The notes beneath the pieces are model-generated. The model worked only from the letters and a program-made list of their open reading frames with translations, searched no databases and was not told the origin of the DNA. From NCBI RefSeq assembly GCF_026967935.1, contig NZ_JAPVBL010000006.1, forward strand, positions 1 through 64,000: 64,000 nt of DNA, given 5' to 3'. This document shows positions 1-64,000 of the stretch, piece by piece (positions within the stretch are counted from its first letter, which is position 1; every line of letters begins with the position of its first letter). Position numbers and translations under genes: made by a program. This stretch comes from Modestobacter sp. VKM Ac-2982 (GTDB lineage Bacteria; Actinomycetota; Actinomycetes; Mycobacteriales; Geodermatophilaceae).

Positions 1-710
1 ACCACCTGCTGGAGGCCAACCTCCGCCTGGTGGTCTCCCTCGCCAAGCGCTACACCGGTCGCGGCATGGCGTTCCTGGACCTGATCCAGGAGGGCAACCT
101 CGGGCTGATCCGCGCGGTGGAGAAGTTCGACTACACCAAGGGCTTCAAGTTCTCCACCTACGCCACGTGGTGGATCCGGCAGGCGATCACCCGGGCGATG
201 GCCGACCAGGCCCGCACGATCCGCATCCCGGTGCACATGGTCGAGGTCATCAACAAGCTCGGCCGCATGCAGCGGGAGATGCTCCAGGAGCTGGGCCGTG
301 AGCCCACCCCGGAGGAGCTGGCCAAGGAGATGGACATCACCCCGGAGAAGGTGGTGGAGATCCAGCAGTACGCCCGGGAGCCGATCAGCCTGGACCAGAC
401 GATCGGTGACGAGGGCGACAGCCAGCTCGGTGACTTCATCGAGGACTCCGAGGCGGTCGTGGCCGTCGACGCGGTCAGCTTCACCCTGATGCAGGACCAG
501 CTGACCAGCGTGCTGCAGACGCTGTCGGAGCGCGAGGCCGGTGTGGTGCGGCTGCGGTTCGGGCTCACCGACGGCCAGCCCCGCACGCTGGACGAGATCG
601 GCCAGGTCTACGGGGTCACCCGCGAGCGGATCCGGCAGATCGAGTCCAAGACGATGTCCAAGCTGCGCCACCCCAGCCGCTCCCAGGTGCTGCGCGACTA
701 CCTGGACTGA
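1..710 (+). CDS. sigA: RNA polymerase primary sigma factor SigA (3' part; 5' end outside window)
   Basis: The frame is open from base 3 and ends at a TGA at 708-710, so only about the last 235 residues are visible. They cover the end of region 1.2/2.1, the core-binding and -10-recognition region 2 ([19 protein letters not shown]), region 3 (the [10 protein letters not shown] stretch) and region 4 with the helix-turn-helix [20 protein letters not shown], ending RDYLD. This is the housekeeping sigma-70 of actinobacteria, which directs RNA polymerase to most promoters. Its paralogue sigB lies 22 kb downstream on the same strand, as in mycobacteria. The [16 protein letters not shown] signature and the DUF7455 neighbour favour SigA over SigB here. 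A strong hairpin terminator follows. Confidence 0.95.
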
Positions 711-736
711 GCCGCAGGCTCCCGGACGGTGCTGTC

Positions 737-767
737 GCGGCCGGTGACCCGAGGGGTCACCGGCCGC
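737..767 (+). terminator. Rho-independent-type hairpin after sigA
   Basis: A perfect 14-bp inverted repeat (GCGGCCGGTGACCC and its complement) encloses a GAG loop and begins 27 bases after the sigA stop. No U-tract follows, which is usual in high-GC actinobacteria. It probably ends sigA transcription. Confidence 0.8.
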
Positions 768-1115
768 TGCCGTGTCCGGCGCAGGGAGTGTCCGCACCGC
801 TCCCAACGGGTGACGGGACGGTGTACGGCGGCACGCAACGGGTAGACGGCGTAGCGTGGGCGACGTCAGAACAGCAGCGGACCCACACACCGACAGCCGG
901 TGACAGCACCACCAAGCACGTGTTCCATCCGGACCCAGTTCCGAACCAGTGACGTCCCCTGCTGACCCGCTCCATCCGCACCTCGAGTGTCACGGCCGCA
1001 TCTCATTCGGCGAGTCCGTGCACAACAGGCGCCGGAACGGGAACACGAGGGGCCATCCTGGCGCTGTGCAGGAGGCCGATCCGCAGCCGCGGGTCCGTGC
1101 GGTAGAGAGCGAGTG
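768..1115. other. Intergenic region between sigA and the DUF7455 gene
   Basis: About 350 bases without a convincing gene. Open frames on the minus strand here have no recognisable product and look like GC-rich shadows. TAGAGA at 1103-1108 sits just before the DUF7455 start and could be a -10 element; GAGAGCGAG in the same place could also act as a weak ribosome binding site. Nothing else specific was seen. Confidence 0.4.
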
Positions 1116-1340
1116 ATGAGCCAGATGACCCAGACGCTGACGACGACCCCGCCCACCGAAGAACTCGTCGTTCCCTTCCACTGCGACCGTTGCGGTGCTC
1201 TGGCCAAGGTGCGCGTGGTCCTCCCCAGTGGGAGCGACCTCGTCTTCTGTGGACACCACGCACGTGAGTACGAGGACAAGCTCCGCGACATCGCAGCCGA
1301 CATCATCGAGACCGACGGCGAGGCGCGCCTCTCCAACTGA
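1116..1340 (+). CDS. DUF7455 small zinc-ribbon-like protein
   Basis: A 74-residue protein starting at ATG 1116. After about 18 flexible Thr/Pro-rich residues come a CDRCGALAKV motif and a second half-site FCGHHAREYE. This gives a C-x2-C ... C-x-HH arrangement consistent with one bound zinc, followed by an acidic helical tail. Small proteins of this type are found beside the primary sigma factor gene in many actinobacteria; the function is unknown. The next gene starts 26 bases later, so the two may be co-transcribed. An upstream in-frame GTG at 1113 is an alternative start. DNA or RNA polymerase association is a guess only. Confidence 0.8.
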   Translation: MSQMTQTLTTTPPTEELVVPFHCDRCGALAKVRVVLPSGSDLVFCGHHAREYEDKLRDIAADIIETDGEARLSN

Positions 1341-1366
1341 GTGGGGCAACTATCGTCGCGCCAGCG

Positions 1367-3910
1367 ATGAAGCCCTCACCCGACGAAGCCGCCGACAGTC
1401 CGCACCCGCAGCGCGGGGACGGGGAGTCGGCGGCTTCGTCGTCCTCAGGACCGGATGCCGGTCCCGATCAAGCCGGAGATCGACCGATGCCGCAGGAACC
1501 CCGCGGGGTCTCGGACACCGTGCGCCTGCAACCCGACGGCACCGTCGGCAGCAGCCGCCCGGCGCCCCCCGCACCACCGGCCCCGCCCACCGCGGGGCCC
1601 GTCGGTGCCGACGCATCGGCCGAGTCCGAGCCGCCGGCACCCGCCGAGGACACGGACGCCCCGCAGCCGGCGGACACCGCGGAGCCGGCGGACGACCCAC
1701 AGCCCACAGACGCCGCACAGCCCGCAGCCGCCGCACAGCCCGCGGACACCGCGGAGCCGGCGGACGACGCACAGCCCCCGAGCACCCCACCGCCCGGGGA
1801 CACCCAGGTGATCGGTCCGCCCGTCGAGGGCGACGCCGCCCCGCCGCTCGCTGCACCGGGGCAGCCCCCGGTCACCTCGGCATCCGCACCGTCGGCCGGG
1901 ACCACCTCACCGGCCGACGCCCCGACGATCTCGGACACCCCGGTGGCCGGGTCCGCGGTCGAGGACACCGCCGTCGTCACCCGGGTCGACTCCCCGCCCC
2001 CGGCGCCCGAGACCGGCCAGGACGACGGGGCGCACCCGACGCCGCCGGCCGGGTCCTCGGCCGTCGCCGACCAGGGTGGGCCGGGCGGACCGCCACCGGC
2101 GGACCCCTCCTCCGGCGGGGACGGCGACGGCGGCCCCACGTGGCGACGACGTCGGGTGCTGGTCCCGGTGGCCGCGCTCCTCGCGCTGGCCGTGCTCTAC
2201 GGCGCCGACCTGGCCCTCGCGGGGGGCGACGTGCCCCGCGGGACGGTCGTCGGTGGTGTGGACGTGGGCGGTCTCTCCCCCGCTGCCGCCGCACAGCGGC
2301 TGGAGGGCGACCTGGCCCCCAAGGTCGCCGCCGACCACCCGGTGGTGGCCGACGACGTGACCGGCGTGCTGCACCCGGCGACGGCCGGGATCGCCCTGGA
2401 CGTGCCGGCCACCGTCGACGCCGTCGACGACCAGCCGCTCAACCCGTGGACGCGGCTCACCTCTCTGTTCGGCGACCGCGAGGTCGACGCCGTCCTCACC
2501 GGGGACGAGACGGCGCTGGCGGCACAGGTCGACCAGCTGGCCGCCACCGTCGACCGCGCGCCGGTCGACGCCACGATCACCCTCGAGGGCACCGAACCGT
2601 CGGTCGTGGAACCGCTCGAGGGCCGCACCCTCGACCGGGCCGGCGCCGCCGAGGCGATCACCGAGACGCTGGCCGCAGGTGGTGCCGTTGACGAGCCCAT
2701 CGAACTGCCGGTCGAGATGACCGAGGTCCAGGTCCAGGCCGAGGAGGCCGCGCGGGTGCTGGCGGAGACGGTGACCCCGGCGCTCTCGGCGCCGGTCACC
2801 GTGGTCGGCCCCGAGGGCCCGGAGTCCGTGGAGATCCCGGTCACCGCGATCGCCGCGTCGCTCACGTTCACCCCGCAGGAGGACGGCACCCTCGCCGTCG
2901 GCATCGACCCGGCGGCGCTGCAGGCGGAGGTGGGCGAGGACTTCGGCGTCTTCGGCTCCCCCGCCCAGGACGCCCGGTTCGAGGTCTCCGGGGACACGAT
3001 CGGCATCGTCCCGTCGGTCGACGGCCAGGGCATCAACCCCGTCGAGCTGGCCGGCCAGTTGCTCCCGGTGCTCTCCGAGCCGGCTCCGCGCACCGTCACC
3101 GGCGTCCTCGGCCCGGTGCCGGCGTCCCTCACCACCGAGCAGGCGCAGGCGCTGGGGATCACCGAGAAGGTGAGCTCCTTCACCACCGAGTTCACCAACC
3201 AGGCCAGTGGCACGAACATCCGGGTCGTGGCAGCGGAGGTCGACGGTGCCCTCGTCCGACCGGGCGAGACCTTCAGCCTCAACGGCTACACCGGCCCCCG
3301 TGGCACGGCGCAGGGCTACGTCCCGGCGGCGGTGATCAGCGGCGGAGAGCTGTCGCAGGCGGTGGGCGGTGGGATCAGCCAGTTCGCGACCACCATGTTC
3401 AACTCGGTGTTCTTCGCCGGGTTGGAGGACGTCTACCACAAGCCGCACAGCTTCTACATCAGCCGCTACCCGGCCGGGCGCGAGGCCACGGTCTACGAGG
3501 GCCAGATCGACCTCAAGTGGCGCAACGACACCGACACCGGCATCTACGTCCAGACCGAGTGGACCCCCAGCTCGCTGACGGTCACCTTGTGGGGCACGAA
3601 GTACTACGACATCGAGTCGATCAGCAGCGCGCGCCGCAACATCCGGGAACCCGCCGTCCAGGAGAAGGTCGACGACGGCAACTGCATCCCGCAGTCGGGG
3701 GCGCGCGGCTTCGACATCACCGTCACCCGGGTCTTCCGGGACCTCGCCAGCAAGGCCGAGCTCCGTCGCGAGGACTTCGAGACCCGCTACGCGGCCGAGG
3801 CGATCATCACCTGCGTGGCCCCGCCCGAACCGCCCGCCGACCCGGCCGCTGACGCGGCAGCCGTGCCGACCACCCCGCCGAGCACCCCGCCGCCCGCCCC
3901 GGCCGGCTGA
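1367..3910 (+). CDS. VanW family cell-wall protein with long Pro/Ala-rich N-terminus
   Basis: An 847-residue protein. Residues 1-260 are a low-complexity Pro/Ala/Asp-rich region containing an imperfect internal duplication (ADTAEPADD). A single membrane anchor lies at about 265-283, after RRRRV. Peptidoglycan-binding-like (PG_binding_4) segments span roughly 290-620, with the GGVDVGGLSPAAAAQRL start typical of that domain. The VanW domain is at about 634-760 (GETFSLNGYTGPR, GGGISQFATTMFN), followed by a Pro-rich C-terminus. VanW proteins occur with glycopeptide-resistance genes and widely in actinobacterial walls; their biochemical role is not settled. I expect an inside-N anchor with the PG-binding and VanW parts outside. 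No vanA/vanX-like genes are nearby, so resistance is not implied. ATG 1487 is a possible alternative start. Confidence 0.88.
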   Translation: MKPSPDEAADSPHPQRGDGESAASSSSGPDAGPDQAGDRPMPQEPRGVSDTVRLQPDGTVGSSRPAPPAPPAPPTAGPVGADASAESEPPAPAEDTDAPQPADTAEPADDPQPTDAAQPAAAAQPADTAEPADDAQPPSTPPPGDTQVIGPPVEGDAAPPLAAPGQPPVTSASAPSAGTTSPADAPTISDTPVAGSAVEDTAVVTRVDSPPPAPETGQDDGAHPTPPAGSSAVADQGGPGGPPPADPSSGGDGDGGPTWRRRRVLVPVAALLALAVLYGADLALAGGDVPRGTVVGGVDVGGLSPAAAAQRLEGDLAPKVAADHPVVADDVTGVLHPATAGIALDVPATVDAVDDQPLNPWTRLTSLFGDREVDAVLTGDETALAAQVDQLAATVDRAPVDATITLEGTEPSVVEPLEGRTLDRAGAAEAITETLAAGGAVDEPIELPVEMTEVQVQAEEAARVLAETVTPALSAPVTVVGPEGPESVEIPVTAIAASLTFTPQEDGTLAVGIDPAALQAEVGEDFGVFGSPAQDARFEVSGDTIGIVPSVDGQGINPVELAGQLLPVLSEPAPRTVTGVLGPVPASLTTEQAQALGITEKVSSFTTEFTNQASGTNIRVVAAEVDGALVRPGETFSLNGYTGPRGTAQGYVPAAVISGGELSQAVGGGISQFATTMFNSVFFAGLEDVYHKPHSFYISRYPAGREATVYEGQIDLKWRNDTDTGIYVQTEWTPSSLTVTLWGTKYYDIESISSARRNIREPAVQEKVDDGNCIPQSGARGFDITVTRVFRDLASKAELRREDFETRYAAEAIITCVAPPEPPADPAADAAAVPTTPPSTPPPAPAG
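1664..1770 (+). repeat. Imperfect direct repeat inside the VanW gene
   Basis: A tract beginning CAGCCGGCGGACACC recurs about 70 bases downstream in the same frame, encoding two copies of a Pro/Ala/Asp motif. It looks like slippage-type expansion of an extracytoplasmic or cytoplasmic linker. Confidence 0.6.
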
Positions 3911-3964
3911 CGGCGGGGCGGACGCCGAGGGATCCGGGTCATCTCGGCCGTGCACACTGGACCC

Positions 3965-5050
3965 GTGGCCTCCGTCGTCCGTCGCAGCTCACCGGAGCGC
4001 GCCGGTGACCTGGCGGGCGATGCCGTCGACCCGGCACCGGCCACCGACCAGCCCACCGAGGAAGAGTCCCGGCCCGCTGCAGAACCACCCCGCCGCGGGC
4101 CGGTCAGCCGGCTGCCGACGCCCCTGCGGGTGCCGCTGCAGGTGCTCGGCCGCACGCTGGCCAAGGCCTGGAACGACCGGATCCTGGGGCTGTCGGCGGA
4201 GGCGGCCTTCTGGCAGATCCTCTCGGTCCCCCCGCTGCTCATCGGGCTGCTGGGCTCCCTCGGCTACCTCAGCTCGTGGATCGGCACCGCCCCGGTGGCG
4301 CAGATCGAGGCCGAACTGCTCAGTGCCTCCACCGAGGCGCTGACCCCTCGGGTGGTGGCCGAGCTGGTCGAGCCGACGCTCAACGACATCCTCGGGTCAG
4401 GCCGGCTGGAGGTGGTCAGCCTGGGCTTCGTGATCTCGCTGTGGGCCGGCTCCTCGGCCACGGCGACGTTCCTCAACACCGTCGTCATCGCCTACGACCA
4501 GCGGGACGTGCGGGGCCCGATCCGGACCCGGCTGATGGCGCTGTGGCTCTTCGTCATCGGTCTGGTGCTCGCCGTGCTGACCCTGCCGCTGCTGGTGCTG
4601 GGGCGGGGCACCCTGGTACAGCTCATGCCCGCCGACTGGCAGGACACCGCCACGCTGCTGGTCAACGCCGTCTACTGGCCGTTGGTGGTCATCGCCCTGG
4701 TCCTGGGTCTGACCAGCTTCTACCACGTGATCCTGCCGCGGCGGCTGCCGTGGACCCGGCACCTGCTCGGCGGGTGCTTCGCGGTCGCCTTCTTCATGGG
4801 CGCGGCGGTGCTGCTGCGCAGCTACGTGGCCGACATCCTCACCGTGGCCCTGCCCTACGGTGCGCTGGCTGCGCCGATCGCCGCGCTGCTGTTCTGCTTC
4901 CTGCTCGGGATGTCCCTGCTCCTGGGCGCCGAGCTGAACGCCACCATCGAGGCGTGGTGGCCGGCTCCGCGCCCCCGGCACGACCAGCGTCGGCAGCGCC
5001 GGCGGGCGGCGAAGATCGAGCTCGAGGCGCAGAAGCTCGGCTTGCGGTAG
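3965..5050 (+). CDS. YihY/BrkB family integral membrane protein
   Basis: A 361-residue protein of the YihY/virulence factor BrkB family. A soluble N-terminal extension of about 55 residues is followed by the family core: LSAEAAFWQILSVPPLL as the first helix, then about six membrane helices, including LFVIGLVLAVLTLPLLVLG and AAPIAALLFCFLLGMSLLLGAELNA, and a charged tail. The equivalent position in mycobacterial sigA-sigB regions also holds a YihY-type protein. Function is unknown; the family was once mislabelled as a ribonuclease. I choose GTG 3965 because a -10-like CACACT lies exactly six bases upstream (leaderless pattern); GTG 3950 is the alternative. A paralogue is at 53581. Confidence 0.88.
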   Translation: MASVVRRSSPERAGDLAGDAVDPAPATDQPTEEESRPAAEPPRRGPVSRLPTPLRVPLQVLGRTLAKAWNDRILGLSAEAAFWQILSVPPLLIGLLGSLGYLSSWIGTAPVAQIEAELLSASTEALTPRVVAELVEPTLNDILGSGRLEVVSLGFVISLWAGSSATATFLNTVVIAYDQRDVRGPIRTRLMALWLFVIGLVLAVLTLPLLVLGRGTLVQLMPADWQDTATLLVNAVYWPLVVIALVLGLTSFYHVILPRRLPWTRHLLGGCFAVAFFMGAAVLLRSYVADILTVALPYGALAAPIAALLFCFLLGMSLLLGAELNATIEAWWPAPRPRHDQRRQRRRAAKIELEAQKLGLR

Positions 5051-5081
5051 CGGATCGCTCCGCGCCGCACGGGCCCTCTTG

Positions 5082-5309
5082 CTACTTCTTGAGCTGGTTG
5101 TAGACCTCCTTGCAGGCCGGGCAGACCGGGCTGCCGGGCTTGGGGGTCTTGGTCACCGGGAAGACCTCGCCGCACAGCGCCTCGACCATCGTCCCCATGA
5201 CCGCGCTCTCGGCGATCCTGTTCTTCTTGACGTAGTGGAAGACCTCGTTGGCGTTGCCGGTGTCGGACTCGCGGACGTCCGGGCGCTCGAGGATGTCGGC
5301 GCTGCTCAT
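5082..5309 (-). CDS. DUF3039 domain-containing protein
   Basis: A 75-residue protein preceded by a good ribosome binding site (AGGGAGC seven bases before ATG 5309). It has the family pattern: a conserved hydrophilic centre (FHYVKKNRIAESAVMGT), a first cysteine in EALCGEVF, and a C-terminal CPACKEVY pair, suggesting a small metal-binding knuckle. DUF3039 proteins occur across actinobacteria, including next to the YihY gene between sigA and sigB in mycobacteria, which this arrangement reproduces. No function is assigned. It is convergent with the YihY gene and divergent from psuG. Confidence 0.85.
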   Translation of the reverse strand: MSSADILERPDVRESDTGNANEVFHYVKKNRIAESAVMGTMVEALCGEVFPVTKTPKPGSPVCPACKEVYNQLKK

Positions 5310-5380
5310 GAGCTGCTCCCTCAGTTCTCGGATTCGGGCCGGGATCCGGCCCGTGACGGGCTGCCCACCATGATGGCAGG

Positions 5381-6310
5381 GTGCCGACCGCCTCCCCCAC
5401 CAGTCCGTCCGTCCTCTCCCCCGAGGTGGCCGACGCGCTCGCCGCCGGCCGGCCGGTGGTCGCGCTGGAGAGCACGCTGCTCGCGCACGGCCTGCCCCGC
5501 CCGGAGAACCGGGCGGCGGCCGACCAGGTCGAGGACGCCGTTCGCGCCGGTGGCGCCGTCCCGGCCACCATCGCCGTGCTGGACGGCGTGCCCCACGTCG
5601 GGCTGACCGCGGCCGAGGTGGACCGGGTGTGCGCCGACCCGGAGCTCGCCAAGCTCGGCGTCCGCGACCTGCCGGTCGCGCTGGCGCTGGGGCACAGCGG
5701 CGCCACCACGGTCTCCAGCACCGCCCTGCTCGCCGCCCGGGCCGGGATCGGCGTCTTCGCCACCGGCGGGCTCGGCGGGGTGCACCGGCACGCCACGGAC
5801 ACCTTCGACGAGTCCGCGGACCTGGTGGCACTGGCCCGCACCTCGCTGGTCGTGGTCTGCGCCGGGGTCAAGTCGATCCTCGACGTCCCGGCGACGCTGG
5901 AGCGGCTGGAGTCCCTGTCGGTGACCGTCGTCGGGTGGCGCACGAACCGGTTCCCCGGCTTCTACGTCGCCGACTCCGGCTCCCCGGTCGACTGGTCGGT
6001 GGCCTCCGCCGCCGAGGCGGCCCGGGTGTTCGCCGCCCGCCGCGGGCTCGTGCCCGGCGCGGTGGTGGTGGCCAACCCGCTCCCGGTCGACGAGCAGCTG
6101 GACACCGAGCTGCACGACCGGGTGATCGCCGAGGCGCTGGCCGCGGCGGACGCCGCCGGGGCGCGCGGCAAGGACGTCACCCCCTTCGTCCTGGGGCACC
6201 TCCACGCGGCCAGCGGCGGTGCGAGCCTGGCGGTCAACGTGCGGCTGGTGCTGCGCAACGCCGAACTGGCCGGGCAGATCGCGGCCGAGCTCGCCGCGCT
6301 CCCCCGCTGA
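5381..6310 (+). CDS. psuG: Pseudouridine-5'-phosphate glycosidase
   Basis: A 309-residue protein, full length for PsuG, which reversibly cleaves pseudouridine 5'-phosphate into uracil and ribose 5-phosphate (nucleoside salvage, cytosol). Family blocks are clear: VVALESTLLAHGLPRPEN near the start, VPATIAVLDGVPHVGL, GATTVSSTALLA, GIGVFATGGLGGVHR, CAGVKSILDVPATLE and GWRTNRFPGFYV. GTG 5381 is supported by a -10-like CATGAT ending six bases upstream. A sugar-kinase gene begins eight bases after the stop, reproducing the psuK-psuG pairing. Confidence 0.93.
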   Translation: MPTASPTSPSVLSPEVADALAAGRPVVALESTLLAHGLPRPENRAAADQVEDAVRAGGAVPATIAVLDGVPHVGLTAAEVDRVCADPELAKLGVRDLPVALALGHSGATTVSSTALLAARAGIGVFATGGLGGVHRHATDTFDESADLVALARTSLVVVCAGVKSILDVPATLERLESLSVTVVGWRTNRFPGFYVADSGSPVDWSVASAAEAARVFAARRGLVPGAVVVANPLPVDEQLDTELHDRVIAEALAAADAAGARGKDVTPFVLGHLHAASGGASLAVNVRLVLRNAELAGQIAAELAALPR

Positions 6311-6317
6311 CCCCGCC

Positions 6318-7202
6318 GTGACGGCTCCCCCGGTCGTCGTCGTGGGCGACGTCTGCACCGACGTCGTCGTCCTGCTGGCCGGTGCACCGGCGCCCGGATC
6401 GGACCGGCCGGCGTCGATCGTCACGCGGGGCGGCGGTGCCGGGGCCAACGTGGCCGCACACCTGGCAGCGCTCGGCACGCCGGTGCTGTTCGCCGGCTGC
6501 GTGGGCACCGACGTCGCCGGGGAGTCGCTGTGCCGGGAGCTGGCGGCCGCGGGCGTGGACCTCGCGGTACGTGCGGTGGACGCGGCGTCGACCGGGACGA
6601 TCATCAGCCTGGTCGAGCCGGGCGGAGAGCGGAGCATGCTGGCCGATCGCGGCGCCAACCTGGCGCTGCGGCCCGCCGACGTGCCCGCCCCTGCACCGGG
6701 CGGGCACCTGCACCTGTCGGGGTACACGCTGCTGGACGCCGCTCCGCGCGCCGCCGGGCTGGCGGCGCTGGCGGCGGCGCAGCTCGCCGGCTGCACGACC
6801 TCGGTCGACCCGGCCTCGACCGGTCCGCTGACCGGCTACGGGGTCGATCGGTGGCTCAGCGACACCGCGACGGTGACGCTGTTGCTGCCCAACGCCGCGG
6901 AGGCCCGCCTGCTGACCGGGTGCGCGGATCCAGAGGCGGCCGCGCGGGAGCTGGCGGCCCGGTACCCGGTGGTGGTCGTCAGCCTGGGGGCCGACGGTGC
7001 GCTGTGGGCGGCCGGCGAGCTGCTGGTGCACCGGCCGGCGCACGCGGTGACGGTCGTGGACACCACGGGCGCCGGTGACGCCCTCACCGCCGGGGTGCTC
7101 GCGGCGTGGACCGCCGCGAGCGGAGCTCCCGACCCGGCAGCCGCCCTGGAGGCCGGCCTGGCCTGGGCCGCCACCGTGGTGGGACGACCCGGCGCCCGCT
7201 GA
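6318..7202 (+). CDS. PfkB family carbohydrate/nucleoside kinase, probable pseudouridine kinase
   Basis: A 294-residue ribokinase-fold enzyme. The N-terminal VVVGDVCTDVVV, the Gly-rich GGGAGANVAAHLAALG (PfkB signature 1) and the C-terminal DTTGAGDALTAGVLAAW (signature 2, with catalytic Asp) are intact. Placement directly behind psuG suggests it phosphorylates pseudouridine (PsuK role), feeding PsuG. Substrate cannot be read from the sequence, and ribose or another sugar is possible. Start GTG 6318 gives an eight-base gap from psuG. No obvious nucleoside transporter is adjacent. Confidence 0.88.
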   Translation: MTAPPVVVVGDVCTDVVVLLAGAPAPGSDRPASIVTRGGGAGANVAAHLAALGTPVLFAGCVGTDVAGESLCRELAAAGVDLAVRAVDAASTGTIISLVEPGGERSMLADRGANLALRPADVPAPAPGGHLHLSGYTLLDAAPRAAGLAALAAAQLAGCTTSVDPASTGPLTGYGVDRWLSDTATVTLLLPNAAEARLLTGCADPEAAARELAARYPVVVVSLGADGALWAAGELLVHRPAHAVTVVDTTGAGDALTAGVLAAWTAASGAPDPAAALEAGLAWAATVVGRPGAR

Positions 7203-7203
7203 C

Positions 7204-7539
7204 TCACATGTCGATGACGCGGGCCTTGCTGCTGCCGGACTCCAGGATCCGATCGGGTGCCGGCGGCCGGTAGCGGTTCATGTCGATCTTCTTGCGCGGC
7301 GGCCGGTCGTTGGCCATGACCACGGCCACCCACGGCAGCACCGTGCCGAGGACGGCGAAGACCGCCATCAGCCAGATGGAGTAGGTGTACGTCATCGCGG
7401 CGAGGACGAGGCTGATGCCACGGATGGCCATCGTGATCGCGTAGCGCTTCTTGCGAGCGGCGTGCTGGTCGACCTGGCTGGGCTCGGCCTCGGTGATGAG
7501 GACCGGCTCGTTGCGGCTGCTGGACTGGCTGGAGGCCAC
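7204..7539 (-). CDS. DUF3099 small membrane protein
   Basis: A 111-residue protein from GTG 7539, with GGAAGGG as ribosome binding site. The N-terminus is polar (TEAEPSQVDQHAARKKRYAI), two adjacent membrane helices follow (about 34-55 and 56-76), then a basic, Pro-rich cytoplasmic tail (PPRKKIDMNRYRPPAP). This is the layout of DUF3099 proteins, found in actinobacteria and often near sigma-factor loci; the function is unknown. It ends two bases from the PfkB kinase stop (convergent). Confidence 0.85.
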   Translation of the reverse strand: MASSQSSSRNEPVLITEAEPSQVDQHAARKKRYAITMAIRGISLVLAAMTYTYSIWLMAVFAVLGTVLPWVAVVMANDRPPRKKIDMNRYRPPAPDRILESGSSKARVIDM

Positions 7540-7700
7540 GGACGCCCTTCCCTGGACCGGCCGGGGGAAGGGCGGCGGTGGTCGGCTGGATCGCGCGTCT
7601 GGGTGTTTCGACCGGCCCCCGGAGCCCCCGGCTCCTGCGACCCATGGTGCCACTCGATCGTGCGCGATGCAGCGGTCCGGCGAGCCGTCCGTGCGGCGCC

Positions 7701-8300
7701 TCAGTCGCTGCTGGCCTTCGCGCCGCGGGCCTCCTTCGCGGCTTGCTTGGCGGCCTGTTTGACGCTGCGCACCTCGGCCAGCGACGCCGGGTCGGTGATG
7801 TCGGCGACCGACCGGCGCGACCCCTCCTGGCCGTAGTCGCCGGCGGCCTCCCGCCAGCCCGGCGGGGTGACGCCGCACTGCTTGCCCAGCAGTGCCAGGA
7901 AGATCGCTGCCTTCTGGGCGCCGAACCCGGGCAGCTCCCGCAGCCGGCGGAGCAGGGTGGCGCCGTCCGGGACGTCGGCCCACAGGGCGTCGGCCCGGCC
8001 GTCGTACCGCTCGACCAGCGCCCGGGCGAGCTCCTGGGTGCGGCCGGCCATCGACCCGGGATAGCGGTGCACCGCCGGCGGGCCGGCAAAGTGCCGCTGC
8101 AGCACCTCGGGATCGCACTCGGCGAGCTGCACCGCCGACAGGGTCTGCACGCCCATCCGGTCGGCCAGCAGCCGCGGCCCGGCGAAGGCCCGCTCCATCG
8201 GGAACTGCTGGTCCAGCAGCATCCCGATCAGCAGGGCGAGCGGGTCGCGGCTGAGCAGCTCGTCGGCGGCGTCGTCCTGGGCGATGCGAAGCGTCGGCAC
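7701..8300 (-). CDS. HhH-GPD-type base excision DNA repair protein
   Basis: A protein of about 199 residues from GTG 8300 (VPTLRIAQDD, the usual family N-terminus); an upstream start at 8357 would add 19 residues. It shows LLIGMLLDQQFPMERAF as the first helices, a helix-hairpin-helix LRRLRELPGFGAQKAAIF and a GVTPPGWREAAGDYG tail block. These match the actinobacterial HhH-GPD family related to endonuclease III and AlkA. The expected role is recognition or excision of damaged bases. The C-terminus is Lys/Ala-rich. It stands alone without an operon partner. Confidence 0.87.
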   Translation of the reverse strand: MPTLRIAQDDAADELLSRDPLALLIGMLLDQQFPMERAFAGPRLLADRMGVQTLSAVQLAECDPEVLQRHFAGPPAVHRYPGSMAGRTQELARALVERYDGRADALWADVPDGATLLRRLRELPGFGAQKAAIFLALLGKQCGVTPPGWREAAGDYGQEGSRRSVADITDPASLAEVRSVKQAAKQAAKEARGAKASSD

Positions 8301-8415
8301 ACCGGAGATGGTGCCGTAGGACGGTCCCGTCGCGACCACCCGCGGCCTCAGCTGCACGGCGCTCCTCGCTGCCGTCGACGACTCGGGGCGCGAGCAGCGC
8401 GGCCGGCGCGCCTCG

Positions 8416-9021
8416 TCAGGTCCGCCGCAGGCGGTACCAGTGCGGCGCGGTGCGCTTGAGCGGGCCGGGCATCCCGGTCACGTCGGCGGGCTCCTCGTCC
8501 GTGAGGGTCCAGCCGGGAAAGGCCGTCTCGACGTCGCCCCGGCCGGCACCGCGTGGCAGGAGCGGGCGCCGTCCGGGCCGGAAGGCCAGCAGCAGCAGCG
8601 TCGCGTCGCGGGTGGCGACTGCGGTGACCCCCTCCCCCATCGCCGTCCGCTGGCCGTCCGTCAAGCCGTGGAAGCACCCGACGTCGAGGAAGAAGGCGAC
8701 CTCGCCCACCTCGTCCAGGCGGAGGTCGGTGACGTCGCCCTCGAGGAACCTGACGTCCAGCCCGTCCTCCGCAGCCCTGGCCCGAGCCTGCCGCACCGCG
8801 GCGCCCACCGCATCGATGCCGGTCACCCGCCATCCCCGCTGGGCGAGCTGGAGGGAGTGGGCCCCGGTCCCGCAGCCGAGGTCCAGCGCCGGCCCGTACG
8901 GCGGGGTCCGCTCCGCCTCCTCGCGGTGCACCAGCGCGGTGAACTGAGCTGCGGCGCCCCGTCCCGCGCGTTCCCAGGGGGTGATGCCGAGGCGGTAGGC
9001 GAGGGCGTATCCGGTGCTCAT
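8416..9021 (-). CDS. Class I SAM-dependent methyltransferase
   Basis: A 201-residue Rossmann-fold methyltransferase. Motif I is ALDLGCGTGAHSLQLAQRG, motif II has the acidic VTGIDAVG, and a post-I GDVTDLRLDEVGEVAFFLDVGCFHGL block follows. The size and the DVGCFHGL motif resemble thiopurine/small-molecule type methyltransferases; substrate unknown. It is divergent from a TetR gene with an operator-like palindrome between them, so it is likely the TetR-controlled target. Confidence 0.85.
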   Translation of the reverse strand: MSTGYALAYRLGITPWERAGRGAAAQFTALVHREEAERTPPYGPALDLGCGTGAHSLQLAQRGWRVTGIDAVGAAVRQARARAAEDGLDVRFLEGDVTDLRLDEVGEVAFFLDVGCFHGLTDGQRTAMGEGVTAVATRDATLLLLAFRPGRRPLLPRGAGRGDVETAFPGWTLTDEEPADVTGMPGPLKRTAPHWYRLRRT

Positions 9022-9042
9022 GCGGCACCTCTCATCATTTCG

Positions 9043-9061
9043 GTCCTAGGTGCACTAGGAC
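9043..9061. promoter_or_regulatory. Probable TetR operator between methyltransferase and tetR
   Basis: A perfect 7-bp-arm palindrome GTCCTAGgtgcaCTAGGAC lies in the 62-base divergent gap, just upstream of both genes. The regulator's -10 (TAGCGT, 9071-9076) is close by. Size and symmetry fit a TetR dimer site; binding is inferred. Confidence 0.65.
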
Positions 9062-9083
9062 GAATACAGGTAGCGTGCTCGCC

Positions 9084-9731
9084 ATGCCGCAGCCTGTCAA
9101 CCGGCGCTCCTACAGCTCTCCGCTGCGGGCCGAGCGGGCGAGGGGGACACGTCGCCGGGTGATCGGGGCGGCCGTCGAGCTCCTCCTCGCCCGGGGCTAC
9201 GCCGGCACGACCCTGGCCGCGGTGGCCACCGCGGCCGAGGTGTCCGTCGACACGGTCTTCCACCTGTTCGGCAGCAAGCGCGGGCTGCTGCAGGCGGCGA
9301 TGGACACCGTGATCGGTGGTGACGACACCGACGTCCCCCTGCTGGAGCGGCCTGATCCACAGACGATGCGGGCCGAGACCGATCCACGTCGGCAGATCGC
9401 GCTGTTCGCCCACGGCATCCTGGGCCAGCTCGAACGGATCGCCCCGGTCGACGCCATGCTGCGCAGCGCTGCTGCCGTCGACGACGACGTCGCCGCGCTG
9501 CGGGCGGACCTGCACCAGCGCCAGCGGCGACAGGCCATGACGACCGTCGCAGGCTGGATCGCGTCGAACAGCCCCTTGCGGGACGCGATGCCGGTCGAGG
9601 AGGCAGCCGCCGTCCTGTGGACGCTCACCAGCCCCGAGCTGCACCACATGTTCCGGGTCGACTGCGGCTGGCCACCGGACCGGTACGAACGCTGGCTGCG
9701 CACCACCCTGGAGGACGGCCTCCTGCCCTGA
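9084..9731 (+). CDS. TetR/AcrR family transcriptional regulator
   Basis: A 215-residue protein. The N-terminal helix-turn-helix runs from about 17 to 65 (RARGTRRRVIGAAVELLLARGYAGTTLAAVATAAEVSVDTVFHLFGSKRGLL), the canonical TetR layout, followed by an all-helical ligand domain. ATG 9084 is chosen because TAGCGT ends seven bases upstream; GTG 9075 is an alternative. It probably represses itself and the divergent methyltransferase through the palindrome at 9043-9061. The ligand is unknown. Confidence 0.88.
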   Translation: MPQPVNRRSYSSPLRAERARGTRRRVIGAAVELLLARGYAGTTLAAVATAAEVSVDTVFHLFGSKRGLLQAAMDTVIGGDDTDVPLLERPDPQTMRAETDPRRQIALFAHGILGQLERIAPVDAMLRSAAAVDDDVAALRADLHQRQRRQAMTTVAGWIASNSPLRDAMPVEEAAAVLWTLTSPELHHMFRVDCGWPPDRYERWLRTTLEDGLLP

Positions 9732-9781
9732 GGACCCGGCCGCGGGAACCATCGGTCCCCCGCCCGCGCCGACGCCGCGGC

Positions 9782-9871
9782 TTCGGGTTGATCGGGCTGG
9801 CCAAGCTGGAGCTGACCAACCGGACGCAGGCCGGGATCCTCGCCCACGAGGCCGGCCTGCTCCAGACGTGA
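9782..9871 (+). pseudogene. Remnant of a LuxR/NarL-type response regulator C-terminus
   Basis: A short frame ending in TGA at 9869-9871 encodes KLELTNRTQAGILAHEAGLL. This resembles the last helix and tail of NarL/LuxR DNA-binding domains (the usual K-L-x-x-x-NRTQA-x-LAHEAGL). No upstream HTH core, receiver domain or start is present, so it appears to be the surviving tail of a deleted gene between tetR and furA. Confidence 0.6.
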
Positions 9872-9903
9872 CCCCCTGACCGCGACACCCCGGTACGGCG
9901 TTT

Positions 9904-9934
9904 CTTGACTAGTTCAAGGAAGGCAGGCCAGGAT
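9904..9934 (+). promoter_or_regulatory. furA-katG promoter with Fur-box-like palindrome
   Basis: A -35 TTGACT (9905-9910) is followed 18 bases later by CAGGAT (9929-9934), which ends six bases before the GTG start of furA, so the transcript is probably leaderless. CTTGA (9904-9908) and TCAAG (9914-9918) form an inverted repeat overlapping the -35 box. Mycobacterial furA promoters have the same TCTTGACT-type element bound by FurA, so autoregulation is likely. Confidence 0.72.
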
Positions 9935-9940
9935 CACCTC

Positions 9941-10417
9941 GTGCCCGACGCCGCCTCGCTCGAACGAGAACTGCGCGCCGTCGGTCTCCGGGTCACCCGC
10001 CCGCGTCTGGCGGTCCTGGACGCCGTGCACGCCCACCCGCACCTGGACACCGATGCCCTCATCGACGCCGCGCGCACCCGCCTGGACGCGGTCTCCCACC
10101 AGGCGGTCTACGACGTCCTGCGGGTGCTCACCGACCGCGGCCTCGTCCGGCGCATCCAGCCGCAGGGATCGGTCGCCCGCTACGAGGCGCGCGTCGACGA
10201 CAACCACCACCACCTGGTCTGCCGGTCCTGCGGCGCCATCAGCGACGTCGACTGCGCCACCGGCGCGGCGCCGTGCCTGACGCCGTCCGGTGACGCCCCG
10301 ACCGGCTTCGTCGTCGACGAGGCCGAGGTCATCTACTGGGGCCGGTGCCTCTCCTGCGCCACCGCACCGGCCATTCCGTCCACCACCGAACGTCCCGCAG
10401 AGAGAGGCACTCCATGA
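9941..10417 (+). CDS. furA: Fur family regulator (FurA/CatR type)
   Basis: A 158-residue protein with an N-terminal winged helix ([43 protein letters not shown]) and a C-terminal dimerisation/metal domain with the [11 protein letters not shown] block and later CLSC. It senses peroxide or iron and represses katG in actinobacteria. Position, promoter and the ATGA overlap with katG (10414-10417) all identify the furA-katG operon. GTG 9941 is favoured by the leaderless promoter six bases upstream. Confidence 0.93.
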
Positions 10418-12675
10418 CCGAGTACGACAAGTCCCAGGTCAGCACGGCCGACCACGACAAGACCGAGGTCGCCAAGGCGCAGTCGGAGAGCACCAGCGAG
10501 AGCGAGAACCCGGCGATTAAGGCGCCGGAGCCGGCCACCAACGGTCGCCCCCGCACCACCCGCGACTGGTGGCCCAACCAGGTCGACGTCCAGGTGCTGA
10601 ACAAGACCTCCAAGGACTCCGACCCGCTCGGCGCGGACTTCGACTACAAGGCCGCCGTGGCCACGCTCGACGTCGAGGCGGTCAAGCGCGACGTCGTCGA
10701 GGTCATGCGCACCTCGCAGGACTGGTGGCCGGCGGACTGGGGCCACTACGGCCCGCTGTTCATCCGGATGTCCTGGCACGCCGCGGGCACCTACCGCATC
10801 GCCGACGGCCGCGGTGGCGGTGGCGAGGGCGGGCAGCGCTTCGCGCCGCTGAACAGCTGGCCGGACAACGCCAACCTGGACAAGGCCCGCCGGCTGCTGC
10901 TGCCGGTCAAGCAGAAGTACGGCCGCACGCTCTCCTGGGCCGACCTGCTCGTGCTCGCCGGCAACGTCGCGCACGACGACATGGGGCTGAAGACCTTCGG
11001 CTTCGCCTTCGGCCGCGCCGACAACTGGCAGCCCGGCGAGGTCTTCTGGGGCCCGGAGGACACCTGGCTCGGCGACGAGCGCTACGCCGACGACGCCCCG
11101 CTGGACCTGGACGACGGCCACCTCGCCGCCGTCACCATGGGCCTGATCTACGTCAACCCGGAGGGCCCGCAGGGCAAGCCCGACCCGCTGGCCTCGGCCC
11201 ACGACATCCGCGTCACCTTCAGCCGGATGGGCATGAACGACGAGGAGACCGTCGCGCTGATCGCCGGCGGCCACACCTTCGGCAAGACGCACGGCGCGGG
11301 CAACCCCGAGCTGGTCGGCCCCGAGCCCGAGGGCTGCCCGGTGCACGGCAACGGCATCGGCTGGGTCAGCCAGTACGGCACCGGCAAGGGCGCCGACACG
11401 ATCACCAGCGGCCTCGAGGGCGCGTGGACGCCGACGCCGACGACGTGGGACAACACCTACTTCGAGATGCTGTTCAGCTACGACTGGGAGCTCACCGAGA
11501 GCCCGGCCGGCGCGAAGCAGTGGAAGCCGAAGAACCCCGAGGCGCAGGAGCTCGTCCCCGACGCGCACATCGAGGGCAAGAAGAACGCCCCGATGATGGC
11601 GACCACCGACCTCGCCCTCATGGCCGACCCCGGCTTCCGGGAGATCTCCGAGCGGTTCTACAACGACCCGGAGTACTTCGCCGACGCCTACGCCCGGGCG
11701 TGGTTCAAGCTGCTGCACCGCGACATGGGCCCGAAGAGCCGCTACGTCGGCCCGGACGTGCCGGCCGAGGAGCTCATCTGGCAGGACCCGGTCCCGGCCG
11801 TCGACCACGAGCTCGTGGGCGAGACCGAGATCGCCGACCTCAAGGCCCGCCTGCTCGACTCGGGGCTGACCGTGTCGCAGCTGGTGCACACCTCCTGGTC
11901 GGCGGCGGCGTCCTACCGCGGCACCGACAAGCGCGGTGGGGCCAACGGTGCGCGGCTCCGCCTGGAGCCGCAGGTCAACTGGGCGGCCAACCAGGGCGTC
12001 ACCGACGTGCTGCCGGTGCTGGAGCAGGTGAAGAGCGACTTCGAGTCGCAGACCGGCAAGAAGGTCTCGCTGGCCGACCTGATCGTCCTCGGTGGCACCG
12101 CGGCGGTGGAGAAGGCCGCGGCCGACGCCGGCGTGCAGCTCACCGTGCCGTTCTCCCCCGGCCGCACCGACGCCAGCCAGGAGCAGACCGACGTCGAGAA
12201 CTTCCGCTGGCTCGAGCCGCGCGCCGACGGCTTCCGCAACTACCTCCAGCCGGGCAGCAAGCTGGAGCCGGAGACGCTGCTGATCGACCGCGCCTACATG
12301 CTCGAGCTGACGGCGCGGGAGATGGTAGTGCTCCTCGGTGGCCTGCGGGTGCTCGGGGCCAACACCGGCGGCGTGCAGCACGGCGTGTTCACCGACCGAC
12401 CGGGCGTCCTGTCCCAGGACTTCTTCCGCAACCTGCTGGACCTGGGCGTCCAGTGGCGCACCTCGGTGGCCGACGAGGACGTCTACGAGGGCCTGGACGC
12501 CGACGGGAACGTCGTCCGCACGGCGACCGCGGTCGACCTGGTGCTCAACTCCAACTCCATCCTGCGCGGCATCGTCGAGGTCTACTCGGGCGACGACATG
12601 CAGGAGGCGTTCGCCCAGGACTTCGCCGCTGCCTGGGTGAAGGTCATGGAGCTCGACCGCTACGACCTGCGGTAG
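10414..12675 (+). CDS. katG: Catalase-peroxidase KatG
   Basis: A 753-residue bifunctional haem catalase-peroxidase, full length with both duplicated domains, that detoxifies H2O2 in the cytosol. Distal residues R118, W121 and H122 ([11 protein letters not shown]) are present. Y246 (YVNPEGP) and M272 (SRMGMNDEE) complete the Trp-Tyr-Met adduct needed for catalase activity. The proximal haem ligand is H287 ([12 protein letters not shown]), and D151 (NSWPDN) lies at the access channel. The N-terminus carries about 25 extra polar residues. The start overlaps the furA stop (ATGA), so translation is coupled; GAGAGAGG is the ribosome binding site. A hairpin terminator follows the stop. Confidence 0.97.
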
Positions 12676-12686
12676 CCGTCCCCACC

Positions 12687-12725
12687 CGGACGCCCCGGTC
12701 CGCCTCGTGCGGGCCGGGGCGTCCG
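12687..12725 (+). terminator. Hairpin terminator after katG
   Basis: A 17-bp stem with one G-U pair (CGGACGCCCCGGTCCGC ... GCGGGCCGGGGCGTCCG) and a CTCGT loop. Nearly the same hairpin is repeated after the sensor kinase at 15660-15702. It can serve katG and, in reverse, the PepSY gene. Confidence 0.82.
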
Positions 12726-12776
12726 CGCAGGTGCGGGGGCCGATCTCGGTCGGCTCGGCCCCGCGAGCCACGGACG

Positions 12777-13316
12777 TCAGTCGTCGTCGTTCTGGACGGC
12801 GGTGACGGTGAGGTCCCGGTCGAGGGCCACCTCGACGACCGTGCCGTCGTCGAGCTGCACCTCGGCCTCGTAGCCGGTGTCGCCGTCGTCGGCGATCTCG
12901 ACCTCGGTGACCGTGCCGCCGCCGGCCGCCTCCAGGGCAGCAGCAGCGGCCTCGTCACGATCGCGGCCGGTGACCTGCTCATCGGGCTCGTCGCCGTCGG
13001 ACTCGTCGCCGTCACGCTCGTCGCCGAGCACGGTGAAGTCCTCGTCGAGGTGGACGTCGACCTCTCCGCCGTCCCCGAGGGTGACCTCGACCTCGTAGTG
13101 GCCCTCCTCGTCGCCGACCTCGCTGTCGGTGACCGCACCTCCGCCGACGTGGGCGAGCGCGGCCTCACTGGCCTGCTCGAGGGCGTTGCCGGTGAGGGCG
13201 ACGTCCGGGCGGTCGTCCCCCTCGCCGGCGTCGACGGCCAGGGCGACGCCGCCGCCGCCGACCAGCAGCGCCAGGCCTGCGCCGCCACCGATGATCCACC
13301 GGGTGCTGTTCTTCAT
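12777..13316 (-). CDS. PepSY domain-containing exported protein
   Basis: A 179-residue protein with an excellent ribosome binding site (AGGAGGAG before ATG 13316). An N-terminal hydrophobic segment (about 8-28) is a signal peptide or anchor. Two PepSY repeats follow ([19 protein letters not shown]... and [18 protein letters not shown]...), separated by an Asp-rich linker ([11 protein letters not shown]). PepSY domains are extracytoplasmic and thought to inhibit peptidases or modulate sensor kinases. The gene is divergent from a response regulator/kinase pair with shared 11-bp-spaced repeats, so it is a likely target and possibly an accessory of that system. The acidic residues could bind cations. 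Confidence 0.88.
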
Positions 13317-13376
13317 GTCTCCTCCTGGGGTCTGTGGCAGCCCCTCCACCGGGGCATGGCCCGAGTGTCGACCGGA

Positions 13377-13427
13377 CCAGCTGAGGCGACCCTGAGAGCA
13401 GACCAGCCCTCTCAGCTGGTTCTCAGC
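13377..13427. promoter_or_regulatory. Response-regulator binding sites in the pepSY / RR divergent promoter
   Basis: CTGAG occurs at 13381 and 13392, and CTCAG at 13411 and 13422: two head-to-tail pairs each spaced 11 bp, in opposite orientation. They also form a 9-bp inverted repeat (CCAGCTGAG 13377-13385 with CTCAGCTGG 13411-13419). Pairs with 11-bp spacing are the hallmark of OmpR-family dimers. Both divergent genes would be controlled. Confidence 0.68.
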
Positions 13428-13469
13428 ACCGACGTGGCAGAACAGGGACCAGCCGGCGAGAGGGTGGAC

Positions 13470-14143
<674 letters not shown>

Positions 14144-14147
<4 letters not shown>

Positions 14148-15532
14148 GCGTCGGCCGGCCGGCCGGCCTGGCCGGGTGGGCACGGCGACGCTCGCTGCGT
14201 GCACGGCTGACCGCAGCGGCGGTGGCGGTCGTCGCCGCTGCCCTCTCGCTGTCCGCGGCGCTGCTGGTCATCCGAGTGGAGTCGGCGCTGGTGGCCGGCG
14301 TCGACGCCGCCGCCCGCGACCGGGCCGAGCGCGTCGCCACAGCGATCGGCTCCGGCCGGTCGGCTGCGTCGGTGCTCACCGCGGACGTCGTCGTCGACGA
14401 CGAGGTCGTCCAGGTGCTCGACGGGGACCGAGCCGTGCTGGCCTCCTCCGTCGGACGCCCGGGTGGGCGCCCCCTGCTGACGGCTCCGGCGGGCACCGGC
14501 CCGGAGGCGGTCACCCAGGACGGACTGGCCCTGTCCGGCGAGCAGGACGAGCCGTACCGCGTGCTCAGCCTCCCGGTCCGCGCACCGGACGGGCAGCGGG
14601 TCCTCGTCCAGGTCGGGTTGCCGCTGGACGATGCCGAGGACAGCGTCGAGGAGCTGACCTCGGCACTCACCGTGGGCGTACCGGCGGTGGTCGCCGTCCT
14701 CGCCGTCCTGACGTGGCTGCTGGCCGGGCGGGCGCTGCGCCCGGTGGAGGCGCTGCGTCGGGAGGCCGCCGACATCCCCGGCGACGCACTCGATCGACGG
14801 CTCGCCGTCCCCGCCGGCGGCGACGAGCTCGCCCGGCTGGCCACCACCTTCAACGCGCTGCTCGGTCGGGCGGAGGACGCGACCCGACGGCAGCGGGAGT
14901 TCGTCGCCGACGCCGCCCACGAGATCCGGAGTCCGCTGGCCTCCCTGCGCACCCAGCTGGAGGTCGCCGCACTGCACGACGACCCGTCGTGGCGGGAGCA
15001 GCTCCCCGCGCTGACCGAGGACGCGCAGCGCCTGTCCCGGCTGGTCGACGACCTCCTCCGGCTCGCCCGGATCGACGCCCGCGTCCCGCTCGCCCGCGAC
15101 GAGGTCGACCTCGACGACCTCGTGCTGGAGACGGCGGAGCGCATCCGTCGGCACACCACGCGGCACGTGGACACGTCCGCGGTCTCCGCTGCCCGGGTCA
15201 CCGGAGACCGGGACGCGCTCGCGCGCGTCGTGCAGAACCTGCTCGACAACGCGCTGAGGCATGCCCGCACCACCGTGTCCGTCTCCCTGATCGCGACCCA
15301 CCAGGCGCTGCTCACCGTCCGCGACGACGGTCCGGGCATCCCCGTCGACCAGCGCGAACGGGTGTTCGACCGGTTCACCCGCCTCGACGACGCCCGCAGT
15401 CGCGACGTCGGCGGGACCGGACTCGGGCTGGCGATCGTCCGCGACGTCGTCCGGCAGCACGGCGGCGACGTCGTCGTCGAGGACGCCGCCCCGGGCGCCC
15501 GGCTGGTCGTCCGACTCCCGCTCACCGGCTGA
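14144..15532 (+). CDS. Sensor histidine kinase (HAMP-HisKA-HATPase)
   Basis: A 462-residue membrane kinase. TM1 is at about 25-45 (after RRRSLRARL). An extracytoplasmic sensor of about 130 residues follows, then TM2 at about 175-195 ([17 protein letters not shown]) and HAMP. HisKA has phospho-acceptor H259 ([16 protein letters not shown]); the HATPase has N ([10 protein letters not shown]), G1 (DDGPGIP) and G2 ([10 protein letters not shown]) boxes. It pairs with the preceding response regulator through an ATGA overlap. The extracellular sensor has no recognisable domain; with the metal-linked genes downstream, a metal or envelope signal is plausible but unproven. Confidence 0.93.
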
Positions 15533-15659
15533 CCGGACCGGACCGCGCGGCATCGTCGGGGTCTGCTCGGCCGATGACGCCCCAGGGCTGTCGGTGCGGG
15601 ACCTCGTCACCGCCGGGGTCGAGGTGAGGGGAGCCGGCTCCGACCTGCGGTGCCGCCCA

Positions 15660-15702
15660 CCCGGACGCCCCGGCCCGCGTCGTGCGGGCCGGGGCGTCCG
15701 GG
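15660..15702 (+). terminator. Hairpin terminator after the sensor kinase
   Basis: A perfect 19-bp stem (CCCGGACGCCCCGGCCCGC with its complement) and a GTCGT loop. The core is almost identical to the hairpin after katG, 3 kb upstream. It separates convergent genes and can work in both directions. Confidence 0.82.
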
Positions 15703-15728
15703 CGTTCACGGGCAGGTGCCCCGGCCCC

Positions 15729-16625
15729 TCACCACTCCAGGACCACGTCGAACGTCTGCCCGCCGTCGACGGACTCGACGAGGGCCTCGGCGGTGGCCAC
15801 GACGACCCGCGGGACGCCGTCCCCGGTGACCCCGAGCGTCACCGCCTGCGGGGCGGAGCCCAGCGCAGCTCCCTGGTTCCAGGTGTCGCCGCCGTCGGTG
15901 CTGGTCCAGACGACCCCGGAGGGGTCCACCCCGGCGACCTCGGCGGCCGTCTCGGCCCAGTCGACCACCTGGAGGAGCGGGGCGTCGTCCACCAGGGCCC
16001 ATGTCCGGCCACCGTCGGTGGAACGGAGCAGCCCCTGGGCCGTCGTGGCGAGCACCCGTTCCCCGGTCGGGGACGCCGTGAGCGTGTGGGGCTCGGCCGG
16101 GATGGCCACCTCCTCCCAGGTCGTGCCGTCGCTGCTGCGCACGAGCGTGCCGTCGTAGCCCAGGACGCCGGCGGCGCTGGTGGTGAGGGCGTGGAAGTCC
16201 GACCGGCCCTGCCGGGACACCGGGCTCCAGGTCCGCCCGCCGTCGGTCGACTCGATCAGCCCCATGGGCTGGGGCAGGTCGACGCGCAGGCCGGGATGGC
16301 CGGAGGCGAGGAAGTGCCCGGGCCCGGACACCGTGAACCCCATCAGGTCCATGACCGGGCTGACGAGCGCAGCCGCTCCCCCGTCGGCCACCTCGAACAG
16401 GCCCTCGTGCGTCGCGACGAACAGGGTGTCGTCGGCCGGGTCGATCCCCACTCCGTGCACGTGGCTGATCCCCGGGGCCGACGTCGCCGGACTCGGCGGA
16501 GCCGCGCCCGACTCCGGCGTCCCCGACGTACAGGCGGCCAGCAGCACCGCGACGGGCAGCAGGACGGCGGACGCGCCCCGTCGGCGGGGGCCGAGGACGG
16601 CGTGCGGCTGGGCAGGTGGTGTCAC
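15729..16625 (-). CDS. BNR/Asp-box repeat lipoprotein (F510_1955-type glycosylhydrolase family)
   Basis: A 298-residue protein with a lipoprotein signal (LLPVAVLLAAC, lipobox Cys at about 32). After it come five Asp-box-like repeats: STDGGRTWS, SSDGTTWEE, STDGGRTWA, STDGGDTWN and SVDGGQTFD. This is a beta-propeller of the sialidase/BNR superfamily. The N-terminal HVHGVGIDPADDTLFVATHEGL motif is typical of the family annotated as F510_1955 glycosylhydrolase, which often sits beside DUF305 and copper genes. The sialidase catalytic arginines are not evident, so hydrolase activity is doubtful. It is probably an envelope-anchored binding propeller. Confidence 0.82.
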   Translation of the reverse strand: MTPPAQPHAVLGPRRRGASAVLLPVAVLLAACTSGTPESGAAPPSPATSAPGISHVHGVGIDPADDTLFVATHEGLFEVADGGAAALVSPVMDLMGFTVSGPGHFLASGHPGLRVDLPQPMGLIESTDGGRTWSPVSRQGRSDFHALTTSAAGVLGYDGTLVRSSDGTTWEEVAIPAEPHTLTASPTGERVLATTAQGLLRSTDGGRTWALVDDAPLLQVVDWAETAAEVAGVDPSGVVWTSTDGGDTWNQGAALGSAPQAVTLGVTGDGVPRVVVATAEALVESVDGGQTFDVVLEW

Positions 16626-16664
16626 AGCTGTGCTCCTTCTTCGTGGTCCACGAGGTGACTCAGG

Positions 16665-17285
16665 TCAGCCGTCCAGCTCGGTGAGCAGCTGCTCCATCTC
16701 CTCGATCTCCTGCCTCTGCGTGTCGCTGACGGTGCGAGCGAGGTCGATGACCTCGGGGGCGCGACCGTGCTGGACCTCCGTCTGCGCCATCTCGACGGCG
16801 CCCTCGTGGTGCTCGACCATGGCCTTGAGCCACCTGCGGTCGAAGTCCGGACCGGCGGCGGGCATCTGCTCCATCCCCATGCCGCTGCCCATGGCCTCGG
16901 ACCCGTGGTCCATGCCGCCCATGCCGCCCATGTGGCCGGACTCCGGGAGGGCTTCGCCCCAGCCCTCGAGCCAGCCGGTCATGAGGTCGATCTCCGGGCC
17001 CTGCGCTGCCTCGATGCGCTCCGCCAGGGCGACGACCCGGGAGTCCGAGGCGCGGTCGACGGCGGCCTCGGCCATCATCAGCGCGCCCTCGTGGTGCGGG
17101 ATCATCCCCTGGGCGAACGCGACATCGGCGTCGTTGTGCGCAGCGACCCCGGCGACGGGGTCCTCGACGGTCGACGTGTCGCCGGCGGCCGACGGGCCGA
17201 CCGTGTCCGAGCAGCCGGCGAGGACGACGGCGGCGGCCGCCAGCCCACCGGCGAGGCGGGTGAGTCGAGCGTTGGTGCGGGTCAT
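16665..17285 (-). CDS. DUF305 family lipoprotein
   Basis: A 206-residue lipoprotein from ATG 17285 (ribosome binding site AGGAGA; lipobox VLAGC). It contains two ferritin-like/DUF305 helical halves, each with the metal-binding-type signature: FAQGMIPHHEGALMMAEAAV and LKAMVEHHEGAVEMAQTEV. A Met/Gly/His-rich stretch (GHMGGMGGMDHGSEAMGSGM) lies between them, the kind of sequence that binds copper. DUF305 proteins are associated with metal stress; the biochemistry is unclear. The BNR lipoprotein gene follows 39 bases downstream on the same strand. Confidence 0.88.
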   Translation of the reverse strand: MTRTNARLTRLAGGLAAAAVVLAGCSDTVGPSAAGDTSTVEDPVAGVAAHNDADVAFAQGMIPHHEGALMMAEAAVDRASDSRVVALAERIEAAQGPEIDLMTGWLEGWGEALPESGHMGGMGGMDHGSEAMGSGMGMEQMPAAGPDFDRRWLKAMVEHHEGAVEMAQTEVQHGRAPEVIDLARTVSDTQRQEIEEMEQLLTELDG

Positions 17286-17369
17286 GCGGGTCTCCTGTCT
17301 GGGGATCTCGGGCATGCGTGCAAGACCCCGGAGCAACGTGGGCTGTCGGGGTGGGCGCAGCAGTTCGGC

Positions 17370-17804
17370 CTAGATCCGCAGGAGACAGAGCACGGAGAGA
17401 TCCGGTGGTCGCGGCTGCCGCGACCACCCGGTGGTCCAGCGCGGAGAGCTGAGCGACCCGCGGACGAGCCGGACCACCGTGCCGCGGAGCCGGACCAGTG
17501 CCCCCGCGACCGTCAGCCCCGCCAGCAGGACGGCGAGGCAGACAGCCAGGGCGTGCCCGTCGTGCCACGAGTCGAGCGAGCCGGTGGCACCGGCCTCACC
17601 AGCCCCCTGCGGGGCCGCGGAGTGGTGGCCGGGCAGCGCAGCGACGACGGCGACCTGGCCCGCAGGCGCCGGGACGTCGACCGAGGCGGTCAGCGCGTGC
17701 GCGACGGACGCGTGCTCCAGAGCCGGGTCCACCGCCGTGCACTGCACCCCGTGCACGCCGAAGACGGCTGCCAACAGCAGCAGCGCCGTCCAGACCCGTG
17801 GCAC
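17370..17804 (-). CDS. DUF6153-like small membrane protein
   Basis: A 144-residue protein from GTG 17804, preceded by a strong GGGGGAGG. It has an N-terminal hydrophobic segment (VWTALLLLAAVFGVHGVQC), a His-containing loop (LPGHHSAAP, DSWHDGHA), a second membrane helix (LAVCLAVLLAGLTVAGALV), and a basic tail ending PPDLSVLCLLRI. This layout, including the conserved C-terminal CxLRI-type end, is that of DUF6153 proteins of actinobacteria. Function is unknown. Co-location with DUF305 and histidine-rich loops suggests a role in metal handling (inference). Confidence 0.7.
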   Translation of the reverse strand: MPRVWTALLLLAAVFGVHGVQCTAVDPALEHASVAHALTASVDVPAPAGQVAVVAALPGHHSAAPQGAGEAGATGSLDSWHDGHALAVCLAVLLAGLTVAGALVRLRGTVVRLVRGSLSSPRWTTGWSRQPRPPDLSVLCLLRI

Positions 17805-17995
17805 TCCGACCACCTCCCCCACCTGACGGTACGACGCCACGCCGCACGTGCCGATCAGGCCTGCCGACGGCCGTACGGAGGCCCGTCACCCTCTCCCGGG
17901 AGGGTTGCCGGCGGCTCGTTTGCCCGGACGTCCGTACGGGCACGCGGGCATGCGTACAGATCCCCTCCCTACGACGACAGGACGGAGACCCGGAC

Positions 17996-18622
17996 ATGGC
18001 GACGCAGAAGGACGTCGAGGGCACCGAGCAGCAGAACGAGAACGGCGGCGGGATGTCGCACCAGACGAAGATGTACCTGCGCTTCGCCGCCATGATCACC
18101 ACGGCCATGGTCGTCATGTACTGGACCATGTTCGCCTCCACGTGGGAGTGGAGCCACGTCCAGTTCAGCGAGAGCCGCGTGTTCATGGCGGTCACCATGG
18201 GCGGCACCATGGGGCTGGTCATGCTGGCCTGGATGCTCAACATGTACAAGGACATGAAGGGCAACATCGCGATCGTGGCGGTGAGCCTGCTGCTGCTGGG
18301 CGGCGGCATCGCCCTCGACCGCAGCCAGGTCACCGTGGACGACGTGGACTGGATGCAGGCGATGATCCCGCACCACTCCATGGCCATCACCCGCTCCGAG
18401 CGCGCCGACATCGACGACATCCGGGTGTGCCAGCTCGCCGTCGACATCATCGTCGCGCAGGAGAAGGAGATCGCCGAGATGGAGTGGCTGATCGAGGACA
18501 TCGAGGAGAACGGCGAGGCCGAGACGCAGGAGGAGGCGCTGGCCAGGCCCGTGCCCGAGTTCGACGGTTCCGCCCTGCGCGACTGCCCCGATCTCCCCAC
18601 GTCGGGGTCCGACCAGCCCTGA
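17996..18622 (+). CDS. Membrane-anchored DUF305 protein
   Basis: A 208-residue protein. The N-terminus is cytoplasmic and polar. Three membrane helices follow (about 27-46, 56-76 and 82-102, with many Met residues), then a single DUF305 domain with WMQAMIPHHSMAITRSERA and EKEIAEMEWLIEDIEENG. It differs from the divergent lipoprotein paralogue, which has two DUF305 halves and a lipid anchor. ATG 17996 follows GACGGAGACC. The presence of two architectures in one locus suggests a shared metal-related function at the membrane. Confidence 0.88.
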   Translation: MATQKDVEGTEQQNENGGGMSHQTKMYLRFAAMITTAMVVMYWTMFASTWEWSHVQFSESRVFMAVTMGGTMGLVMLAWMLNMYKDMKGNIAIVAVSLLLLGGGIALDRSQVTVDDVDWMQAMIPHHSMAITRSERADIDDIRVCQLAVDIIVAQEKEIAEMEWLIEDIEENGEAETQEEALARPVPEFDGSALRDCPDLPTSGSDQP

Positions 18623-18647
18623 TCGGGTCCTGCAGTGCGACCCGGGA
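18621..18647 (+). terminator. Short hairpin between convergent DUF305 and membrane-protein genes
   Basis: CGGGTC and GACCCG (6-bp stem, 18624-18629 and 18639-18644) lie in the 30-base gap between the two convergent stops. Weak but well placed. Confidence 0.4.
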
Positions 18648-18652
18648 TCGGG

Positions 18653-19417
18653 CTAAAGGGCCAGCAGCAAGGCCGTGAAGGCGATGCAGGCGCCCCCGAG
18701 CAGGGGGAAGTGGGCCCGCCCGGACCCGGGCAGCTGCTGCTTGAGGCTGGTCAGGACGATCGAACCGGCCAGCAGCGCGGAGAAGACGCGCACCGCCGCA
18801 TCGCCCAGGTCGACCGTGGCACCGATCCCCCACCCCACCAGGACGGTCGCGGCCAGGATCCACCGGCCCAGCCGGTCGTAGGCGCGCGGGTCCTGATCGC
18901 GCAGCGCGATCTCCCCGGTGAGGTACCGGGCGGACAGGGCGACCGTGTAGAGGGCCAGCTCGGCCGGCCCGGGGCGCACCTGGTGCACCAGCAGGTAGCC
19001 GACGAAGAGGTTGAACACCAGGTACAGCGCGCCGCTCGCCCAGAACGGCCATGGGGTCGGCACACCGCCCCGCTGCCGCTGCTCCCGGGCGTCTTGGTCC
19101 TGAGCCCAGTCGAGCACCGCGTAGTACAGCAGCAGGCCGGCCAGCGCGACGAGGAACGCGCGGTCGGCCAGCAGCCCGAGCAGCCCTTGCGACGCACCAG
19201 CCGCAGTCCCCGTGGCGGGCTGCGCCAGGTCGGGGAGCAGCCGGGCGAACACGTAGGCGATCGCCAGCCCGCCGGCGATCGACTGGAACCGGGCCGACCC
19301 GGGCGACACCCGCCGACGCACCTGGGGCACCAGGACCTGCACCAGCACCAGCGCGCCGGCGGCCGCGAGGGCGGCGAGCGGGAGGTCGCTCCCGGTCGCC
19401 TGGGCAGCGGTCAGCAT
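18653..19417 (-). CDS. Polytopic membrane protein, distantly ZIP-like
   Basis: A 254-residue protein with about eight hydrophobic helices. RFQSIAGGLAIAYVFARLLPDL resembles the helix bearing H-x3-E/D in ZIP-type transporters, but the usual histidines are missing. Another conserved-looking block is LSARYLTGEIALRDQDPRAYDRLGRW. I do not assign a function. It sits between DUF305 and a wall-modifying deacetylase and is probably monocistronic. Confidence 0.65.
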   Translation of the reverse strand: MLTAAQATGSDLPLAALAAAGALVLVQVLVPQVRRRVSPGSARFQSIAGGLAIAYVFARLLPDLAQPATGTAAGASQGLLGLLADRAFLVALAGLLLYYAVLDWAQDQDAREQRQRGGVPTPWPFWASGALYLVFNLFVGYLLVHQVRPGPAELALYTVALSARYLTGEIALRDQDPRAYDRLGRWILAATVLVGWGIGATVDLGDAAVRVFSALLAGSIVLTSLKQQLPGSGRAHFPLLGGACIAFTALLLAL

Positions 19418-19517
19418 GGGGCGGGGGTCGCTCCCACGTGAGGACGGGCCCCGCCCGGTGGTGACGCCGGGACGGATGCCGCCGGGACGGCACGGGGCTC
19501 TGGCATCCCGGCAGTCT

Positions 19518-19570
19518 TCCGCACGAGGACGCGTGCGGATCGCCCTGCCCGGCGGCGGCGGGCCGCCGCC
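19518..19570 (-). terminator. Two tandem hairpins after the polysaccharide deacetylase
   Basis: TCCGCACG/CGTGCGGA (19518-19539, 6-base loop) and GGCGGCGG/CCGCCGCC (19551-19570, 4-base loop) lie just beyond the minus-strand stop at 19587. They fit termination of the deacetylase gene. Confidence 0.5.
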
Positions 19571-19586
19571 AGGTCCGGGCGCTGGC

Positions 19587-20726
19587 TCAGCCGGCGGGGA
19601 TGGTCAGCTGCTGACCGACCTGGATGAGGTTCGGGTCCGGGCCGATGGTGGCGCGGTTGGCCTCGTAGATCTCCCGCCAGGTCGCGCTGTAGCCCGACGC
19701 GATCGAGCCCAGGGTGTCCCCCGGCTGCACGACGTAGGTCGTCGTCCCGCTGGCGGGCGGCGCCGGCGTGCCGCCGGAGCCGGAGCCGGAGCCGGGGATG
19801 GTGAGCCGCTGGCCGACCTGGATGACGTTCGGGTTCGGCCCGATGGTGGCGCGGTTGGCCTGGTAGATCTCCCGCCAGGTCGCGCTGTACCCCGCTGCGA
19901 TCGAGCCCAGCGTGTCGCCGGGCTGCACCACGTAGGTGCCGCCCTGACCCGACCCGGAGGGGAACGCGCGGCCCGCCGGGTCGGTGAAGGTGTAGCCGCG
20001 GGAGGCGTAGTAGGAGATGACGTCGTCGAGCGCGGCCACGGTGTTCTGCCGGTAGCCGCCGCCATCGTGCAGGATCACGATCGGGTGCGCGGTTCGTGGC
20101 GACGTGGCGCGGTCGATGATCTGCTGCTGGAACGCCGGGCTCCAGCTCGCCGGGGTCGACCAGTCGCGGGGGTCCAGCGACCAGTCGACGACGGTCATCC
20201 CCCGTTCCCAGGCCAGGCCGGCGATCGCCGGGTCGCGGTGGACGCCGAACGGTCCGCGGAAGAAGCACGGTTCTGTCCCGGTGGCGTCCACGATCGTCTG
20301 GGTGGTCCGCTCGATCTCGGCCACCCGGGCCGCCGGGGTGAGCCGGTCGAGGTAGGGGTGCGACCAGGTGTGGTTCCCGATGGCGTGCCCCTCGGCGACG
20401 ATCCGCTGCACCAGGTCCGGGTGCGCCGCTGCCTGGTCCCCGCGCACGAAGAACGTGGCCTTGACGCCGCTGGACCGCAGCACGTCCAGCACGTCCGGGG
20501 TGTTCTGCGGCAGCGGACCGTCGTCGAACGTCAGCGCGACGGTCCGGTCGGCGGTGGCCGGTGTGGTGTCCAGGACGGTGCGGATCGGAGCCGGGCACTC
20601 GGCCGCCTGCGCGGCGTTCCCGCTGATCACCTGACCGGTGCAGAGCAGGGCCGCCGCGGCGACCACCCCTGCCAGCCGGGCTCCCCATCGCCGTCCGTCG
20701 GTCGTCGTCGCCCCCATGGCGTCCAC
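19587..20726 (-). CDS. Secreted polysaccharide deacetylase with two LysM domains
   Basis: A 379-residue protein from GTG 20726 (GAGGGGG eight bases upstream; ATG 20717 is an alternative). A signal peptide ends near ISGNAAQA. The NodB domain spans about 60-255, with LTFDDGP (catalytic/metal Asp), the GNHTWSHP His-x3-His metal site, FFRGPFGVHR and the VILHDGG histidine block. Two C-terminal LysM domains (TYVVQPGDTLGSIA) bind glycan. It likely de-N-acetylates peptidoglycan or chitin-like polymers outside the membrane, held on the wall by LysM. The family is complete and its residues intact. Confidence 0.92.
   Translation of the reverse strand: MDAMGATTTDGRRWGARLAGVVAAAALLCTGQVISGNAAQAAECPAPIRTVLDTTPATADRTVALTFDDGPLPQNTPDVLDVLRSSGVKATFFVRGDQAAAHPDLVQRIVAEGHAIGNHTWSHPYLDRLTPAARVAEIERTTQTIVDATGTEPCFFRGPFGVHRDPAIAGLAWERGMTVVDWSLDPRDWSTPASWSPAFQQQIIDRATSPRTAHPIVILHDGGGYRQNTVAALDDVISYYASRGYTFTDPAGRAFPSGSGQGGTYVVQPGDTLGSIAAGYSATWREIYQANRATIGPNPNVIQVGQRLTIPGSGSGSGGTPAPPASGTTTYVVQPGDTLGSIASGYSATWREIYEANRATIGPDPNLIQVGQQLTIPAG
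19599..19938 (-). repeat. Duplicated LysM-coding segment
   Basis: Two roughly 140-bp copies (19599-19739 and 19797-19938) are nearly identical and encode the two LysM modules. A short Gly/Ser/Pro linker separates them. The similarity suggests recent duplication or gene conversion. Confidence 0.75.
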
Positions 20727-20862
20727 GTCGTCGTCCCCCTCATGCTCGACGTCGTCCCAGGCTTGCACGGACGTTCCCGAGGTCAAGGGCAGCGGATCGA
20801 CACCGGACGCATCGTCACGAGACCGTCATCGCCGACAGGTCGCCGGATGTCACCGTCCCGCG

Positions 20863-21816
20863 CTAGTGGCCCCCGCCCTCGCTGGCGGGCTCCTTGCGGC
20901 GGTGCAGCGTGAGGGCCAGGACGGCCACCACCAGGGCGCCGACCGCGAGCCCGAGGAGGGCGCTGCCGAGGGTGTTGACCAGCCACCCCACGACCGACCC
21001 GAGGGCCCCGGTCGCCTCCGCAGCCGCCTCCTCCAGGTGGTGCACGGCCTCGTAGAGGAACGTCAGGCCCAGCTCGTCGGTGCCGACCAGCAGGATGTGC
21101 CCGCCGACCCACAGCATCGCGGCGGTCCCGACCACGGTGAGCGCGCTGAGCAGCTTCGGCATCCCCTTGACCAGCGCGCGGCCGAACCGGGCCACGCCAC
21201 TGCTGGAACGCTGAGCCAGGTGCAGCCCCACGTCGTCCATCTTCACGATGAGGCCGACGACGCCGTACACCAGCACGGTGATCCCCAGCGCGACCACAGC
21301 CAGGATGACCGCCCGGGACCAGAAGCCCTGGTCGACCACCTCGTTCAGTGAGATCACCATGATCTCGGCGGACAGGATGAAGTCGGTGCGGACGGCCCCG
21401 GACACGATGGTCTTCTCGTCCGGCAGCGCGTCCTCCACCGTGGCGTGGCTCTCCTCGTGCGGCCTCAGCCGGTGCCAGATCTTCTCCGCCCCCTCGTAGC
21501 AGAGGTAGGCGCCACCGACCATCAGGATCGGGGTCAGGAGGAAGGGCAGGAACTCGCTGAGCAGCAGGACCGCGGGCAGGATGATCAGCAGCTTGTTGCG
21601 CAGCGACCCGAAGGCGATCTTCCGGATGATCGGCAGCTCGCGGTCGGCGTTCAGCCCGTGCACGTACTGCGGCGTGACCGCGGTGTCGTCGACGACGACC
21701 CCGGCGGCCTTCATGCTGGCGCGCCCGGCTGCCGCCCCGATGTCGTCGATCGAGGCGGCCGCGGCGCGCGCCAGCACGGCCACGTCGTCGAGGAGAGCTA
21801 CGAGTCCACCCGCCAC
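20863..21816 (-). CDS. DUF808 family inner-membrane protein (YedI-like)
   Basis: A 317-residue protein with the N-terminal family signature MAGGLVALLDDVAVLARAAAASIDD and a DDTAVTPQYV block. Several membrane helices follow (for example LLIILPAVLLLSEFLPFLLTPILMVGGAYL and VILAVVALGITVLVYGVVGLIV), with the conserved cytoplasmic FILSAEIMVISLN motif. Length matches DUF808 proteins of bacteria. Function unknown. GGAAGGACC precedes GTG 21816. No operon partner. Confidence 0.9.
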   Translation of the reverse strand: MAGGLVALLDDVAVLARAAAASIDDIGAAAGRASMKAAGVVVDDTAVTPQYVHGLNADRELPIIRKIAFGSLRNKLLIILPAVLLLSEFLPFLLTPILMVGGAYLCYEGAEKIWHRLRPHEESHATVEDALPDEKTIVSGAVRTDFILSAEIMVISLNEVVDQGFWSRAVILAVVALGITVLVYGVVGLIVKMDDVGLHLAQRSSSGVARFGRALVKGMPKLLSALTVVGTAAMLWVGGHILLVGTDELGLTFLYEAVHHLEEAAAEATGALGSVVGWLVNTLGSALLGLAVGALVVAVLALTLHRRKEPASEGGGH

Positions 21817-21993
21817 GGGAGGTCCTTCCGGTCGGTCGGCACACGTGTGCCGTCTGGGTCGTCATGGTGGCTGGTCCGGCCGCGCCGTGCACGGGCGCCG
21901 GCGGTCCGGGCCGCAAAGAGTGTGGGGCACGCGCCCGCAGCAGCCCAGCCGACGCCCGGCACACCCCCGCCCCGGCCGGGGCGGACCATCGGT

Positions 21994-21999
21994 CAGGAT
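21994..21999 (+). promoter_or_regulatory. -10 element of leaderless dtd
   Basis: CAGGAT ends exactly six bases before GTG 22006. The same hexamer and spacing are found before furA. Confidence 0.55.
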
Positions 22000-22005
22000 C
22001 GTGCG

Positions 22006-22437
22006 GTGCGTGCGGTGGTGACCCGGGTCAGCCAGGCGTCGGTGACGGTGGACGGCGAGGTCGTCGGCGCCATCGGCGCAGGCCTGCTGGCCCTGGTCGG
22101 GGTCGGCCGGGACGACGACGGCGATCGGGCGCGTGCGCTGGCCAGGAAGCTGTACGAGCTCCGGGTGTTCCCCACCGACGACGGCGCCCGCTCGGTCGGC
22201 GACCTGGGCCTGCCGGTGCTCGTGGTCAGCCAGTTCACCCTCTACGCCGACACCCGCAAGGGCCGCCGTCCGTCCTGGGCGGACGCCGCCCCGGGCGAGC
22301 TGGCCGAGCCGCTGGTGGCGGAGGTGGTGGCCGACCTGCGCCGGCGGGGCACGGAGGTCGCCACCGGGCGGTTCGGGGCGCGGATGGCGGTCGCCTCGGT
22401 GAACGAGGGCCCGATGACCTTGCAGTTGGACGTCTAG
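22006..22437 (+). CDS. dtd: D-aminoacyl-tRNA deacylase
   Basis: A 143-residue protein, full length for DTD, which hydrolyses D-aminoacyl-tRNA (and Gly-tRNA(Ala)) to protect translation. Both active-site motifs are present: SQFTLYADTRKG and the C-terminal NEGPMTLQL. The N-terminus VRAVVTRVSQASVTVDGEVVG is canonical. GTG 22006 is set by homology and the -10 six bases upstream. Confidence 0.96.
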   Translation: MRAVVTRVSQASVTVDGEVVGAIGAGLLALVGVGRDDDGDRARALARKLYELRVFPTDDGARSVGDLGLPVLVVSQFTLYADTRKGRRPSWADAAPGELAEPLVAEVVADLRRRGTEVATGRFGARMAVASVNEGPMTLQLDV

Positions 22438-22521
22438 CCCCCGGCCTCGGCGGGTACGACTCCGTCGTCACCCGCTCGCGGAGCGCCACACCTGGACGTT
22501 GCCTGTGAGTTGGTCCGCCTC

Positions 22522-22547
22522 GGAACACCGACCCACCCGGGTCCGTT
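22522..22547 (+). promoter_or_regulatory. SigR/SigH-type (oxidative/heat stress) promoter upstream of sigB
   Basis: GGAAC at 22522-22526 (GGAACA) and GTT at 22545-22547 are separated by 18 bases. This matches the actinobacterial SigR/SigH consensus GGAAT/C-N18-GTT. In mycobacteria sigB is transcribed by SigH and SigE from such a site. The leader would be about 130 bases. Confidence 0.7.
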
Positions 22548-22685
22548 GCACACGATGTACCACACGGACAGAACGGCTGGAGAGCCACCCGGTGACCCCG
22601 GGCCGACGCTCCGACCTCGACCGGGGTGCACCGCACATCGACGACGCGGCGCATCCGGACCCCGAAGCAAGGACGAAGACTCATC

Positions 22686-23669
22686 GTGACCGTGCTGCAG
22701 TCCTCCCCCACCGACACCCTCGAGGTGCGCTCCCCGCGCCGTGCCCCGGACACCAGCGGCCTGGTGTCGACGGACCTGGTGCGCGTCTACCTCAACACCA
22801 TCGGCAAGACCCCGCTGCTGACCGCCGAGCAGGAGGTCGAGCTGGCCAAGCGGATCGAGGCCGGTCTCTACGCCGACCGCCTGCTGACCGAGCGGCAGCT
22901 GACGCCTGCGCTCAAGCGGGACTACAAGCTGCTGGCCGCGGACGGCAAGGCGGCCAAGGCCCACCTGCTCGAGGCGAACCTGCGCCTGGTCGTCTCGGTG
23001 GCCAAGCGCTACACCGGCCACGGCATGACGTTCCTGGACCTGATCCAGGAGGGCAACGTCGGGCTGATCCGGGCCGTCGAGAAGTTCGACTACACCAAGG
23101 GCTTCAAGTTCTCGACCTACGCCACGTGGTGGATCCGTCAGGCCATCACCCGGGCCATGGCGGACTCCGGCCGGACGATCCGCCTGCCCGTCCACCTGGC
23201 CGAGCAGGTCAACAAGGTCGTGCGCACCCGCCGCCGGATCCACCAGGAGCTGGAGCGGGAGCCCACCGCCGAGGAGCTCGGCCTCGAGCTCGACCTGACG
23301 CCCGAGCGGATCACCGAGCTGCTGGAGTACTCCCGCGACCTGGTGTCCCTCGACCAGACCGTCGGCGCCGACGAGGAGTCCCGGCTCGGTGACTTCATCG
23401 AGGACGCCGACGCCGCGGTCGCCGAGGACGCGGTCGCCTTCCAGATGATGAAGGGCGACGTGCGCAACGTCCTGCAGACCCTGGAGGACCGCGAGCGGGA
23501 CGTCGTGATCATGCGCTTTGGTCTGGACGGCGAGCAGCCCCGGACCCTCGAGCAGATCGGCAAGCGCTTCGGTCTCTCCCGCGAGCGGGTGCGTCAGATC
23601 GAGCGCGAGACGATGACCAAGCTGCGTGCTCCCCAGCGCGCCGACGCCCTCCGGGACTACCTGGGCTGA
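22686..23669 (+). CDS. sigB: RNA polymerase sigma factor SigB (group 2)
   Basis: A 327-residue sigma-70 lacking the long SigA N-terminus. Region 1.2 is [34 protein letters not shown]. Region 2 has [19 protein letters not shown], region 3 [17 protein letters not shown], and region 4 [20 protein letters not shown]. The length and [10 protein letters not shown] match mycobacterial SigB, the non-essential stress sigma factor. The GTG start at 22686 follows AAGGACG. A SigR/SigH-like promoter and a strong terminator bracket it. Together with ideR downstream this is the conserved sigB-ideR neighbourhood. Confidence 0.95.
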
Positions 23670-23695
23670 CGCTCATCGCTCGCCGATGAGCCACG

Positions 23696-23735
23696 ACGGA
23701 GAGCCGGGCCACCCCGCGGTGGCCCGGCTCTCCGT
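23696..23735 (+). terminator. Strong bidirectional hairpin after sigB
   Basis: A perfect 18-bp stem (ACGGAGAGCCGGGCCACC and its complement) with a CCGC loop, 26 bases beyond the sigB stop. It separates sigB from the convergent acyltransferase/CoA-ligase gene. Confidence 0.88.
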
Positions 23736-23810
23736 GTCTGGGCGGTCGTCCGTGCGGAGGACGTCAAGGGCGGCCGGGCACGGCTCTTGGCCGCGGGGTG
23801 ATCCCGGAGA

Positions 23811-26510
23811 TCACGGTGTCGCCGGCCGGAACATGCGGCGGGGGCCGGCGTCGATGCGTGCCGTCGGCTGGCCGATCCGGACCGTGGCACCGGCGACCAC
23901 CAGCGACCGGCCGCCGTGCCAGGCATCCGCGGGGCCGACGATCACCGGCTCGAGGGTCAACGACAGCACCTCGGGCAGGTCGTCGCCGAGCCGGGCGACC
24001 CGCAGCAGCAGCTCCTCCAGCGCGGCGGTGTCGACCGGGGTGCTCCCCCGGTAGCCGTTCAGCAGCGGCCAGGCCCGGGGTTCGCGGACCAGCTCGGCGG
24101 CGTCCAGGTCGGTCAGCGGCAGGGTGCGGTAGGCCCGATCGCCGAGCAGGTCGGTGGCGACGCCACCCACCCCGAAGCTCACCAGCGCGCCGAAGGACGG
24201 GTCGTCGACGATGTCCACCACGGTGGCCACGCCCGGCGCCGCCTGCTCCTGGACGATGACCGGGTCGCCGGCCGGGATGGCGGCGAACGCGCTGCGCACG
24301 TCCTCGGCGTCGGCCAGGTCGAACCGCATGCCGCCGAGGTCCCGGCGGTCCCGCAGCCACGGCGCCGTCGACTTCAGCACGACGGGGTAGCCGATCTCCT
24401 CGGCGGCGGCGACGGCCGCCTCGGCGTCCTCGACCCGGCGGGTGCCGAGCATCGGCACCCCGTAGGCACCCAGCAGCGCCATCGTCTCCTCGTCGGAGAG
24501 GGCGCGACCCTCCGGCGCCGAGGCGAGCGTGGACCCCACCACCTCCCGGGCAGCGGCCTCGTCGATGCCGCCGAGCTCCGGGACGACGCCGAGGGGGCGC
24601 CGCCGCCAGCGGGCGTACTCGCTGATCTTCGCCAGCGCCATGACGGCGCGTTCCGGGGTGGAGAACGACGGCACCGAACCGCGGCCCGGCATGCCGTGCT
24701 CGTCCCGGACGACCAGCTCGGCAGGGATCCCCTCGGTGGACAGGAAGTTCGCCACCAGCGGCTTCTCCGCCGTGCGGGAGACCTCGCGGAGCACCCGGCC
24801 GAAGGGCTGCTCCCCCTGCAGCAGCGGCGGCAGGAAGACCGCGACCACCGAGTCCACGCCCTCGTCGTCCAGCGCGGCCTGCAGCGCGGCGCGGAAGTCC
24901 TCCGGCTCGGCCTGGGTGCCGATGTCGACCGGCCGCTCGTGGGCCAGCTCCAGCCCCTGCTCCAGGACGGCGTCGGCGACGAGCACCCCCATGGCGGTGG
25001 AGTTGCCGACGATGGCGACCCGGTCACCGGCCGGCAGCGGCTGGTGCGCCAGCAGGGTGCCGACGTCGAAGAGCTGGGCGAGCGTCTCGACCCGGATGAC
25101 GCCGGCGGAGGCGAACAACGCGGCCACCGACTGCTCGGGGACGGCGACGCTGGTGCCGGCCAGCCCGGCGGTCATGCCCACGTGCCGGCCGCTCTTGACC
25201 GCCACCACCGGCTTGGTCCGGCCGACCCCGCGCGCGAGCCGGGCGAACTTGCGGGGGTTGCCGAAGCTCTCCAGGTGCAGCAGCACGACCTCGGTGCCGG
25301 GGTCGCTGGCCCAGTACTGGAGCATGTCGTTGCCGCTGACGTCGGCCCGGTTGCCCGCGGAGACGAAGCTGGACAGCCCGATCCCCCGGGCCCGGGCCCG
25401 CTCCAGCAGCGCGACGCCGAGCGCACCGGACTGGGCGAAGAAGCCCACCCGCCCCCGGCCGGGCACGTCGGGGGCCAGGCTGGCGTTGAGCCGCACGGCC
25501 GGGTCGGTGTTCACGATGCCCAGGCAGTTGGGGCCGACCACCCGCATCCCGGACGCCCGGGCCGAGGCCACCAGGGCCCGTTCGGCGGCCCGCCCCTCGG
25601 GCCCGGTCTCGCCGAAGCCACCGGAGATGACCACCAGCCCGCGCACGTTCTTGCGCCGGCAGGCCTCGACCACCGCGGCCACCTCGTCGGCGGGCACGGC
25701 CAGGACGGCCAGGTCGACGTCGTCGGGGATGGCCTCGATGGAGGCGTGCGCCGGCACGCCGCGGACGTGCCGCACCGCCGGGTTGACCGGGTAGATCGGC
25801 CCGTCGAACCCGTACTCGAGCAGGTTGTGCAGCACCGCGTGGCCGACCTTGGCCGGGTCGTTGCTGGCGCCCACGACGGCCACCGAGCCGGGGTTGAGCA
25901 GCCGGCCGATGGAGCGGGACTCGCTGCGCTGCTCGCGCTCGTGCACCACGGCCAGGGACTGCTCGGTGGGCGCGATCGGGAAGGTCAGGTGCACCACGCC
26001 GTCCTCGTAGGACCGCTTGGCGGAGTACCCGGCGTCGAGGAAGACCCGCACCATCTGGCTGTTCTGGCTGAGCACCTCGGCGACGAACCGCTTGATCCCC
26101 CGCTCCCGGGCGGCCGCGGCCAGGTGCTCCAGCAGCACCGACCCAAGCCCGCGCCGCTGGTGGGCGTCCTCGATCAGGAAGGCCACCTCGGCGTCGTCGG
26201 TGCCCGGGTAGCGGTCGTACCGGCCGACGCCGATCAGCCGGTCGCCCAGCAGCACCACGAACGCCACCCGGGCGTCGTGGTCGACGTGGGTGAAGCGGTG
26301 CAGGTCCTTGTCCGACAGCCGCCGCATCGGCCCGAAGAACCGGTAGTAGCGGGTCTGGTCGGAGCTGCGGTCCATCAGCCCGACGATCCCGTCGGCGTCC
26401 TCGGGGGTGATCGGGCGCAGGTGCACGGTGCCGCCGTCGGCGGCCACCACGTCCGCCTCCCAGTGCGGAGGCGGCGGGGGTGGCGGCGGCACGGTCAGTT
26501 CCTCAGTCAC
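23811..26510 (-). CDS. Bifunctional GNAT acetyltransferase / NDP-forming acyl-CoA synthetase-like protein
   Basis: An 899-residue fusion. After a Pro-run (residues 8-15), a GNAT domain spans about 20-185 with the acetyl-CoA loop [11 protein letters not shown] CoA-binding Rossmann domain ([23 protein letters not shown]) is at about 200-330, a succinyl-CoA-ligase-like middle ([19 protein letters not shown]) follows, and a C-terminal ATP-grasp subunit ([22 protein letters not shown]) completes it. This is the GNAT-first variant of Pat-type protein lysine acetyltransferases, which acetylate enzymes such as acetyl-CoA synthetase. Its start overlaps the acuC stop by 8 bases, pairing the acetyltransferase with a deacetylase. 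The synthetase half is usually regulatory rather than catalytic. Confidence 0.9.
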
Positions 26511-27687
26511 GGGGGTCGTCCGGGTCCAGTCCGAAGTAGGGGAAGGAGGCGGTGCGGGTCCGCAGGACGGCGCGATCGACCCGGTTCTCGGTGAACGGGT
26601 CCCAGCGGTGGAACCCGACGTAGCCGCCCTCGGTCATCGAGCCCGGGGGCGGCGTGCGCAGGCCCCGTCGCCGGACGTCGTCCTGCCAGCTCTGCGGGAT
26701 CTCGGTGTCCGGCGCCAGCCGGTCGCCGCCGGCCTCGGCGAGGAGGTGGGTCCAGGCCCGCGGCACGCAGCGCACCAGGCCGTAGCCCCCGCCGCCCAGG
26801 GCGATCCACCGGCCGTCGCACACCTCGTGCGCCAGGTCGTGCACGGCGCGGTAGGAGGCCCGCTGCCCGTCGACGGTGAGCCCGAGGTCGGCCAGCGGGT
26901 CCTCGTGGTGGGCGTCGCAGCCGCACTGGGTGATCAGGATCTGCGGCTGGAAGGCCCGCACCACGCTGGGCACCACGGCGGTGAACGCCCGCAGCCAGCC
27001 GGAGTCGTCGGTGCCGTTGGGCAGCGCCAGGTTCACCGCACTGCCCAGCGCCTTCTTCGGATCGCCGGTCTCCTCGGGGAAGCCGGTGCCCGGGAAGATC
27101 GTGAGTGGGGTCTGGTGGATGCTGACGGTGAGCACCCGTGGGTCGTCGTAGAAGGCGGCCTGGACGCCGTCGCCGTGGTGCACGTCCAGGTCGACGTAGG
27201 CGATCCGCTCCCAGCCCTGGCCCAGCAGCCAGGCGATCGCCACCGCGGCGTCGTTGAAGACGCAGAAGCCCGAGGCCTGGCCGCGCATGGCGTGGTGGAG
27301 CCCCCCGGCGATGTTCACCGCGTGCTGGGCCCGGCCGCTGGAGACCAGCTCGGCGGCGAGCACGCTGCCGCCGGTGATCAGGGCCGCCGCCTCGTACATG
27401 CCGGGGAACACCGGGTTGTCCGGGGTGCCCAGGCCGTGACCGGCGCCGTACGGGTCCTCCGGGGCGCGGCGGACGGCCTCCAGGTAGGCCGGGTCGTGCA
27501 CGAGCGTGAGCAGCTCCGGGCCGGCCGGCTCCGGCTGCACCACCTCGATCCGCGGAGAGGCGAGGACGCCGAGGGAGTCGGCCAGCCGCATGGTCAGGTC
27601 CAGTCGCACCGGGTGCATGGGGTGGTCGCCGCCCATGGTGTAGCCGAGCAGGGCGTCGTCCCAGACCACGGTCACGGCGTCGCTCAC
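26503..27687 (-). CDS. acuC: Acetoin utilisation protein AcuC, class I/II HDAC-fold protein deacetylase
   Basis: A 394-residue zinc deacetylase. The catalytic His pair H131/H132 (GGLHHAMRG), the charge-relay and zinc ligands in [11 protein letters not shown] (D168, H170), a later Asp ([11 protein letters not shown]) and the [15 protein letters not shown] loop are all present. AcuC removes acetyl groups from lysine, restoring acetyl-CoA synthetase activity in Bacillus. Here it is the first gene of a two-gene operon with a GNAT/CoA-ligase acetyltransferase, so the two should form an on/off acetylation switch. GGAGG lies seven bases before GTG 27687. Confidence 0.93.
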
Positions 27688-27879
27688 GGACGCGCCTCCG
27701 GGTGCCCCCGGCCGGGGCGCTGCGCTGCGGTGCTCCTCGTCGAGCGGGCCAGCTCCGTCATCGGCCCGACGCTACCGCTGGGGCCCGGGCAGCGCGCCCG
27801 CCGGACCCGTCCCGGTGGAGATCACCCGTCGAGTGGCTCCCGCCTCGTAAGATCGGTCGAACCTGACGGAGGAGTGGAC

Positions 27880-28605
27880 GTGAACGACCTCATCGACACC
27901 ACGGAGATGTACCTCCGGACCATCTTCGAGCTGGAGGAAGAGGGGATCGTCCCGCTGCGGGCCCGGATCGCCGAGCGCCTGCACCAGAGCGGACCGACCG
28001 TGAGCCAGACGGTGGCCCGGATGGAGCGGGACGGGCTCCTCTCGGTCCAGGGCGACCGGCACCTCCAGCTCTCCGACGAAGGCCGTGAGCTCGCCACGGC
28101 CGTGATGCGCAAGCACCGGCTGGCCGAGTGTCTGCTCGTGGACGTCATCGGTCTGGACTACGCCGACGTCCACGAGGAGGCCTGCCGCTGGGAGCACGTG
28201 ATGAGCGAGGCGGTGGAGCGCAAGCTCCTCAGCCTGCTCGGCAACCCCACGGTCTCGCCGTTCGGCAACCCGATCCCCGGCCTGGACGCCCTGGGTGGGG
28301 ACACCTCGGCGGTCCTGGACGCGCTGACCCTGCTCTCGACGAGCGCGACCCCCGAGGGCCGGCAGGTCGTCGTCCGGCGGATCAGCGAGCAGCTGCAGGA
28401 GGACGCCCCCCTGCTGCGCTCGCTGGCCGACCTGGGCGTGCGGCCGGGCTCGACGGTCACCGCCACGCTGGCCAACGGCACGGTGCTGGTCGACGGGGTC
28501 GCCCTGCAGCCCGGGGTCGCCCAGCACGTGTTCGTCAGCGCGGTGGAGGAGGAGCTGTCCCCGGCCGAGGCAGCCGAGGTCACCGAGGCCACCGCCGGCG
28601 TCTGA
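27880..28605 (+). CDS. ideR: Iron-dependent repressor IdeR (DtxR family)
   Basis: A 241-residue protein close to mycobacterial IdeR. The winged HTH is at 1-70 ([41 protein letters not shown]). All main metal ligands are present: M10, H79, E83, H98, C102, E105 and H106. The dimer-domain motif [14 protein letters not shown] and a C-terminal SH3-like domain (about 160-225) follow. It represses iron-uptake genes when Fe(II) is bound. GTG 27880 follows ACGGAGGAG; TAAGAT at 27848-27853 is a likely -10. No IdeR box was seen in the window. Confidence 0.95.
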
Positions 28606-28630
28606 CCCCACTGCCCCACCGCGCGCACCT

Positions 28631-28661
28631 GAGCCGCGGCCCCTACCCGGGGTCGCGGCTC
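28631..28661 (+). terminator. Hairpin terminator after ideR
   Basis: A 13-bp stem with one G-U pair begins GAGCCGCG and ends CGCGGCTC, with a 5-base loop, 26 bases after the ideR stop. Confidence 0.78.
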
Positions 28662-28770
28662 TCGTCGTCCCGGGCTCGGCACGGGGTCCTTCGCCGGGCT
28701 CATGACCTGGCGCAGGCAGCTCACTAGGCTTCGGTGCGCCCCTTCCGGACGCGCAGAGAGAAGGCCCCCG

Positions 28771-30867
28771 GTGAGCGACACCGCAGCTCTCGTCGAGCAG
28801 AGCGACGACACCCCGCCCAGCCCGTTCCACCGGATCGCGGACTTCATCGCCCTCCCCCGGCTCAGCGGCCTGGCCCTCTCCCCCGACGGCCGCCGGCTGG
28901 TCACCTCGGTGGCCACGCTGGACGCCGAGGGCAAGAAGTGGCAGTCCGCGCTCTGGGAGGTCGACCCGGCCGGACAGCGGGACGCCCGCCGGCTGACCCG
29001 CGGCGCGACCGGCGAGTCCGCCCCGGTCTTCACCCCCGCCGGCGACCTGCTGTTCACCTCCACCCGACCCGACCCGGCCACGACCGAGAGCGGCGGCGAC
29101 CCGAAGCCGGCACTGTGGGCGCTGCCGGCCGACGGCGGCGAGGCCCGGCTGGTCCTGCAGCGCAGCTCCGGCGTCTCCGGCGTCGCCGTTGCCGCGGACA
29201 CCGGCGACGTGGTCGTCGTCGCCAGCACGATGCCCGGCGCCGCGGATGCCGAGGCCGACGAGGAGCTCCGCACCCGGCGCAAGGACGCCGGGGTCAGCGC
29301 ACTGCTGCACGAGAGCTACCCGGTGCGCTACTGGGACCACGACCTGGGGCCTGCGGTGCCGCACCTGTTCTGGATCGGCGCACTGCCGGCGGAGGACGTC
29401 CCCGGCACGTCGGCGACCACGCCGCAGTGGCGGGACCTGACCCCGGACGCCGTCCCGCCACTGGGGTCGGGCTCCGACCTGGCCGTCTCCCCCGACGGCC
29501 GGTTCGTGGCGCGCAGCGAGGAGGTGCCCGACGGCCCGGCCGGACGGCGATCGCGGCTGCTGCTCATCGAGGTGGCGTCCGGGGAGACCCGGGTCCTCGT
29601 CGACGATCCGCAGGCCGACGTCTCCGCCGCCCGGTTCTCCCCCGACTCCGAGCGGGTCGTCTGCGCGCGGGAGTCCGCCTCGACCTACGCCGAACCGCCG
29701 GACCACACGCTGCTGCTGGTCGACGTCGCCACCGCCGAGACGCGCGAGCTCACCCCCGATTTCGACCGCTGGCCGAGCGCGCCGCAGTTCTCCGCCGACG
29801 GCACGGCCGTGTACTTCCTGGCCGACGACGACGGCCGGCACGCGGTCTTCCGGGTGGCGCTGGACGGCAGCGCGCCGGAGGGGAACGCCCCGGTGCGGCT
29901 GACCGACCAGGGCGCCTACAGCGACCTGCAGGTCGCCCCGGACGGCAGCGCGCTGTACGCGCTGCGCTCCGGGTACGACACCCCGCCGGTGCCGGTGCGG
30001 CTGGACCCGCAGGCGCCCGGGCAGGACCCAGCTGCGTTGCCCAACCCCGGCACGATCAGCAGCTTCCCCGGGACGCTGCGCGAACTGGACGCCACCGCCT
30101 CCGACGGCACCCGGGTCCAGTCCTGGTTGGTGCTCCCCGAGGGCGCCGACGCGGCGAGCCCGGCGCCGCTGGTGCTGTGGGTGCACGGCGGACCGCTGAT
30201 GAGCTGGAACTCCTGGTCCTGGCGCTGGACGCCGTGGGTGCTGGCCGCCCGGGGGTACGCCGTGCTGCTGCCCAACCCGGCGCTGTCGCAGGGGTTCGGC
30301 CAGGACTTCGTCCGCCGCGGCTGGGGCGAGTGGGGCGACGCCCCCTACACCGACCTGATGGCGGCGGTGGACGCCGCGGAAGCGCTCCCGGAGGTCGACG
30401 AGACCCGGACGGCGGCGATGGGCGGCTCGTTCGGCGGCTACATGGCCAACTGGATCGCCACCCAGACCGACCGCTTCCGGGCGATCGTCACCCACGCCAG
30501 CCTGTGGCACCTCGACGCGTTCATGGGGGCGACCGACGCCTCGTACTACTGGGAAAAGGAGTTCGGCGACCCGCTGACCGAGCCGAAGCGGTACGAACAG
30601 AACTCCCCGCACCGCTACGCCGACGCGATCCGGACCCCGATGCTGGTCATCCACGGCGACAAGGACTACCGGGTGCCGATCGGCGAGGGGCTGCGGCTCT
30701 GGTACGACCTGCAGAAGCGCGGGGTCCCGTCGAAGTTCCTGTACTTCCCGGACGAGAACCACTGGGTGCTCACGCCGGGGAACGCGGCGGTCTGGTACGA
30801 GACCGTGCTGGCCTTCCTGGCCGAGCACGTGCTGGGCGAGGAGTGGCGGCGCCCCGAGCTGGTCTGA
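28771..30867 (+). CDS. S9 family prolyl oligopeptidase-like serine peptidase
   Basis: A 698-residue protein. A seven-bladed beta-propeller spans about 30-430 (repeats such as LALSPDGRRLV, LAVSPDGRFVA and ARFSPDSERVV), followed by an alpha/beta-hydrolase domain with an oxyanion HGGP. The triad is S553 (GGSFGGYMANW), D632 (HGDKDYRVP) and H664 (ENHWV). It belongs to the acylaminoacyl-peptidase/dipeptidyl-peptidase group and degrades short peptides. No signal peptide is seen, so it is cytosolic. GTG 28771 follows GAGAGAAGG; TAGGCT at 28725 may be the -10. Confidence 0.93.
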   Translation: MSDTAALVEQSDDTPPSPFHRIADFIALPRLSGLALSPDGRRLVTSVATLDAEGKKWQSALWEVDPAGQRDARRLTRGATGESAPVFTPAGDLLFTSTRPDPATTESGGDPKPALWALPADGGEARLVLQRSSGVSGVAVAADTGDVVVVASTMPGAADAEADEELRTRRKDAGVSALLHESYPVRYWDHDLGPAVPHLFWIGALPAEDVPGTSATTPQWRDLTPDAVPPLGSGSDLAVSPDGRFVARSEEVPDGPAGRRSRLLLIEVASGETRVLVDDPQADVSAARFSPDSERVVCARESASTYAEPPDHTLLLVDVATAETRELTPDFDRWPSAPQFSADGTAVYFLADDDGRHAVFRVALDGSAPEGNAPVRLTDQGAYSDLQVAPDGSALYALRSGYDTPPVPVRLDPQAPGQDPAALPNPGTISSFPGTLRELDATASDGTRVQSWLVLPEGADAASPAPLVLWVHGGPLMSWNSWSWRWTPWVLAARGYAVLLPNPALSQGFGQDFVRRGWGEWGDAPYTDLMAAVDAAEALPEVDETRTAAMGGSFGGYMANWIATQTDRFRAIVTHASLWHLDAFMGATDASYYWEKEFGDPLTEPKRYEQNSPHRYADAIRTPMLVIHGDKDYRVPIGEGLRLWYDLQKRGVPSKFLYFPDENHWVLTPGNAAVWYETVLAFLAEHVLGEEWRRPELV

Positions 30868-30893
30868 GGCCGTCGCCCGGTCCGCCGCGTTCA

Positions 30894-31985
30894 TTACCGG
30901 GCGTCGAGCGGGCCGGTCGCCTGCCGGATCAGCCGGCGCATCTCCGTCGGGCTCAGGCAGGCGTCCAGGGCCGAGCGCAGCAGCCCGGCGAAGGTGTAGC
31001 TGGGCTCGCTGTGCAGCGCGCGCTCCAACGCGACGTTGGCCAGCGCCCCGTTCCCGCGCACCCACGCGCTGACCGCCAGCAGGGTCGCCGGCGCCGCGTC
31101 CAGCGGCGCCGGTGACCGACGGGTCAGCTCGGTCCACACCACCTCGGCGGCGGCCGCCGACTCCCCCAGCGCGAGGGTGAGGGCGCGGTCCCGCAGGTCG
31201 TGGTCACGCAGTCCCCACGCCAGCCGGGCCACCTCCCGGTCGGACAGCCGCCCACCCCCTGCCTCGGGGCCGGCGGCCTCGACCGCCGCCCGCACCGCCG
31301 CCCAGCCCTCCTCGACCAGGACGTCCCAGCCCAGCTCCGCCGTGCGCCGGGCCAGCGCGTCGCCCACCTCGTCGCAGGCCCGGGCCATCGCCTCGGCAGC
31401 CAGGAAGCCGACCGGTGCGATCCGCCGGGCCAGCGCGGCGCGTTCGTCCTCCACCACCTGCCCGTCGACCACGCTCGCCGCGGCCAGCTCACTCGTCCCG
31501 GCCGGCAGCGGGGTGCCCGCCTCCGGTGCGCAGCACGCGGCCGTGCAGTCGTAGGACCACCAGCGGTCCCGGCGGACCAGGAGCGCCTCCCGGAGCGGCA
31601 CGCCCACGGCGTCCAGCGCGAGCACCACCTCGTGCGCGAGGTCCCGGTGGGCCAGGTCCAGCTGCGCGGCGTCCCGGGGTGGGGTGTCGGGTGCGCCGAT
31701 CGGCACGGCGGGCTCGTCCGCGGCCTCGGAGACGACCACCAGCAACGCCGCCTCCGGCCCGTCGGTGAGCAGCGAGCGCACCAGACCGGAGACGACCTGC
31801 CTGCGGTGCTCGGGCGGCGGCAGGTCGACCCGGGCGGTGAGCCCCAGTCGCCTGCCCTGCGGCCCGCGCAGGCTCACCAGGACCAGCGACTCACGCGGCC
31901 GGAAGCCGAGCAGGTGCGGCAGCGCCGCGACCACCTCCCCGGGCTCGGAGAGGCGGACGGTCAGGGGCTGCTGGGGGTCGGCCAT
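30894..31985 (-). CDS. DUF4192 domain-containing protein
   Basis: A 363-residue protein with the N-terminal family signature RLSEPGEVVAALPHLLGFRPRESLVLVSL, an alpha/beta region, and a middle YDCTAACCAPEAGTPLP cysteine-rich loop typical of DUF4192. The C-terminal half is helical and repeats RDRALTLALGESAAAAEVVW-type segments. Common in actinobacteria, function unknown. ATG 31985 is chosen because the conserved domain starts at residue 10; a longer frame to 32114 lacks family similarity. It stops with TAA, rare here. Confidence 0.88.
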   Translation of the reverse strand: MADPQQPLTVRLSEPGEVVAALPHLLGFRPRESLVLVSLRGPQGRRLGLTARVDLPPPEHRRQVVSGLVRSLLTDGPEAALLVVVSEAADEPAVPIGAPDTPPRDAAQLDLAHRDLAHEVVLALDAVGVPLREALLVRRDRWWSYDCTAACCAPEAGTPLPAGTSELAAASVVDGQVVEDERAALARRIAPVGFLAAEAMARACDEVGDALARRTAELGWDVLVEEGWAAVRAAVEAAGPEAGGGRLSDREVARLAWGLRDHDLRDRALTLALGESAAAAEVVWTELTRRSPAPLDAAPATLLAVSAWVRGNGALANVALERALHSEPSYTFAGLLRSALDACLSPTEMRRLIRQATGPLDAR

Positions 31986-32136
31986 GTGCTCGACCCTGGA
32001 GCGCCCGGCCCCGGTCGAGAGCCGCGGGACCGAGGTTGTGGCGACGGTGGTCGCTGTGGACGGCGACCGGCAGGGCGTGCGCCCTCCGCGGCACCCTCCG
32101 GGCATGCAGCGCACCCGGACGGCTCCCCCGCAGGCC

Positions 32137-32430
32137 TCAGACCTCGTACTGGACCGCCGACCGGCTGGCCAGGTTCGGCTTCACGTGCTCGGCGATGACC
32201 GCGAGGTGCCGGGGGTCGGCGGCGTACGCGCGGAACGCCTCCAGGTCGGGGAAGTCGGCCACCAGGGCGGCGTGGGCGTTGCCCTCGACCAGACCGGCGT
32301 CCGGGCCCACGGCGAACGACGTCATGCCGCCGACCTCCTGCGGCAGGCGACGCAGGGCGGCCAGGGTCGCCTCCCGGGTCTGCGGAGAGGTGTCCTCGGT
32401 CCAGGTGAACAGCACGACGTGGCGCAGCAT
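32137..32430 (-). CDS. Dabb family stress-responsive alpha/beta-barrel protein
   Basis: A 97-residue, complete Dabb domain: MLRHVVLFTWTEDTSPQTRE start, central LVADFPDLEAFRAYAADPRHL and C-terminal HVKPNLASRSAVQYEV. Such dimeric ferredoxin-like proteins include olivetolic acid cyclase and many of unknown function. It is 65 bases divergent from the GT4 gene that opens the glycosyltransferase cluster and is not obviously part of it. Confidence 0.9.
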   Translation of the reverse strand: MLRHVVLFTWTEDTSPQTREATLAALRRLPQEVGGMTSFAVGPDAGLVEGNAHAALVADFPDLEAFRAYAADPRHLAVIAEHVKPNLASRSAVQYEV

Positions 32431-32482
32431 GAGCGCACCCTGCCAGGCCGGTCCGGGCAGCGGCCAGCCCAGGGGCCCTCGT

Positions 32483-32488
32483 TAGAGT
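32483..32488 (+). promoter_or_regulatory. -10 element of the GT4-led cluster (leaderless)
   Basis: TAGAGT ends exactly six bases before ATG 32495, and no ribosome binding site is seen. It probably drives the coupled genes to 37394. Confidence 0.55.
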
Positions 32489-32494
32489 CCGGTC

Positions 32495-33766
32495 ATGGGA
32501 CGGTCGTTGCGGGTTGCACTGCTGTCCTACCGCAGCAAGCCGCACAGCGGCGGCCAGGGCGTGTACGTCCGGGCCCTGTCCCGGGAGCTGCGCGAGCTCG
32601 GGCACCGGGTCGAGGTGCTCAGCGGGCAGCCCTATCCCGAGCTGGCCGACGGCGTGCCGCTGACCCGGGTGCCCAGCCTGGACCTCTACCGGGAACCCGA
32701 CCCCTTCCGGACCCCCCGGCCCAGCGAGTTCACCAGCCCGATCGACGTGGCCGAGTGGCTGGCCATGTGCACGGCGGGCTTCCCCGAGCCGCTGACCTTC
32801 AGCCTGCGTGCCGCGCGGCTCCTGGGACGCCGCGCCACGGAGTTCGACCTGGTGCACGACAACCAGTCGCTGGGCTACGGGCTGCTCCAGCTGCGCCGCC
32901 GGGGGCTGCCCACCGTCGCCACGGTGCACCACCCGGTCGCCATCGACCGCGACCTCGAGCTCGCCGCGGCGACCGGGGTGCGCCGCCGGCTGACGCTGCG
33001 CCGCTGGTACGGCTTCACCGCCATGCAGGCCCGGGTCGCACAGCGGCTCGACGGCCTGACCACCGTCTCCGACAGCTCCCGCCGGGACATCACCCGGCAC
33101 ATGGGCGTCCCGGCTGCCGGCGTCGAGGTCATCCCGGTCGGCATCGACCCGGAGGTGTTCCGGCCGCCGGCGGAGCCGACCGCCCGGGAGGCGGCCCGGA
33201 TCGTGGTGACGACCAGCGCGGACGTCCCGCTCAAGGGCCTGGTCCACCTGCTGGAGGCGCTGGCCAAGCTGCGCACGGAACAGGACGTGCGCCTCACCGT
33301 GGTGGGCACGGCCCGGCCCGGTGGTCCGGCGGCCGAGGCGCTGGACCGGCTCAGCCTGGCCGACGCCGTCCACTTCACCGGCTCGATCCCGACCGAGGAG
33401 CTGGTCCGGCTGCTGCAGACCGCCACCGTGGTCGCCGTCCCGTCGCTGTACGAGGGCTTCTCGCTGCCTGCGGTGGAGGCGATGGCCTGCGGCACGCCGC
33501 TGGTCACGACCGACGCGGGTGCCCTGCCGGAGGTCGTCGGCTCGCACGCCGGGGTGCAGGTGCCCGCGGGCGACGTCGGCCGCCTGGCCGAGGCGCTGCG
33601 GCTGGTGCTGGACCACCCGTCGCTGCGGGACCAGCTGGGCCGGGCGGGGCGGGCCCGGGTGCTCGGCTCCTACACCTGGCGGCGCACCGCCGAGCGCACG
33701 GCCGAGTGGTACGGCGAGGTGCTGGACCGACGGGCGGCCACCGACGTGGGGAGCGGCCGGTGCTGA
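32495..33766 (+). CDS. Family 4 glycosyltransferase
   Basis: A 423-residue GT-B enzyme. The N-terminal domain has SYRSKPHSGGQGVYVRALS, the usual donor/acceptor loop with Gly-Gly-x-Gly. The C-terminal domain has TTSADVPLKGLVHLLEALA and the catalytic E-x7-E region PSLYEGFSLPAVEAMACGTPLV. It transfers an activated sugar with retention of configuration; sugar and acceptor are unknown. Its last 7 bases overlap the methyltransferase start, so the cluster is translationally coupled. Confidence 0.93.
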   Translation: MGRSLRVALLSYRSKPHSGGQGVYVRALSRELRELGHRVEVLSGQPYPELADGVPLTRVPSLDLYREPDPFRTPRPSEFTSPIDVAEWLAMCTAGFPEPLTFSLRAARLLGRRATEFDLVHDNQSLGYGLLQLRRRGLPTVATVHHPVAIDRDLELAAATGVRRRLTLRRWYGFTAMQARVAQRLDGLTTVSDSSRRDITRHMGVPAAGVEVIPVGIDPEVFRPPAEPTAREAARIVVTTSADVPLKGLVHLLEALAKLRTEQDVRLTVVGTARPGGPAAEALDRLSLADAVHFTGSIPTEELVRLLQTATVVAVPSLYEGFSLPAVEAMACGTPLVTTDAGALPEVVGSHAGVQVPAGDVGRLAEALRLVLDHPSLRDQLGRAGRARVLGSYTWRRTAERTAEWYGEVLDRRAATDVGSGRC

Positions 33767-34533
33767 CGGTCGACTACGACCTGCTCGACGTGCGGCCGGG
33801 CATGCGGGTCCTGGACCTGGGGTGCGGCGAGGGCCGGCACGCGTTCGAGGCCTACCGGCGAGGGGCCTCGGTGCTCGCGGTCGACTGGGGGCAGCAGGAA
33901 GTGGCCACCACCGCCGAGTGGCTGGGTGCGATCGCCGCCGCCGGCGAGGCACCGGCGGGTGCGTCGGCCGGGGTGGCCCGCGGCGACCTCCGTGGCCTGC
34001 CGGTGCCCGATGCGAGCGTCGACCGGGTGATCGCCTCGGAGGTGCTCGAGCACATCGTCGACGACCGCACGGCCCTGGCCGAGATCGCCCGGGTGCTCAA
34101 GCCCGGCGGTCGAGTGGCGGTCAGCGTGCCCCGGTACGGCCCCGAGCGGATCTGCTGGGCGCTGTCGGACAGCTATCACGCCAACGAGGGCGGCCACATC
34201 CGCATCTACCGGGGTGACCAGCTGTGGGCACGGCTCGCCGCGGCCGGGCTGCGACCGACCGACACCCACCACGCCCACGCCCTGCACGCCCCGTTCTGGT
34301 GGCTCAAGTGCGCGGTCGGCGTCGACCGGGACACCGCGCTCGTCCGCGCCTACCACCGGCTGCTGGTCTGGGACCTGGTGCACCGCCCCTGGCTGACCCG
34401 CACCGCCGAGCGACTGCTGGACCCGCTGCTCGGCAAGAGCCTGGTCCTCTACGCCGACAAGCCGGCGCCCACCGCCGGCGAGACGGCCGCCGGTGGGACG
34501 GCCGCCGCGGGCGGGGCGCTCGCGAGTGCCTGA
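33760..34533 (+). CDS. Class I SAM-dependent methyltransferase of the glycan cluster
   Basis: A 257-residue methyltransferase of the Methyltransf_11 type. Motif I is MRVLDLGCGEGRHAFEAYRRG, followed by VLAVDWGQQEV, the post-I ASEVLEHIVDDRTALAEIARVLKPGG and SVPRYGPERICW. The C-terminus ends in an Ala/Gly-rich tail. It lies between a GT4 and an alpha/alpha-toroid protein, overlapping both by 7-8 bases, so its substrate is probably a sugar or lipid intermediate of that pathway. GTG 33760 is fixed by the overlap. Confidence 0.9.
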   Translation: MLTVDYDLLDVRPGMRVLDLGCGEGRHAFEAYRRGASVLAVDWGQQEVATTAEWLGAIAAAGEAPAGASAGVARGDLRGLPVPDASVDRVIASEVLEHIVDDRTALAEIARVLKPGGRVAVSVPRYGPERICWALSDSYHANEGGHIRIYRGDQLWARLAAAGLRPTDTHHAHALHAPFWWLKCAVGVDRDTALVRAYHRLLVWDLVHRPWLTRTAERLLDPLLGKSLVLYADKPAPTAGETAAGGTAAAGGALASA

Positions 34534-35584
34534 GTCCGCACTGGCGCTGCCCGAGGTCCCCGGCGTGCTCACCGCCGACCAGCTGCGCCAGACCGTCGCG
34601 GCGATCGCCGCCGAGCAGTCCGCCGACGGTGCCCTGCCCTGGTTCCGCGGTGGCCAGCTGGACGCCTGGGACTCGGTCGAGGCGGCGATGGCGCTGGACG
34701 TCGGCGGGGAGCACGACCGAGCGGTCGCCGCCTACGCCTGGCTGGCCGGGCGGCAGCGCACCGACGGCTCCTGGGCCGTGGAGTACCGGGACGGCACCGC
34801 CTCGGCCCCGGGAGCGGAGAGCAACCACGCCGGCTACCTCGCCGTGGGCGTCTGGCACAGCTGGCTGAGCACCGGCGACGTCGGACTGGTCGACCGGCTG
34901 TGGCCCACCGTGCGCCGGGCGCTGGACCTCGTGACGACGATGCAGCTGGCCGGTGGGGCGATCGGCTGGGCGCTGCGCCCGGACGGCGCGCCCGACGACA
35001 CGGCGCTGCTCACCGGGAACGCGAGCCTGTTCCAGGCGCTGCGTGCCGGGATCGCCCTGGCCGACCTGGTCGGCTCGGCCCAGCCGGACTGGGAGCTGGC
35101 CGCCGCCGATCTCGGCCGGGCGCTGCGCGACCGGCCCGAGGCGTTCGCGGACCGGTCGCGGTACTCGATGGACTGGTACTACCCGGTGCTGGCCGGTGCG
35201 CTCACCGGTGCGGCGGCCGAGGCGCGGCTGGCCGCGGGCTGGGACACCTTCGTCGTCCCCGGGCTGGGGGTGCGGTGCGTCGCCGACCGGCCGTGGGTGA
35301 CCGGCGCGGAGACCTGCGAGCTGGCGCTGGCGCTCGCCGCGGCCGGCCGGCCGGATGACGCGATCGAGCAGCTGGCCGCCATGCAGCACCTGCGCGCCGA
35401 CGACGGCTCGTACTGGACCGGCCTGGTGTACGCCGACGACGCCCGCTGGCCGGTCGAGCGCACCACCTGGACGGCGGCGGCCGTGGTGCTGGCTGCGGAC
35501 GCCATCGCCGGCACCGGCCCGGCCGCCGCGCTGTTCGCCGACCCGACCGCGCTCGACCGGTCCGTGACGGAGGCGCTGGGTTGA
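34526..35584 (+). CDS. Alpha/alpha-toroid protein (prenyltransferase/terpenoid-cyclase- or GH15-like), unknown function
   Basis: A 352-residue, mostly helical protein with repeated helix-pair motifs: DSVEAAMALDVGGEHDRAVAAYAWLAGRQ, then a DGSWAVEY turn, SNHAGYLAVGVWHSWLSTGD, DRLWPTVRRALDLV, and TGNASLFQALRAGIALAD. QxxDGSW turns are typical of squalene-cyclase/prenyltransferase toroids. The GD-x-LW-x-V-x-ALD block also resembles (alpha/alpha)6 glycosidases. No DxDD or DXD catalytic motif was found. It is coupled to the methyltransferase (8-base overlap). I would not assign an activity; it may bind or process a polyprenyl or oligosaccharide. Confidence 0.7.
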   Translation: MPESALALPEVPGVLTADQLRQTVAAIAAEQSADGALPWFRGGQLDAWDSVEAAMALDVGGEHDRAVAAYAWLAGRQRTDGSWAVEYRDGTASAPGAESNHAGYLAVGVWHSWLSTGDVGLVDRLWPTVRRALDLVTTMQLAGGAIGWALRPDGAPDDTALLTGNASLFQALRAGIALADLVGSAQPDWELAAADLGRALRDRPEAFADRSRYSMDWYYPVLAGALTGAAAEARLAAGWDTFVVPGLGVRCVADRPWVTGAETCELALALAAAGRPDDAIEQLAAMQHLRADDGSYWTGLVYADDARWPVERTTWTAAAVVLAADAIAGTGPAAALFADPTALDRSVTEALG

Positions 35585-35601
35585 CGCCCCGCCCGGTCGG
35601 G

Positions 35602-35607
35602 CACGAT
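35602..35607 (+). promoter_or_regulatory. Possible internal leaderless -10 before the first GT2 gene
   Basis: CACGAT ends six bases before GTG 35614, the same spacing as at other leaderless starts in the window. It may add transcription of the two GT2 genes. Confidence 0.4.
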
Positions 35608-35613
35608 CACCAG

Positions 35614-36471
35614 GTGCCCACAGACCTCGGCAGCGATGCCTCCGCGGTGACCTGCGTGGTGGCCAGCCGCAACCGCCGCGACGACCTGCTGGCCAGCCTC
35701 CCCCGACACGAGGCCCCGGTGGTGCTGGTCGACAACGCCTCCACCGACGACACGGTGGCCGCGGTCCGGGCTGCACACCCGGAGGTCACCGTCGTCCCCC
35801 TGGACCGCAACACCGGCGCCGTCGCCCGCACCGTCGGCGTCGCCCGGGCGGGCACGCCGTTCGTGGCCTTCACCGACGACGACTCCTGGTGGGCGCCGGG
35901 CGACCTGGCGCGCGGGGTCGAGATCATGCGCGCGCACCCGCGGCTGGGGCTGCTGGCCGCCCGGATCCTGGTGGGCTCCGCCGAGGAGCTCGACCCGGTC
36001 TGCACCGAGATGGCCGACAGCCCGCTGGGCACCGAGCCCGACCTGCCGGGCCCGTCGCTGCTCGGGTTCGTCGCCTGCGCCGCACTGGTGCGCACCGATG
36101 CGTTCACCGCCGTCGGCGGCTTCGACCGGGTCGTGCGCTTCCCCGGCGAGGAGGAGCGGCTGGCGCTGGACCTGGCGGCGGCCGGCTGGGGCCTGGCCTA
36201 CGTCGACCAGGTCACCGTGCACCACCACCCCTCCACCCACCGGGAGGCCAGCAGCGCCCGGCAGGCGGGCATCTGGCGCAGCCGGGTCCTCACCGCGCTC
36301 ATGCGCTACCCGCTGCGCGACGTCGCCGGCCAGCTGGTCCGGGTGGTGCGCGCCGGGCGCCCGGGCTGGCGGGGGCTCGCCGGGGCGGTCCCCCGGGTCC
36401 CCGCCGCCCTGCGGAACCGGCGGGTGCTCCCCCGGCACGTGATGGCCGGGGTCCGGGAGCTGGCGGCATGA
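35614..36471 (+). CDS. Family 2 glycosyltransferase
   Basis: A 285-residue GT-A enzyme. The nucleotide-sugar fold shows TCVVASRNRRDDLLASL, VLVDNASTDDTVAAV and the metal-binding DDD of AFTDDDSWW. The acceptor part has AALVRTDAFTAVGGFD and the ED-like EEERLALDLAAAGW. The tail is basic and amphipathic (RVVRAGRPGWRGLAG). A longer start (TTG 35581) is possible, but GTG 35614 has a -10 six bases upstream. It is followed by a similar GT2 with an ATGA overlap. Confidence 0.9.
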   Translation: MPTDLGSDASAVTCVVASRNRRDDLLASLPRHEAPVVLVDNASTDDTVAAVRAAHPEVTVVPLDRNTGAVARTVGVARAGTPFVAFTDDDSWWAPGDLARGVEIMRAHPRLGLLAARILVGSAEELDPVCTEMADSPLGTEPDLPGPSLLGFVACAALVRTDAFTAVGGFDRVVRFPGEEERLALDLAAAGWGLAYVDQVTVHHHPSTHREASSARQAGIWRSRVLTALMRYPLRDVAGQLVRVVRAGRPGWRGLAGAVPRVPAALRNRRVLPRHVMAGVRELAA

Positions 36472-37394
36472 CGAGCGGAGCCACGACCGGAGCCGGTGCG
36501 CCCGACCCACGCGTCGCCGTCGTCGTCATCACCCACGACCGCCGGGAGGAGCTGCTGCTGGCGCTGTCCCGGCTGCGGGAGCTGCCCGAGCAGCCACAGG
36601 TGGTCGTCGTGGACAACGGCTCGACCGACGGCACCGCCGAGGCGATCCGCACCCGGCACCCGTGGGTCGAGCTGATCGCCAGCCCGGAGAACCTGGGCGC
36701 GGTCGGCCGCAACCTCGGTGTGGCCCGGTTGGACACCCCGTACGTCGCCTTCTGCGACGACGACACCTGGTGGGACCCGGGTTCGCTGCGCACCGCCGCC
36801 GACGCGCTCGACGCCCACTCCCGGCTGGCCGTCGTCACCGCCCGGATCCTGGTCGAGCCCGGCGGCATCGAGGACCCGATCGTCGCCGAGCTGCGCGACT
36901 CCCCGGTCGTCGGCGCCGACTGGCTGCCCGGGCCGGCGCTGGGCAGCTTCCTGGCCGGTGCCAGCGTGCTGCGGCGGGAGGCGTTCACCGAGGTCGGCGG
37001 CTTCTCCGAGCGGCTGTGGCTGGGCGGGGAGGAGGAGCTGATGGCCGGTGACCTGGCCGCGGCCGGCTGGGAGCTCTGCTACCTGCCCACGATCGCGATC
37101 CACCACCAGGCCAGCACCGCCCGCGACCCGCACAAGCGCAGGCAGGACGGCATTCGCAACACGCTCTGGACGACGTGGCTCCGCCGCCCGTTCCGGCCCG
37201 CGCTGCGACGCACCGTGCACCTGCTGCGCACCGTCCCCCGCGACCGGGTCACCGCCCGGGGGCTGCTCGCCGCCGTCCGCGGGCTGCCCTGGGTGCTGCG
37301 TGAGCGACGGGTGCTCCCGCCACACGCGGAGGCGCGGTTCGCCGCTCTGGAGAACGCCCAGCGCAGCTCCACCGCGCGCCGCTACGTGAGCTGA
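36468..37394 (+). CDS. Family 2 glycosyltransferase (paralogue of the preceding gene)
   Basis: A 308-residue GT-A enzyme sharing most motifs with its neighbour: VAVVVITHDRREELLLAL, VVVDNGSTDGTAEAI, ENLGAVGRNLGVARL, AFCDDDTWWDPGSL and GASVLRREAFTEVGGFSERLWLGGEEELMAGDLAAAGW. The pair probably arose by tandem duplication and adds successive sugars. It ends the coupled cluster. The TPM gene is convergent, 23 bases downstream. Confidence 0.92.
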   Translation: MTSGATTGAGAPDPRVAVVVITHDRREELLLALSRLRELPEQPQVVVVDNGSTDGTAEAIRTRHPWVELIASPENLGAVGRNLGVARLDTPYVAFCDDDTWWDPGSLRTAADALDAHSRLAVVTARILVEPGGIEDPIVAELRDSPVVGADWLPGPALGSFLAGASVLRREAFTEVGGFSERLWLGGEEELMAGDLAAAGWELCYLPTIAIHHQASTARDPHKRRQDGIRNTLWTTWLRRPFRPALRRTVHLLRTVPRDRVTARGLLAAVRGLPWVLRERRVLPPHAEARFAALENAQRSSTARRYVS

Positions 37395-37417
37395 GCGGTG
37401 AGCGGCGCCCCGGCGGA

Positions 37418-38026
37418 TCAGCTCTGCCGGGCCGGCTCGGTCTCGGGCTCGTGGTCCTCCGGGGAGCCCCGCCGGGAGACGAGGTAGAAGGCGGTCAGCA
37501 CGCCGGCGAGGACCACCACGACCACGGCGGTCCTCGTCGCCGACCACGACGGCATGGCCGGGTCGACGACGTCGGTGGACTGCAGTCCGTCGGCCAGCGC
37601 CACCACCGCGCCGGACCAGTCGCCCTCGACGATCGCGGGCTCGACGTCCTCGCTCATCAGGGTCTCGACGGCCTCCGGCTGCAGCGTCGACTCGTCCCCG
37701 ACCCACCACTCGTACTCGGCCTCGTCGGTCGCGACGGCCAGCAGCACCTCCTCGTCGCCGAGCTCGGACTCCATCGCGGTCAGCTCGGCCCAGTCGGCGT
37801 CGTCCTCCTCGCCGTCGAAGGAGGGGACGAAGACGGCGGACAGGTCGATCCCGGTCTGGGCGCGCAGTTCGGCCACGGCCTCCTCGGCTGCCGCGGCGTC
37901 CGCCCCGAGCACGCCGGCCTCGTCGGTGATCGGTGTATCGAGCGCGACCGGCTGCGCTGCCATCGCCGTCCCTGCGGGCAGCAGCCCGGTGATCAGGAGG
38001 ACCAACAACGCGATTCGCGTGCGCAC
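37418..38026 (-). CDS. TPM-domain exported membrane protein
   Basis: A protein of about 202 residues with a signal peptide (ALLVLLITGLLPAGTAMAA). One TPM domain follows (ITDEAGVLGADAAAAEEAVAEL, GIDLSAVFVPSFDGE, DEEVLLAVATDEAEYEWWVG), then a C-terminal membrane helix (AVVVVVLAGVLTAFYLV) and an acidic tail. TPM proteins have been linked to photosystem II repair in plants and are abundant, with unclear function, in actinobacterial envelopes. GTG 38026 gives proper spacing to AGAGGAA; the further-upstream GTG 38032 abuts it. Confidence 0.82.
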   Translation of the reverse strand: MRTRIALLVLLITGLLPAGTAMAAQPVALDTPITDEAGVLGADAAAAEEAVAELRAQTGIDLSAVFVPSFDGEEDDADWAELTAMESELGDEEVLLAVATDEAEYEWWVGDESTLQPEAVETLMSEDVEPAIVEGDWSGAVVALADGLQSTDVVDPAMPSWSATRTAVVVVVLAGVLTAFYLVSRRGSPEDHEPETEPARQS

Positions 38027-38032
38027 ACACAC

Positions 38033-38261
38033 TTCCTCTGGATAGACGGCCGGACGTCGTCGGTGGGGCGACGGCTCCGGCGCGGCTCAGGCACCGGGTG
38101 GCCGAACAGATCGCACACCTCCTAGCGATCATGTTCGCTCATGAAGTGCGCCGCACCGGGAGGCGGACCATTCTGTCGACACGCGGACTGGCCGCGCAAT
38201 TGCGTCAGGGACCACTCACAGCTGGTGAGCAGAATGGTCGGAGAATTGTGTTCCTGTTCAC
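38033..38261. other. AT-richer intergenic region between TPM and phosphopantetheinyl transferase genes
   Basis: No gene is convincing here. A perfect 10-bp inverted repeat, GACCATTCTG (38166-38175) and CAGAATGGTC (38230-38239), is separated by 54 bases. Inside lies CTCAC-AGCTG-GTGAG (38215-38229). TCATG...CATGA occurs near 38130. It serves as the TPM promoter region and the end of the PPTase transcript. The composition is less GC-rich than the surroundings. Confidence 0.5.
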
Positions 38262-38981
38262 TCAGCGCCCGACTGCGGCTCCAGCGGCGGCCACGTCGGC
38301 CAGCGCGCGGACGACAGGCGCACCCGCACCGGCGACCGCGACCAGCGCCTCCCGCGCCGGGTCGCACCAGTCGGTGAGGTACAGCCCGCGGTACCGGCTC
38401 ACCGCCCGCCCGGCCCGGTCACGGCGCTCGGCCAGCCGGGACAGGTCGACCCGCCCCATCCCGGCCAGCGTCGTCGTCCCGGCCTTCACCAGGCACTCCT
38501 TGCGCGCCCAGTGCCGGAGGGCGAGCAGTGACGGGTCCACCGCCGACCGGACCTGCTGCTGCTCGGCCGGCGCCAGCCCGGGGAACCCGCCGGCTGCGGC
38601 GGCAGCCACCGGGAACCCCTCGACATCCACGCCCACCGGGCGCCAGGCGGCGGCGGCCACCACCGCACCCCGACTGTGGGACCAGCTGACGTGCACGCCG
38701 GGGACGTCCGCGAGGGACGGGCGCCCGTGCCCGGCCGTCCTGCAGTCGGCGCACCACTGGTGCACCGCCAGGCCCGCCAGGGGCCGCCCGGTCAGCGCCG
38801 CAGCGCACCGGCGCACGAGCAGGTGCGCGGCGACGTAGGCGGCCCGATCGGCGGGGTCCTGGAGCGCGGCGCTGCGGGCCCGTTCAGCAACGCCGAGCAG
38901 GCCGACGTCGGCATCGGCGAGGACCTCGTCCGGGCTGGCCACCACGACCAACGGCGCTCGACGCAGGCTCGTGCGCACCAT
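38262..38981 (-). CDS. Sfp-type 4'-phosphopantetheinyl transferase
   Basis: A 239-residue enzyme that transfers phosphopantetheine from CoA to a carrier-protein serine. Diagnostic motifs: VHVSWSHSRGAVV (residues 97-108), VGVDVE (D119, E121, the Mg2+ ligands) and WARKECLVKAG (K161, E162, K166). Size and spacing fit the Sfp/two-ACPS-domain class serving non-ribosomal peptide synthetases. It faces the Pls-type synthetase across a 245-base divergent region, so it most likely primes S587 of that enzyme. GGAGGG precedes ATG 38981. The N-terminal 50 residues are Ala-rich. Confidence 0.92.
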   Translation of the reverse strand: MVRTSLRRAPLVVVASPDEVLADADVGLLGVAERARSAALQDPADRAAYVAAHLLVRRCAAALTGRPLAGLAVHQWCADCRTAGHGRPSLADVPGVHVSWSHSRGAVVAAAAWRPVGVDVEGFPVAAAAAGGFPGLAPAEQQQVRSAVDPSLLALRHWARKECLVKAGTTTLAGMGRVDLSRLAERRDRAGRAVSRYRGLYLTDWCDPAREALVAVAGAGAPVVRALADVAAAGAAVGR

Positions 38982-39226
38982 CCCAGCCCTCCGACCCCTC
39001 GACCGGGCAGCCAGCCCAACTCCTCACTCAACGGAGTCGGTTGACCGCAACGGGAATTTGTTCGTCATTTTTGGTTTGCGCATTTCTCAACGGAGAGCAT
39101 TCACTCGAACACAGTCCGTGAAAGTTGAACAAAGATCTGTGAGTTGACCCAGAACGGGTGGCATGACCCCGTGTTTCTCCTTAGCGTCGGCCGTGGTTCC
39201 TGATTGTCAACTGTGAGAGCGAGTTC
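38982..39226. promoter_or_regulatory. Divergent promoter region of PPTase and pls with repeated TCAAC/GTTGA elements
   Basis: This is a notably AT-rich stretch. The decamer CTCAACGGAG occurs at 39027 and 39086. The pentamer TCAAC or its complement occurs at 39028, 39040, 39088, 39124, 39143 and 39207. TAGCGT at 39182-39187 could be the -10 for pls, leaving a leader of about 35 bases, with GAGAG before ATG 39227. Repeats like these are candidate sites for a regulator; none can be named. Confidence 0.5.
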
Positions 39227-42200
39227 ATGTCGACGGAGAGCGAGAGCCAGGACTTCATCCCGGGCTTCACCACCCCCAGGGACGCGGGAGTCGACTCCGT
39301 CACCCGACGCTTCTCGTTCTCCGAGAACGTCGCGGGTGCTCCACCTCGACCGCAGCAGGACACCACCCGGCTGTCCCAGTTCTTCGAGCGGACGTGTGAC
39401 GAGCACCCCTCGTCCACGGCGCTGGAGTGCGACGGCGAGCGGCTGAGCTACGCCGACCTCGACCAGCGGGCCAACCGGCTGGCGCACCACCTGCTCGGGC
39501 TCGGCATCCGGTCCGGCGTCCGGGTGGGGATCCTGCTGGACCGCTCGGTCAACACCTACGTCGCCCTGCTCGCCGTGACGAAGACGGAGGCGACCTTCGT
39601 CCCGATCGACCCGGCTGCCCCGGCCGACCGGGTGCAGTTCCAGGCCGAGGACTCCGATCTCGCGCTGGTGGTCACCACCACCTCGTTCGCCGCCACCTGC
39701 AGCGGGCTCCCCTGCCCGCCGCTGTTCCTGGACGAACTGGGCGGCGACCTCGCGGCCGCCCCGAGCTGGCGACCCGACCTGGAGACCAGTGGCGACCCGG
39801 TCTGCTACGTCATCTACACCTCGGGCTCCAGCGGCCGTCCCAAGGGCGTGGAGATCGCCCAGTCGAGCATCTGCAACTTCATCGGCATCGTCCCGGTGCT
39901 GTACGGCGTCGAGCCGACCGACCGGGTCTACCAGGGCATGACGATCGCCTTCGACTTCTCCATCGAGGAGATCTGGCCGACCTGGGCCGTGGGCGCGACC
40001 CTCGTCGCCGGTCCCACGGACGGGCGCCGGGTGGGCTCCGGGCTGGCCGACTTCCTGGCCGAGCAGGAGATCACGATGATCTACTGCGTCCCCACCGTGC
40101 TCGCCACGCTCGACCGCACCCTCCCGCTGATCCGCACGGTGAACGTCGGCGGCGAGGCCTGCCCGCGGGAGCTCGTCGACCGCTGGGGTCCCGGTCGTCG
40201 CATCCTCAACACCTACGGCCCGACGGAGACCACCGTCACCTGCACGATGGCCGAGCTCTACCCCGGCAAGCCGGTGACGATCGGGCGGCCGCTGCCGACC
40301 TACCGCGTCACCCTGCTGGACGACGAGCGCCGGCCGGTCGGCAACGGTGAGATCGGCGAGATCTGCGTCGGCGGGCCCGGCGTTGCGCTCGGTTACGTCA
40401 ACCGGCCCGACCTGACGGCCGACCGCTTCCTGCCCGACCCGCACGGCTACCCCGGTGAGCGGCTGTACCGCACCGGTGACCTGGGTCGCTTCCTCCCCGA
40501 CGGCGAGCTGGAGTACCTCGGCCGCGCCGACAGCGAGGTGAAGGTCCGCGGCCACCGCGTCGACCTCCAGGAGATCGAGGGGATGCTCCTGCAGCACGAC
40601 CGGGTCACCGCCGCGGTCGTCACGCTGCTGCCAGCGCCGGAGAGCGGCGGCGAGCTCGCCGCCTACGTGATCCCCCGCCCCGGGGACGACGCCGCAGACC
40701 TGGTCGCCGAGCTGCACGACCTGCTCCTCGAGCAGCTGCCGCCCTACATGGTCCCGGCCTTCCTCGACGTCGTCTCCACCATCCCGATGCTGCCGAGCGG
40801 CAAGGCCGACCGGAAGGCGCTGCCCGAACCGCAGGGCCCGCGCCTGATGCGCGACACCGGGGCCTACGTGCCGCCGGACACCCCCGTCGAGGCCTGGGTG
40901 GCCGGGATCTGGGAGGAGGCGTTCGGCCTGCCGGGCGGTTCGGTGTCGGTCGAGGCAAACTTCTTCGACGCGCTCGGTGGTCACTCGCTGCTCGCCGCAC
41001 GGATCATCTCCACGATGCGCTCCAGCGACCTGGGTGCCGGGTTGTCCATCCTCGAGCTCTACCGGCACCCGACGGTCCGGTCCCTCGCCGCGCACCTGGA
41101 GGACGACGCCCGGTCCGGCGACGCGGTCGCCGAGCCGCACCTGCGCCGCCCGGTGCAGTCCTCCCGCCGCCGGGTCGCGACCTTCGGGTCGGCCCAGTTC
41201 GCCACCTTCTACGGCATCGTCCTGCTGTTCCTGTTCCCGGCCGCGCTGGTCTACGCGCTGAACGACGGGGAGCCCTCGGCCGCACTTGTCGTCCAGCTGG
41301 CCCTCGCCCTGCCCGCGTTCTTCCTCGTCGTCCGCTGGGCGCTCCCGGTGGTCGGCTCACGGCTGTTGTCGCGAGGACTGCAGCCCGGTGACCACCCGCT
41401 GTGGAGCTGGACCCACCTCCGGGTCTGGACCGTGCAGAAGCTGATGGTGATCTCCCCGCTGACGGTCCTGAGCGGATCCCCGTGGGCGGCCACCTACCTG
41501 CGCCTGGCCGGGGCACGGATCGACGACGACTGCCACATCGGGACGTCGGAGATCAGCCTCCCGGCGATGCTGGACATCGGCCCGGGCGCGACCCTCGGCT
41601 ACGGCACCCAGTTGCACGGCCACCGGGTCGCCGACGGCGTCCTCTCCCTCGGCGTCGTCTCCGTGGGCGCCCACGCGACCCTCGGCTCGCAGTCGCTGCT
41701 GGAGGCCGGCTCGGCGGTCGAGGACGGCGGCGTCCTCCGGGAGCAGTCGCTGCTGCCCGCCGGCGAGATCGTCCCCGCCGGTGCGACCTGGGCCGGTTCG
41801 CCGGCTCGTGCCTCGACCGAGCCGGCCGACCCGGTCCTCGGGTTGATGACCAGCTGCACGGCTGCACCCACCACCTGGACGCGTCAGCTGCGGACCGGTT
41901 TCGCCGCCGGCATCGCGCTCCTGGAGCTGCTGCCCTTCTTCGTGCTGCTCCCCGTGGTCGCGCTGGTGTGGTGGGTGCTGCTGACCTTCGGGCTGGGCGC
42001 TGCCCTCCTCGCCACCGCGCTCTCCGGCCCGGTCTTCGTGGCAGCCTCGTGCGCGCTCATCCTGGGCTGCCGCCGGCTGGCCCTGACGGAGACGCCGCCC
42101 GGCGTGCACCACGTGCGCTCCAAGCTCGGGCTGGAGAAGTGGCTGGGCGACAAGCTGCTGGAGATGAGCCTGATGCTCAACAACAGCATGTACGCGACGC

Positions 42201-43381
42201 TCTACACCTCCATCTGGCTGCGGGCGATGGGGACCAAGGTCGGCCGTGGCGCCGAGGTCTCCACCATCGCGAACATCGACCCCGACCTGCTCACCCTGGG
42301 CGAGGGCAGCTTCGTGGCGGACATGGCCAGCGTCGGCAGCGCCACCTACGCCAACGGGCACGTGGCCTTCCAGGTCACCGAGGTCGGTGCCCGCGCCTTC
42401 GTCGGGAACGCCGCCTACATCCCGTCGGGTTCACACCTGGGCGACGGCTCGCTGATCGGCGTCCGGAGCGTGCCGCCGACCGGAGGCGTGCCGGCGGACA
42501 GCTCGTGGCTCGGCTCCCCGCCGATCAACCTGCCGCGCCGGGAGATGTACGAGGAGTACACCGAGGCGGAGACCTTCACGCCCAGCCGCCGTCGGGTGCG
42601 CGCCCGGTACGCGATCGAGTTCCTGCGGATCGTGCTGCCGAGCTCGATCCTGGCCCTGGCGATGTTCGGCACGCTGTACGGCGCCTCGGTCCTCGCGGCC
42701 AACCAGGGCGTGCTCGTCACCGTGCTGGTCGCGCCGCTGATCGCGCTGCTCTCCAGCCTCGCCGTCGTGGTGGGGGTCGCGGTGCTCAAGTGGGTCCTCG
42801 TCGGCCGGTACCAGCCGCGGGTGGAGCCGCTGTGGAGCGGCTTCGTGCGCCGGACCGAGTTCGTCACCGGCATCTACGAGGCGGCTGCCGTCCCGGCGCT
42901 GCTGACCTGGCTGACCGGGACACCGCTGCTCGGCCCGCTGCTGCGGCTCTACGGGGCGAAGATCGGCCGGCGGACCCTGATCGACACCACCTACCTCACC
43001 GAGTTCGACCTGGTGACCCTGGGCGACGACGTCTCCGTGGGCACCAACGCCTCCCTGCAGACCCACCTGTTCGAGGACCGGGTCATGAAGATGGACCACG
43101 TCATCGTCCGGGACCGGGCGAGCGTCGGGGACAAGTCCGTCGTCCTCTACGGCTCCACCGTGGAGGAGGACGCCACCATCGCCGACCTCTCCTTGGTCAT
43201 GAAGGGCGAGGTGCTGCCCGCCGGCACCGCGTGGAGCGGCATCCCCGCCCAGAAGGTGGGCCGCGCACCGGCCAGCACGCTGCCGCTCCGGGACGACCCG
43301 GCGCTCGACAGCCCGGCGGTCGACAACCCGACCACCGAGAGCCGGCAGCTCAGCACCGCGTCGAACAGCCGGGAGGTGTGA
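39227..43381 (+). CDS. pls: Pls/PosA-type membrane non-ribosomal peptide synthetase (homopoly(amino acid) synthetase)
   Basis: A 1384-residue single-module enzyme. The adenylation domain spans about 50-545 (YTSGSSGRPKGVE from 197, FDFSIEEIW, NTYGPTETT, YRTGDLGR, GHRVDLQEIE, PSGKADRKALP). The thiolation domain is at about 555-625, with GGHSLLAAR and carrier S587. Three pairs of membrane helices (about 657-707, 890-946, 1134-1190) alternate with three left-handed beta-helix domains (about 770-865, 1000-1110, 1240-1355). There is no classical condensation or thioesterase domain. This is the architecture of Streptomyces epsilon-poly-L-lysine synthetase, in which the tandem C-terminal domains form isopeptide bonds iteratively. 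By-eye alignment to GrsA gives pocket residues D243 and E247 (positions 235 and 239), consistent with a basic amino acid. The polymer identity is unproven. Confidence 0.92.
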   Translation: MSTESESQDFIPGFTTPRDAGVDSVTRRFSFSENVAGAPPRPQQDTTRLSQFFERTCDEHPSSTALECDGERLSYADLDQRANRLAHHLLGLGIRSGVRVGILLDRSVNTYVALLAVTKTEATFVPIDPAAPADRVQFQAEDSDLALVVTTTSFAATCSGLPCPPLFLDELGGDLAAAPSWRPDLETSGDPVCYVIYTSGSSGRPKGVEIAQSSICNFIGIVPVLYGVEPTDRVYQGMTIAFDFSIEEIWPTWAVGATLVAGPTDGRRVGSGLADFLAEQEITMIYCVPTVLATLDRTLPLIRTVNVGGEACPRELVDRWGPGRRILNTYGPTETTVTCTMAELYPGKPVTIGRPLPTYRVTLLDDERRPVGNGEIGEICVGGPGVALGYVNRPDLTADRFLPDPHGYPGERLYRTGDLGRFLPDGELEYLGRADSEVKVRGHRVDLQEIEGMLLQHDRVTAAVVTLLPAPESGGELAAYVIPRPGDDAADLVAELHDLLLEQLPPYMVPAFLDVVSTIPMLPSGKADRKALPEPQGPRLMRDTGAYVPPDTPVEAWVAGIWEEAFGLPGGSVSVEANFFDALGGHSLLAARIISTMRSSDLGAGLSILELYRHPTVRSLAAHLEDDARSGDAVAEPHLRRPVQSSRRRVATFGSAQFATFYGIVLLFLFPAALVYALNDGEPSAALVVQLALALPAFFLVVRWALPVVGSRLLSRGLQPGDHPLWSWTHLRVWTVQKLMVISPLTVLSGSPWAATYLRLAGARIDDDCHIGTSEISLPAMLDIGPGATLGYGTQLHGHRVADGVLSLGVVSVGAHATLGSQSLLEAGSAVEDGGVLREQSLLPAGEIVPAGATWAGSPARASTEPADPVLGLMTSCTAAPTTWTRQLRTGFAAGIALLELLPFFVLLPVVALVWWVLLTFGLGAALLATALSGPVFVAASCALILGCRRLALTETPPGVHHVRSKLGLEKWLGDKLLEMSLMLNNSMYATLYTSIWLRAMGTKVGRGAEVSTIANIDPDLLTLGEGSFVADMASVGSATYANGHVAFQVTEVGARAFVGNAAYIPSGSHLGDGSLIGVRSVPPTGGVPADSSWLGSPPINLPRREMYEEYTEAETFTPSRRRVRARYAIEFLRIVLPSSILALAMFGTLYGASVLAANQGVLVTVLVAPLIALLSSLAVVVGVAVLKWVLVGRYQPRVEPLWSGFVRRTEFVTGIYEAAAVPALLTWLTGTPLLGPLLRLYGAKIGRRTLIDTTYLTEFDLVTLGDDVSVGTNASLQTHLFEDRVMKMDHVIVRDRASVGDKSVVLYGSTVEEDATIADLSLVMKGEVLPAGTAWSGIPAQKVGRAPASTLPLRDDPALDSPAVDNPTTESRQLSTASNSREV

Positions 43382-43383
43382 CC

Positions 43384-44718
43384 GTGTCCCAGACCAGCGA
43401 GCACCAGAACATCGTGGCTCCGCTGCCCCCGGAGCCCGGTGCCACCGTGGCGGCACTGCCGCACAGCTGCGCACCGGCCGGCGACGTCGCCGGCACCCCA
43501 GCCGAGGACACTCCGGCGAAGGCGGCACCCCGGCGCCCGCGCACACGACTGATCGGGATCGACGCCGCCCGCGGCGTCGCCCTGGTGGGCATGATGTCGG
43601 TGCACCTGATCCCCGCGGCCACCGACGACGGCGGCGTGTCGTGGGCGTGGCTGCTCTCCAACGGCAAGGCCTCCGCGCTGTTCGCCCTGCTCGCCGGCGT
43701 CGGCATCGCCTTCTCCACCGGTCGGCGCCGTCCGCCCCGCGGCCTCGCCTGGCGGGCCGGTGCGCTGTCCCTGCTGACCAGGGCCGTGATCATCGCGGCG
43801 ATCGGCCTCGCGCTCGGGTACGTCGTCGGCACCGGCGACGCCGCGGTGATCCTGGCGTACTACGGCGTGCTCTTCGCCCTGGCCATCCCGTTCCTGCGGC
43901 TGTCGACCCGCGGGCTGGTGGTGGCGGCGACGATCGCCGCGCTGGTCATGCCGCTGGTCAGCTATGCGCTGCGACTGGAGCTGACGCCGGTCCCAGAGGC
44001 CAACCCGACGCTGACCGACCTGGTCACCGACCCGCTGGGGCTGCTGCTCCAGCTGACCCTCACCGGGGTGTTCCCCGCCCTGGTCTGGATCGCCTACCTG
44101 CTGGCCGGCATGGCCGTGGGCCGGGCGGTGCTCGCCTCGCGGCGGGTCGTCGGCCAGATCACGCTGCTCGGCCTGGCGCTCGCCCTGGCGTCCAGCCTGC
44201 TGTCGATGCTGCTGCTGACCGTCGGCGGCCGGGGTGACCTCCTCCGCGCGGACGCGGTGCAGACCATGGACTTCGAGCTCTACCAGGAGACCCTGACCTG
44301 GGGCCCGTCGGGGACGACGCCGACCAACAGCCCGTGGTGGCTGGTCGCCACGGCGCCGCACAGCGGCAGCCCGCTGGACCTCGCCTTCACCATCGGGGTG
44401 GCGCTGGCCGTGCTGGGCGCGTGCCTGCTGCTCGGCCGGGGCCTGCAGCCGCTGCTGCGCCCGCTGGCCGCCGGCGGCAGCATGACGCTGACCCTCTACA
44501 GCGTCCACCTGCTGCTGGTGGCCGCACCGTTCCCCCGCGGCGTGCTGAACCTGGTCGTGCAGGTCGTCCTGCTGCTGACCTTCGCCCTGGTCTGGAACCG
44601 CAGCCACCTGCGCGGGCCGCTGGAGGAGCTGGTCTGGCGGGCGACCGACGCCGTGCGCCGGAAGGTGATGGGCTCACCGGGAGCGCACCGGGCGCCGGCC
44701 ACCACGGCCGGCAGCTGA
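43384..44718 (+). CDS. Polytopic acyltransferase-like membrane protein (HGSNAT/DUF1624-DUF418 type)
   Basis: A 444-residue protein. A cytosolic Pro/Ala-rich N-terminus of about 55 residues leads into RLIGIDAARGVALVGMMSVHLIP, the signature first helix of the heparan-alpha-glucosaminide N-acetyltransferase/YeiB superfamily. About ten membrane helices follow, with LLSNGKASALFALLAGVGIAF and SMTLTLYSVHLLLV. Such proteins move acetyl groups across membranes onto amines or sugars. GTG 43384 follows GGGAGG and lies 3 bases from the pls stop; GTG 43378 would overlap it. Co-expression suggests modification or export-linked handling of the Pls product (inference). Confidence 0.82.
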   Translation: MSQTSEHQNIVAPLPPEPGATVAALPHSCAPAGDVAGTPAEDTPAKAAPRRPRTRLIGIDAARGVALVGMMSVHLIPAATDDGGVSWAWLLSNGKASALFALLAGVGIAFSTGRRRPPRGLAWRAGALSLLTRAVIIAAIGLALGYVVGTGDAAVILAYYGVLFALAIPFLRLSTRGLVVAATIAALVMPLVSYALRLELTPVPEANPTLTDLVTDPLGLLLQLTLTGVFPALVWIAYLLAGMAVGRAVLASRRVVGQITLLGLALALASSLLSMLLLTVGGRGDLLRADAVQTMDFELYQETLTWGPSGTTPTNSPWWLVATAPHSGSPLDLAFTIGVALAVLGACLLLGRGLQPLLRPLAAGGSMTLTLYSVHLLLVAAPFPRGVLNLVVQVVLLLTFALVWNRSHLRGPLEELVWRATDAVRRKVMGSPGAHRAPATTAGS

Positions 44719-44720
44719 GC

Positions 44721-45440
44721 ATGTTCGGGCGGGGCGGCTTCGGGCGGGGCGGTGACCGGCGGCTGGCGCTGGTCTACCGGGGCCCGGCCTCCACGGACGG
44801 CTGCCCGGAGGCGGTGGCGGGTGCGCTGGCGCGGAGCCGGTGGGACCTCGACGTCCGCTTCGTCGGGCCCAAGGAGCAGCTCGCTCTGGAGCCGGCGGTG
44901 CTCGCCTCCGCCGTGCTCTACGCCCAGCCCGGCGGCGGTGAGCTGAAGAAGGCCTGGCGCAAGCTCCGCAAGCAGGCGCCGGCGATCCAGGAGTACGTCG
45001 CCGGCGGCGGCCGCTACCTGGGCTTCTGCCTCGGCGGGTACCTCGCCGGGGAGACCCCCGGCTTCGGGCTCCTGCCCGGGGACGCCGACCAGTTCGTCTC
45101 CTCCCCCGGGGCGTGGCCGACCCACACCGACGACGCGGTGGCCACGGTGATCTGGGACGGCCACCGCCGGGAGGTGTTCTTCCAGGACGGCGCCTGGTTC
45201 GACCTCGATCCGGCCCGCGGGCCGGCCGAGGTGCTGGCCACCTACGAGAACGGGCTGCCCGCGGCCGTGGTCGCGCCCTTCGGCGCCGGCGCGGTCGGCG
45301 TCGTCGGGCCGCATCCCGAGGCGACGCCGGACTGGTTCACCGACGTCGGACTGCCCGTGCCCGCGGACCTGCGGGCCGACCTCACCCAGGACCTCGTCGA
45401 CCGGGTGATGCGGATCGGTCAGGTCACCCCGACCCGCTGA
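44721..45440 (+). CDS. BPL_N domain protein (class I glutamine-amidotransferase-like)
   Basis: A 239-residue protein. The fold is that of the N-terminal domain of eukaryotic biotin-protein ligases: LALVYRGPASTDGCPEAVAGAL, VLYAQPGGGELKKAWRKL, a nucleophile-elbow-like YLGFCLGGYLAG with Cys, and GVVGPHPEATPDWF holding His and Glu. It resembles a triad hydrolase or amidotransferase without its synthetase partner. It starts 2 bases after the membrane acyltransferase stop, so it is the third gene of the pls operon. A role in releasing or hydrolysing amide products is possible; nothing shows it. A large terminator follows. Confidence 0.8.
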   Translation: MFGRGGFGRGGDRRLALVYRGPASTDGCPEAVAGALARSRWDLDVRFVGPKEQLALEPAVLASAVLYAQPGGGELKKAWRKLRKQAPAIQEYVAGGGRYLGFCLGGYLAGETPGFGLLPGDADQFVSSPGAWPTHTDDAVATVIWDGHRREVFFQDGAWFDLDPARGPAEVLATYENGLPAAVVAPFGAGAVGVVGPHPEATPDWFTDVGLPVPADLRADLTQDLVDRVMRIGQVTPTR

Positions 45441-45441
45441 A

Positions 45442-45491
45442 CACCGCAGGCCGCCGTGCGGAGCTCGCGCTCCGCACGGCGGCCTGCGGTG
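45442..45491 (+). terminator. Very long hairpin ending the pls operon
   Basis: A perfect 23-bp stem begins CACCGCAGGCCGCCGTGCGG with a TCGC loop and starts 1 base after the BPL_N stop. It lies between convergent genes and probably terminates both. Confidence 0.92.
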
Positions 45492-45513
45492 CGGGATGGT
45501 CCCGCGGTCGACG

Positions 45514-46677
45514 TCAGCCCTCGTCGAGGAAGCCGGCGACGATCGTGCCGAACTGACCGCCCCGATCGTGGCCCACCCCGGCCGGGGCGACGAGCCGGGT
45601 GTTGAGGCCCTGAGCCGAGTACCACTGCTGCCCGGCCTGCGCGCCGTAGGGCCCGGAGAGCGCGTTGAACCCGCCGCCGGCGCCGGTGTCCTGGGCGCCG
45701 GTGTCCCAGCGCAGGGCGACCTTGCCCTTGACGTCGGCGGGGATGCTGGCCCGAGCCGCCGGTGCGCCACCGCCACCGATCGCGATGACCCCGCCGCCGC
45801 CGGACCAGAGCGCCGGGTGGGCAGGGAAGACGAAGCGAGTCGCCGCCTGCGCACCCGAGGAGTAGCCGGCGAACCAGAGCTCACCGGCGCCGTACTGGGC
45901 CTTCGCGTCGGCGATCAGCGCCGCCAGGTACTTCGCGTACCCGGCGGCGTCCCCCCGCTCCCAGCACTGGCAGGAGCGGTTGGGGCTGAACGGCGCCACG
46001 AGCACCATGTTGCGCTCCCGGGCCACCGCGGCCAGCCCCTTCGACCCGCCGATGGCATAGGACTGGGTCGGGTTCTCGATGCCGTACTCGCCGGTGCCGT
46101 CGGCGTACACCAGCAGGCCGATCGGCTTCGCCGGGTCGATGCCCTCGGCGAAGACCCGGTAGTCCGCGGTGTAGCCCGCGGCGCTGAAGGACGTCGTCCG
46201 GTTGGTCAGGGTCGCCGTGGGCGCCGTGCGGACCGGGGTGCTGGCGACCGGAGCCGGGGCCGGTGCCGGAGCCGGTGTCGGTGCCGGCGCGGGAGCTGGC
46301 GCGGGAGCCGGGGTGCTGGCGACGGGGGCGGGCGCCGGGGCCGGAGCCGGGGAGGGGGCCGGAGCCGGGGAGGGGGCCGGAGCCGGGGCGGCCGTCGTGG
46401 GAGCCGGCGCCTGGGTGCGCTGACGGGCCCGGTCGGCGCGCCGAGGGGCCTTGTCGGCCCGGACCGCGTTCAGCTCGACCGCGGTCTCTGCCTGCGGCTG
46501 CTCACTGCTCGCCGGCGAAGCGGCGGGCGCGGTGTCCGCGACGTTGGTGGCGCCGAAGACGGCGCTCACGCACAGGAAGGCGGCGGCCACGCCGGCGCGG
46601 GCGCGCCGACCCTGGCGGGAGGAGAGGGCGGACAGGAAGCGGCGGCCATGGCCACTCCGGGTGTGACGTCTGGACAA
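45514..46677 (-). CDS. Secreted alpha/beta-hydrolase with Pro/Ala linker
   Basis: A 387-residue protein. I propose a TTG start at 46677 because GGAGGGG lies eight bases upstream and the translated N-terminus then reads as a twin-basic signal peptide (RRARAGVAAAFLCVSAVFG). A PAPAPAP linker (about 80-150) leads to an esterase-like domain with YRVFAEGIDPAKPIGLLVYADG, nucleophile elbow GYSSGAQAA and a C-terminal GHDRGG histidine. A disulfide-capable SCQCW lies between. It resembles PHB-depolymerase/feruloyl-esterase type enzymes; substrate unknown. It is convergent with the pls operon. Confidence 0.8.
   Translation of the reverse strand: MSRRHTRSGHGRRFLSALSSRQGRRARAGVAAAFLCVSAVFGATNVADTAPAASPASSEQPQAETAVELNAVRADKAPRRADRARQRTQAPAPTTAAPAPAPSPAPAPSPAPAPAPAPVASTPAPAPAPAPAPTPAPAPAPAPVASTPVRTAPTATLTNRTTSFSAAGYTADYRVFAEGIDPAKPIGLLVYADGTGEYGIENPTQSYAIGGSKGLAAVARERNMVLVAPFSPNRSCQCWERGDAAGYAKYLAALIADAKAQYGAGELWFAGYSSGAQAATRFVFPAHPALWSGGGGVIAIGGGGAPAARASIPADVKGKVALRWDTGAQDTGAGGGFNALSGPYGAQAGQQWYSAQGLNTRLVAPAGVGHDRGGQFGTIVAGFLDEG
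46245..46400 (-). repeat. Low-complexity GGAGCCGGGGCCGG-type repeat (PAPAP linker)
   Basis: Tandem short GC repeats encode the alternating Pro/Ala linker of the hydrolase. They include two copies of a PVAST block (near 46245 and 46310). Prone to length variation. Confidence 0.7.
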
Positions 46678-46939
46678 GAAGAGACCCCTCCGAGCGTCCG
46701 CCACACGAGTGCGGACGGTTGCGGTGATTACGGAACTGATCGTTACACGCACTTTGTGCATCCGTAAGGTCACGCTCGGTTCACAGTTGGCTCATTCGTC
46801 ACACCCGTCACGCCCACCCCGGCCGTCGGTGTGCCCGACCCCACCGACTGCCGAGGACCGCAGGTTGGCACCCGTTGCGCACAACCGGGACGATGGACGG
46901 CGGCGGGAGTACCCCGTCGTCCATCTCGGAAGGGCAGTG
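46678..46939. other. Divergent intergenic region between hydrolase and M1 peptidase
   Basis: 262 bases, AT-richer around 46720-46800. On the minus strand TAACGAT (near 46738) may be a -10 for the hydrolase. No clear operator or riboswitch structure was identified. Confidence 0.4.
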
Positions 46940-48379
46940 ATGCGCGCGGGTCGTCGACGGGCCGCGGCCGCTGCGCTCGTCGGGGCCGTGCTCCTCGCCG
47001 GCTGCACGACGGGCGGCTCGCCCGATCCGGAGCCCTCGCCCACCGCCGCCCCGGAGGCCGAGGGCTGGGCCGAGCCGTGGGCCGACCGGCCGGTGGTCGA
47101 CCTGCGCTTCGACGTCGCCGAGGACCTGGAGACGGTCGCCGGCGAGGAGCGGGTGGTCTTCACCCCCGACCTCAACACCTGCGTGCTGGTCTTCCGCTCC
47201 TGGCCCAACAAGCCGGCCACCGCGCGGGCGGGCAGCGGGCTGACGGTGTCCGAGGTGCGGGTCGACGGCGAACCGGCCGAGGCGCGCGACGTGCCGGCCG
47301 GGGCACCCGAGAGCGCGCCCGCCGGCACGCTGCTGGAGGTGCCGCTGGCCGAGTGCGCCGAACCCGGCGACGAGATCACCGTCGACCTCGAGTTCGAGGT
47401 GGAGCTCGGTCCGGACGTCAACGAGCGGGTCGGCACCTCCACCGCCGTCGACGCCGCCTGGTTCGCCACCGCCTTCCCGCTGCTGGCCTGGGAGCGCGGG
47501 CGTGGCTGGGACCGCAGCCCGGGCGTGGCCGTCGCCGGGGAGATGGCGGTGAGCGAGGACTTCGAGCTGGCCTCGCTGGAGGTGGTCGCGGACTCCCGGT
47601 ACGAGGTGCTCGGCACCGGCGAGCCGGTCGGCACCTCCGACGGCCCCGGCGACACCACGGTGCACGAGCTCACCGCCCCCTCGGTGCGGGACGTCGCGGT
47701 CACCGTCGGGGAGCTGGACGTGCAGTCGGCCGAGATCGGCGGCGTCCGGGTCCACGTGGGCCTGGACGAGGGCGTGGAGGAGGCGACCGCAGCAGAGTGG
47801 CTGGCCCAGCTCGAGACGTCGATGGCGTCCCTCGTCGAGCTGCTGGGCCCCTTCCCCTACGACGACCTGTGGGTCTCGGTGCTGTCCAGCCAGACCAGCG
47901 GCATCGAGTTCCCCGGCGCGATCCAGTTCGGCGACGTCGACCCGGACTTCCGTCGGGCGCTGGTGACCCACGAGCTGGCGCACATGTGGCTCTACGGCCT
48001 GGTGGGCAACAACCAGGGCGTGCACCCCTGGCTGGACGAGTCGTTCGCGACCTTCGCGCAGATGGTCGTGCACGGCGAGGGCTCGGCCAGCATGGCCGAC
48101 CTGCCCGGGTCCCGCCGACACGGGGTGGGCGAGCCGATCCAGTACTGGGAGCAGTTCCGGCGGCCCAGCTCCGCCTACTACGACACCGTCTACATCGTCG
48201 GCGGGACGACCCTGGTGGACGCCCGGGCCCAGGTGGGCGCCGAGGCGTTCGACGCAGCGCTGCAGGAGTACCTGCGCGCCAACGCCTGGTCGATCGCCAC
48301 GCCGGACGACGTCCAGGAGGCCTTCGCCGAGCTGCCCGAGGTGCTCGACGAGCTCGAGGAGGTCGGTGCGCTGCCCTGA
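46940..48379 (+). CDS. M1 family zinc metallopeptidase lipoprotein
   Basis: A 479-residue lipoprotein (lipobox LLAGC near residue 25). An N-terminal beta-rich domain (about 45-260) precedes the catalytic domain with the zinc motif H344-ELA-H348 and E367, exactly 18 residues after H348 (gluzincin HExxH-18-E). The usual GAMEN exopeptidase motif is replaced by IEFPGAIQFGD. M1 enzymes trim N-terminal residues from peptides; here it would act on the outer face of the membrane. AAGGGC precedes ATG 46940. Confidence 0.9.
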   Translation: MRAGRRRAAAAALVGAVLLAGCTTGGSPDPEPSPTAAPEAEGWAEPWADRPVVDLRFDVAEDLETVAGEERVVFTPDLNTCVLVFRSWPNKPATARAGSGLTVSEVRVDGEPAEARDVPAGAPESAPAGTLLEVPLAECAEPGDEITVDLEFEVELGPDVNERVGTSTAVDAAWFATAFPLLAWERGRGWDRSPGVAVAGEMAVSEDFELASLEVVADSRYEVLGTGEPVGTSDGPGDTTVHELTAPSVRDVAVTVGELDVQSAEIGGVRVHVGLDEGVEEATAAEWLAQLETSMASLVELLGPFPYDDLWVSVLSSQTSGIEFPGAIQFGDVDPDFRRALVTHELAHMWLYGLVGNNQGVHPWLDESFATFAQMVVHGEGSASMADLPGSRRHGVGEPIQYWEQFRRPSSAYYDTVYIVGGTTLVDARAQVGAEAFDAALQEYLRANAWSIATPDDVQEAFAELPEVLDELEEVGALP

Positions 48380-48398
48380 TCGCCGTCCGGGCGCTGGT

Positions 48399-48731
48399 TC
48401 AGCGGGCGCAGGCGATGCAGGTGCGCGCGTGCGGGCGGGCGGCCAGCCGCTCCGGGGCGATCGGCTGCCCGCAGTCGGTGCACCGGCCGTGCTCCCCCGC
48501 CGCGGCGCGGAGCAGCGCCGCGTCGACGTCGGCCAGCCGGCGGCGCGCCTGGTCCAGCAGCGCCACCACCTGCTGGCGCTCGAACGCGATGGTCGCGCCC
48601 TCCGGGTCGTGCTCGTCGTCGGCGTTGGACGACCGGGACGCGGCCACGACCTCGTCGAACTCCCGGGTCAGCGCGTCGATCTGCGCCAGCGTCTCGGCCC
48701 GGGTGCGGGTCAGGTCGTCGATCACCGTCAT
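48399..48731 (-). CDS. DksA/TraR C4-type zinc-finger protein
   Basis: A 110-residue protein. A long coiled-coil N-terminal half (LTRTRAETLAQIDALTREFDEVV, ERQQVVALLDQARRRLADVDAAL) precedes a Cys4 finger (GRCTDCGQPIAPERL ... TCIACAR). DksA relatives enter the RNA polymerase secondary channel; the acidic coiled-coil tip of true DksA is not obvious. GACGAT ends six bases before ATG 48731, so the gene is probably leaderless. The following gene on the same strand is a methyltransferase upstream of it (48755). Confidence 0.9.
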   Translation of the reverse strand: MTVIDDLTRTRAETLAQIDALTREFDEVVAASRSSNADDEHDPEGATIAFERQQVVALLDQARRRLADVDAALLRAAAGEHGRCTDCGQPIAPERLAARPHARTCIACAR

Positions 48732-48754
48732 CCCGACATCGTCCACCCTCTCCG

Positions 48755-49378
48755 TCAGGACGACGTGCGCCGCAGCAGCCGCAGCGAGCCGGTACCGGGC
48801 AGCTCGGTGAACTCCCCCGACCCCAGCACCCGCTGGTAGACCCCGAACGGGGCCTGCCCGCCGTCGGCGGGATCGGGGAAGACGTCGTGCACGGCGAGCG
48901 TGCCGCCCACGGCGAGCTTGGACACCCAGGCGTCCTGGTCCCGGCGCGCGGACTCCTCGGTGTGGCTGCCGTCGAGGAACAGCAGCGCCAGCGGGGTCGA
49001 CCACAGCGGCGCCAGCACCTCCGACCGGGTGACGACGGCGACCACGACGTCCTCGGCGCCGGCGGCGGCGATGGTGCGCCGGAAGCCGGGCAGGGTGTCG
49101 ATCCGGCCGACGAGCGGGTCGACCAGCGACGGGTCGTGGTACTCCCAGCCGGGCTGGTGCTCCTCCGAGCCGCGGTGGTGGTCGACGGTGACGACCTGCC
49201 GGCCGGTCTCGCGGGCGGCGGCGGCCAGGTACAGCGCCGACTTGCCCTGCCAGCTGCCGATCTCCAGCAGCGGCCCGGGCACCTGCACCGCCCGCGCCGC
49301 GGCGTAGAGCGCCCGGCCCTCGTCCGATGGCATGAACCCGGGTGCGGCGGCCGCGGCGGCCAGCAGGTCGGCAGTCAC
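48755..49378 (-). CDS. Class I SAM-dependent methyltransferase (Methyltransf_24 type)
   Basis: A protein of about 207 residues from GTG 49378 (start 49426 would overlap the YibE/F gene by 14 bases). Motif I is LLEIGSWQGKSALYLA, motif II QVVTVDHHRGSEEH, then PLALLFLDGSHTEESARRDQDAW and GGTLAVHDVFPD. This His/Asp-rich pattern matches the O-methyltransferase-like group acting on sugars or antibiotics. It lies 34 bases after yibE/F on the same strand and 23 before the zinc-finger gene; the target is unknown. Confidence 0.85.
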   Translation of the reverse strand: MTADLLAAAAAAPGFMPSDEGRALYAAARAVQVPGPLLEIGSWQGKSALYLAAAARETGRQVVTVDHHRGSEEHQPGWEYHDPSLVDPLVGRIDTLPGFRRTIAAAGAEDVVVAVVTRSEVLAPLWSTPLALLFLDGSHTEESARRDQDAWVSKLAVGGTLAVHDVFPDPADGGQAPFGVYQRVLGSGEFTELPGTGSLRLLRRTSS

Positions 49379-49412
49379 CGCACGAGCATCCCGCCCCCGG
49401 GTCCTGCGGGGG

Positions 49413-50687
49413 TCAGCGGGTGGCACCTCCGGTGCGGTCGGCCGGCAGCTCCGCCGCCGCGGGTGTCGCCGACGTCGCCGCCGCCGCCACCAGGGCCCCG
49501 ATCAGCGTGGTCACCGGGACGGCGAGCACGAGGGCGATCCCGCCGACCAGCGTGCGGACGACCTCCTCACCGACCACCGAGCCGGTCAGCGTCGTCCAGA
49601 ACGGACGCTCGTAGATGTCGAAGAGCAGCAGCAGCGGCAGTGCGGCACCGGCGTAGGCGAAGACGATCGTGTAGATCGTCGAGGCGATGTGGTCGCGCCC
49701 GATCGCCATGCCGCGCTGGAACAGCTGCACCCAGCCCATCTCCGGCGAGACCTCGTGCAGCTGCCAGACCGCGGACGCCTGGGTGATGGTGACGTCGTTG
49801 AGGATGCCCAGCCCGGCGACGACGAGGGCAGCCAGCACCAGGCCGGAGAAGTCCAGGGTCGGGTCGAACGTGAGCAGCTGCACGGCCTCCTCGTTGGCCA
49901 GGCCGGTGAGGTGCGCGGCGGCGACGGCGATCGTCCCCAGGACCGCGCTCAGCGCGAGCCCGAACAGGGTGCCCAGCAGCGCCGTCGTCGTCCGGGCGTT
50001 GAAGCCGTGGGCCAGGTACAGGACGACGTACATGATCGCCGAGGAGCCGATCAGGCTGACCCAGATCGGCGAGGAGCCGGCCAGCAGGCCGGGCAGCATG
50101 AACTGCAGCAGGATGAAGAACGCGAACCCCAGACCGAGCAGGGCGAGCAGCCCGCGCAACCGAGCCACGGCCCCCACCACCAGCGTGAACGCCAGCGCCA
50201 GGGTGATGATCGGGGTGCTGCGCGGGAAGTCCTGGAACTGGTAGGTGACCTCTCCGGTCTCGATGCCGGGGTCCCGGTTGAGCAGGAGCTCGTCCCCGAC
50301 CTCGATCCCCTCGGCCACCACCTCGGAGGAGAGCTCGACCTGCACGTACTCGCCGGAGCTCTCGCCCTCGGCGACGACCAGGACCGCCTGGGCACACACC
50401 TGCGCAGGGGCGTTGCCGGTCGCCGCGGCGCACTCGTAGGTCTCCAGCGAGGCGACGGTCGCCTCCGGGAACGTGGTCCCCGACGGCAGGAACGACTCCG
50501 CCGCCCGCTGCGCCGCGGTCTGTTCGGAGCTGGGCCACAGCGCCACCAGACCGACCAGCGTGGCGATGCCGACCGGCACCAGCACCAGGAGCATCAGCCG
50601 GACGGCGGTGCGGCGACGGGCGACCGCGGCCGGGTCGGGGGGGCGGACCTCGCCCTCGGGTCCGTGGACGTGGGAGTGGGCCGACAC
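49413..50687 (-). CDS. YibE/F family membrane protein
   Basis: A 424-residue protein. N-terminal anchor at about 30-50, an extracytoplasmic domain of about 100 residues (includes an EYVQVELSSEVVAEG beta segment and ECAAATGNAPAQVCAQ cysteines), then seven or more membrane helices with the family motifs GLGILNDVTITQASAVW and YTIVFAYAGAALPLLLLF. YibE/F proteins are predicted transporters of unknown substrate. GTG 50687 is supported by a -10 TAGCCT (50699-50694 on the minus strand) exactly six bases upstream. Confidence 0.92.
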   Translation of the reverse strand: MSAHSHVHGPEGEVRPPDPAAVARRRTAVRLMLLVLVPVGIATLVGLVALWPSSEQTAAQRAAESFLPSGTTFPEATVASLETYECAAATGNAPAQVCAQAVLVVAEGESSGEYVQVELSSEVVAEGIEVGDELLLNRDPGIETGEVTYQFQDFPRSTPIITLALAFTLVVGAVARLRGLLALLGLGFAFFILLQFMLPGLLAGSSPIWVSLIGSSAIMYVVLYLAHGFNARTTTALLGTLFGLALSAVLGTIAVAAAHLTGLANEEAVQLLTFDPTLDFSGLVLAALVVAGLGILNDVTITQASAVWQLHEVSPEMGWVQLFQRGMAIGRDHIASTIYTIVFAYAGAALPLLLLFDIYERPFWTTLTGSVVGEEVVRTLVGGIALVLAVPVTTLIGALVAAAATSATPAAAELPADRTGGATR

Positions 50688-50693
50688 CCGGAC

Positions 50694-50699
50694 AGGCTA
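50694..50699 (-). promoter_or_regulatory. -10 element of leaderless yibE/F
   Basis: TAGCCT on the minus strand ends six bases before GTG 50687; no ribosome binding site is visible. Confidence 0.5.
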
Positions 50700-50817
50700 G
50701 GTGGCCGGTCGGCCGATCCCCGGCCGGACGCCGCGGACGGCGTCGTCGCGTCCGCACGGCCGGGGACCGGCGTCCGCCCGCCCGCGCCGGTGCCCTGCCG
50801 CCCGGGGAGGCGCTGCC

Positions 50818-50823
50818 TACAGT
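50818..50823 (+). promoter_or_regulatory. -10 element of leaderless SDR gene
   Basis: TACAGT followed by six bases and ATG 50830; the same hexamer precedes tetR at 52880. Confidence 0.55.
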
Positions 50824-50829
50824 CGGGAC

Positions 50830-51717
50830 ATGGCCTCCTGGAGCACCGCCGACATCCCCGCGCAGACCGGTCGCACCGTCGTCGTGACCGGGGCGAACAG
50901 CGGCCTGGGGCTGGAGACCGCACGCGCGCTGGCCCTGGCCGGGGCCCGGGTGGTGCTGGCCGTGCGGGACACCACCCGCGGCACCGAGGCGGCGGCCGAC
51001 CTGCCGGGCGACGTGGAGGTGCGCCGGCTCGACCTGGCCGACCTGGCGTCGGTGCACGAGTTCGCCGAGGGGTGGACCGGCGACCTCGACGTCCTGGTCA
51101 ACAACGCCGGGATCATGCACGTGCCGGCCGGGCGCACCGCCGACGGCTTCGAGCTGCAGTTCGGCACCAACCACCTCGGTCACGCTGCGCTGACCACGCT
51201 GCTGCTGCCGCACGTGACCGACCGGGTGGTCACCGTCTCCTCGATGCTGCACCGGTCCGGGGAGATCGTGCTCGACGACCTCAACTGGGAGCGCCGGACC
51301 TACTCGGCCACCGGCGCCTACGCGCAGTCCAAGCTGGCCAACCTGCTGTTCACCCTGGAGCTGCAGCGTCGGCTCACCGCGGCCGGCTCGACGGTGCGTG
51401 CGCTGGCGGCCCACCCGGGCTGGGCGGCCACCAACCTGCAGGGCCGCACGGGCAACCGGGTGAAGGACGCCGCGATGGCGGTGGCCAACCGGGCCCTGGC
51501 GACCAGTGCCCAGCAGGGCGCACTGCCCACGCTGTTCGCCGCCGTCGCCGACCTGCCCGGTGGGGGTTTCGCCGGACCGGACGGCACCACCATGCGCGGC
51601 GCGCCGACGCTCGCCGGTCGCAGTCCTGCGGCCTCGGACCCCGTGATGGCCGGCCGCCTGTGGGCCGCCTCCGCCGAGCTCACGGGCGTGGACCTCCCGA
51701 CGCAGCTGCCGGCCTGA
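50830..51717 (+). CDS. Short-chain dehydrogenase/reductase
   Basis: A 295-residue classical SDR of the retinol-dehydrogenase/WWOX-like group. The NAD(P) loop is VVTGANSGLGLETARAL, followed by LDVLVNNAGIMHVPAG, the catalytic VTVSSMLHR serine and YAQSK (Tyr-x3-Lys). The substrate-side AAHPGWAATNLQ is typical of oxidoreductases acting on hydrophobic alcohols. Its last 38 bases overlap the convergent MFS gene. Confidence 0.92.
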   Translation: MASWSTADIPAQTGRTVVVTGANSGLGLETARALALAGARVVLAVRDTTRGTEAAADLPGDVEVRRLDLADLASVHEFAEGWTGDLDVLVNNAGIMHVPAGRTADGFELQFGTNHLGHAALTTLLLPHVTDRVVTVSSMLHRSGEIVLDDLNWERRTYSATGAYAQSKLANLLFTLELQRRLTAAGSTVRALAAHPGWAATNLQGRTGNRVKDAAMAVANRALATSAQQGALPTLFAAVADLPGGGFAGPDGTTMRGAPTLAGRSPAASDPVMAGRLWAASAELTGVDLPTQLPA

Positions 51718-52858
51718 GCGCCGCCGGTTCCGCGGCCGGAACCGCCGCGAGGACCAGGGCCGCGGCCACCACGAACGCCGTCCGGCTGCTCGCCGCGTCC
51801 GCGACCGCGCCGAGCAGCAGGGCGCCGGCGGCCTGGCCCAGGGTGAGGCCGATGAACAGCACCGCCGCGGCCCGCGGTGCCGCAGCGGGGAGCCGGTGCC
51901 CACCCCAGACGATGAGGACCCCGCTCAGCGCGACGTAGGCGGTGCCGAAGCCGGCCAGTGCGACCGCCACGGCGGCCGGCGAACCGGGCAGGGCGGCGAG
52001 CAGCAGGGTGGCCGCCGCCGCGATCCCGGTCGAACACAGCCAGGCACCGCGCAGACCGATCCGCAGCACCAGGTCGCCGCTGAGCCCACCGATCAGGCCG
52101 GCACCGCCCAGCACGCACCAGAGCCAACCGGTCGTGTCGTCGGGCAGTGCGCCGGCGCCGGTCATCAGGTCCCGCCCGAACGTCCAGACGGCGGAACAAC
52201 CCGCACCGGCCAGGACGGCGGCGACCAGTGGCCGGACGAGGTCACGCAGCGGCGCGTCGGGGCGGGTCTCCGGGGCGGTGGGCCAGCGGCTGGCCCGGTC
52301 GGCCCACGCGGTGAGCAGCAGGGCCGCCACCCCGAACGCCGCCCAGGCCGGGCGCCAGGCGTCGGGCACGGTGAGCACGAGCAGCCCGCCGACGACGACG
52401 CCGGCGCCGGTGCCGCTGTTGACCAGGGCCTGCGCTCGCGGTTCGGCGTCCGGCCGCACGGTCGCCGCGACGGCAGCGACCAGTGCCGGGCTGGCCGCCC
52501 CCGCGCCGCTGCCCGCGACGAGCGCCCCGACCGCCAGCACCGGGACCGACCAGGCGGCGGCCACCAGCAGCGACCCGAGCGCGGCCGTGCTCCCGGCCAG
52601 CCACAGCGCCCACCGCGCGCGCCCCTGCCCGGCCAGCCGCTGGGCGACGAAGGCAGTGAGGCAATAGGCGACGTAGCTCGCCGCGGCGATGGCGCCGGCG
52701 GTGCCCGGCGAGAGCCCGAACGCCGCCCGGAACTGCGGCAGGTAGAGGCCGAAGCCGAACCGGGCCAGCCCGTAGGTGACCGCGATGACCGCCAGCCCGG
52801 GCACGACCAGCGCGGTCGGGCGAGTGGGCGCTGCTGACTGTAACGATCGTTTCGCCAT
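51680..52858 (-). CDS. Major facilitator superfamily transporter
   Basis: A 392-residue protein with 12 predicted helices and MFS motifs: YGLARFGFGLYLPQFRAAFGLSPGTAG in helix 1-2, QRLAGQGRARWALWLAGS as the 2-3 loop, and GSGAGAASPALVAAVAA. It resembles drug or small-molecule exporters of the YbfB/CynX-like group. Its ATG (52856-52858) lies inside the spacer of a two-part operator shared with the divergent TetR, so it is almost certainly TetR-repressed. The 3' end overlaps the SDR gene (convergent). Confidence 0.88.
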   Translation of the reverse strand: MAKRSLQSAAPTRPTALVVPGLAVIAVTYGLARFGFGLYLPQFRAAFGLSPGTAGAIAAASYVAYCLTAFVAQRLAGQGRARWALWLAGSTAALGSLLVAAAWSVPVLAVGALVAGSGAGAASPALVAAVAATVRPDAEPRAQALVNSGTGAGVVVGGLLVLTVPDAWRPAWAAFGVAALLLTAWADRASRWPTAPETRPDAPLRDLVRPLVAAVLAGAGCSAVWTFGRDLMTGAGALPDDTTGWLWCVLGGAGLIGGLSGDLVLRIGLRGAWLCSTGIAAAATLLLAALPGSPAAVAVALAGFGTAYVALSGVLIVWGGHRLPAAAPRAAAVLFIGLTLGQAAGALLLGAVADAASSRTAFVVAAALVLAAVPAAEPAALRPAAASGGPRP

Positions 52859-52873
52859 AACGAGCGTTACAGT
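52837..52873. promoter_or_regulatory. Two-site TetR operator covering the MFS start and both -10 boxes
   Basis: ACTGTAACGATCGTT (52837-52851) and AACGAGCGTTACAGT (52859-52873) are inverted copies with one mismatch, separated by 7 bases. Each contains a palindrome core AACGANCGTT. The right copy includes TACAGT, the tetR -10. The MFS start codon is in the spacer. Two dimers are expected to bind and block both genes. Confidence 0.78.
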
Positions 52874-52879
52874 AGGCAC

Positions 52880-53485
52880 ATGACCCCGCGCTCCGCGACC
52901 CGACCCGCGCGCGAACGGCTGCTCGCCGCCGCCGGGGAGCTCTTCTACGAGTCCGGCATCGCCGCGACCGGGGTCGATGCGGTCCTGGCTCGCGCCCAGG
53001 TGGCCCCGGCGACGATGTACGCCCACTTCGCCGGCAAGGACGGGCTGGTGGCGGCCTACCTGGAGCAGCGGTTCGAGGTGTGGCGGCAGACCTGGGACGA
53101 GGTGCTCGCCGAGCGCACCGATCCGGTCGACCGACTGCTGTCGCTCTTCGACGCCCTGGTCCGGTACCGGGAGCGGGAGGGCAGCCGCCGTGGCTGCGGG
53201 TTCCTCGCCGCGGCCACCGAACTGCCGCCGGACCACCCGGGCCAGCCGTGGCTGCGGGCCGATTCCCGGTTGCTGACCGACCGGCTGCGAGAGCTCGCCG
53301 TCGCCGCCGGCCTGGCCGACCCGGACGAGGCCACCAGCACCCTGCTGCTCTGCTACGACGGTGCACTGGCCCGCTCGGCCCGGGAGTGGACCACCCCCGA
53401 GCTGCACGCCGGCGACCCGGTGCAGCGGGCACGCGACCTGGCCACCGCCTGGCTCGCCCAGCGAGGCCACGCCGCCGCTCGCTGA
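52880..53485 (+). CDS. TetR/AcrR family regulator of the MFS gene
   Basis: A 201-residue protein. The HTH is RERLLAAAGELFYESGIAATGVDAVLARAQVAPATMYAHFAGKDGLVAAYL, with a helical ligand domain including FLAAATELPPDHPGQP. The type resembles AcrR proteins with a short C-terminal pocket. ATG 52880 lies six bases after TACAGT (leaderless). It would autorepress and control the divergent MFS pump; the ligand is unknown. Confidence 0.9.
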   Translation: MTPRSATRPARERLLAAAGELFYESGIAATGVDAVLARAQVAPATMYAHFAGKDGLVAAYLEQRFEVWRQTWDEVLAERTDPVDRLLSLFDALVRYREREGSRRGCGFLAAATELPPDHPGQPWLRADSRLLTDRLRELAVAAGLADPDEATSTLLLCYDGALARSAREWTTPELHAGDPVQRARDLATAWLAQRGHAAAR

Positions 53486-53580
53486 GCCCCGCGCGGCACC
53501 ACGGCCGACGGCGACGACCGGGAGCGCCGTCCTCAGCCCCACGTGGTGCGGCGGCCCGGGTGCCGTGATGCACTGCCGCC

Positions 53581-54558
53581 GTGTCCGTCGTCGAGAAGCT
53601 CGACCGGCTGCAGCGCCGGCGCCGCGCGGCCGGGTTCCCCATCGCCGTCGTCTACAAGTACGTGGACGACTCCGGGCCGTACCTCTCCGCACTGATCACC
53701 TACTACGCCTTCGTCTCACTGTTCCCGCTGCTGCTGCTGTTCTCGACGATCCTGAGCAACGTCCTGGTGGACAACCCTGAACTGCAGCAGCGACTGCTCG
53801 ACTCGGCGGTGAGCCAGCTCCCCGTGGTCGGCGAGCAGCTCGGTGAGCCCCGGGGCCTCAGCGGCGGCGTCCTCGGGGTGATCGTCGGCATCCTGGGCTC
53901 GCTCTACGGCGCCCTCGGGGTCGCCCAGGCGATCCAGTACGCGATGAACACCGCCTGGGCGGTGCCGCGCAACAGCCGGCCCAACCCGTTCCTCGCCCGC
54001 GGGCTGAGCCTGCTGCTGGTCGCCACCGCCGGGCTCGCCGTGATCGGGACGACTGCCCTGGCCACCTTCACCGCCGGCCACGCCGGCTCGATGGGCGGGG
54101 CGTCCCGAGTCCTGACCGTGCTCGGGTCGGTGCTGATCAACGCCGCCGTCTTCGTGTTCGCCTTCCGACTGGCCACCGCCCGCCCCCTGACGATCCGCCA
54201 GGTGCTCCCGGGAGCGTTCCTCGCTGCGGTCGTGTGGCAGCTGCTGCAGACCTTCGGGGTCACCTACGTCAGCCGGGTCATGACGACCGCGAGCGCCACC
54301 AACGGCGTCTTCGCCCTCGTGCTCGGCCTGCTCGCGTTCCTGTACCTGGCCGCGGTGGTCGGCGTGCTGTGCGTGGAGATCAACGTGGTGCGGGTCAACC
54401 GACTCTGGCCCCGGGCGTTGCTCACCCCGTTCACCGACGACGTCGACCTCACCCCCGGCGATCGGCGGAGCTACACCGGCATGGCGAAGGCCCAGCGGAC
54501 CAAGGGGTTCGAGACGGTGCACGTCACCTTCGACCCGCCCGACCGCACCGCCGACTGA
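53581..54558 (+). CDS. YihY/BrkB family membrane protein (second paralogue)
   Basis: A 325-residue protein. The N-terminus is short and basic. YLSALITYYAFVSLFPLLLLF is the first helix, followed by GVLGVIVGILGSLYGALGVAQAIQYAMNTAW, RPLTIRQVLPGAFLAAVVWQLLQ and a final helix ending LCVEINVVRVNRLWPRAL. This matches the canonical YihY pattern more closely than the gene at 3965, which has a longer N-terminus. Function unknown. Confidence 0.9.
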   Translation: MSVVEKLDRLQRRRRAAGFPIAVVYKYVDDSGPYLSALITYYAFVSLFPLLLLFSTILSNVLVDNPELQQRLLDSAVSQLPVVGEQLGEPRGLSGGVLGVIVGILGSLYGALGVAQAIQYAMNTAWAVPRNSRPNPFLARGLSLLLVATAGLAVIGTTALATFTAGHAGSMGGASRVLTVLGSVLINAAVFVFAFRLATARPLTIRQVLPGAFLAAVVWQLLQTFGVTYVSRVMTTASATNGVFALVLGLLAFLYLAAVVGVLCVEINVVRVNRLWPRALLTPFTDDVDLTPGDRRSYTGMAKAQRTKGFETVHVTFDPPDRTAD

Positions 54559-54597
54559 GCGACCCGCCCGGCGCGGAGAGAACCTGCAGCCGCGGCT

Positions 54598-54622
54598 GGA
54601 ACAATTGTCCGCCGAGGACGTT
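54598..54622 (+). promoter_or_regulatory. SigR/SigH-type promoter upstream of hsp20
   Basis: GGAACA (54598-54603) and GTT (54620-54622) are separated by 16 bases. This is the consensus of actinobacterial SigH/SigR promoters, as found upstream of sigB at 22522. Mycobacterial acr2 (hsp20) is also SigH-dependent. Confidence 0.72.
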
Positions 54623-54624
54623 TA

Positions 54625-54676
54625 CTCTGGTGCACGCCCGAGGTATTCTCCAGTTGCCGCTGGAGGTTCACCAGAG
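54625..54676 (+). other. Nested stem-loop in the hsp20 leader
   Basis: CTCTGGTG (54625-54632) pairs with CACCAGAG (54669-54676), and inside it CTCCAG (54648-54653) pairs with CTGGAG (54660-54665). It forms a two-stage hairpin in the first half of the predicted 5' leader and leaves the GGAGG at 54712 free. Confidence 0.5.
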
Positions 54677-54726
54677 GCGGCGACATCAGAACATCGGACC
54701 TGTACGACATCCGGAGGTACGCAGCC

Positions 54727-55212
54727 ATGATGCTGACTTCCTACGACCCCTTCGCCGCGACGTCCGCCGCCTTCCGCGCGCTGGACCAGCTGACCGGCCG
54801 ATCCGGCACCACCACCGCCCGTCCGCTCGCCGGCATGCCGATGGACGCCTACCGGGTGGGCGACAACTTCGTGGCCCACTTCGACCTGCCCGGCGTCGAC
54901 CCAGGCTCGATCGACCTGTCCGTCGAGGGCACCACGCTGACCATCAGCGCCGAGCGGTCGGTGCCGCAGATCGAGAACGCGCAGTGGCAGGTCGCCGAGC
55001 GCCCGTTCGGCAGCTACACCCGGCAGCTGGTGCTGGGCCGCAGCCTGGACACCGACCGTCTCGAGGCGAGCTACCACGACGGCGTGCTCACCGTGAGCAT
55101 CCCGGTCGCCGAGAAGGCCAAGGCCCGCAAGATCGCCGTGACCCGGGCGGACACCCCGGCCGCGGTGGAGGCGCACACCATCGAGGGCGAGAAGCCGGCC
55201 GTCGACAGCTGA
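54727..55212 (+). CDS. Hsp20/alpha-crystallin small heat-shock protein
   Basis: A 161-residue ATP-independent chaperone. The N-terminal region is short (YDPFAATSAAFRALDQLTG). The alpha-crystallin domain spans about 40-140, with MPMDAYRVGDNFVAHFDLPGVDPGSIDLSV, the conserved FGSYTRQLVLG and the ASYHDGVLTVSIPVAEKAK A-x-x-x-G-V-L motif. A C-terminal extension follows (VEAHTIEGEKPAVDS). GGAGG lies ten bases before ATG 54727. A SigH-type promoter and a leader hairpin precede it; a terminator separates it from the MerR regulator. Confidence 0.95.
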   Translation: MMLTSYDPFAATSAAFRALDQLTGRSGTTTARPLAGMPMDAYRVGDNFVAHFDLPGVDPGSIDLSVEGTTLTISAERSVPQIENAQWQVAERPFGSYTRQLVLGRSLDTDRLEASYHDGVLTVSIPVAEKAKARKIAVTRADTPAAVEAHTIEGEKPAVDS

Positions 55213-55225
55213 TCGACAGCCATCC

Positions 55226-55260
55226 CGGGAGGGGCGGGACCCACGGTCCCGCCCCTCCCG
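55226..55260 (+). terminator. Hairpin terminator after hsp20
   Basis: A 16-bp stem (CGGGAGGGGCGGGACC and its complement) with a 3-base loop, 13 bases after the stop. Confidence 0.85.
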
Positions 55261-55278
55261 TCGTCTGCCGGAGGACCG

Positions 55279-55623
55279 ATGAGCACCGACCCGCTGCAGC
55301 CCTTGGACGACCCCGACCACCCGGTGCTCACCATGAGCCAGGCGGCCGACCTGCTCGGCGTCCAGGCCGCCTTCCTGCGCAGCCTGGACTCCTCCGGGGT
55401 GCTGCACCCGCACCGCTCCCCCGGGGGGCACCGCCGCTACTCCCGGCACCAGCTCCAGCTGGCCGCCCGGGTGCGGGTGCTGCTGGACGACGGCCACCTG
55501 CTCGGCTCGGCGCAGGTCATCGTCCAGCTCCAGGACGACCTGGCCGAGGCCGTCGCGGACGCCGAGCACGCCCGCGACGAGCGGGACGCCGCCCGCCAAG
55601 AGCTGCGCGACCAGGCCGGCTGA
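55279..55623 (+). CDS. MerR-type regulator next to hsp20
   Basis: A 114-residue protein. A MerR winged HTH (MSQAADLLGVQAAFLRSLDSSG, SPGGHRRYSRHQLQLAARV) is followed by a short coiled coil (VQLQDDLAEAVADAEHARDERDAA). The size and the GGHRRYS wing match small HspR-like/MerR proteins often encoded beside hsp20. GGAGG precedes ATG 55279. It may regulate hsp20, but no HAIR-type (CTTGAGT-N7-ACTCAAG) operator is present. Confidence 0.88.
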   Translation: MSTDPLQPLDDPDHPVLTMSQAADLLGVQAAFLRSLDSSGVLHPHRSPGGHRRYSRHQLQLAARVRVLLDDGHLLGSAQVIVQLQDDLAEAVADAEHARDERDAARQELRDQAG

Positions 55624-55633
55624 GCCGGCCGGG

Positions 55634-56572
55634 TCAGGGCTCCAGCACCAGCTTGCGGTGGGCGAAGGAGGTCTGCCGCGCCCAGACCGCGGCCACGTCG
55701 GCCAGCGGCGCCCGCTCCACCTCCACCGCGATCCGCCCGTCCGCGGCGTGCCCGGTCAGCTCGGCCCAGCCGCGGGCGACGACGTCCGGCGGCACGTGCC
55801 GGGTGGTGTAACCGAGCAGGTCGACCATCGCCTCCCGGAAGCCGCCCGCGGCCACCTCCACCGCCGGTGCCGCCGAGTGGCCGATCTGCACGTGCCGCAT
55901 CCCCCGCCGGGCGGCCGCCATGGCCGCCAGCGCCGGCTCACCCCAGACCGGGTCGATGGTCACGTCGACCCCGCCGTCGGCCGCCACCCGGATCCGCTCC
56001 GCCATCGCGGCGACCGACTCGTCACCGGCGAGCTCGACGGTGGCGTCGGCGCCCAGGCCGGCCAACCGCCGCAGCGACTCGCCGTCCCGGGCCACGGCGA
56101 CCACCCGGCCGGCGCCGAGCACCTTCGCCGCCTGGACGGCGATCGTGCCCAGCACCCCACTGGCCCCCAGCACCAGCACCGTTTCCCCCGGCTGCAGCCG
56201 GGCCCGCCACTGCAACGGCAGCCACGCCGCCAGCCCGGCGATGCCGAGCGCGACCGCGAGCCCGTCGTCGAGCCCCTCGGGCACGTCGAACAGCGCGTCG
56301 GCCGGCACCAGCGCGCGCTGCGCCATCGAACCGAACGGCGCCACACAGCCGTTGAAGTAGACCCGCCGACCCTCGACCGTGCCCACCCCTTCCCGCCCGG
56401 CGACCGAGGGGAACGGTGGCTTGGTCACGAAGGCGCCGGCGGCGATGGCGACGTCGACCGGGTTGACCCCGGCCACCCGGACGTCCACGACCACCTGCCC
56501 CGGGCCGGCGACCGGCTCGTCGAACGAGGCGAAGGTGGGAGTGCCGGGCTCGGTGAGCACTGCTGCGTCCAT
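55634..56572 (-). CDS. Quinone-oxidoreductase-like zinc-independent alcohol dehydrogenase family protein
   Basis: A 312-residue MDR enzyme. The catalytic N-domain has VAGVNPVDVAIAAGAF and PSVAGREGVGTVEG; the catalytic-zinc Cys is absent. The NAD(P) loop is VLVLGASGVLGTIAVQAAKVLGAGRVVAV. It probably reduces quinones or enals with NADPH. The gene is leaderless (TAGCGT six bases before ATG 56572). It is convergent with the MerR gene and not linked to the cyd locus. Confidence 0.9.
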   Translation of the reverse strand: MDAAVLTEPGTPTFASFDEPVAGPGQVVVDVRVAGVNPVDVAIAAGAFVTKPPFPSVAGREGVGTVEGRRVYFNGCVAPFGSMAQRALVPADALFDVPEGLDDGLAVALGIAGLAAWLPLQWRARLQPGETVLVLGASGVLGTIAVQAAKVLGAGRVVAVARDGESLRRLAGLGADATVELAGDESVAAMAERIRVAADGGVDVTIDPVWGEPALAAMAAARRGMRHVQIGHSAAPAVEVAAGGFREAMVDLLGYTTRHVPPDVVARGWAELTGHAADGRIAVEVERAPLADVAAVWARQTSFAHRKLVLEP

Positions 56573-56612
56573 CCCTCGACGCTAGGCGAGCGGAGGCCGT
56601 GCCGCTCCGCGC

Positions 56613-57548
56613 CTACACCACGGCAGGGAGCAGCAACAGCAGCGTGGGCACGAAGAGCAGCGCGACGGCGCTGCTCAGCGCCGCCCAGCGGGCCCGGGCG
56701 GGCAGCGGGTCCGCCGGGGCGAGCAGCCGCCGCACGCGGACCGCGACCGGTCCCCCGGTGACCGCGAGCGCCCCGTCGGGCACCTGGCCCCCCGCCCCGC
56801 CGGCGGCGGCCACGATCGCGACGGCGAGGGTGCGCCGCGGGTCCGGCCCGGACAGCGACCGCAGGGCGACGTCGTCGGCGCGCATCTCCACCAGGTCGCG
56901 GACCCCGTCGTGCGCCCGGTCGGCCGCCGGCAGCACCGGCAGCGCCGCCCGCCAGGCGACGAAGGGCAACAGCAGCAGGTGGTGGTGCTCGCGCAGGTGC
57001 GCCCGCTCGTGCGCGACGACGGCGTCCAGCTGCGCGCCGTCCAGCTCGGCCACCATCCCGGAGGAGAGCACCAGCAGCGGCCGGGCCCCGGGGATGCAGA
57101 AGGCCACCGGGGCGGGATGGTCGAGCAGCAGCGTCTCCTCCGCCGCGGACTCCCCCGGCCGGACCAGCAGCTCCAGCAGCGCACGGTGCCGCCGCCGGGT
57201 GCGCGCGGTGCGGACGCCGGAGAGCGCGAGCACCCCCAGCAGCTCCACCGCCAGCACCGCGGCGAGGGTCTGGGCGACCCAGTGGTCACCGCGGACCGGC
57301 TCGGTGCTGGGCTGCCAGGTCACCCAGTGCCACCACGCCTCGGGCAGCGAGTGCCCCCAGGGGGCCAGCCCGTGCACCAGCAGCGCCCCGATGATCGACA
57401 GGCCGCCGGCCAGCCCGATCGCCTGCCAGCAGACCAGGGCCGCGAGCGGGTCGCGCCGGGGCCAGCGCGCCCGGGCCAGCGCCGCCGGCACCGGCCAGGC
57501 CAGGAGTGCGGCGAGGACGCCGAGGGCCAGAGCGGTGGCCGGGAGCAC
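56613..57548 (-). CDS. M56 family (BlaR1/MecR1-like) membrane metallopeptidase
   Basis: A 311-residue protein with four or five membrane helices and an internal M56 peptidase domain: [16 protein letters not shown] with the HExxH zinc motif H180-E181-R-A-H184, preceded by the conserved [18 protein letters not shown]. It lacks the extracellular beta-lactam sensor of BlaR1. Such proteins are encoded beside BlaI and are thought to cleave or inactivate the repressor. It starts 2 bases after the BlaI stop. Confidence 0.92.
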
Positions 57549-57550
57549 GC

Positions 57551-57928
57551 TCAGCGAGCGCCGGCGGCGTCCGAGCCGGCCCCGTCCCCACCGGCCAGCA
57601 GTGCCCGCAGCATCGCGGCGTCCTCGGCGTCGACGCTGCCGACGAACCGGGCGAGCGCCGCCTGCCGGTCCCCCGCCTGGCCGAGCACCTCGTGCATCAG
57701 CTCCGCCGCGTGCGCCTCGCGCGTGGCCCGGGGGGTGAAGCGCCGGGGGCGCCGCTCGTCGTGGACGAGGAACCCCTTCTGCTCCAGCCGGCTGAGCACG
57801 GTGTGCACGGTGGTCAGCGCGAGCCCGCGGTCGGCGAGCTGCTGCTGGAGCTCGGTGGCGCTGACCGGACCGGGCGCCGCCCAGAGCCGGTCCATGAGTG
57901 TGCGCTCCAACTCACCGAGTGAGGCCAT
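57551..57928 (-). CDS. BlaI/MecI/CopY family repressor
   Basis: A 125-residue protein from ATG 57928 (GGGGAGGG upstream). The winged HTH is LGELERTLMDRLWAAPGPVSATELQQQL and TTVHTVLSRLEQKGFLVHDE. The C-terminal dimer helices (ATREAHAAELMHEVLGQAGDRQAALARFV) complete the family. It co-occurs with an M56 protease gene. Two identical palindromes (TTCTAC-N5-GTAGAA) lie in the shared promoter with cydA, so it probably represses both its own operon and cytochrome bd. Confidence 0.93.
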   Translation of the reverse strand: MASLGELERTLMDRLWAAPGPVSATELQQQLADRGLALTTVHTVLSRLEQKGFLVHDERRPRRFTPRATREAHAAELMHEVLGQAGDRQAALARFVGSVDAEDAAMLRALLAGGDGAGSDAAGAR

Positions 57929-57988
57929 TGGTCCCTCCCCTGTCCGGCGTCTCACACCCGATGGTCACTGCGGGTCGTGGACGAGAAG

Positions 57989-58027
57989 TTCTACGAGGCG
58001 TAGAAATGAGTTCTACAACAGGTAGAA
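57989..58027. promoter_or_regulatory. Two BlaI-type operators in the blaI-cydA intergenic region
   Basis: TTCTAC-GAGGC-GTAGAA (57989-58005) and TTCTAC-AACAG-GTAGAA (58011-58027) are perfect dyads of identical arms, 22 bp centre to centre. They sit 61 bases upstream of blaI and 40 upstream of cydA. The symmetry and spacing fit BlaI dimers; binding is inferred. Confidence 0.82.
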
Positions 58028-58066
58028 GACTACGCGCCGATCGTACGAGGCAGGGAGGCAACAGCC

Positions 58067-59632
58067 GTGGACGTCCTGGACGTAGCGCGCTGGCAGTTCG
58101 GGATCACCACCGTCTACCACTTCATGATGGTCCCGCTGACCATCGGGCTGGGCATCCTGCTCGTGGTCATGCACACGATGTGGGTGCGCACCGGCAAGCC
58201 CGAGTGGCTGCGGATGACCCGCTTCTGGGGCCGGATCTACCTGATCAACTTCGTCCTCGGCGTGGCCACCGGCCTGGTCCAGGAGTTCCAGTTCGGGCTC
58301 GCGTGGAGCGAGTACAGCCGCTTCGTGGGCGACGTCTTCGGGTCACTGCTGGCGCTGGAGGCGCTGCTGGCCTTCTTCCTCGAGTCGACCTTCCTCGGCC
58401 TGTGGATCTTCGGCTGGGGCCGGATCCCGAAGAAGGTGCACCTCGCCGCGCTCTGGGCGGCGGTGATCGGCTCGATCGTCAGCGCGTACTTCATCATCGC
58501 GGCCAACTCCTGGATGCAGCACCCGGTCGGGGTCGTGACCGACGACGCCACCGGCCGGCCGGAGCAGGTCGACTTCCTCGCGGTGCTGACCAACAACACC
58601 GCGCTCGCCGCGTTCAGCCACGCCATCGTGGGCGCGTTGATGGTCGCCGCCGCCCTGCTCGTGGGCATCGGGCTGTGGCACCTGCGCAAGCGCCGGCTGG
58701 CCGGTCTCTCCCCCGAGGACGTCGACCACGAGGTGTGGCGGCGCTCGGTGCGGATCGGCGGCTGGGCCTCCCTCATCGCCTTCGTGCTGGTGGCGGTCAC
58801 CGGCGACTACCAGGCCAAGCTGATGTACCAGCAGCAGCCGCTGAAGATGTCCTCGGCCGAGGCGCTCTGCGAGAGCGAGGCGCCGGCGCCGTTCTCGGTC
58901 TTCGCCTTCGGCAAGCTGGGCAGCAACGAGTGCGACGACGTCCACTCCTGGACCGTGCCGGCGCTGCTCTCCTTCCTGGCCCACGGCGACTTCTCCAGCG
59001 AGGTGCCCGGGGTCAACGAGCTCCAGGAGGAGTACGCGGCGGCCTACGGGGCGACGTACCCCGACGACCCCTCCTTCGGCGACAAGGCCGGCGAGCCGAT
59101 CGACTACGCCCCGCTGCTCGCGGTCACCTACTGGAACTTCCGGCTGATGATCGGCATGGGCATGGTCTCCGCCGGCGTCGGGGCCTACGCCCTGTGGGCG
59201 ACCCGCCGGGGCCGGGTGCCGACGTCCCGGATCGGCGTCTACGGCTCCCTGCTCGCGGTCGGTGCGCCGTTCGTCGCCAACGCGTCGGGCTGGATCTTCA
59301 CCGAGATGGGCCGGCAGCCCTTCGTGGTGTACCCGAACCCCGACGTGCCGCGCGAGGACCAGGTCTACTTCTTCACCGCCCAGGCGGTCTCGCCCGGCAT
59401 CAGCGCGGCCGAGGTCTGGACGTCGCTGATCGCCCTGACCGTGGTCTACGGCGCCCTGGCCGTGGTGGAGCTGTGGCTGATCGTCAACTTCGTCCGCCGC
59501 GGGGTGACCACCAGCGACGGCTCCCCGACCCCCGGGCACACCCCCGACGGCGACCCGGACGCCGACGTCACGCCGGGCAGCGCGAGCACCCGGCGGCCGG
59601 ACGACGACGACGTCCTGTCCTTCGCGTACTGA
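58067..59632 (+). CDS. cydA: Cytochrome bd ubiquinol oxidase subunit I
   Basis: A 521-residue subunit of the bd-type terminal oxidase, which reduces O2 to water without proton pumping. The N-terminus MDVLDVARWQFGITTVYHFMMVPLTIG contains the conserved haem b595-ligand histidine region. Other blocks: AFFLESTFLGLWIFGW, the quinol-site WIFTEMGRQPFVVY (GRQP, near residues 408-422) and NPDVPREDQVYFFTAQAVSPGI. GTG 58067 follows GGGAGG. It is the first gene of cydA-cydB-cydDC, divergent from blaI. Confidence 0.96.
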   Translation: MDVLDVARWQFGITTVYHFMMVPLTIGLGILLVVMHTMWVRTGKPEWLRMTRFWGRIYLINFVLGVATGLVQEFQFGLAWSEYSRFVGDVFGSLLALEALLAFFLESTFLGLWIFGWGRIPKKVHLAALWAAVIGSIVSAYFIIAANSWMQHPVGVVTDDATGRPEQVDFLAVLTNNTALAAFSHAIVGALMVAAALLVGIGLWHLRKRRLAGLSPEDVDHEVWRRSVRIGGWASLIAFVLVAVTGDYQAKLMYQQQPLKMSSAEALCESEAPAPFSVFAFGKLGSNECDDVHSWTVPALLSFLAHGDFSSEVPGVNELQEEYAAAYGATYPDDPSFGDKAGEPIDYAPLLAVTYWNFRLMIGMGMVSAGVGAYALWATRRGRVPTSRIGVYGSLLAVGAPFVANASGWIFTEMGRQPFVVYPNPDVPREDQVYFFTAQAVSPGISAAEVWTSLIALTVVYGALAVVELWLIVNFVRRGVTTSDGSPTPGHTPDGDPDADVTPGSASTRRPDDDDVLSFAY

Positions 59633-59662
59633 CCCGGCCCCGAGACCGAGAGAGACCCTGAC

Positions 59663-60688
59663 ATGGACCTGCAGACCGTCTGGTTCGTCGCCGTCGCCGT
59701 GCTCTGGACCGGCTTCCTGCTGCTGGAGGGCTTCGACTTCGGCGTCGCCGCCCTGCTGCCGGTGATCGGCCGCAAGCCCGCCGACCGGCACCTGATGCTC
59801 CGCAGCATCGGCCCGCTCTGGGACGGCAACGAGGTGTGGCTGATCACCGCGGTCGGCGCGGTCTTCGCCGCCTTCCCCGGCTGGTACGCCACCTGGCTGC
59901 CGGCGCTGTACCTGCCGTTCGTGCTGGTGCTCTTCGGCCTGATCATCCGGGCCGTCGCCTTCGAGTGGCGGCACTCGCACCACACCGCGCAGTGGGACAG
60001 CACCTGGACCAACGTCATCGTCACCGGATCGCTGATCGCAGCGCTCGGGGTGGGCGCGGCCCTGGGCGGCACCACGCTGGGCCTCCCGATCGACGGGGAC
60101 GGCGTCCGGGTCGGCGGCGCCTTCGCCGGCGTGACCTGGTCGGCGCTGCTGGGCGGCGTCGCCGTGCTGGCCTACTCGATCGTGCACGGCGCCGTCTTCC
60201 TGGCGCTGAAGACCGAGGGCCCGGTGCGGCTGGCCGCGCGCGCCTTCGCCCGCCGCTGGTCGCTGGTCGCGGCGGTGCCGCTGCTGGCCTGGGCCGGGCT
60301 GGTGCAGCTGCGCGAGGGCACGGCCGTCACCGCGGTGCTGTGGCTGGTCGCCGCGCTGGCGGTGCTGGTCGCCTGGGCGAGCATCCGGCTGGACCGCGAG
60401 GGGCCGGCGTTCACCGCCTGGGCGGTGGTCATGCTCGCCTCGGCGGCGACGATCTTCGGCGCCGTCTACCCGGTGGTCGTCGTCTCCTCGATCGACCCGG
60501 CCTTCGACGTCACCATCGCCGAGGCCTCGGTCAGCGACTACACGCTGACCGTGATGACCTGGGCTGCCGGCTTCGGGCTGCCCGTGGTGCTCGGCTACCA
60601 GGCCTGGACCTACTGGGTCTTCCGCAAGCGGCTGACCGCCGACCCGGAGACCCCGCAGACCGCCACCGAGGAGCAGGTGCACGCATGA
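59663..60688 (+). CDS. cydB: Cytochrome bd ubiquinol oxidase subunit II
   Basis: A 341-residue subunit, full length, with the family N-terminus MDLQTVWFVAVAVLWTGFLLLEGFDFGVAALLPVIGR and the conserved SIGPLWDGNEVWLIT and RAVAFEWRHSH. The C-terminus VMTWAAGFGLPVVLGYQAWTYWVFRKRL is also canonical. GAGAGAGACC precedes ATG 59663. Its stop overlaps the cydDC start (ATGA, 60685-60688). Confidence 0.96.
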   Translation: MDLQTVWFVAVAVLWTGFLLLEGFDFGVAALLPVIGRKPADRHLMLRSIGPLWDGNEVWLITAVGAVFAAFPGWYATWLPALYLPFVLVLFGLIIRAVAFEWRHSHHTAQWDSTWTNVIVTGSLIAALGVGAALGGTTLGLPIDGDGVRVGGAFAGVTWSALLGGVAVLAYSIVHGAVFLALKTEGPVRLAARAFARRWSLVAAVPLLAWAGLVQLREGTAVTAVLWLVAALAVLVAWASIRLDREGPAFTAWAVVMLASAATIFGAVYPVVVVSSIDPAFDVTIAEASVSDYTLTVMTWAAGFGLPVVLGYQAWTYWVFRKRLTADPETPQTATEEQVHA

Positions 60689-63600
60689 CCTCGCGTCCCA
60701 GGAGGGGCCAAAGTCGCGATTTTGGCCCCTCGGATCGGCGGGGGCCGCTGGGGGCGCTCGCCGGGGTGCCGGGGCTGACCGGGGCGCTGGTGCGGGCCGC
60801 GGTCGCCGCGCTCGGGCAGACCGTCGGCGTCGTCCTGCTCGCCGCCGGGCTCGCCCGGGCGGTGGCGGACGTCGCCGACGGCGTCACCCCGGGGACGTCG
60901 TTGCTCGTGGCGCTCGTCGGCGTCGGGATCCGGGCCGCCGCCGGCGGGCTGGGCAGCGTGCTGGCCACCCGGGACGCCCGGCGGGCCGAGGACACGCTGC
61001 GCCGCCGGCTGCTGGCGCGGCTGCTGGCCGGTGAGGGCGAGGCGGTCACCGCCGCCGGCGGCAGCGGGCCGGCCGCGGTGCTGGCCACCACCCGGCTGCA
61101 CGACCTGGGCCCGGCGCTGGCCACCTACCTGCCGGCGCTCGCCCAGACGATCGTGGTCCCGCCGGTCCTGCTGGTCGTGCTGGGGCTGACCGACTGGCTC
61201 TCCGCGCTGCTGGTGGCGCTCACCCTGCCGCTGGTGCCGCTGTTCATGGCGCTGGTCGGGCTGCACACCCGGGACCGGACCGTCGAGGCCGCCCGGGCGC
61301 TCGACCGGATCGCCGGCCACGTCGCCGAGCTGGTCCGCGGCCTGCCGGTGCTGGTCGGGCTGGGCCGCGCCGCCGACCAGCTGTCCGCGCTGGCCGACCT
61401 CGGCGAGACCCACCGCCGGCGCACGCTGGCCACCCTGCGGATCGCCTTCCTCTCCTCCCTGGTCCTCGAGGTGCTCGCCACCCTGTCGGTCGCGCTGGTC
61501 GCGGTGACCGTCGGCGTGCGGCTGGTGCACGGCGACATCGGCCTGGACGTCGGCCTGCTCGCCCTGCTGCTCGCCCCCGAGGCGTTCGCCCCGCTGCGCG
61601 CACTGGGCTCGGCCCACCACGCCTCCGAGGACGCCGCCGAGGCCGCCGCCGCCGCGCGCGCGGTGCTCGCCGCCCCCGCCCCGCGGCCGGTGCTGAGCGC
61701 GACCCCGGCCGGACAGCTGCGCGGGGTCACCGTCGACGGGCTCACCGTCGCCTTCCCCGGCCGCGACCTGCCCGCCGTCGACGGCGCCTCGTTCGAGGTG
61801 GCGCCGGGCGAGCTGGTGGCCCTGCGCGGGCCGAGCGGATCGGGCAAGTCGACCGTGCTCGCCGTCCTGGCCGGGCAGGTCCTCGACGGGGCGACCGCAC
61901 GGGTGGAGGGGGTGGTGCTGCGGCCGGAGGACGTCGCCGTCGTCCCGCAGTTCCCGCACACCGTCGCCGACACGGTGCTCGACGAGCTGCGCCGGCACGC
62001 CGGCGAGCTGCCGGAGACGTGGGCCACCGACCTGGCCGACACCGCACTGGCCTGGCTGGACGCCGGGCACCTGCGCGAGCGCGCCTGCCGCACCCTCTCC
62101 CCCGGCGAGCTGCAGCGGGTCGCACTGGCCCGGGCGCTGGTCCGGGTGCAGCGAGGCGCCCGGGTGCTGCTGCTCGACGAGCCGACGGCCTCGCTGGATG
62201 CGGTGAGCACCGCGCACGTCGCCGAGCTGCTGGTCCGGCTGCGCGGGTCGCTGTGCACCGTGCTGGTCACCCACTCCCCTGAGCTGGCCGCGCTCGCCGA
62301 CCGCACCGTCGACCTCGCCGGCCCCGCCGCCGTGCCGCCACTCACCAGCGTCCCGGCGCCCGAGCGCACCGGGGTCGGCCACGCCGCCGGCGCGCCGCTC
62401 GCGGCCGCCGCCGAGCCCGCCGCTGCGCCCGAGGCGGACCGTGGCTCGGCAGGTCTGAGCTGGCCGCGGCGGGCGGTGCTGAAGGCGGTCGCTGCCGGCG
62501 CCGCCTCCAGCGCATCGGCCGTCGCGCTCACCGCGGTCTCGGGCTGGCTGATCGTCCGGGCCGCCGAGCAGCCCCCGATCCTCACCCTGCTGGTGGCCAC
62601 GGCCGGGGTGCGGGGATTCGGGCTGGCCCGGGCTGCGTTCCGCTGGCTGGAGCGGCTGGCCGGCCACGACGCCGCCTTCCGGCTGGCGTCGCGCACCCGG
62701 CTGCAGGTGTGGCGCGCGCTGGTCGCGCAGGGCCCGGCCGCCGACCGCACCCCCGGCCGGGCCCTGGCCCGGGTCGTCGGGGACGTCGGCCTCCTCCAGG
62801 ACCTCTCCGTCCGGGTGGTCACCCCGCCGGTGGTCTCCGGGCTCGTGCTCGCCGGCACGACGGCGGTGCTGGCGCTGCTCGACCCACGGGCCGGTGCGCT
62901 GGTGGCCGCACTCGTGGCCGTCGCGGTGCTGGGCGTGCTCGGCGTGCACCGCTGGGCCGACCGGGGCGGCGCCCGGCACGCCGCCGAGCTGCGCACGGTC
63001 ACCCTGCGGGAGACCAGCGCGACGCTCGAGGCCGCCGGTGACCTGCGCGCACACGGACTCACCGGCCCGGCCGTCGACCGGCTCGACGCGCTGGGCCGCC
63101 GGCAGGGTCGCGCGGCCCAGTCCGGTGCCACGGCCACCGCGCTGGGCGACGCGCTGGCGGTGCTGGCCACCGGAGCCGCCGCCGTCGGCGCGCTGGCCGT
63201 CGCGGCGATCAGCGTCCGTGCGGGTGAGCTGTCCGCACCCACCGCGGCGATCCTCGCGCTGGCGCCCCTGGCGCTGCTCGAGCCGCTGACCGCGCTTGGG
63301 GCCGCTCGGCGCCACCGGCTGGCCTGGCGGGATGCGCGGGCCCGGATCGACGCCGTGCTCGCCGAGCCGGTGGCCGCCGACCCGGCCCCGGCCGACCGGG
63401 TGAGCCCGCCGCGGCCGGTTCGCGAGCTGGCGCTGGAGCACCTCACCGCCGGGTGGCCCGGACGCCCTCCGGTGCTGCGTGACCTGGACGCCGTCGCGAC
63501 CGCCGGGTCCGGCTGGCTCGTCGTCACCGGCCCGTCGGGCTCGGGCAAGTCGACGCTGCTGTCGGTGCTGATGGCCTCGCTGCGCCCCGCGGCCGGCGCC

Positions 63601-64000
63601 TACGTCCTCGGCGACGGGCGCCGCCCGGTGCCGGCCGACCGGCTGACCCGGGCCGACGTGCAGAGCGCGATCGCCTGGTGCCCGCAGGAGGCGCACGTCT
63701 TCGACGCGACGCTGCGGGCCAACCTCGCGCTGGCCCGCCCCCGCGGTGAGCTCACCGGTGACGACGGCGAGGCGGCGATGCGCCGGGCCCTGACCGACGC
63801 CGGGCTCGGCGCGCTGGTGGCCGGCCTCCCGGCCGGGCTGGACACCCCGGTGGGCGCAGGCGGCACCTCGCTGTCCGGTGGCGAGCGGCGGCGGCTGGCG
63901 GTGGCCCGGGCGCTGCTGGCCGACCGCGACGTCGTGCTGCTGGACGAACCGACCGCCCACCTGGACCCGCCGACGGCCGCCGCCCTGGTGGCCGACCTGC
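60685..64000 (+). CDS. cydDC: Fused CydD-CydC thiol-reductant ABC exporter (3' end outside window)
   Basis: An open frame of more than 1105 codons running off the window end. The first half is CydD: membrane domain about 30-340, Walker A GPSGSGKST at 382-390, signature LSPGELQRVALARAL and Walker B RVLLLDEPTA. An Ala/Pro-rich linker (about 545-590) leads to CydC: membrane domain about 595-880, a second GPSGSGKST at 949-957, signature LSGGERRRLAVARALL and LLDEPTAHLD. CydDC exports cysteine/glutathione and is needed to assemble cytochrome bd. Both halves lie in one frame, as in many actinobacteria. A palindrome overlaps codons 6-16, so GTG 60766 is an alternative start. Confidence 0.93.
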   Translation, partial: MTSRPRRGQSRDFGPSDRRGPLGALAGVPGLTGALVRAAVAALGQTVGVVLLAAGLARAVADVADGVTPGTSLLVALVGVGIRAAAGGLGSVLATRDARRAEDTLRRRLLARLLAGEGEAVTAAGGSGPAAVLATTRLHDLGPALATYLPALAQTIVVPPVLLVVLGLTDWLSALLVALTLPLVPLFMALVGLHTRDRTVEAARALDRIAGHVAELVRGLPVLVGLGRAADQLSALADLGETHRRRTLATLRIAFLSSLVLEVLATLSVALVAVTVGVRLVHGDIGLDVGLLALLLAPEAFAPLRALGSAHHASEDAAEAAAAARAVLAAPAPRPVLSATPAGQLRGVTVDGLTVAFPGRDLPAVDGASFEVAPGELVALRGPSGSGKSTVLAVLAGQVLDGATARVEGVVLRPEDVAVVPQFPHTVADTVLDELRRHAGELPETWATDLADTALAWLDAGHLRERACRTLSPGELQRVALARALVRVQRGARVLLLDEPTASLDAVSTAHVAELLVRLRGSLCTVLVTHSPELAALADRTVDLAGPAAVPPLTSVPAPERTGVGHAAGAPLAAAAEPAAAPEADRGSAGLSWPRRAVLKAVAAGAASSASAVALTAVSGWLIVRAAEQPPILTLLVATAGVRGFGLARAAFRWLERLAGHDAAFRLASRTRLQVWRALVAQGPAADRTPGRALARVVGDVGLLQDLSVRVVTPPVVSGLVLAGTTAVLALLDPRAGALVAALVAVAVLGVLGVHRWADRGGARHAAELRTVTLRETSATLEAAGDLRAHGLTGPAVDRLDALGRRQGRAAQSGATATALGDALAVLATGAAAVGALAVAAISVRAGELSAPTAAILALAPLALLEPLTALGAARRHRLAWRDARARIDAVLAEPVAADPAPADRVSPPRPVRELALEHLTAGWPGRPPVLRDLDAVATAGSGWLVVTGPSGSGKSTLLSVLMASLRPAAGAYVLGDGRRPVPADRLTRADVQSAIAWCPQEAHVFDATLRANLALARPRGELTGDDGEAAMRRALTDAGLGALVAGLPAGLDTPVGAGGTSLSGGERRRLAVARALLADRDVVLLDEPTAHLDPPTAAALVADL
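60702..60731 (+). repeat. Palindromic element at the cydB-cydDC junction
   Basis: GAGGGGCCAAA and TTTGGCCCCTC (11-bp stem) surround GTCGCGAT, extending through a G-T pair to a TCGCGA core. It is AT-richer than its surroundings and lies within the first codons of cydDC. It may be a dispersed palindromic repeat or an attenuator; no second copy is in this window. Confidence 0.55.

Follow-up and report, generated by a model that had tools for sequence, protein, structure and literature searches.

A probable Pls/PosA-family homopolymer locus of a separate actinobacterial clade in Modestobacter, with candidate modifying, releasing and degrading partners

The locus described here, in a 64,000-nucleotide stretch of DNA from Modestobacter sp. 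VKM Ac-2982 (the window), probably encodes a homopolymer pathway of the Pls/PosA family that belongs to a separate actinobacterial clade and includes modifying, releasing and degrading partners; the probability of this reading is put at about 0.6. As judged from sequence, a predicted single-module synthetase, with a divergent phosphopantetheinyl transferase (PPTase), shares an operon with a TmAT-fold acyltransferase and an amidotransferase-fold cysteine protein (BPL_N), and an M1-type lipoprotein follows. The features are:

37418-38032, minus strand: TPM-domain membrane protein flanking the cassette (PF04536, 56.5 bits)
38262-38981, minus strand: predicted Sfp/ACPS-type PPTase (PF01648, 28.4 bits)
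39227-43381, plus strand: predicted Pls/PosA-family synthetase (A-T-TM/beta-helix), pocket DFEYNGTVTK (TIGR02353, 569.4 bits)
43384-44718, plus strand: predicted TmAT/HGSNAT-type membrane acyltransferase with DxxRx10H (HGSNAT_cat, 40.1 bits)
44721-45440, plus strand: BPL_N protein, predicted class I glutamine-amidotransferase fold with Cys103/His198/Glu200 (51.4 bits)
45442-45491, no strand: perfect 23-bp inverted repeat with 4-nt loop, between convergent genes
45514-46773, minus strand: probably secreted GYSSG-motif protein, start codon unsure (motif only)
46940-48379, plus strand: M1-peptidase-like lipoprotein with LAGC lipobox and HELAH (PF01433, 41.8 bits)

The core at 38262-45440 consists of four genes, with the PPTase gene on the minus strand divergent from the Pls, acyltransferase and BPL_N genes on the plus strand. 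All four were found where the first-pass annotation had placed them, with profile matches that agree, and its reading of Pls and the two downstream genes as one operon is supported. The tight packing that it described was confirmed, although both gaps (Pls to acyltransferase and acyltransferase to BPL_N) measure 2 bases instead of 3 and 2. Its four-gene core stands but its outer bound does not, since the conserved cassette reaches 37418 on one side and 48379 on the other and includes the M1 peptidase. Similarly, the 23-bp terminator assigned after BPL_N is a real and perfect hairpin (arms 45442-45464 and 45469-45491), but its role as a terminator is unproven, as it has no T run and a terminator scan found no canonical terminator 3' of BPL_N.

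Pls-type polymer synthesis at this locus is very likely, given the domain content of the synthetase. The protein (1384 aa) carries AMP-binding (53-390), AMP-binding_C (449-526) and PP-binding (557-624) domains by Pfam, comprising A and T domains with the carrier serine in the motif LGGHS at 583, and residues 673-1341 match TIGR02353 of NCBIfam, the C-terminal membrane/beta-helix domain, above the cut-off of 423.1 bits. No Condensation or thioesterase (TE) domain was found with Pfam at E 0.001. In the C-terminal half, simple hydropathy gave three hydrophobic groups, at about 660-702, 896-914 (broad) and 1129-1184, which fit three predicted TM pairs at a resolution that does not separate individual helices.

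The A-domain pocket differs from the DAESIGTVV(K) of canonical epsilon-polylysine loci. Pocket positions were numbered by the GrsA code, and the Ala at position 2 of the canonical loci bears this out. The window Pls has Phe at position 2, neither the Ala of epsilon-polylysine synthetases nor the Met reported for PosA, the delta-poly-L-ornithine synthetase of Acinetobacter, which has the same TIGR02353 layout (PMC10522769, in part). Positions 1 and 3 are Asp and Glu, as in all 68 BPL_N-picked loci with a readable pocket (from the best 80 of 139 relatives); in PosA these residues are reported to bind the two amines of the substrate (excerpt of PMC10522769). In a tree of 76 rows, 36 of them DFEY, the window Pls falls in a separate group of 37 rows (SH-aLRT 97) apart from the canonical epsilon-polylysine clade; this was a quick search with SH-aLRT only and a long-branch warning, L224 and L225 being long. 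Alignment A2 does not include L131, which has an in-frame stop in its named stretch. An epsilon-polylysine identity was ruled out by the pocket and the tree together. The exact epsilon-poly-L-lysine synthetase layout claimed at first therefore holds as a Pls-type layout and not as that specific type, and the overall interpretation keeps its Pls-type synthetase and operon while losing epsilon-polylysine.

Linkage was followed in 78 loci picked by BPL_N from the best 80 of 139 relatives, a sample that cannot show how constant BPL_N is; all counts out of 78 given here refer to these best 80 of 139. Pls is present in 73 of the 78 loci, and in four of the five others the contig starts at most 0.6 kb upstream of BPL_N. 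The downstream genes are thus linked to Pls homologues elsewhere rather than being confined to this genome. Of 72 loci scored, 71 have the two genes on one strand with Pls upstream. BPL_N follows Pls in 42 loci, and 24 of these show a 4-nt overlap between the Pls stop and a possible BPL_N start codon. Partner orders were P B M in 14, P T B M in 12, P B T in 11 and P D B T in 11 of the 78 loci, the order being shuffled and the content recurrent. Among 112 family genomes, Pls linkage was seen in all 19 with a strong BPL_N; all 17 other family loci with both Pls and BPL_N repeat the arrangement PPTase, Pls, acyltransferase, BPL_N, the PPTase adjoining Pls in every one, and family Pls genes of the window type are adjoined by BPL_N in 18 of 20 cases and by TmAT in 20 of 20. 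Clade Pls genes were also found with TmAT and without BPL_N (L077, L078) or with neither (L224), and four relatives of BPL_N (L165, L221, L222, L223) have no Pls beside them, with no shared partner among 10 neighbour proteins scanned. A class search, in which two candidates were scored per genome so that a third Pls could be missed, gave 30 Pls loci with 1.5-kb flanks and no BPL_N or TmAT match among them. A description of the set of Pls, acyltransferase and BPL_N genes was not found in a non-exhaustive search of the open-access literature (PMC), in line with the first-pass annotation, which knew of none.

The PPTase (ACPS cut-off 25 bits; motifs GVDVE and WARKECLVK) had a tblastn match in just 14 of the 78 wider loci, and the TPM-domain and GYSSG proteins in 12 each, only in Geodermatophilaceae. 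The GYSSG protein, a lineage-specific cassette part, is alpha/beta-hydrolase-like by motif only and had no Pfam or NCBIfam match. The M1 profile match spans the reading frame 46907-48379, in which the lipoprotein start was placed at 46940. In 36 of the 78 loci M1 is at most 5 kb away from BPL_N; among Pls loci with 1.5 kb of flank, an M1 match was seen next to 25 of the 26 in the canonical clade and none of the four in the other clade. PldII is described as coupled to pls, located outside the membrane and protective (PMC9223678, in part).

Sequence searches of the PDB gave nothing usable for the two downstream proteins (no match for BPL_N and a single chance-level match, E 0.06, for TmAT), and fold searches were therefore used. 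The acyltransferase, which has a GTG start and exceeds the HGSNAT_cat cut-off of 22 bits, has an HGSNAT-type fold with DxxR in TM1. The motif is the AT3-type DxxRx10H, whose His is invariant in 24 of 24 rows where HGSNAT has Asn (PMC12423673, in part); the earlier HGSNAT/YeiB-like assignment is right about the fold, and the protein is not HGSNAT proper. By tblastn, 48 of the 78 loci (best 80 of 139) had a TmAT match; the other 30, some of which are truncated where a contig ends, had none, so that TmAT is not needed everywhere. Acylation of the polymer by TmAT is a tentative reading, at slightly worse than even odds. The acceptor could be another surface molecule instead: TmAT may acylate a cell-surface glycan or lipid and so shield the producer from the cationic polymer, leaving the polymer untouched. 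This is the less probable of the two, even though sugars are given as the acceptors of HGSNAT and GWT1 (excerpt of PMC12423673) and TmAT paralogues with 55-57% identity stand apart from Pls in Modestobacter (L079, L080); against it, TmAT is also found downstream of a split Pls of another clade (L081-L084), a position compatible with both roles.

The BPL_N protein (239 aa) has PF09825 as its single Pfam match (cut-off 24.2 bits; profile 4-98 of 283 covered) and no fused biotin ligase domain. Many class I glutamine amidotransferases have Gln in a GxCxGxQ motif. BPL_N shares the fold and the Cys/His/Glu triad with members such as Pdx2 and HisH, and differs in being free-standing, in having Tyr107 at the place of the usual Gln after GxCxG and in lacking a biotin ligase part. 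A role in release was proposed because Pls has no TE domain; that BPL_N releases or amidates the chain is nevertheless doubtful on this evidence, and the same low odds are given to an intracellular polymer hydrolase acting in immunity or turnover, outside synthesis.

For the monomer, 2,4-diaminobutyrate or 2,3-diaminopropionate (Dab or Dap) would be the first choice, at a little under even odds; ornithine (Orn) appears rather less probable, and anything else improbable. The window pocket shares seven of ten letters with PosA DMEHNGTVSK (with the Asp, Glu and Thr contacts conserved and Thr in place of Ser; PMC10522769, in part), seven with DFECLSTVTK of L096, whose Pls adjoins an EctB-like gene, and six with DAESIGTVVK. 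Thr at positions 7 and 9 recalls the PosA hydroxyls but is not specific, being found in L096 likewise. Pocket likeness was accordingly dropped as proof of ornithine, and the odds were shifted away from Orn because this comparison does not discriminate. In favour of Orn, 15 of the 78 loci (best 80 of 139) have a gene resembling arginine dihydrolase at most 5 kb from BPL_N. The His of the HLD motif is catalytic in penteins. Its replacement by Asp, relative to ArgZ/AgrE, in 11 of 11 rows of this partner was counted against that support.

S. albulus is closely related to S. noursei. The clade might make plain beta-poly-Dap (or gamma-poly-Dab) like the PDAP synthetase of S. albulus PD-1, a known pathway gone unrecognised, with BPL_N and TmAT as passengers. 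Phe at position 2, as in the window Pls, is reported for such synthetases (excerpt of PMC10522769), the two Pls genes found in S. noursei A-2-1 at E 1e-40 or better have the pockets DAESIGTVV and DFEYVGTVT, and S. albulus PD-1 yields both epsilon-PL and PDAP (PMC4668381, in part). The length of the S. noursei gene, at most 1420 codons against 1445, gave no identification as PDAPs. This reading is unlikely, with the lowest odds of the three alternatives: the Dap synthase model TIGR03945 stays under cut-off in the window genome, in 17 of 19 family genomes with the locus and in 20 of 30 other locus-bearing genomes, S. noursei and some drafts among them; 13 of 16 over-cut-off Dap-synthase places in the family adjoin a different, split Pls; and the partners stay on one strand, closely spaced and with recurrent content, despite shuffled order, which argues against passengers. 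With the SbnA, EctB and Dat families, neither a Dap synthase nor a Dab transaminase passed its cut-off in the window genome, which was counted for Orn; as none of 112 genomes reaches the EctB cut-off, this is a weak test, and Dap or Dab may be made by other routes.

Compared with known systems, the Pls-PldII operon for epsilon-polylysine in Streptomyces likewise places the gene of an external peptidase after that of a single-module membrane synthetase (parts of PMC9223678 and PMC8117764), whereas its pocket and clade are unlike those of the window Pls. The PDAP synthetase of S. albulus PD-1 has the same layout, with 1445 codons against 1384 in a comparison by description only, and the excerpt of PMC4668381 describes no partners like BPL_N or TmAT. 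For PosA, the excerpt of PMC10522769 gives no account of partner genes.

In the preferred pathway, Pls would activate a short-chain diamino acid (Dab, Dap or Orn), join the monomers through their side-chain amines and extrude the chain. TmAT would use cytosolic acyl-CoA to acylate, and probably acetylate, free amines of the emerging chain; BPL_N would have the synthetase-bound or newly made chain as its intracellular substrate, most likely freeing it by hydrolysis or ammonia-dependent release; and the M1 lipoprotein would cut chains returning to the membrane, as PldII does with epsilon-polylysine. The downstream proteins may thus N-acetylate, release or export the polymer, as first suggested. 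A bolder version, to which we give low odds, makes BPL_N a trans-acting chain-ending release factor (by hydrolysis, or by amidating the C terminus with glutamine-derived ammonia) and TmAT an acylator of amines outside the cell; the product would be an end-capped, partly acylated poly-isopeptide of tuned charge, never isolated.

Cationic homopolymers are in use as food preservatives and under study as antimicrobials. The release step of Pls chains is stated to be unresolved in the excerpt of PMC4668381. The locus supplies two conserved candidate partners, open to deletion or co-expression in laboratory hosts, and its actinobacterial clade, whose pocket hardly varies, has no product assigned to it. 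If true, the reading of BPL_N as a release factor would explain how TE-less Pls enzymes free and size their chains.

The cassette in the window extends beyond the four genes (PPTase, Pls, TmAT and BPL_N) named in the first-pass annotation, all of which were confirmed at their coordinates:

37418-38032, minus strand, TPM protein
38262-38981, minus strand, PPTase
39227-43381, plus strand, Pls, the Pls/PosA-type single-module poly(amino acid) synthetase
43384-44718, plus strand, TmAT, the HGSNAT-type membrane acyltransferase
44721-45440, plus strand, BPL_N, a class I amidotransferase-fold protein
45514-46773, minus strand, GYSSG protein
46940-48379, plus strand, M1-peptidase-like lipoprotein (start probably 46940, with lipobox)

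The window Pls is a full-length Pls/PosA family member (C-terminal domain 569.4 bits, cut-off 423.1). Its proposed layout was upheld: A and carrier domains precede the family C-terminal domain, and no condensation or thioesterase domain was matched in the domain profile search. The three genes do follow each other tightly, with gaps of 2 bases each (before TmAT, then before BPL_N) rather than 3 and 2; the supposed 23-bp terminator after BPL_N is a perfect 23-bp hairpin but lacks a T run. Among the best matches kept from the BPL_N profile search, the closest named relatives of the locus were Modestobacter. Upstream of the cassette lie two adjoining GT2-family glycosyltransferases (35668-37394), the first from a cluster that is also represented in loci L061, L063, L064, L065 and L074.

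BPL_N was matched in 20 of 112 Geodermatophilaceae genomes; 19 matches were strong (E 1.2e-103 or lower), and a weak one (G071, E 1.9e-4) was set aside from the count. Pls and TmAT adjoin BPL_N in the window and in 17 more of these genomes, 18 of the 19 in all. In the nineteenth, G089 (locus L105), only 184 bases of contig remain upstream of the TmAT match, with a Pls end readable there. The 42 family Pls over cut-off comprise 20 scoring 544.6-597.5 bits, with BPL_N beside 18 and TmAT beside all 20, and 22 scoring 635.9-766.3 bits, none with a BPL_N match nearby in the family genomes. The two lower-scoring Pls without BPL_N (L077, L078) also have no PPTase match. All seven genes were present in 12 of the 13 Geodermatophilaceae loci within the 78-locus set described next, the thirteenth being the cut L105. 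Outer genes vary around the cassette in gene calls on twenty regions of 13.5-20 kb, made with a simple caller that missed some genes. A second TmAT gene, 55-57% identical, lies away from Pls in Modestobacter (G000:C7:419310-420578, L079; G101:C3:187141-188427, L080).

A profile built from ten BPL_N proteins yielded 139 relatives, from which 78 Actinomycetota loci were kept with up to 10 kb on each side. By tblastn anywhere in the locus, the Pls C-terminal part was found in 73/78, the A domain in 70, TmAT in 48, M1 in 31, PPTase in 14, and the GYSSG and TPM proteins in 12 each; together with the family counts, this bears out the suggested conserved linkage. Pls was missing from five loci: four (L113, L156, L169, L170) begin at most 0.6 kb upstream of BPL_N, and the fifth, L165 (Nocardia), has no Pls despite a 10 kb flank. 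A profile search limited to 5 kb gave Pls in 72/78, TmAT in 47, M1 in 36, an arginine-dihydrolase-like gene in 15 and PPTase in 8. Of 72 loci scored for gene order, 71 have Pls ahead of BPL_N and in the same orientation (exception L114). The proteins scanned around BPL_N relatives without nearby Pls (L165, L221, L222, L223) revealed no common neighbour. Of 394 genomes sampled across the class, 105 carry a Pls (E 1e-60 or better) and 14 gave a BPL_N match, so most Pls systems are not of the BPL_N type. Of 11 strong class matches (E 5e-62 or lower), seven adjoin Pls, the one in G482 lies where its contig stops, and for the other three (G336, G438, G470) the 14-20 kb read contained no Pls.

Judged from its sequences, the BPL_N-linked Pls is a separate clade with one pocket. 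The pattern D-F-E-[Y, rarely C or F]-x-G-T-V-T-K was found in all 68 readable pockets of the 78 loci. Thirty of 34 further loci were readable: 27 gave DAESIGTVV, two DFEYLGTVT (L226 and L227, both with BPL_N) and one DFECLSAVT (L224, without BPL_N). In a midpoint-rooted tree from a quick search, 34 BPL_N-linked rows, L077, L078 and the long-branched L224 formed one group of 37 (SH-aLRT 97), set apart from 28 canonical (epsilon-polylysine-type) rows and 11 others. Both types stand side by side on one strand in Streptomyces pinistramenti (L137, 5946-14859; canonical pocket DAESIGTVVK).

Which monomer this pocket takes was considered next to its code. In PMC10522769, Glu at position 3 is linked with the side-chain amine, and the length of the chain goes with position 2 (Ala for Lys, Met for Orn, Phe for Dap or Dab). 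Under that rule, Phe at position 2 of the window pocket would indicate 2,3-diaminopropionate (Dap) or 2,4-diaminobutyrate (Dab), a reading to which we give somewhat less than an even chance (about 0.45). Against Dap, the Dap synthase family TIGR03945 stays below cut-off in the window genome (254.8 vs 349.95 bits), and nothing exceeds it in 17/19 family genomes carrying the locus or in 20/30 other locus-bearing genomes, drafts among them. Against Dab, Dat scores 130.7 vs 401.6 bits and EctB 145.6 vs 552.2; EctB is a weak test, because its cut-off was reached in 0/112 genomes though seven have clear EctB-like genes (332-361 bits). Ornithine is a tentative second choice. The arginine-dihydrolase-like operon gene favours it, with AgrE (E 7.5e-32) and ArgZ (E 1.1e-31) as best solved relatives. 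However, that activity is doubtful, since the gene matched five NCBIfam families but reached the cut-off of none (best dimethylargininase, 202 of 300 bits) and the HLD of ArgZ/AgrE reads DLD in 11/11 aligned rows, Asp replacing His in this arginine-dihydrolase/DDAH-like protein of L124 (9087-9893) and ten more loci of the same cluster. Pocket letters were dropped as arbiter: the window's DFEYNGTVTK shares 7/10 with PosA (delta-poly-L-ornithine synthetase), 7/10 with DFECLSTVTK (L096) and 6/10 with DAESIGTVVK.

Other Pls systems were also met. In L084 (G057:C18:42000-61999, 4169-14836), and similarly in L081-L083, Pls is split in two: one protein carries three carrier domains and the TM domain, and the next is an A-T protein (pockets DIWQ...). 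TmAT, PPTase and the Dap-synthesis genes SbnA and SbnB are close by. The pair appears to be a Dap polymer synthetase made of two proteins; of the family's 16 SbnA places over cut-off, 13 are next to a Pls split in this way. L085 (G027:C50, DFECLSVVTK) and L096 (G057:C18:208000-227999, also with an M28 peptidase) each adjoin an EctB-like aminotransferase below cut-off (361 and 359 bits), and their product is possibly a Dab polymer.

The enzyme family is already known; the clade's gene set and product were found nowhere described in the open-access literature searched, broadly rather than exhaustively, for Pls with DUF418, BPL_N and the pocket strings. From family membership, PPTase would arm the Pls carrier, and Pls would activate a diamino acid and join units iteratively at the membrane. 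As fold, residues and position suggest, BPL_N may have the bound or newly made chain as its cytosolic target, TmAT would hand an acyl group to amines outside the cell, and the M1 protein may cleave returning chains.
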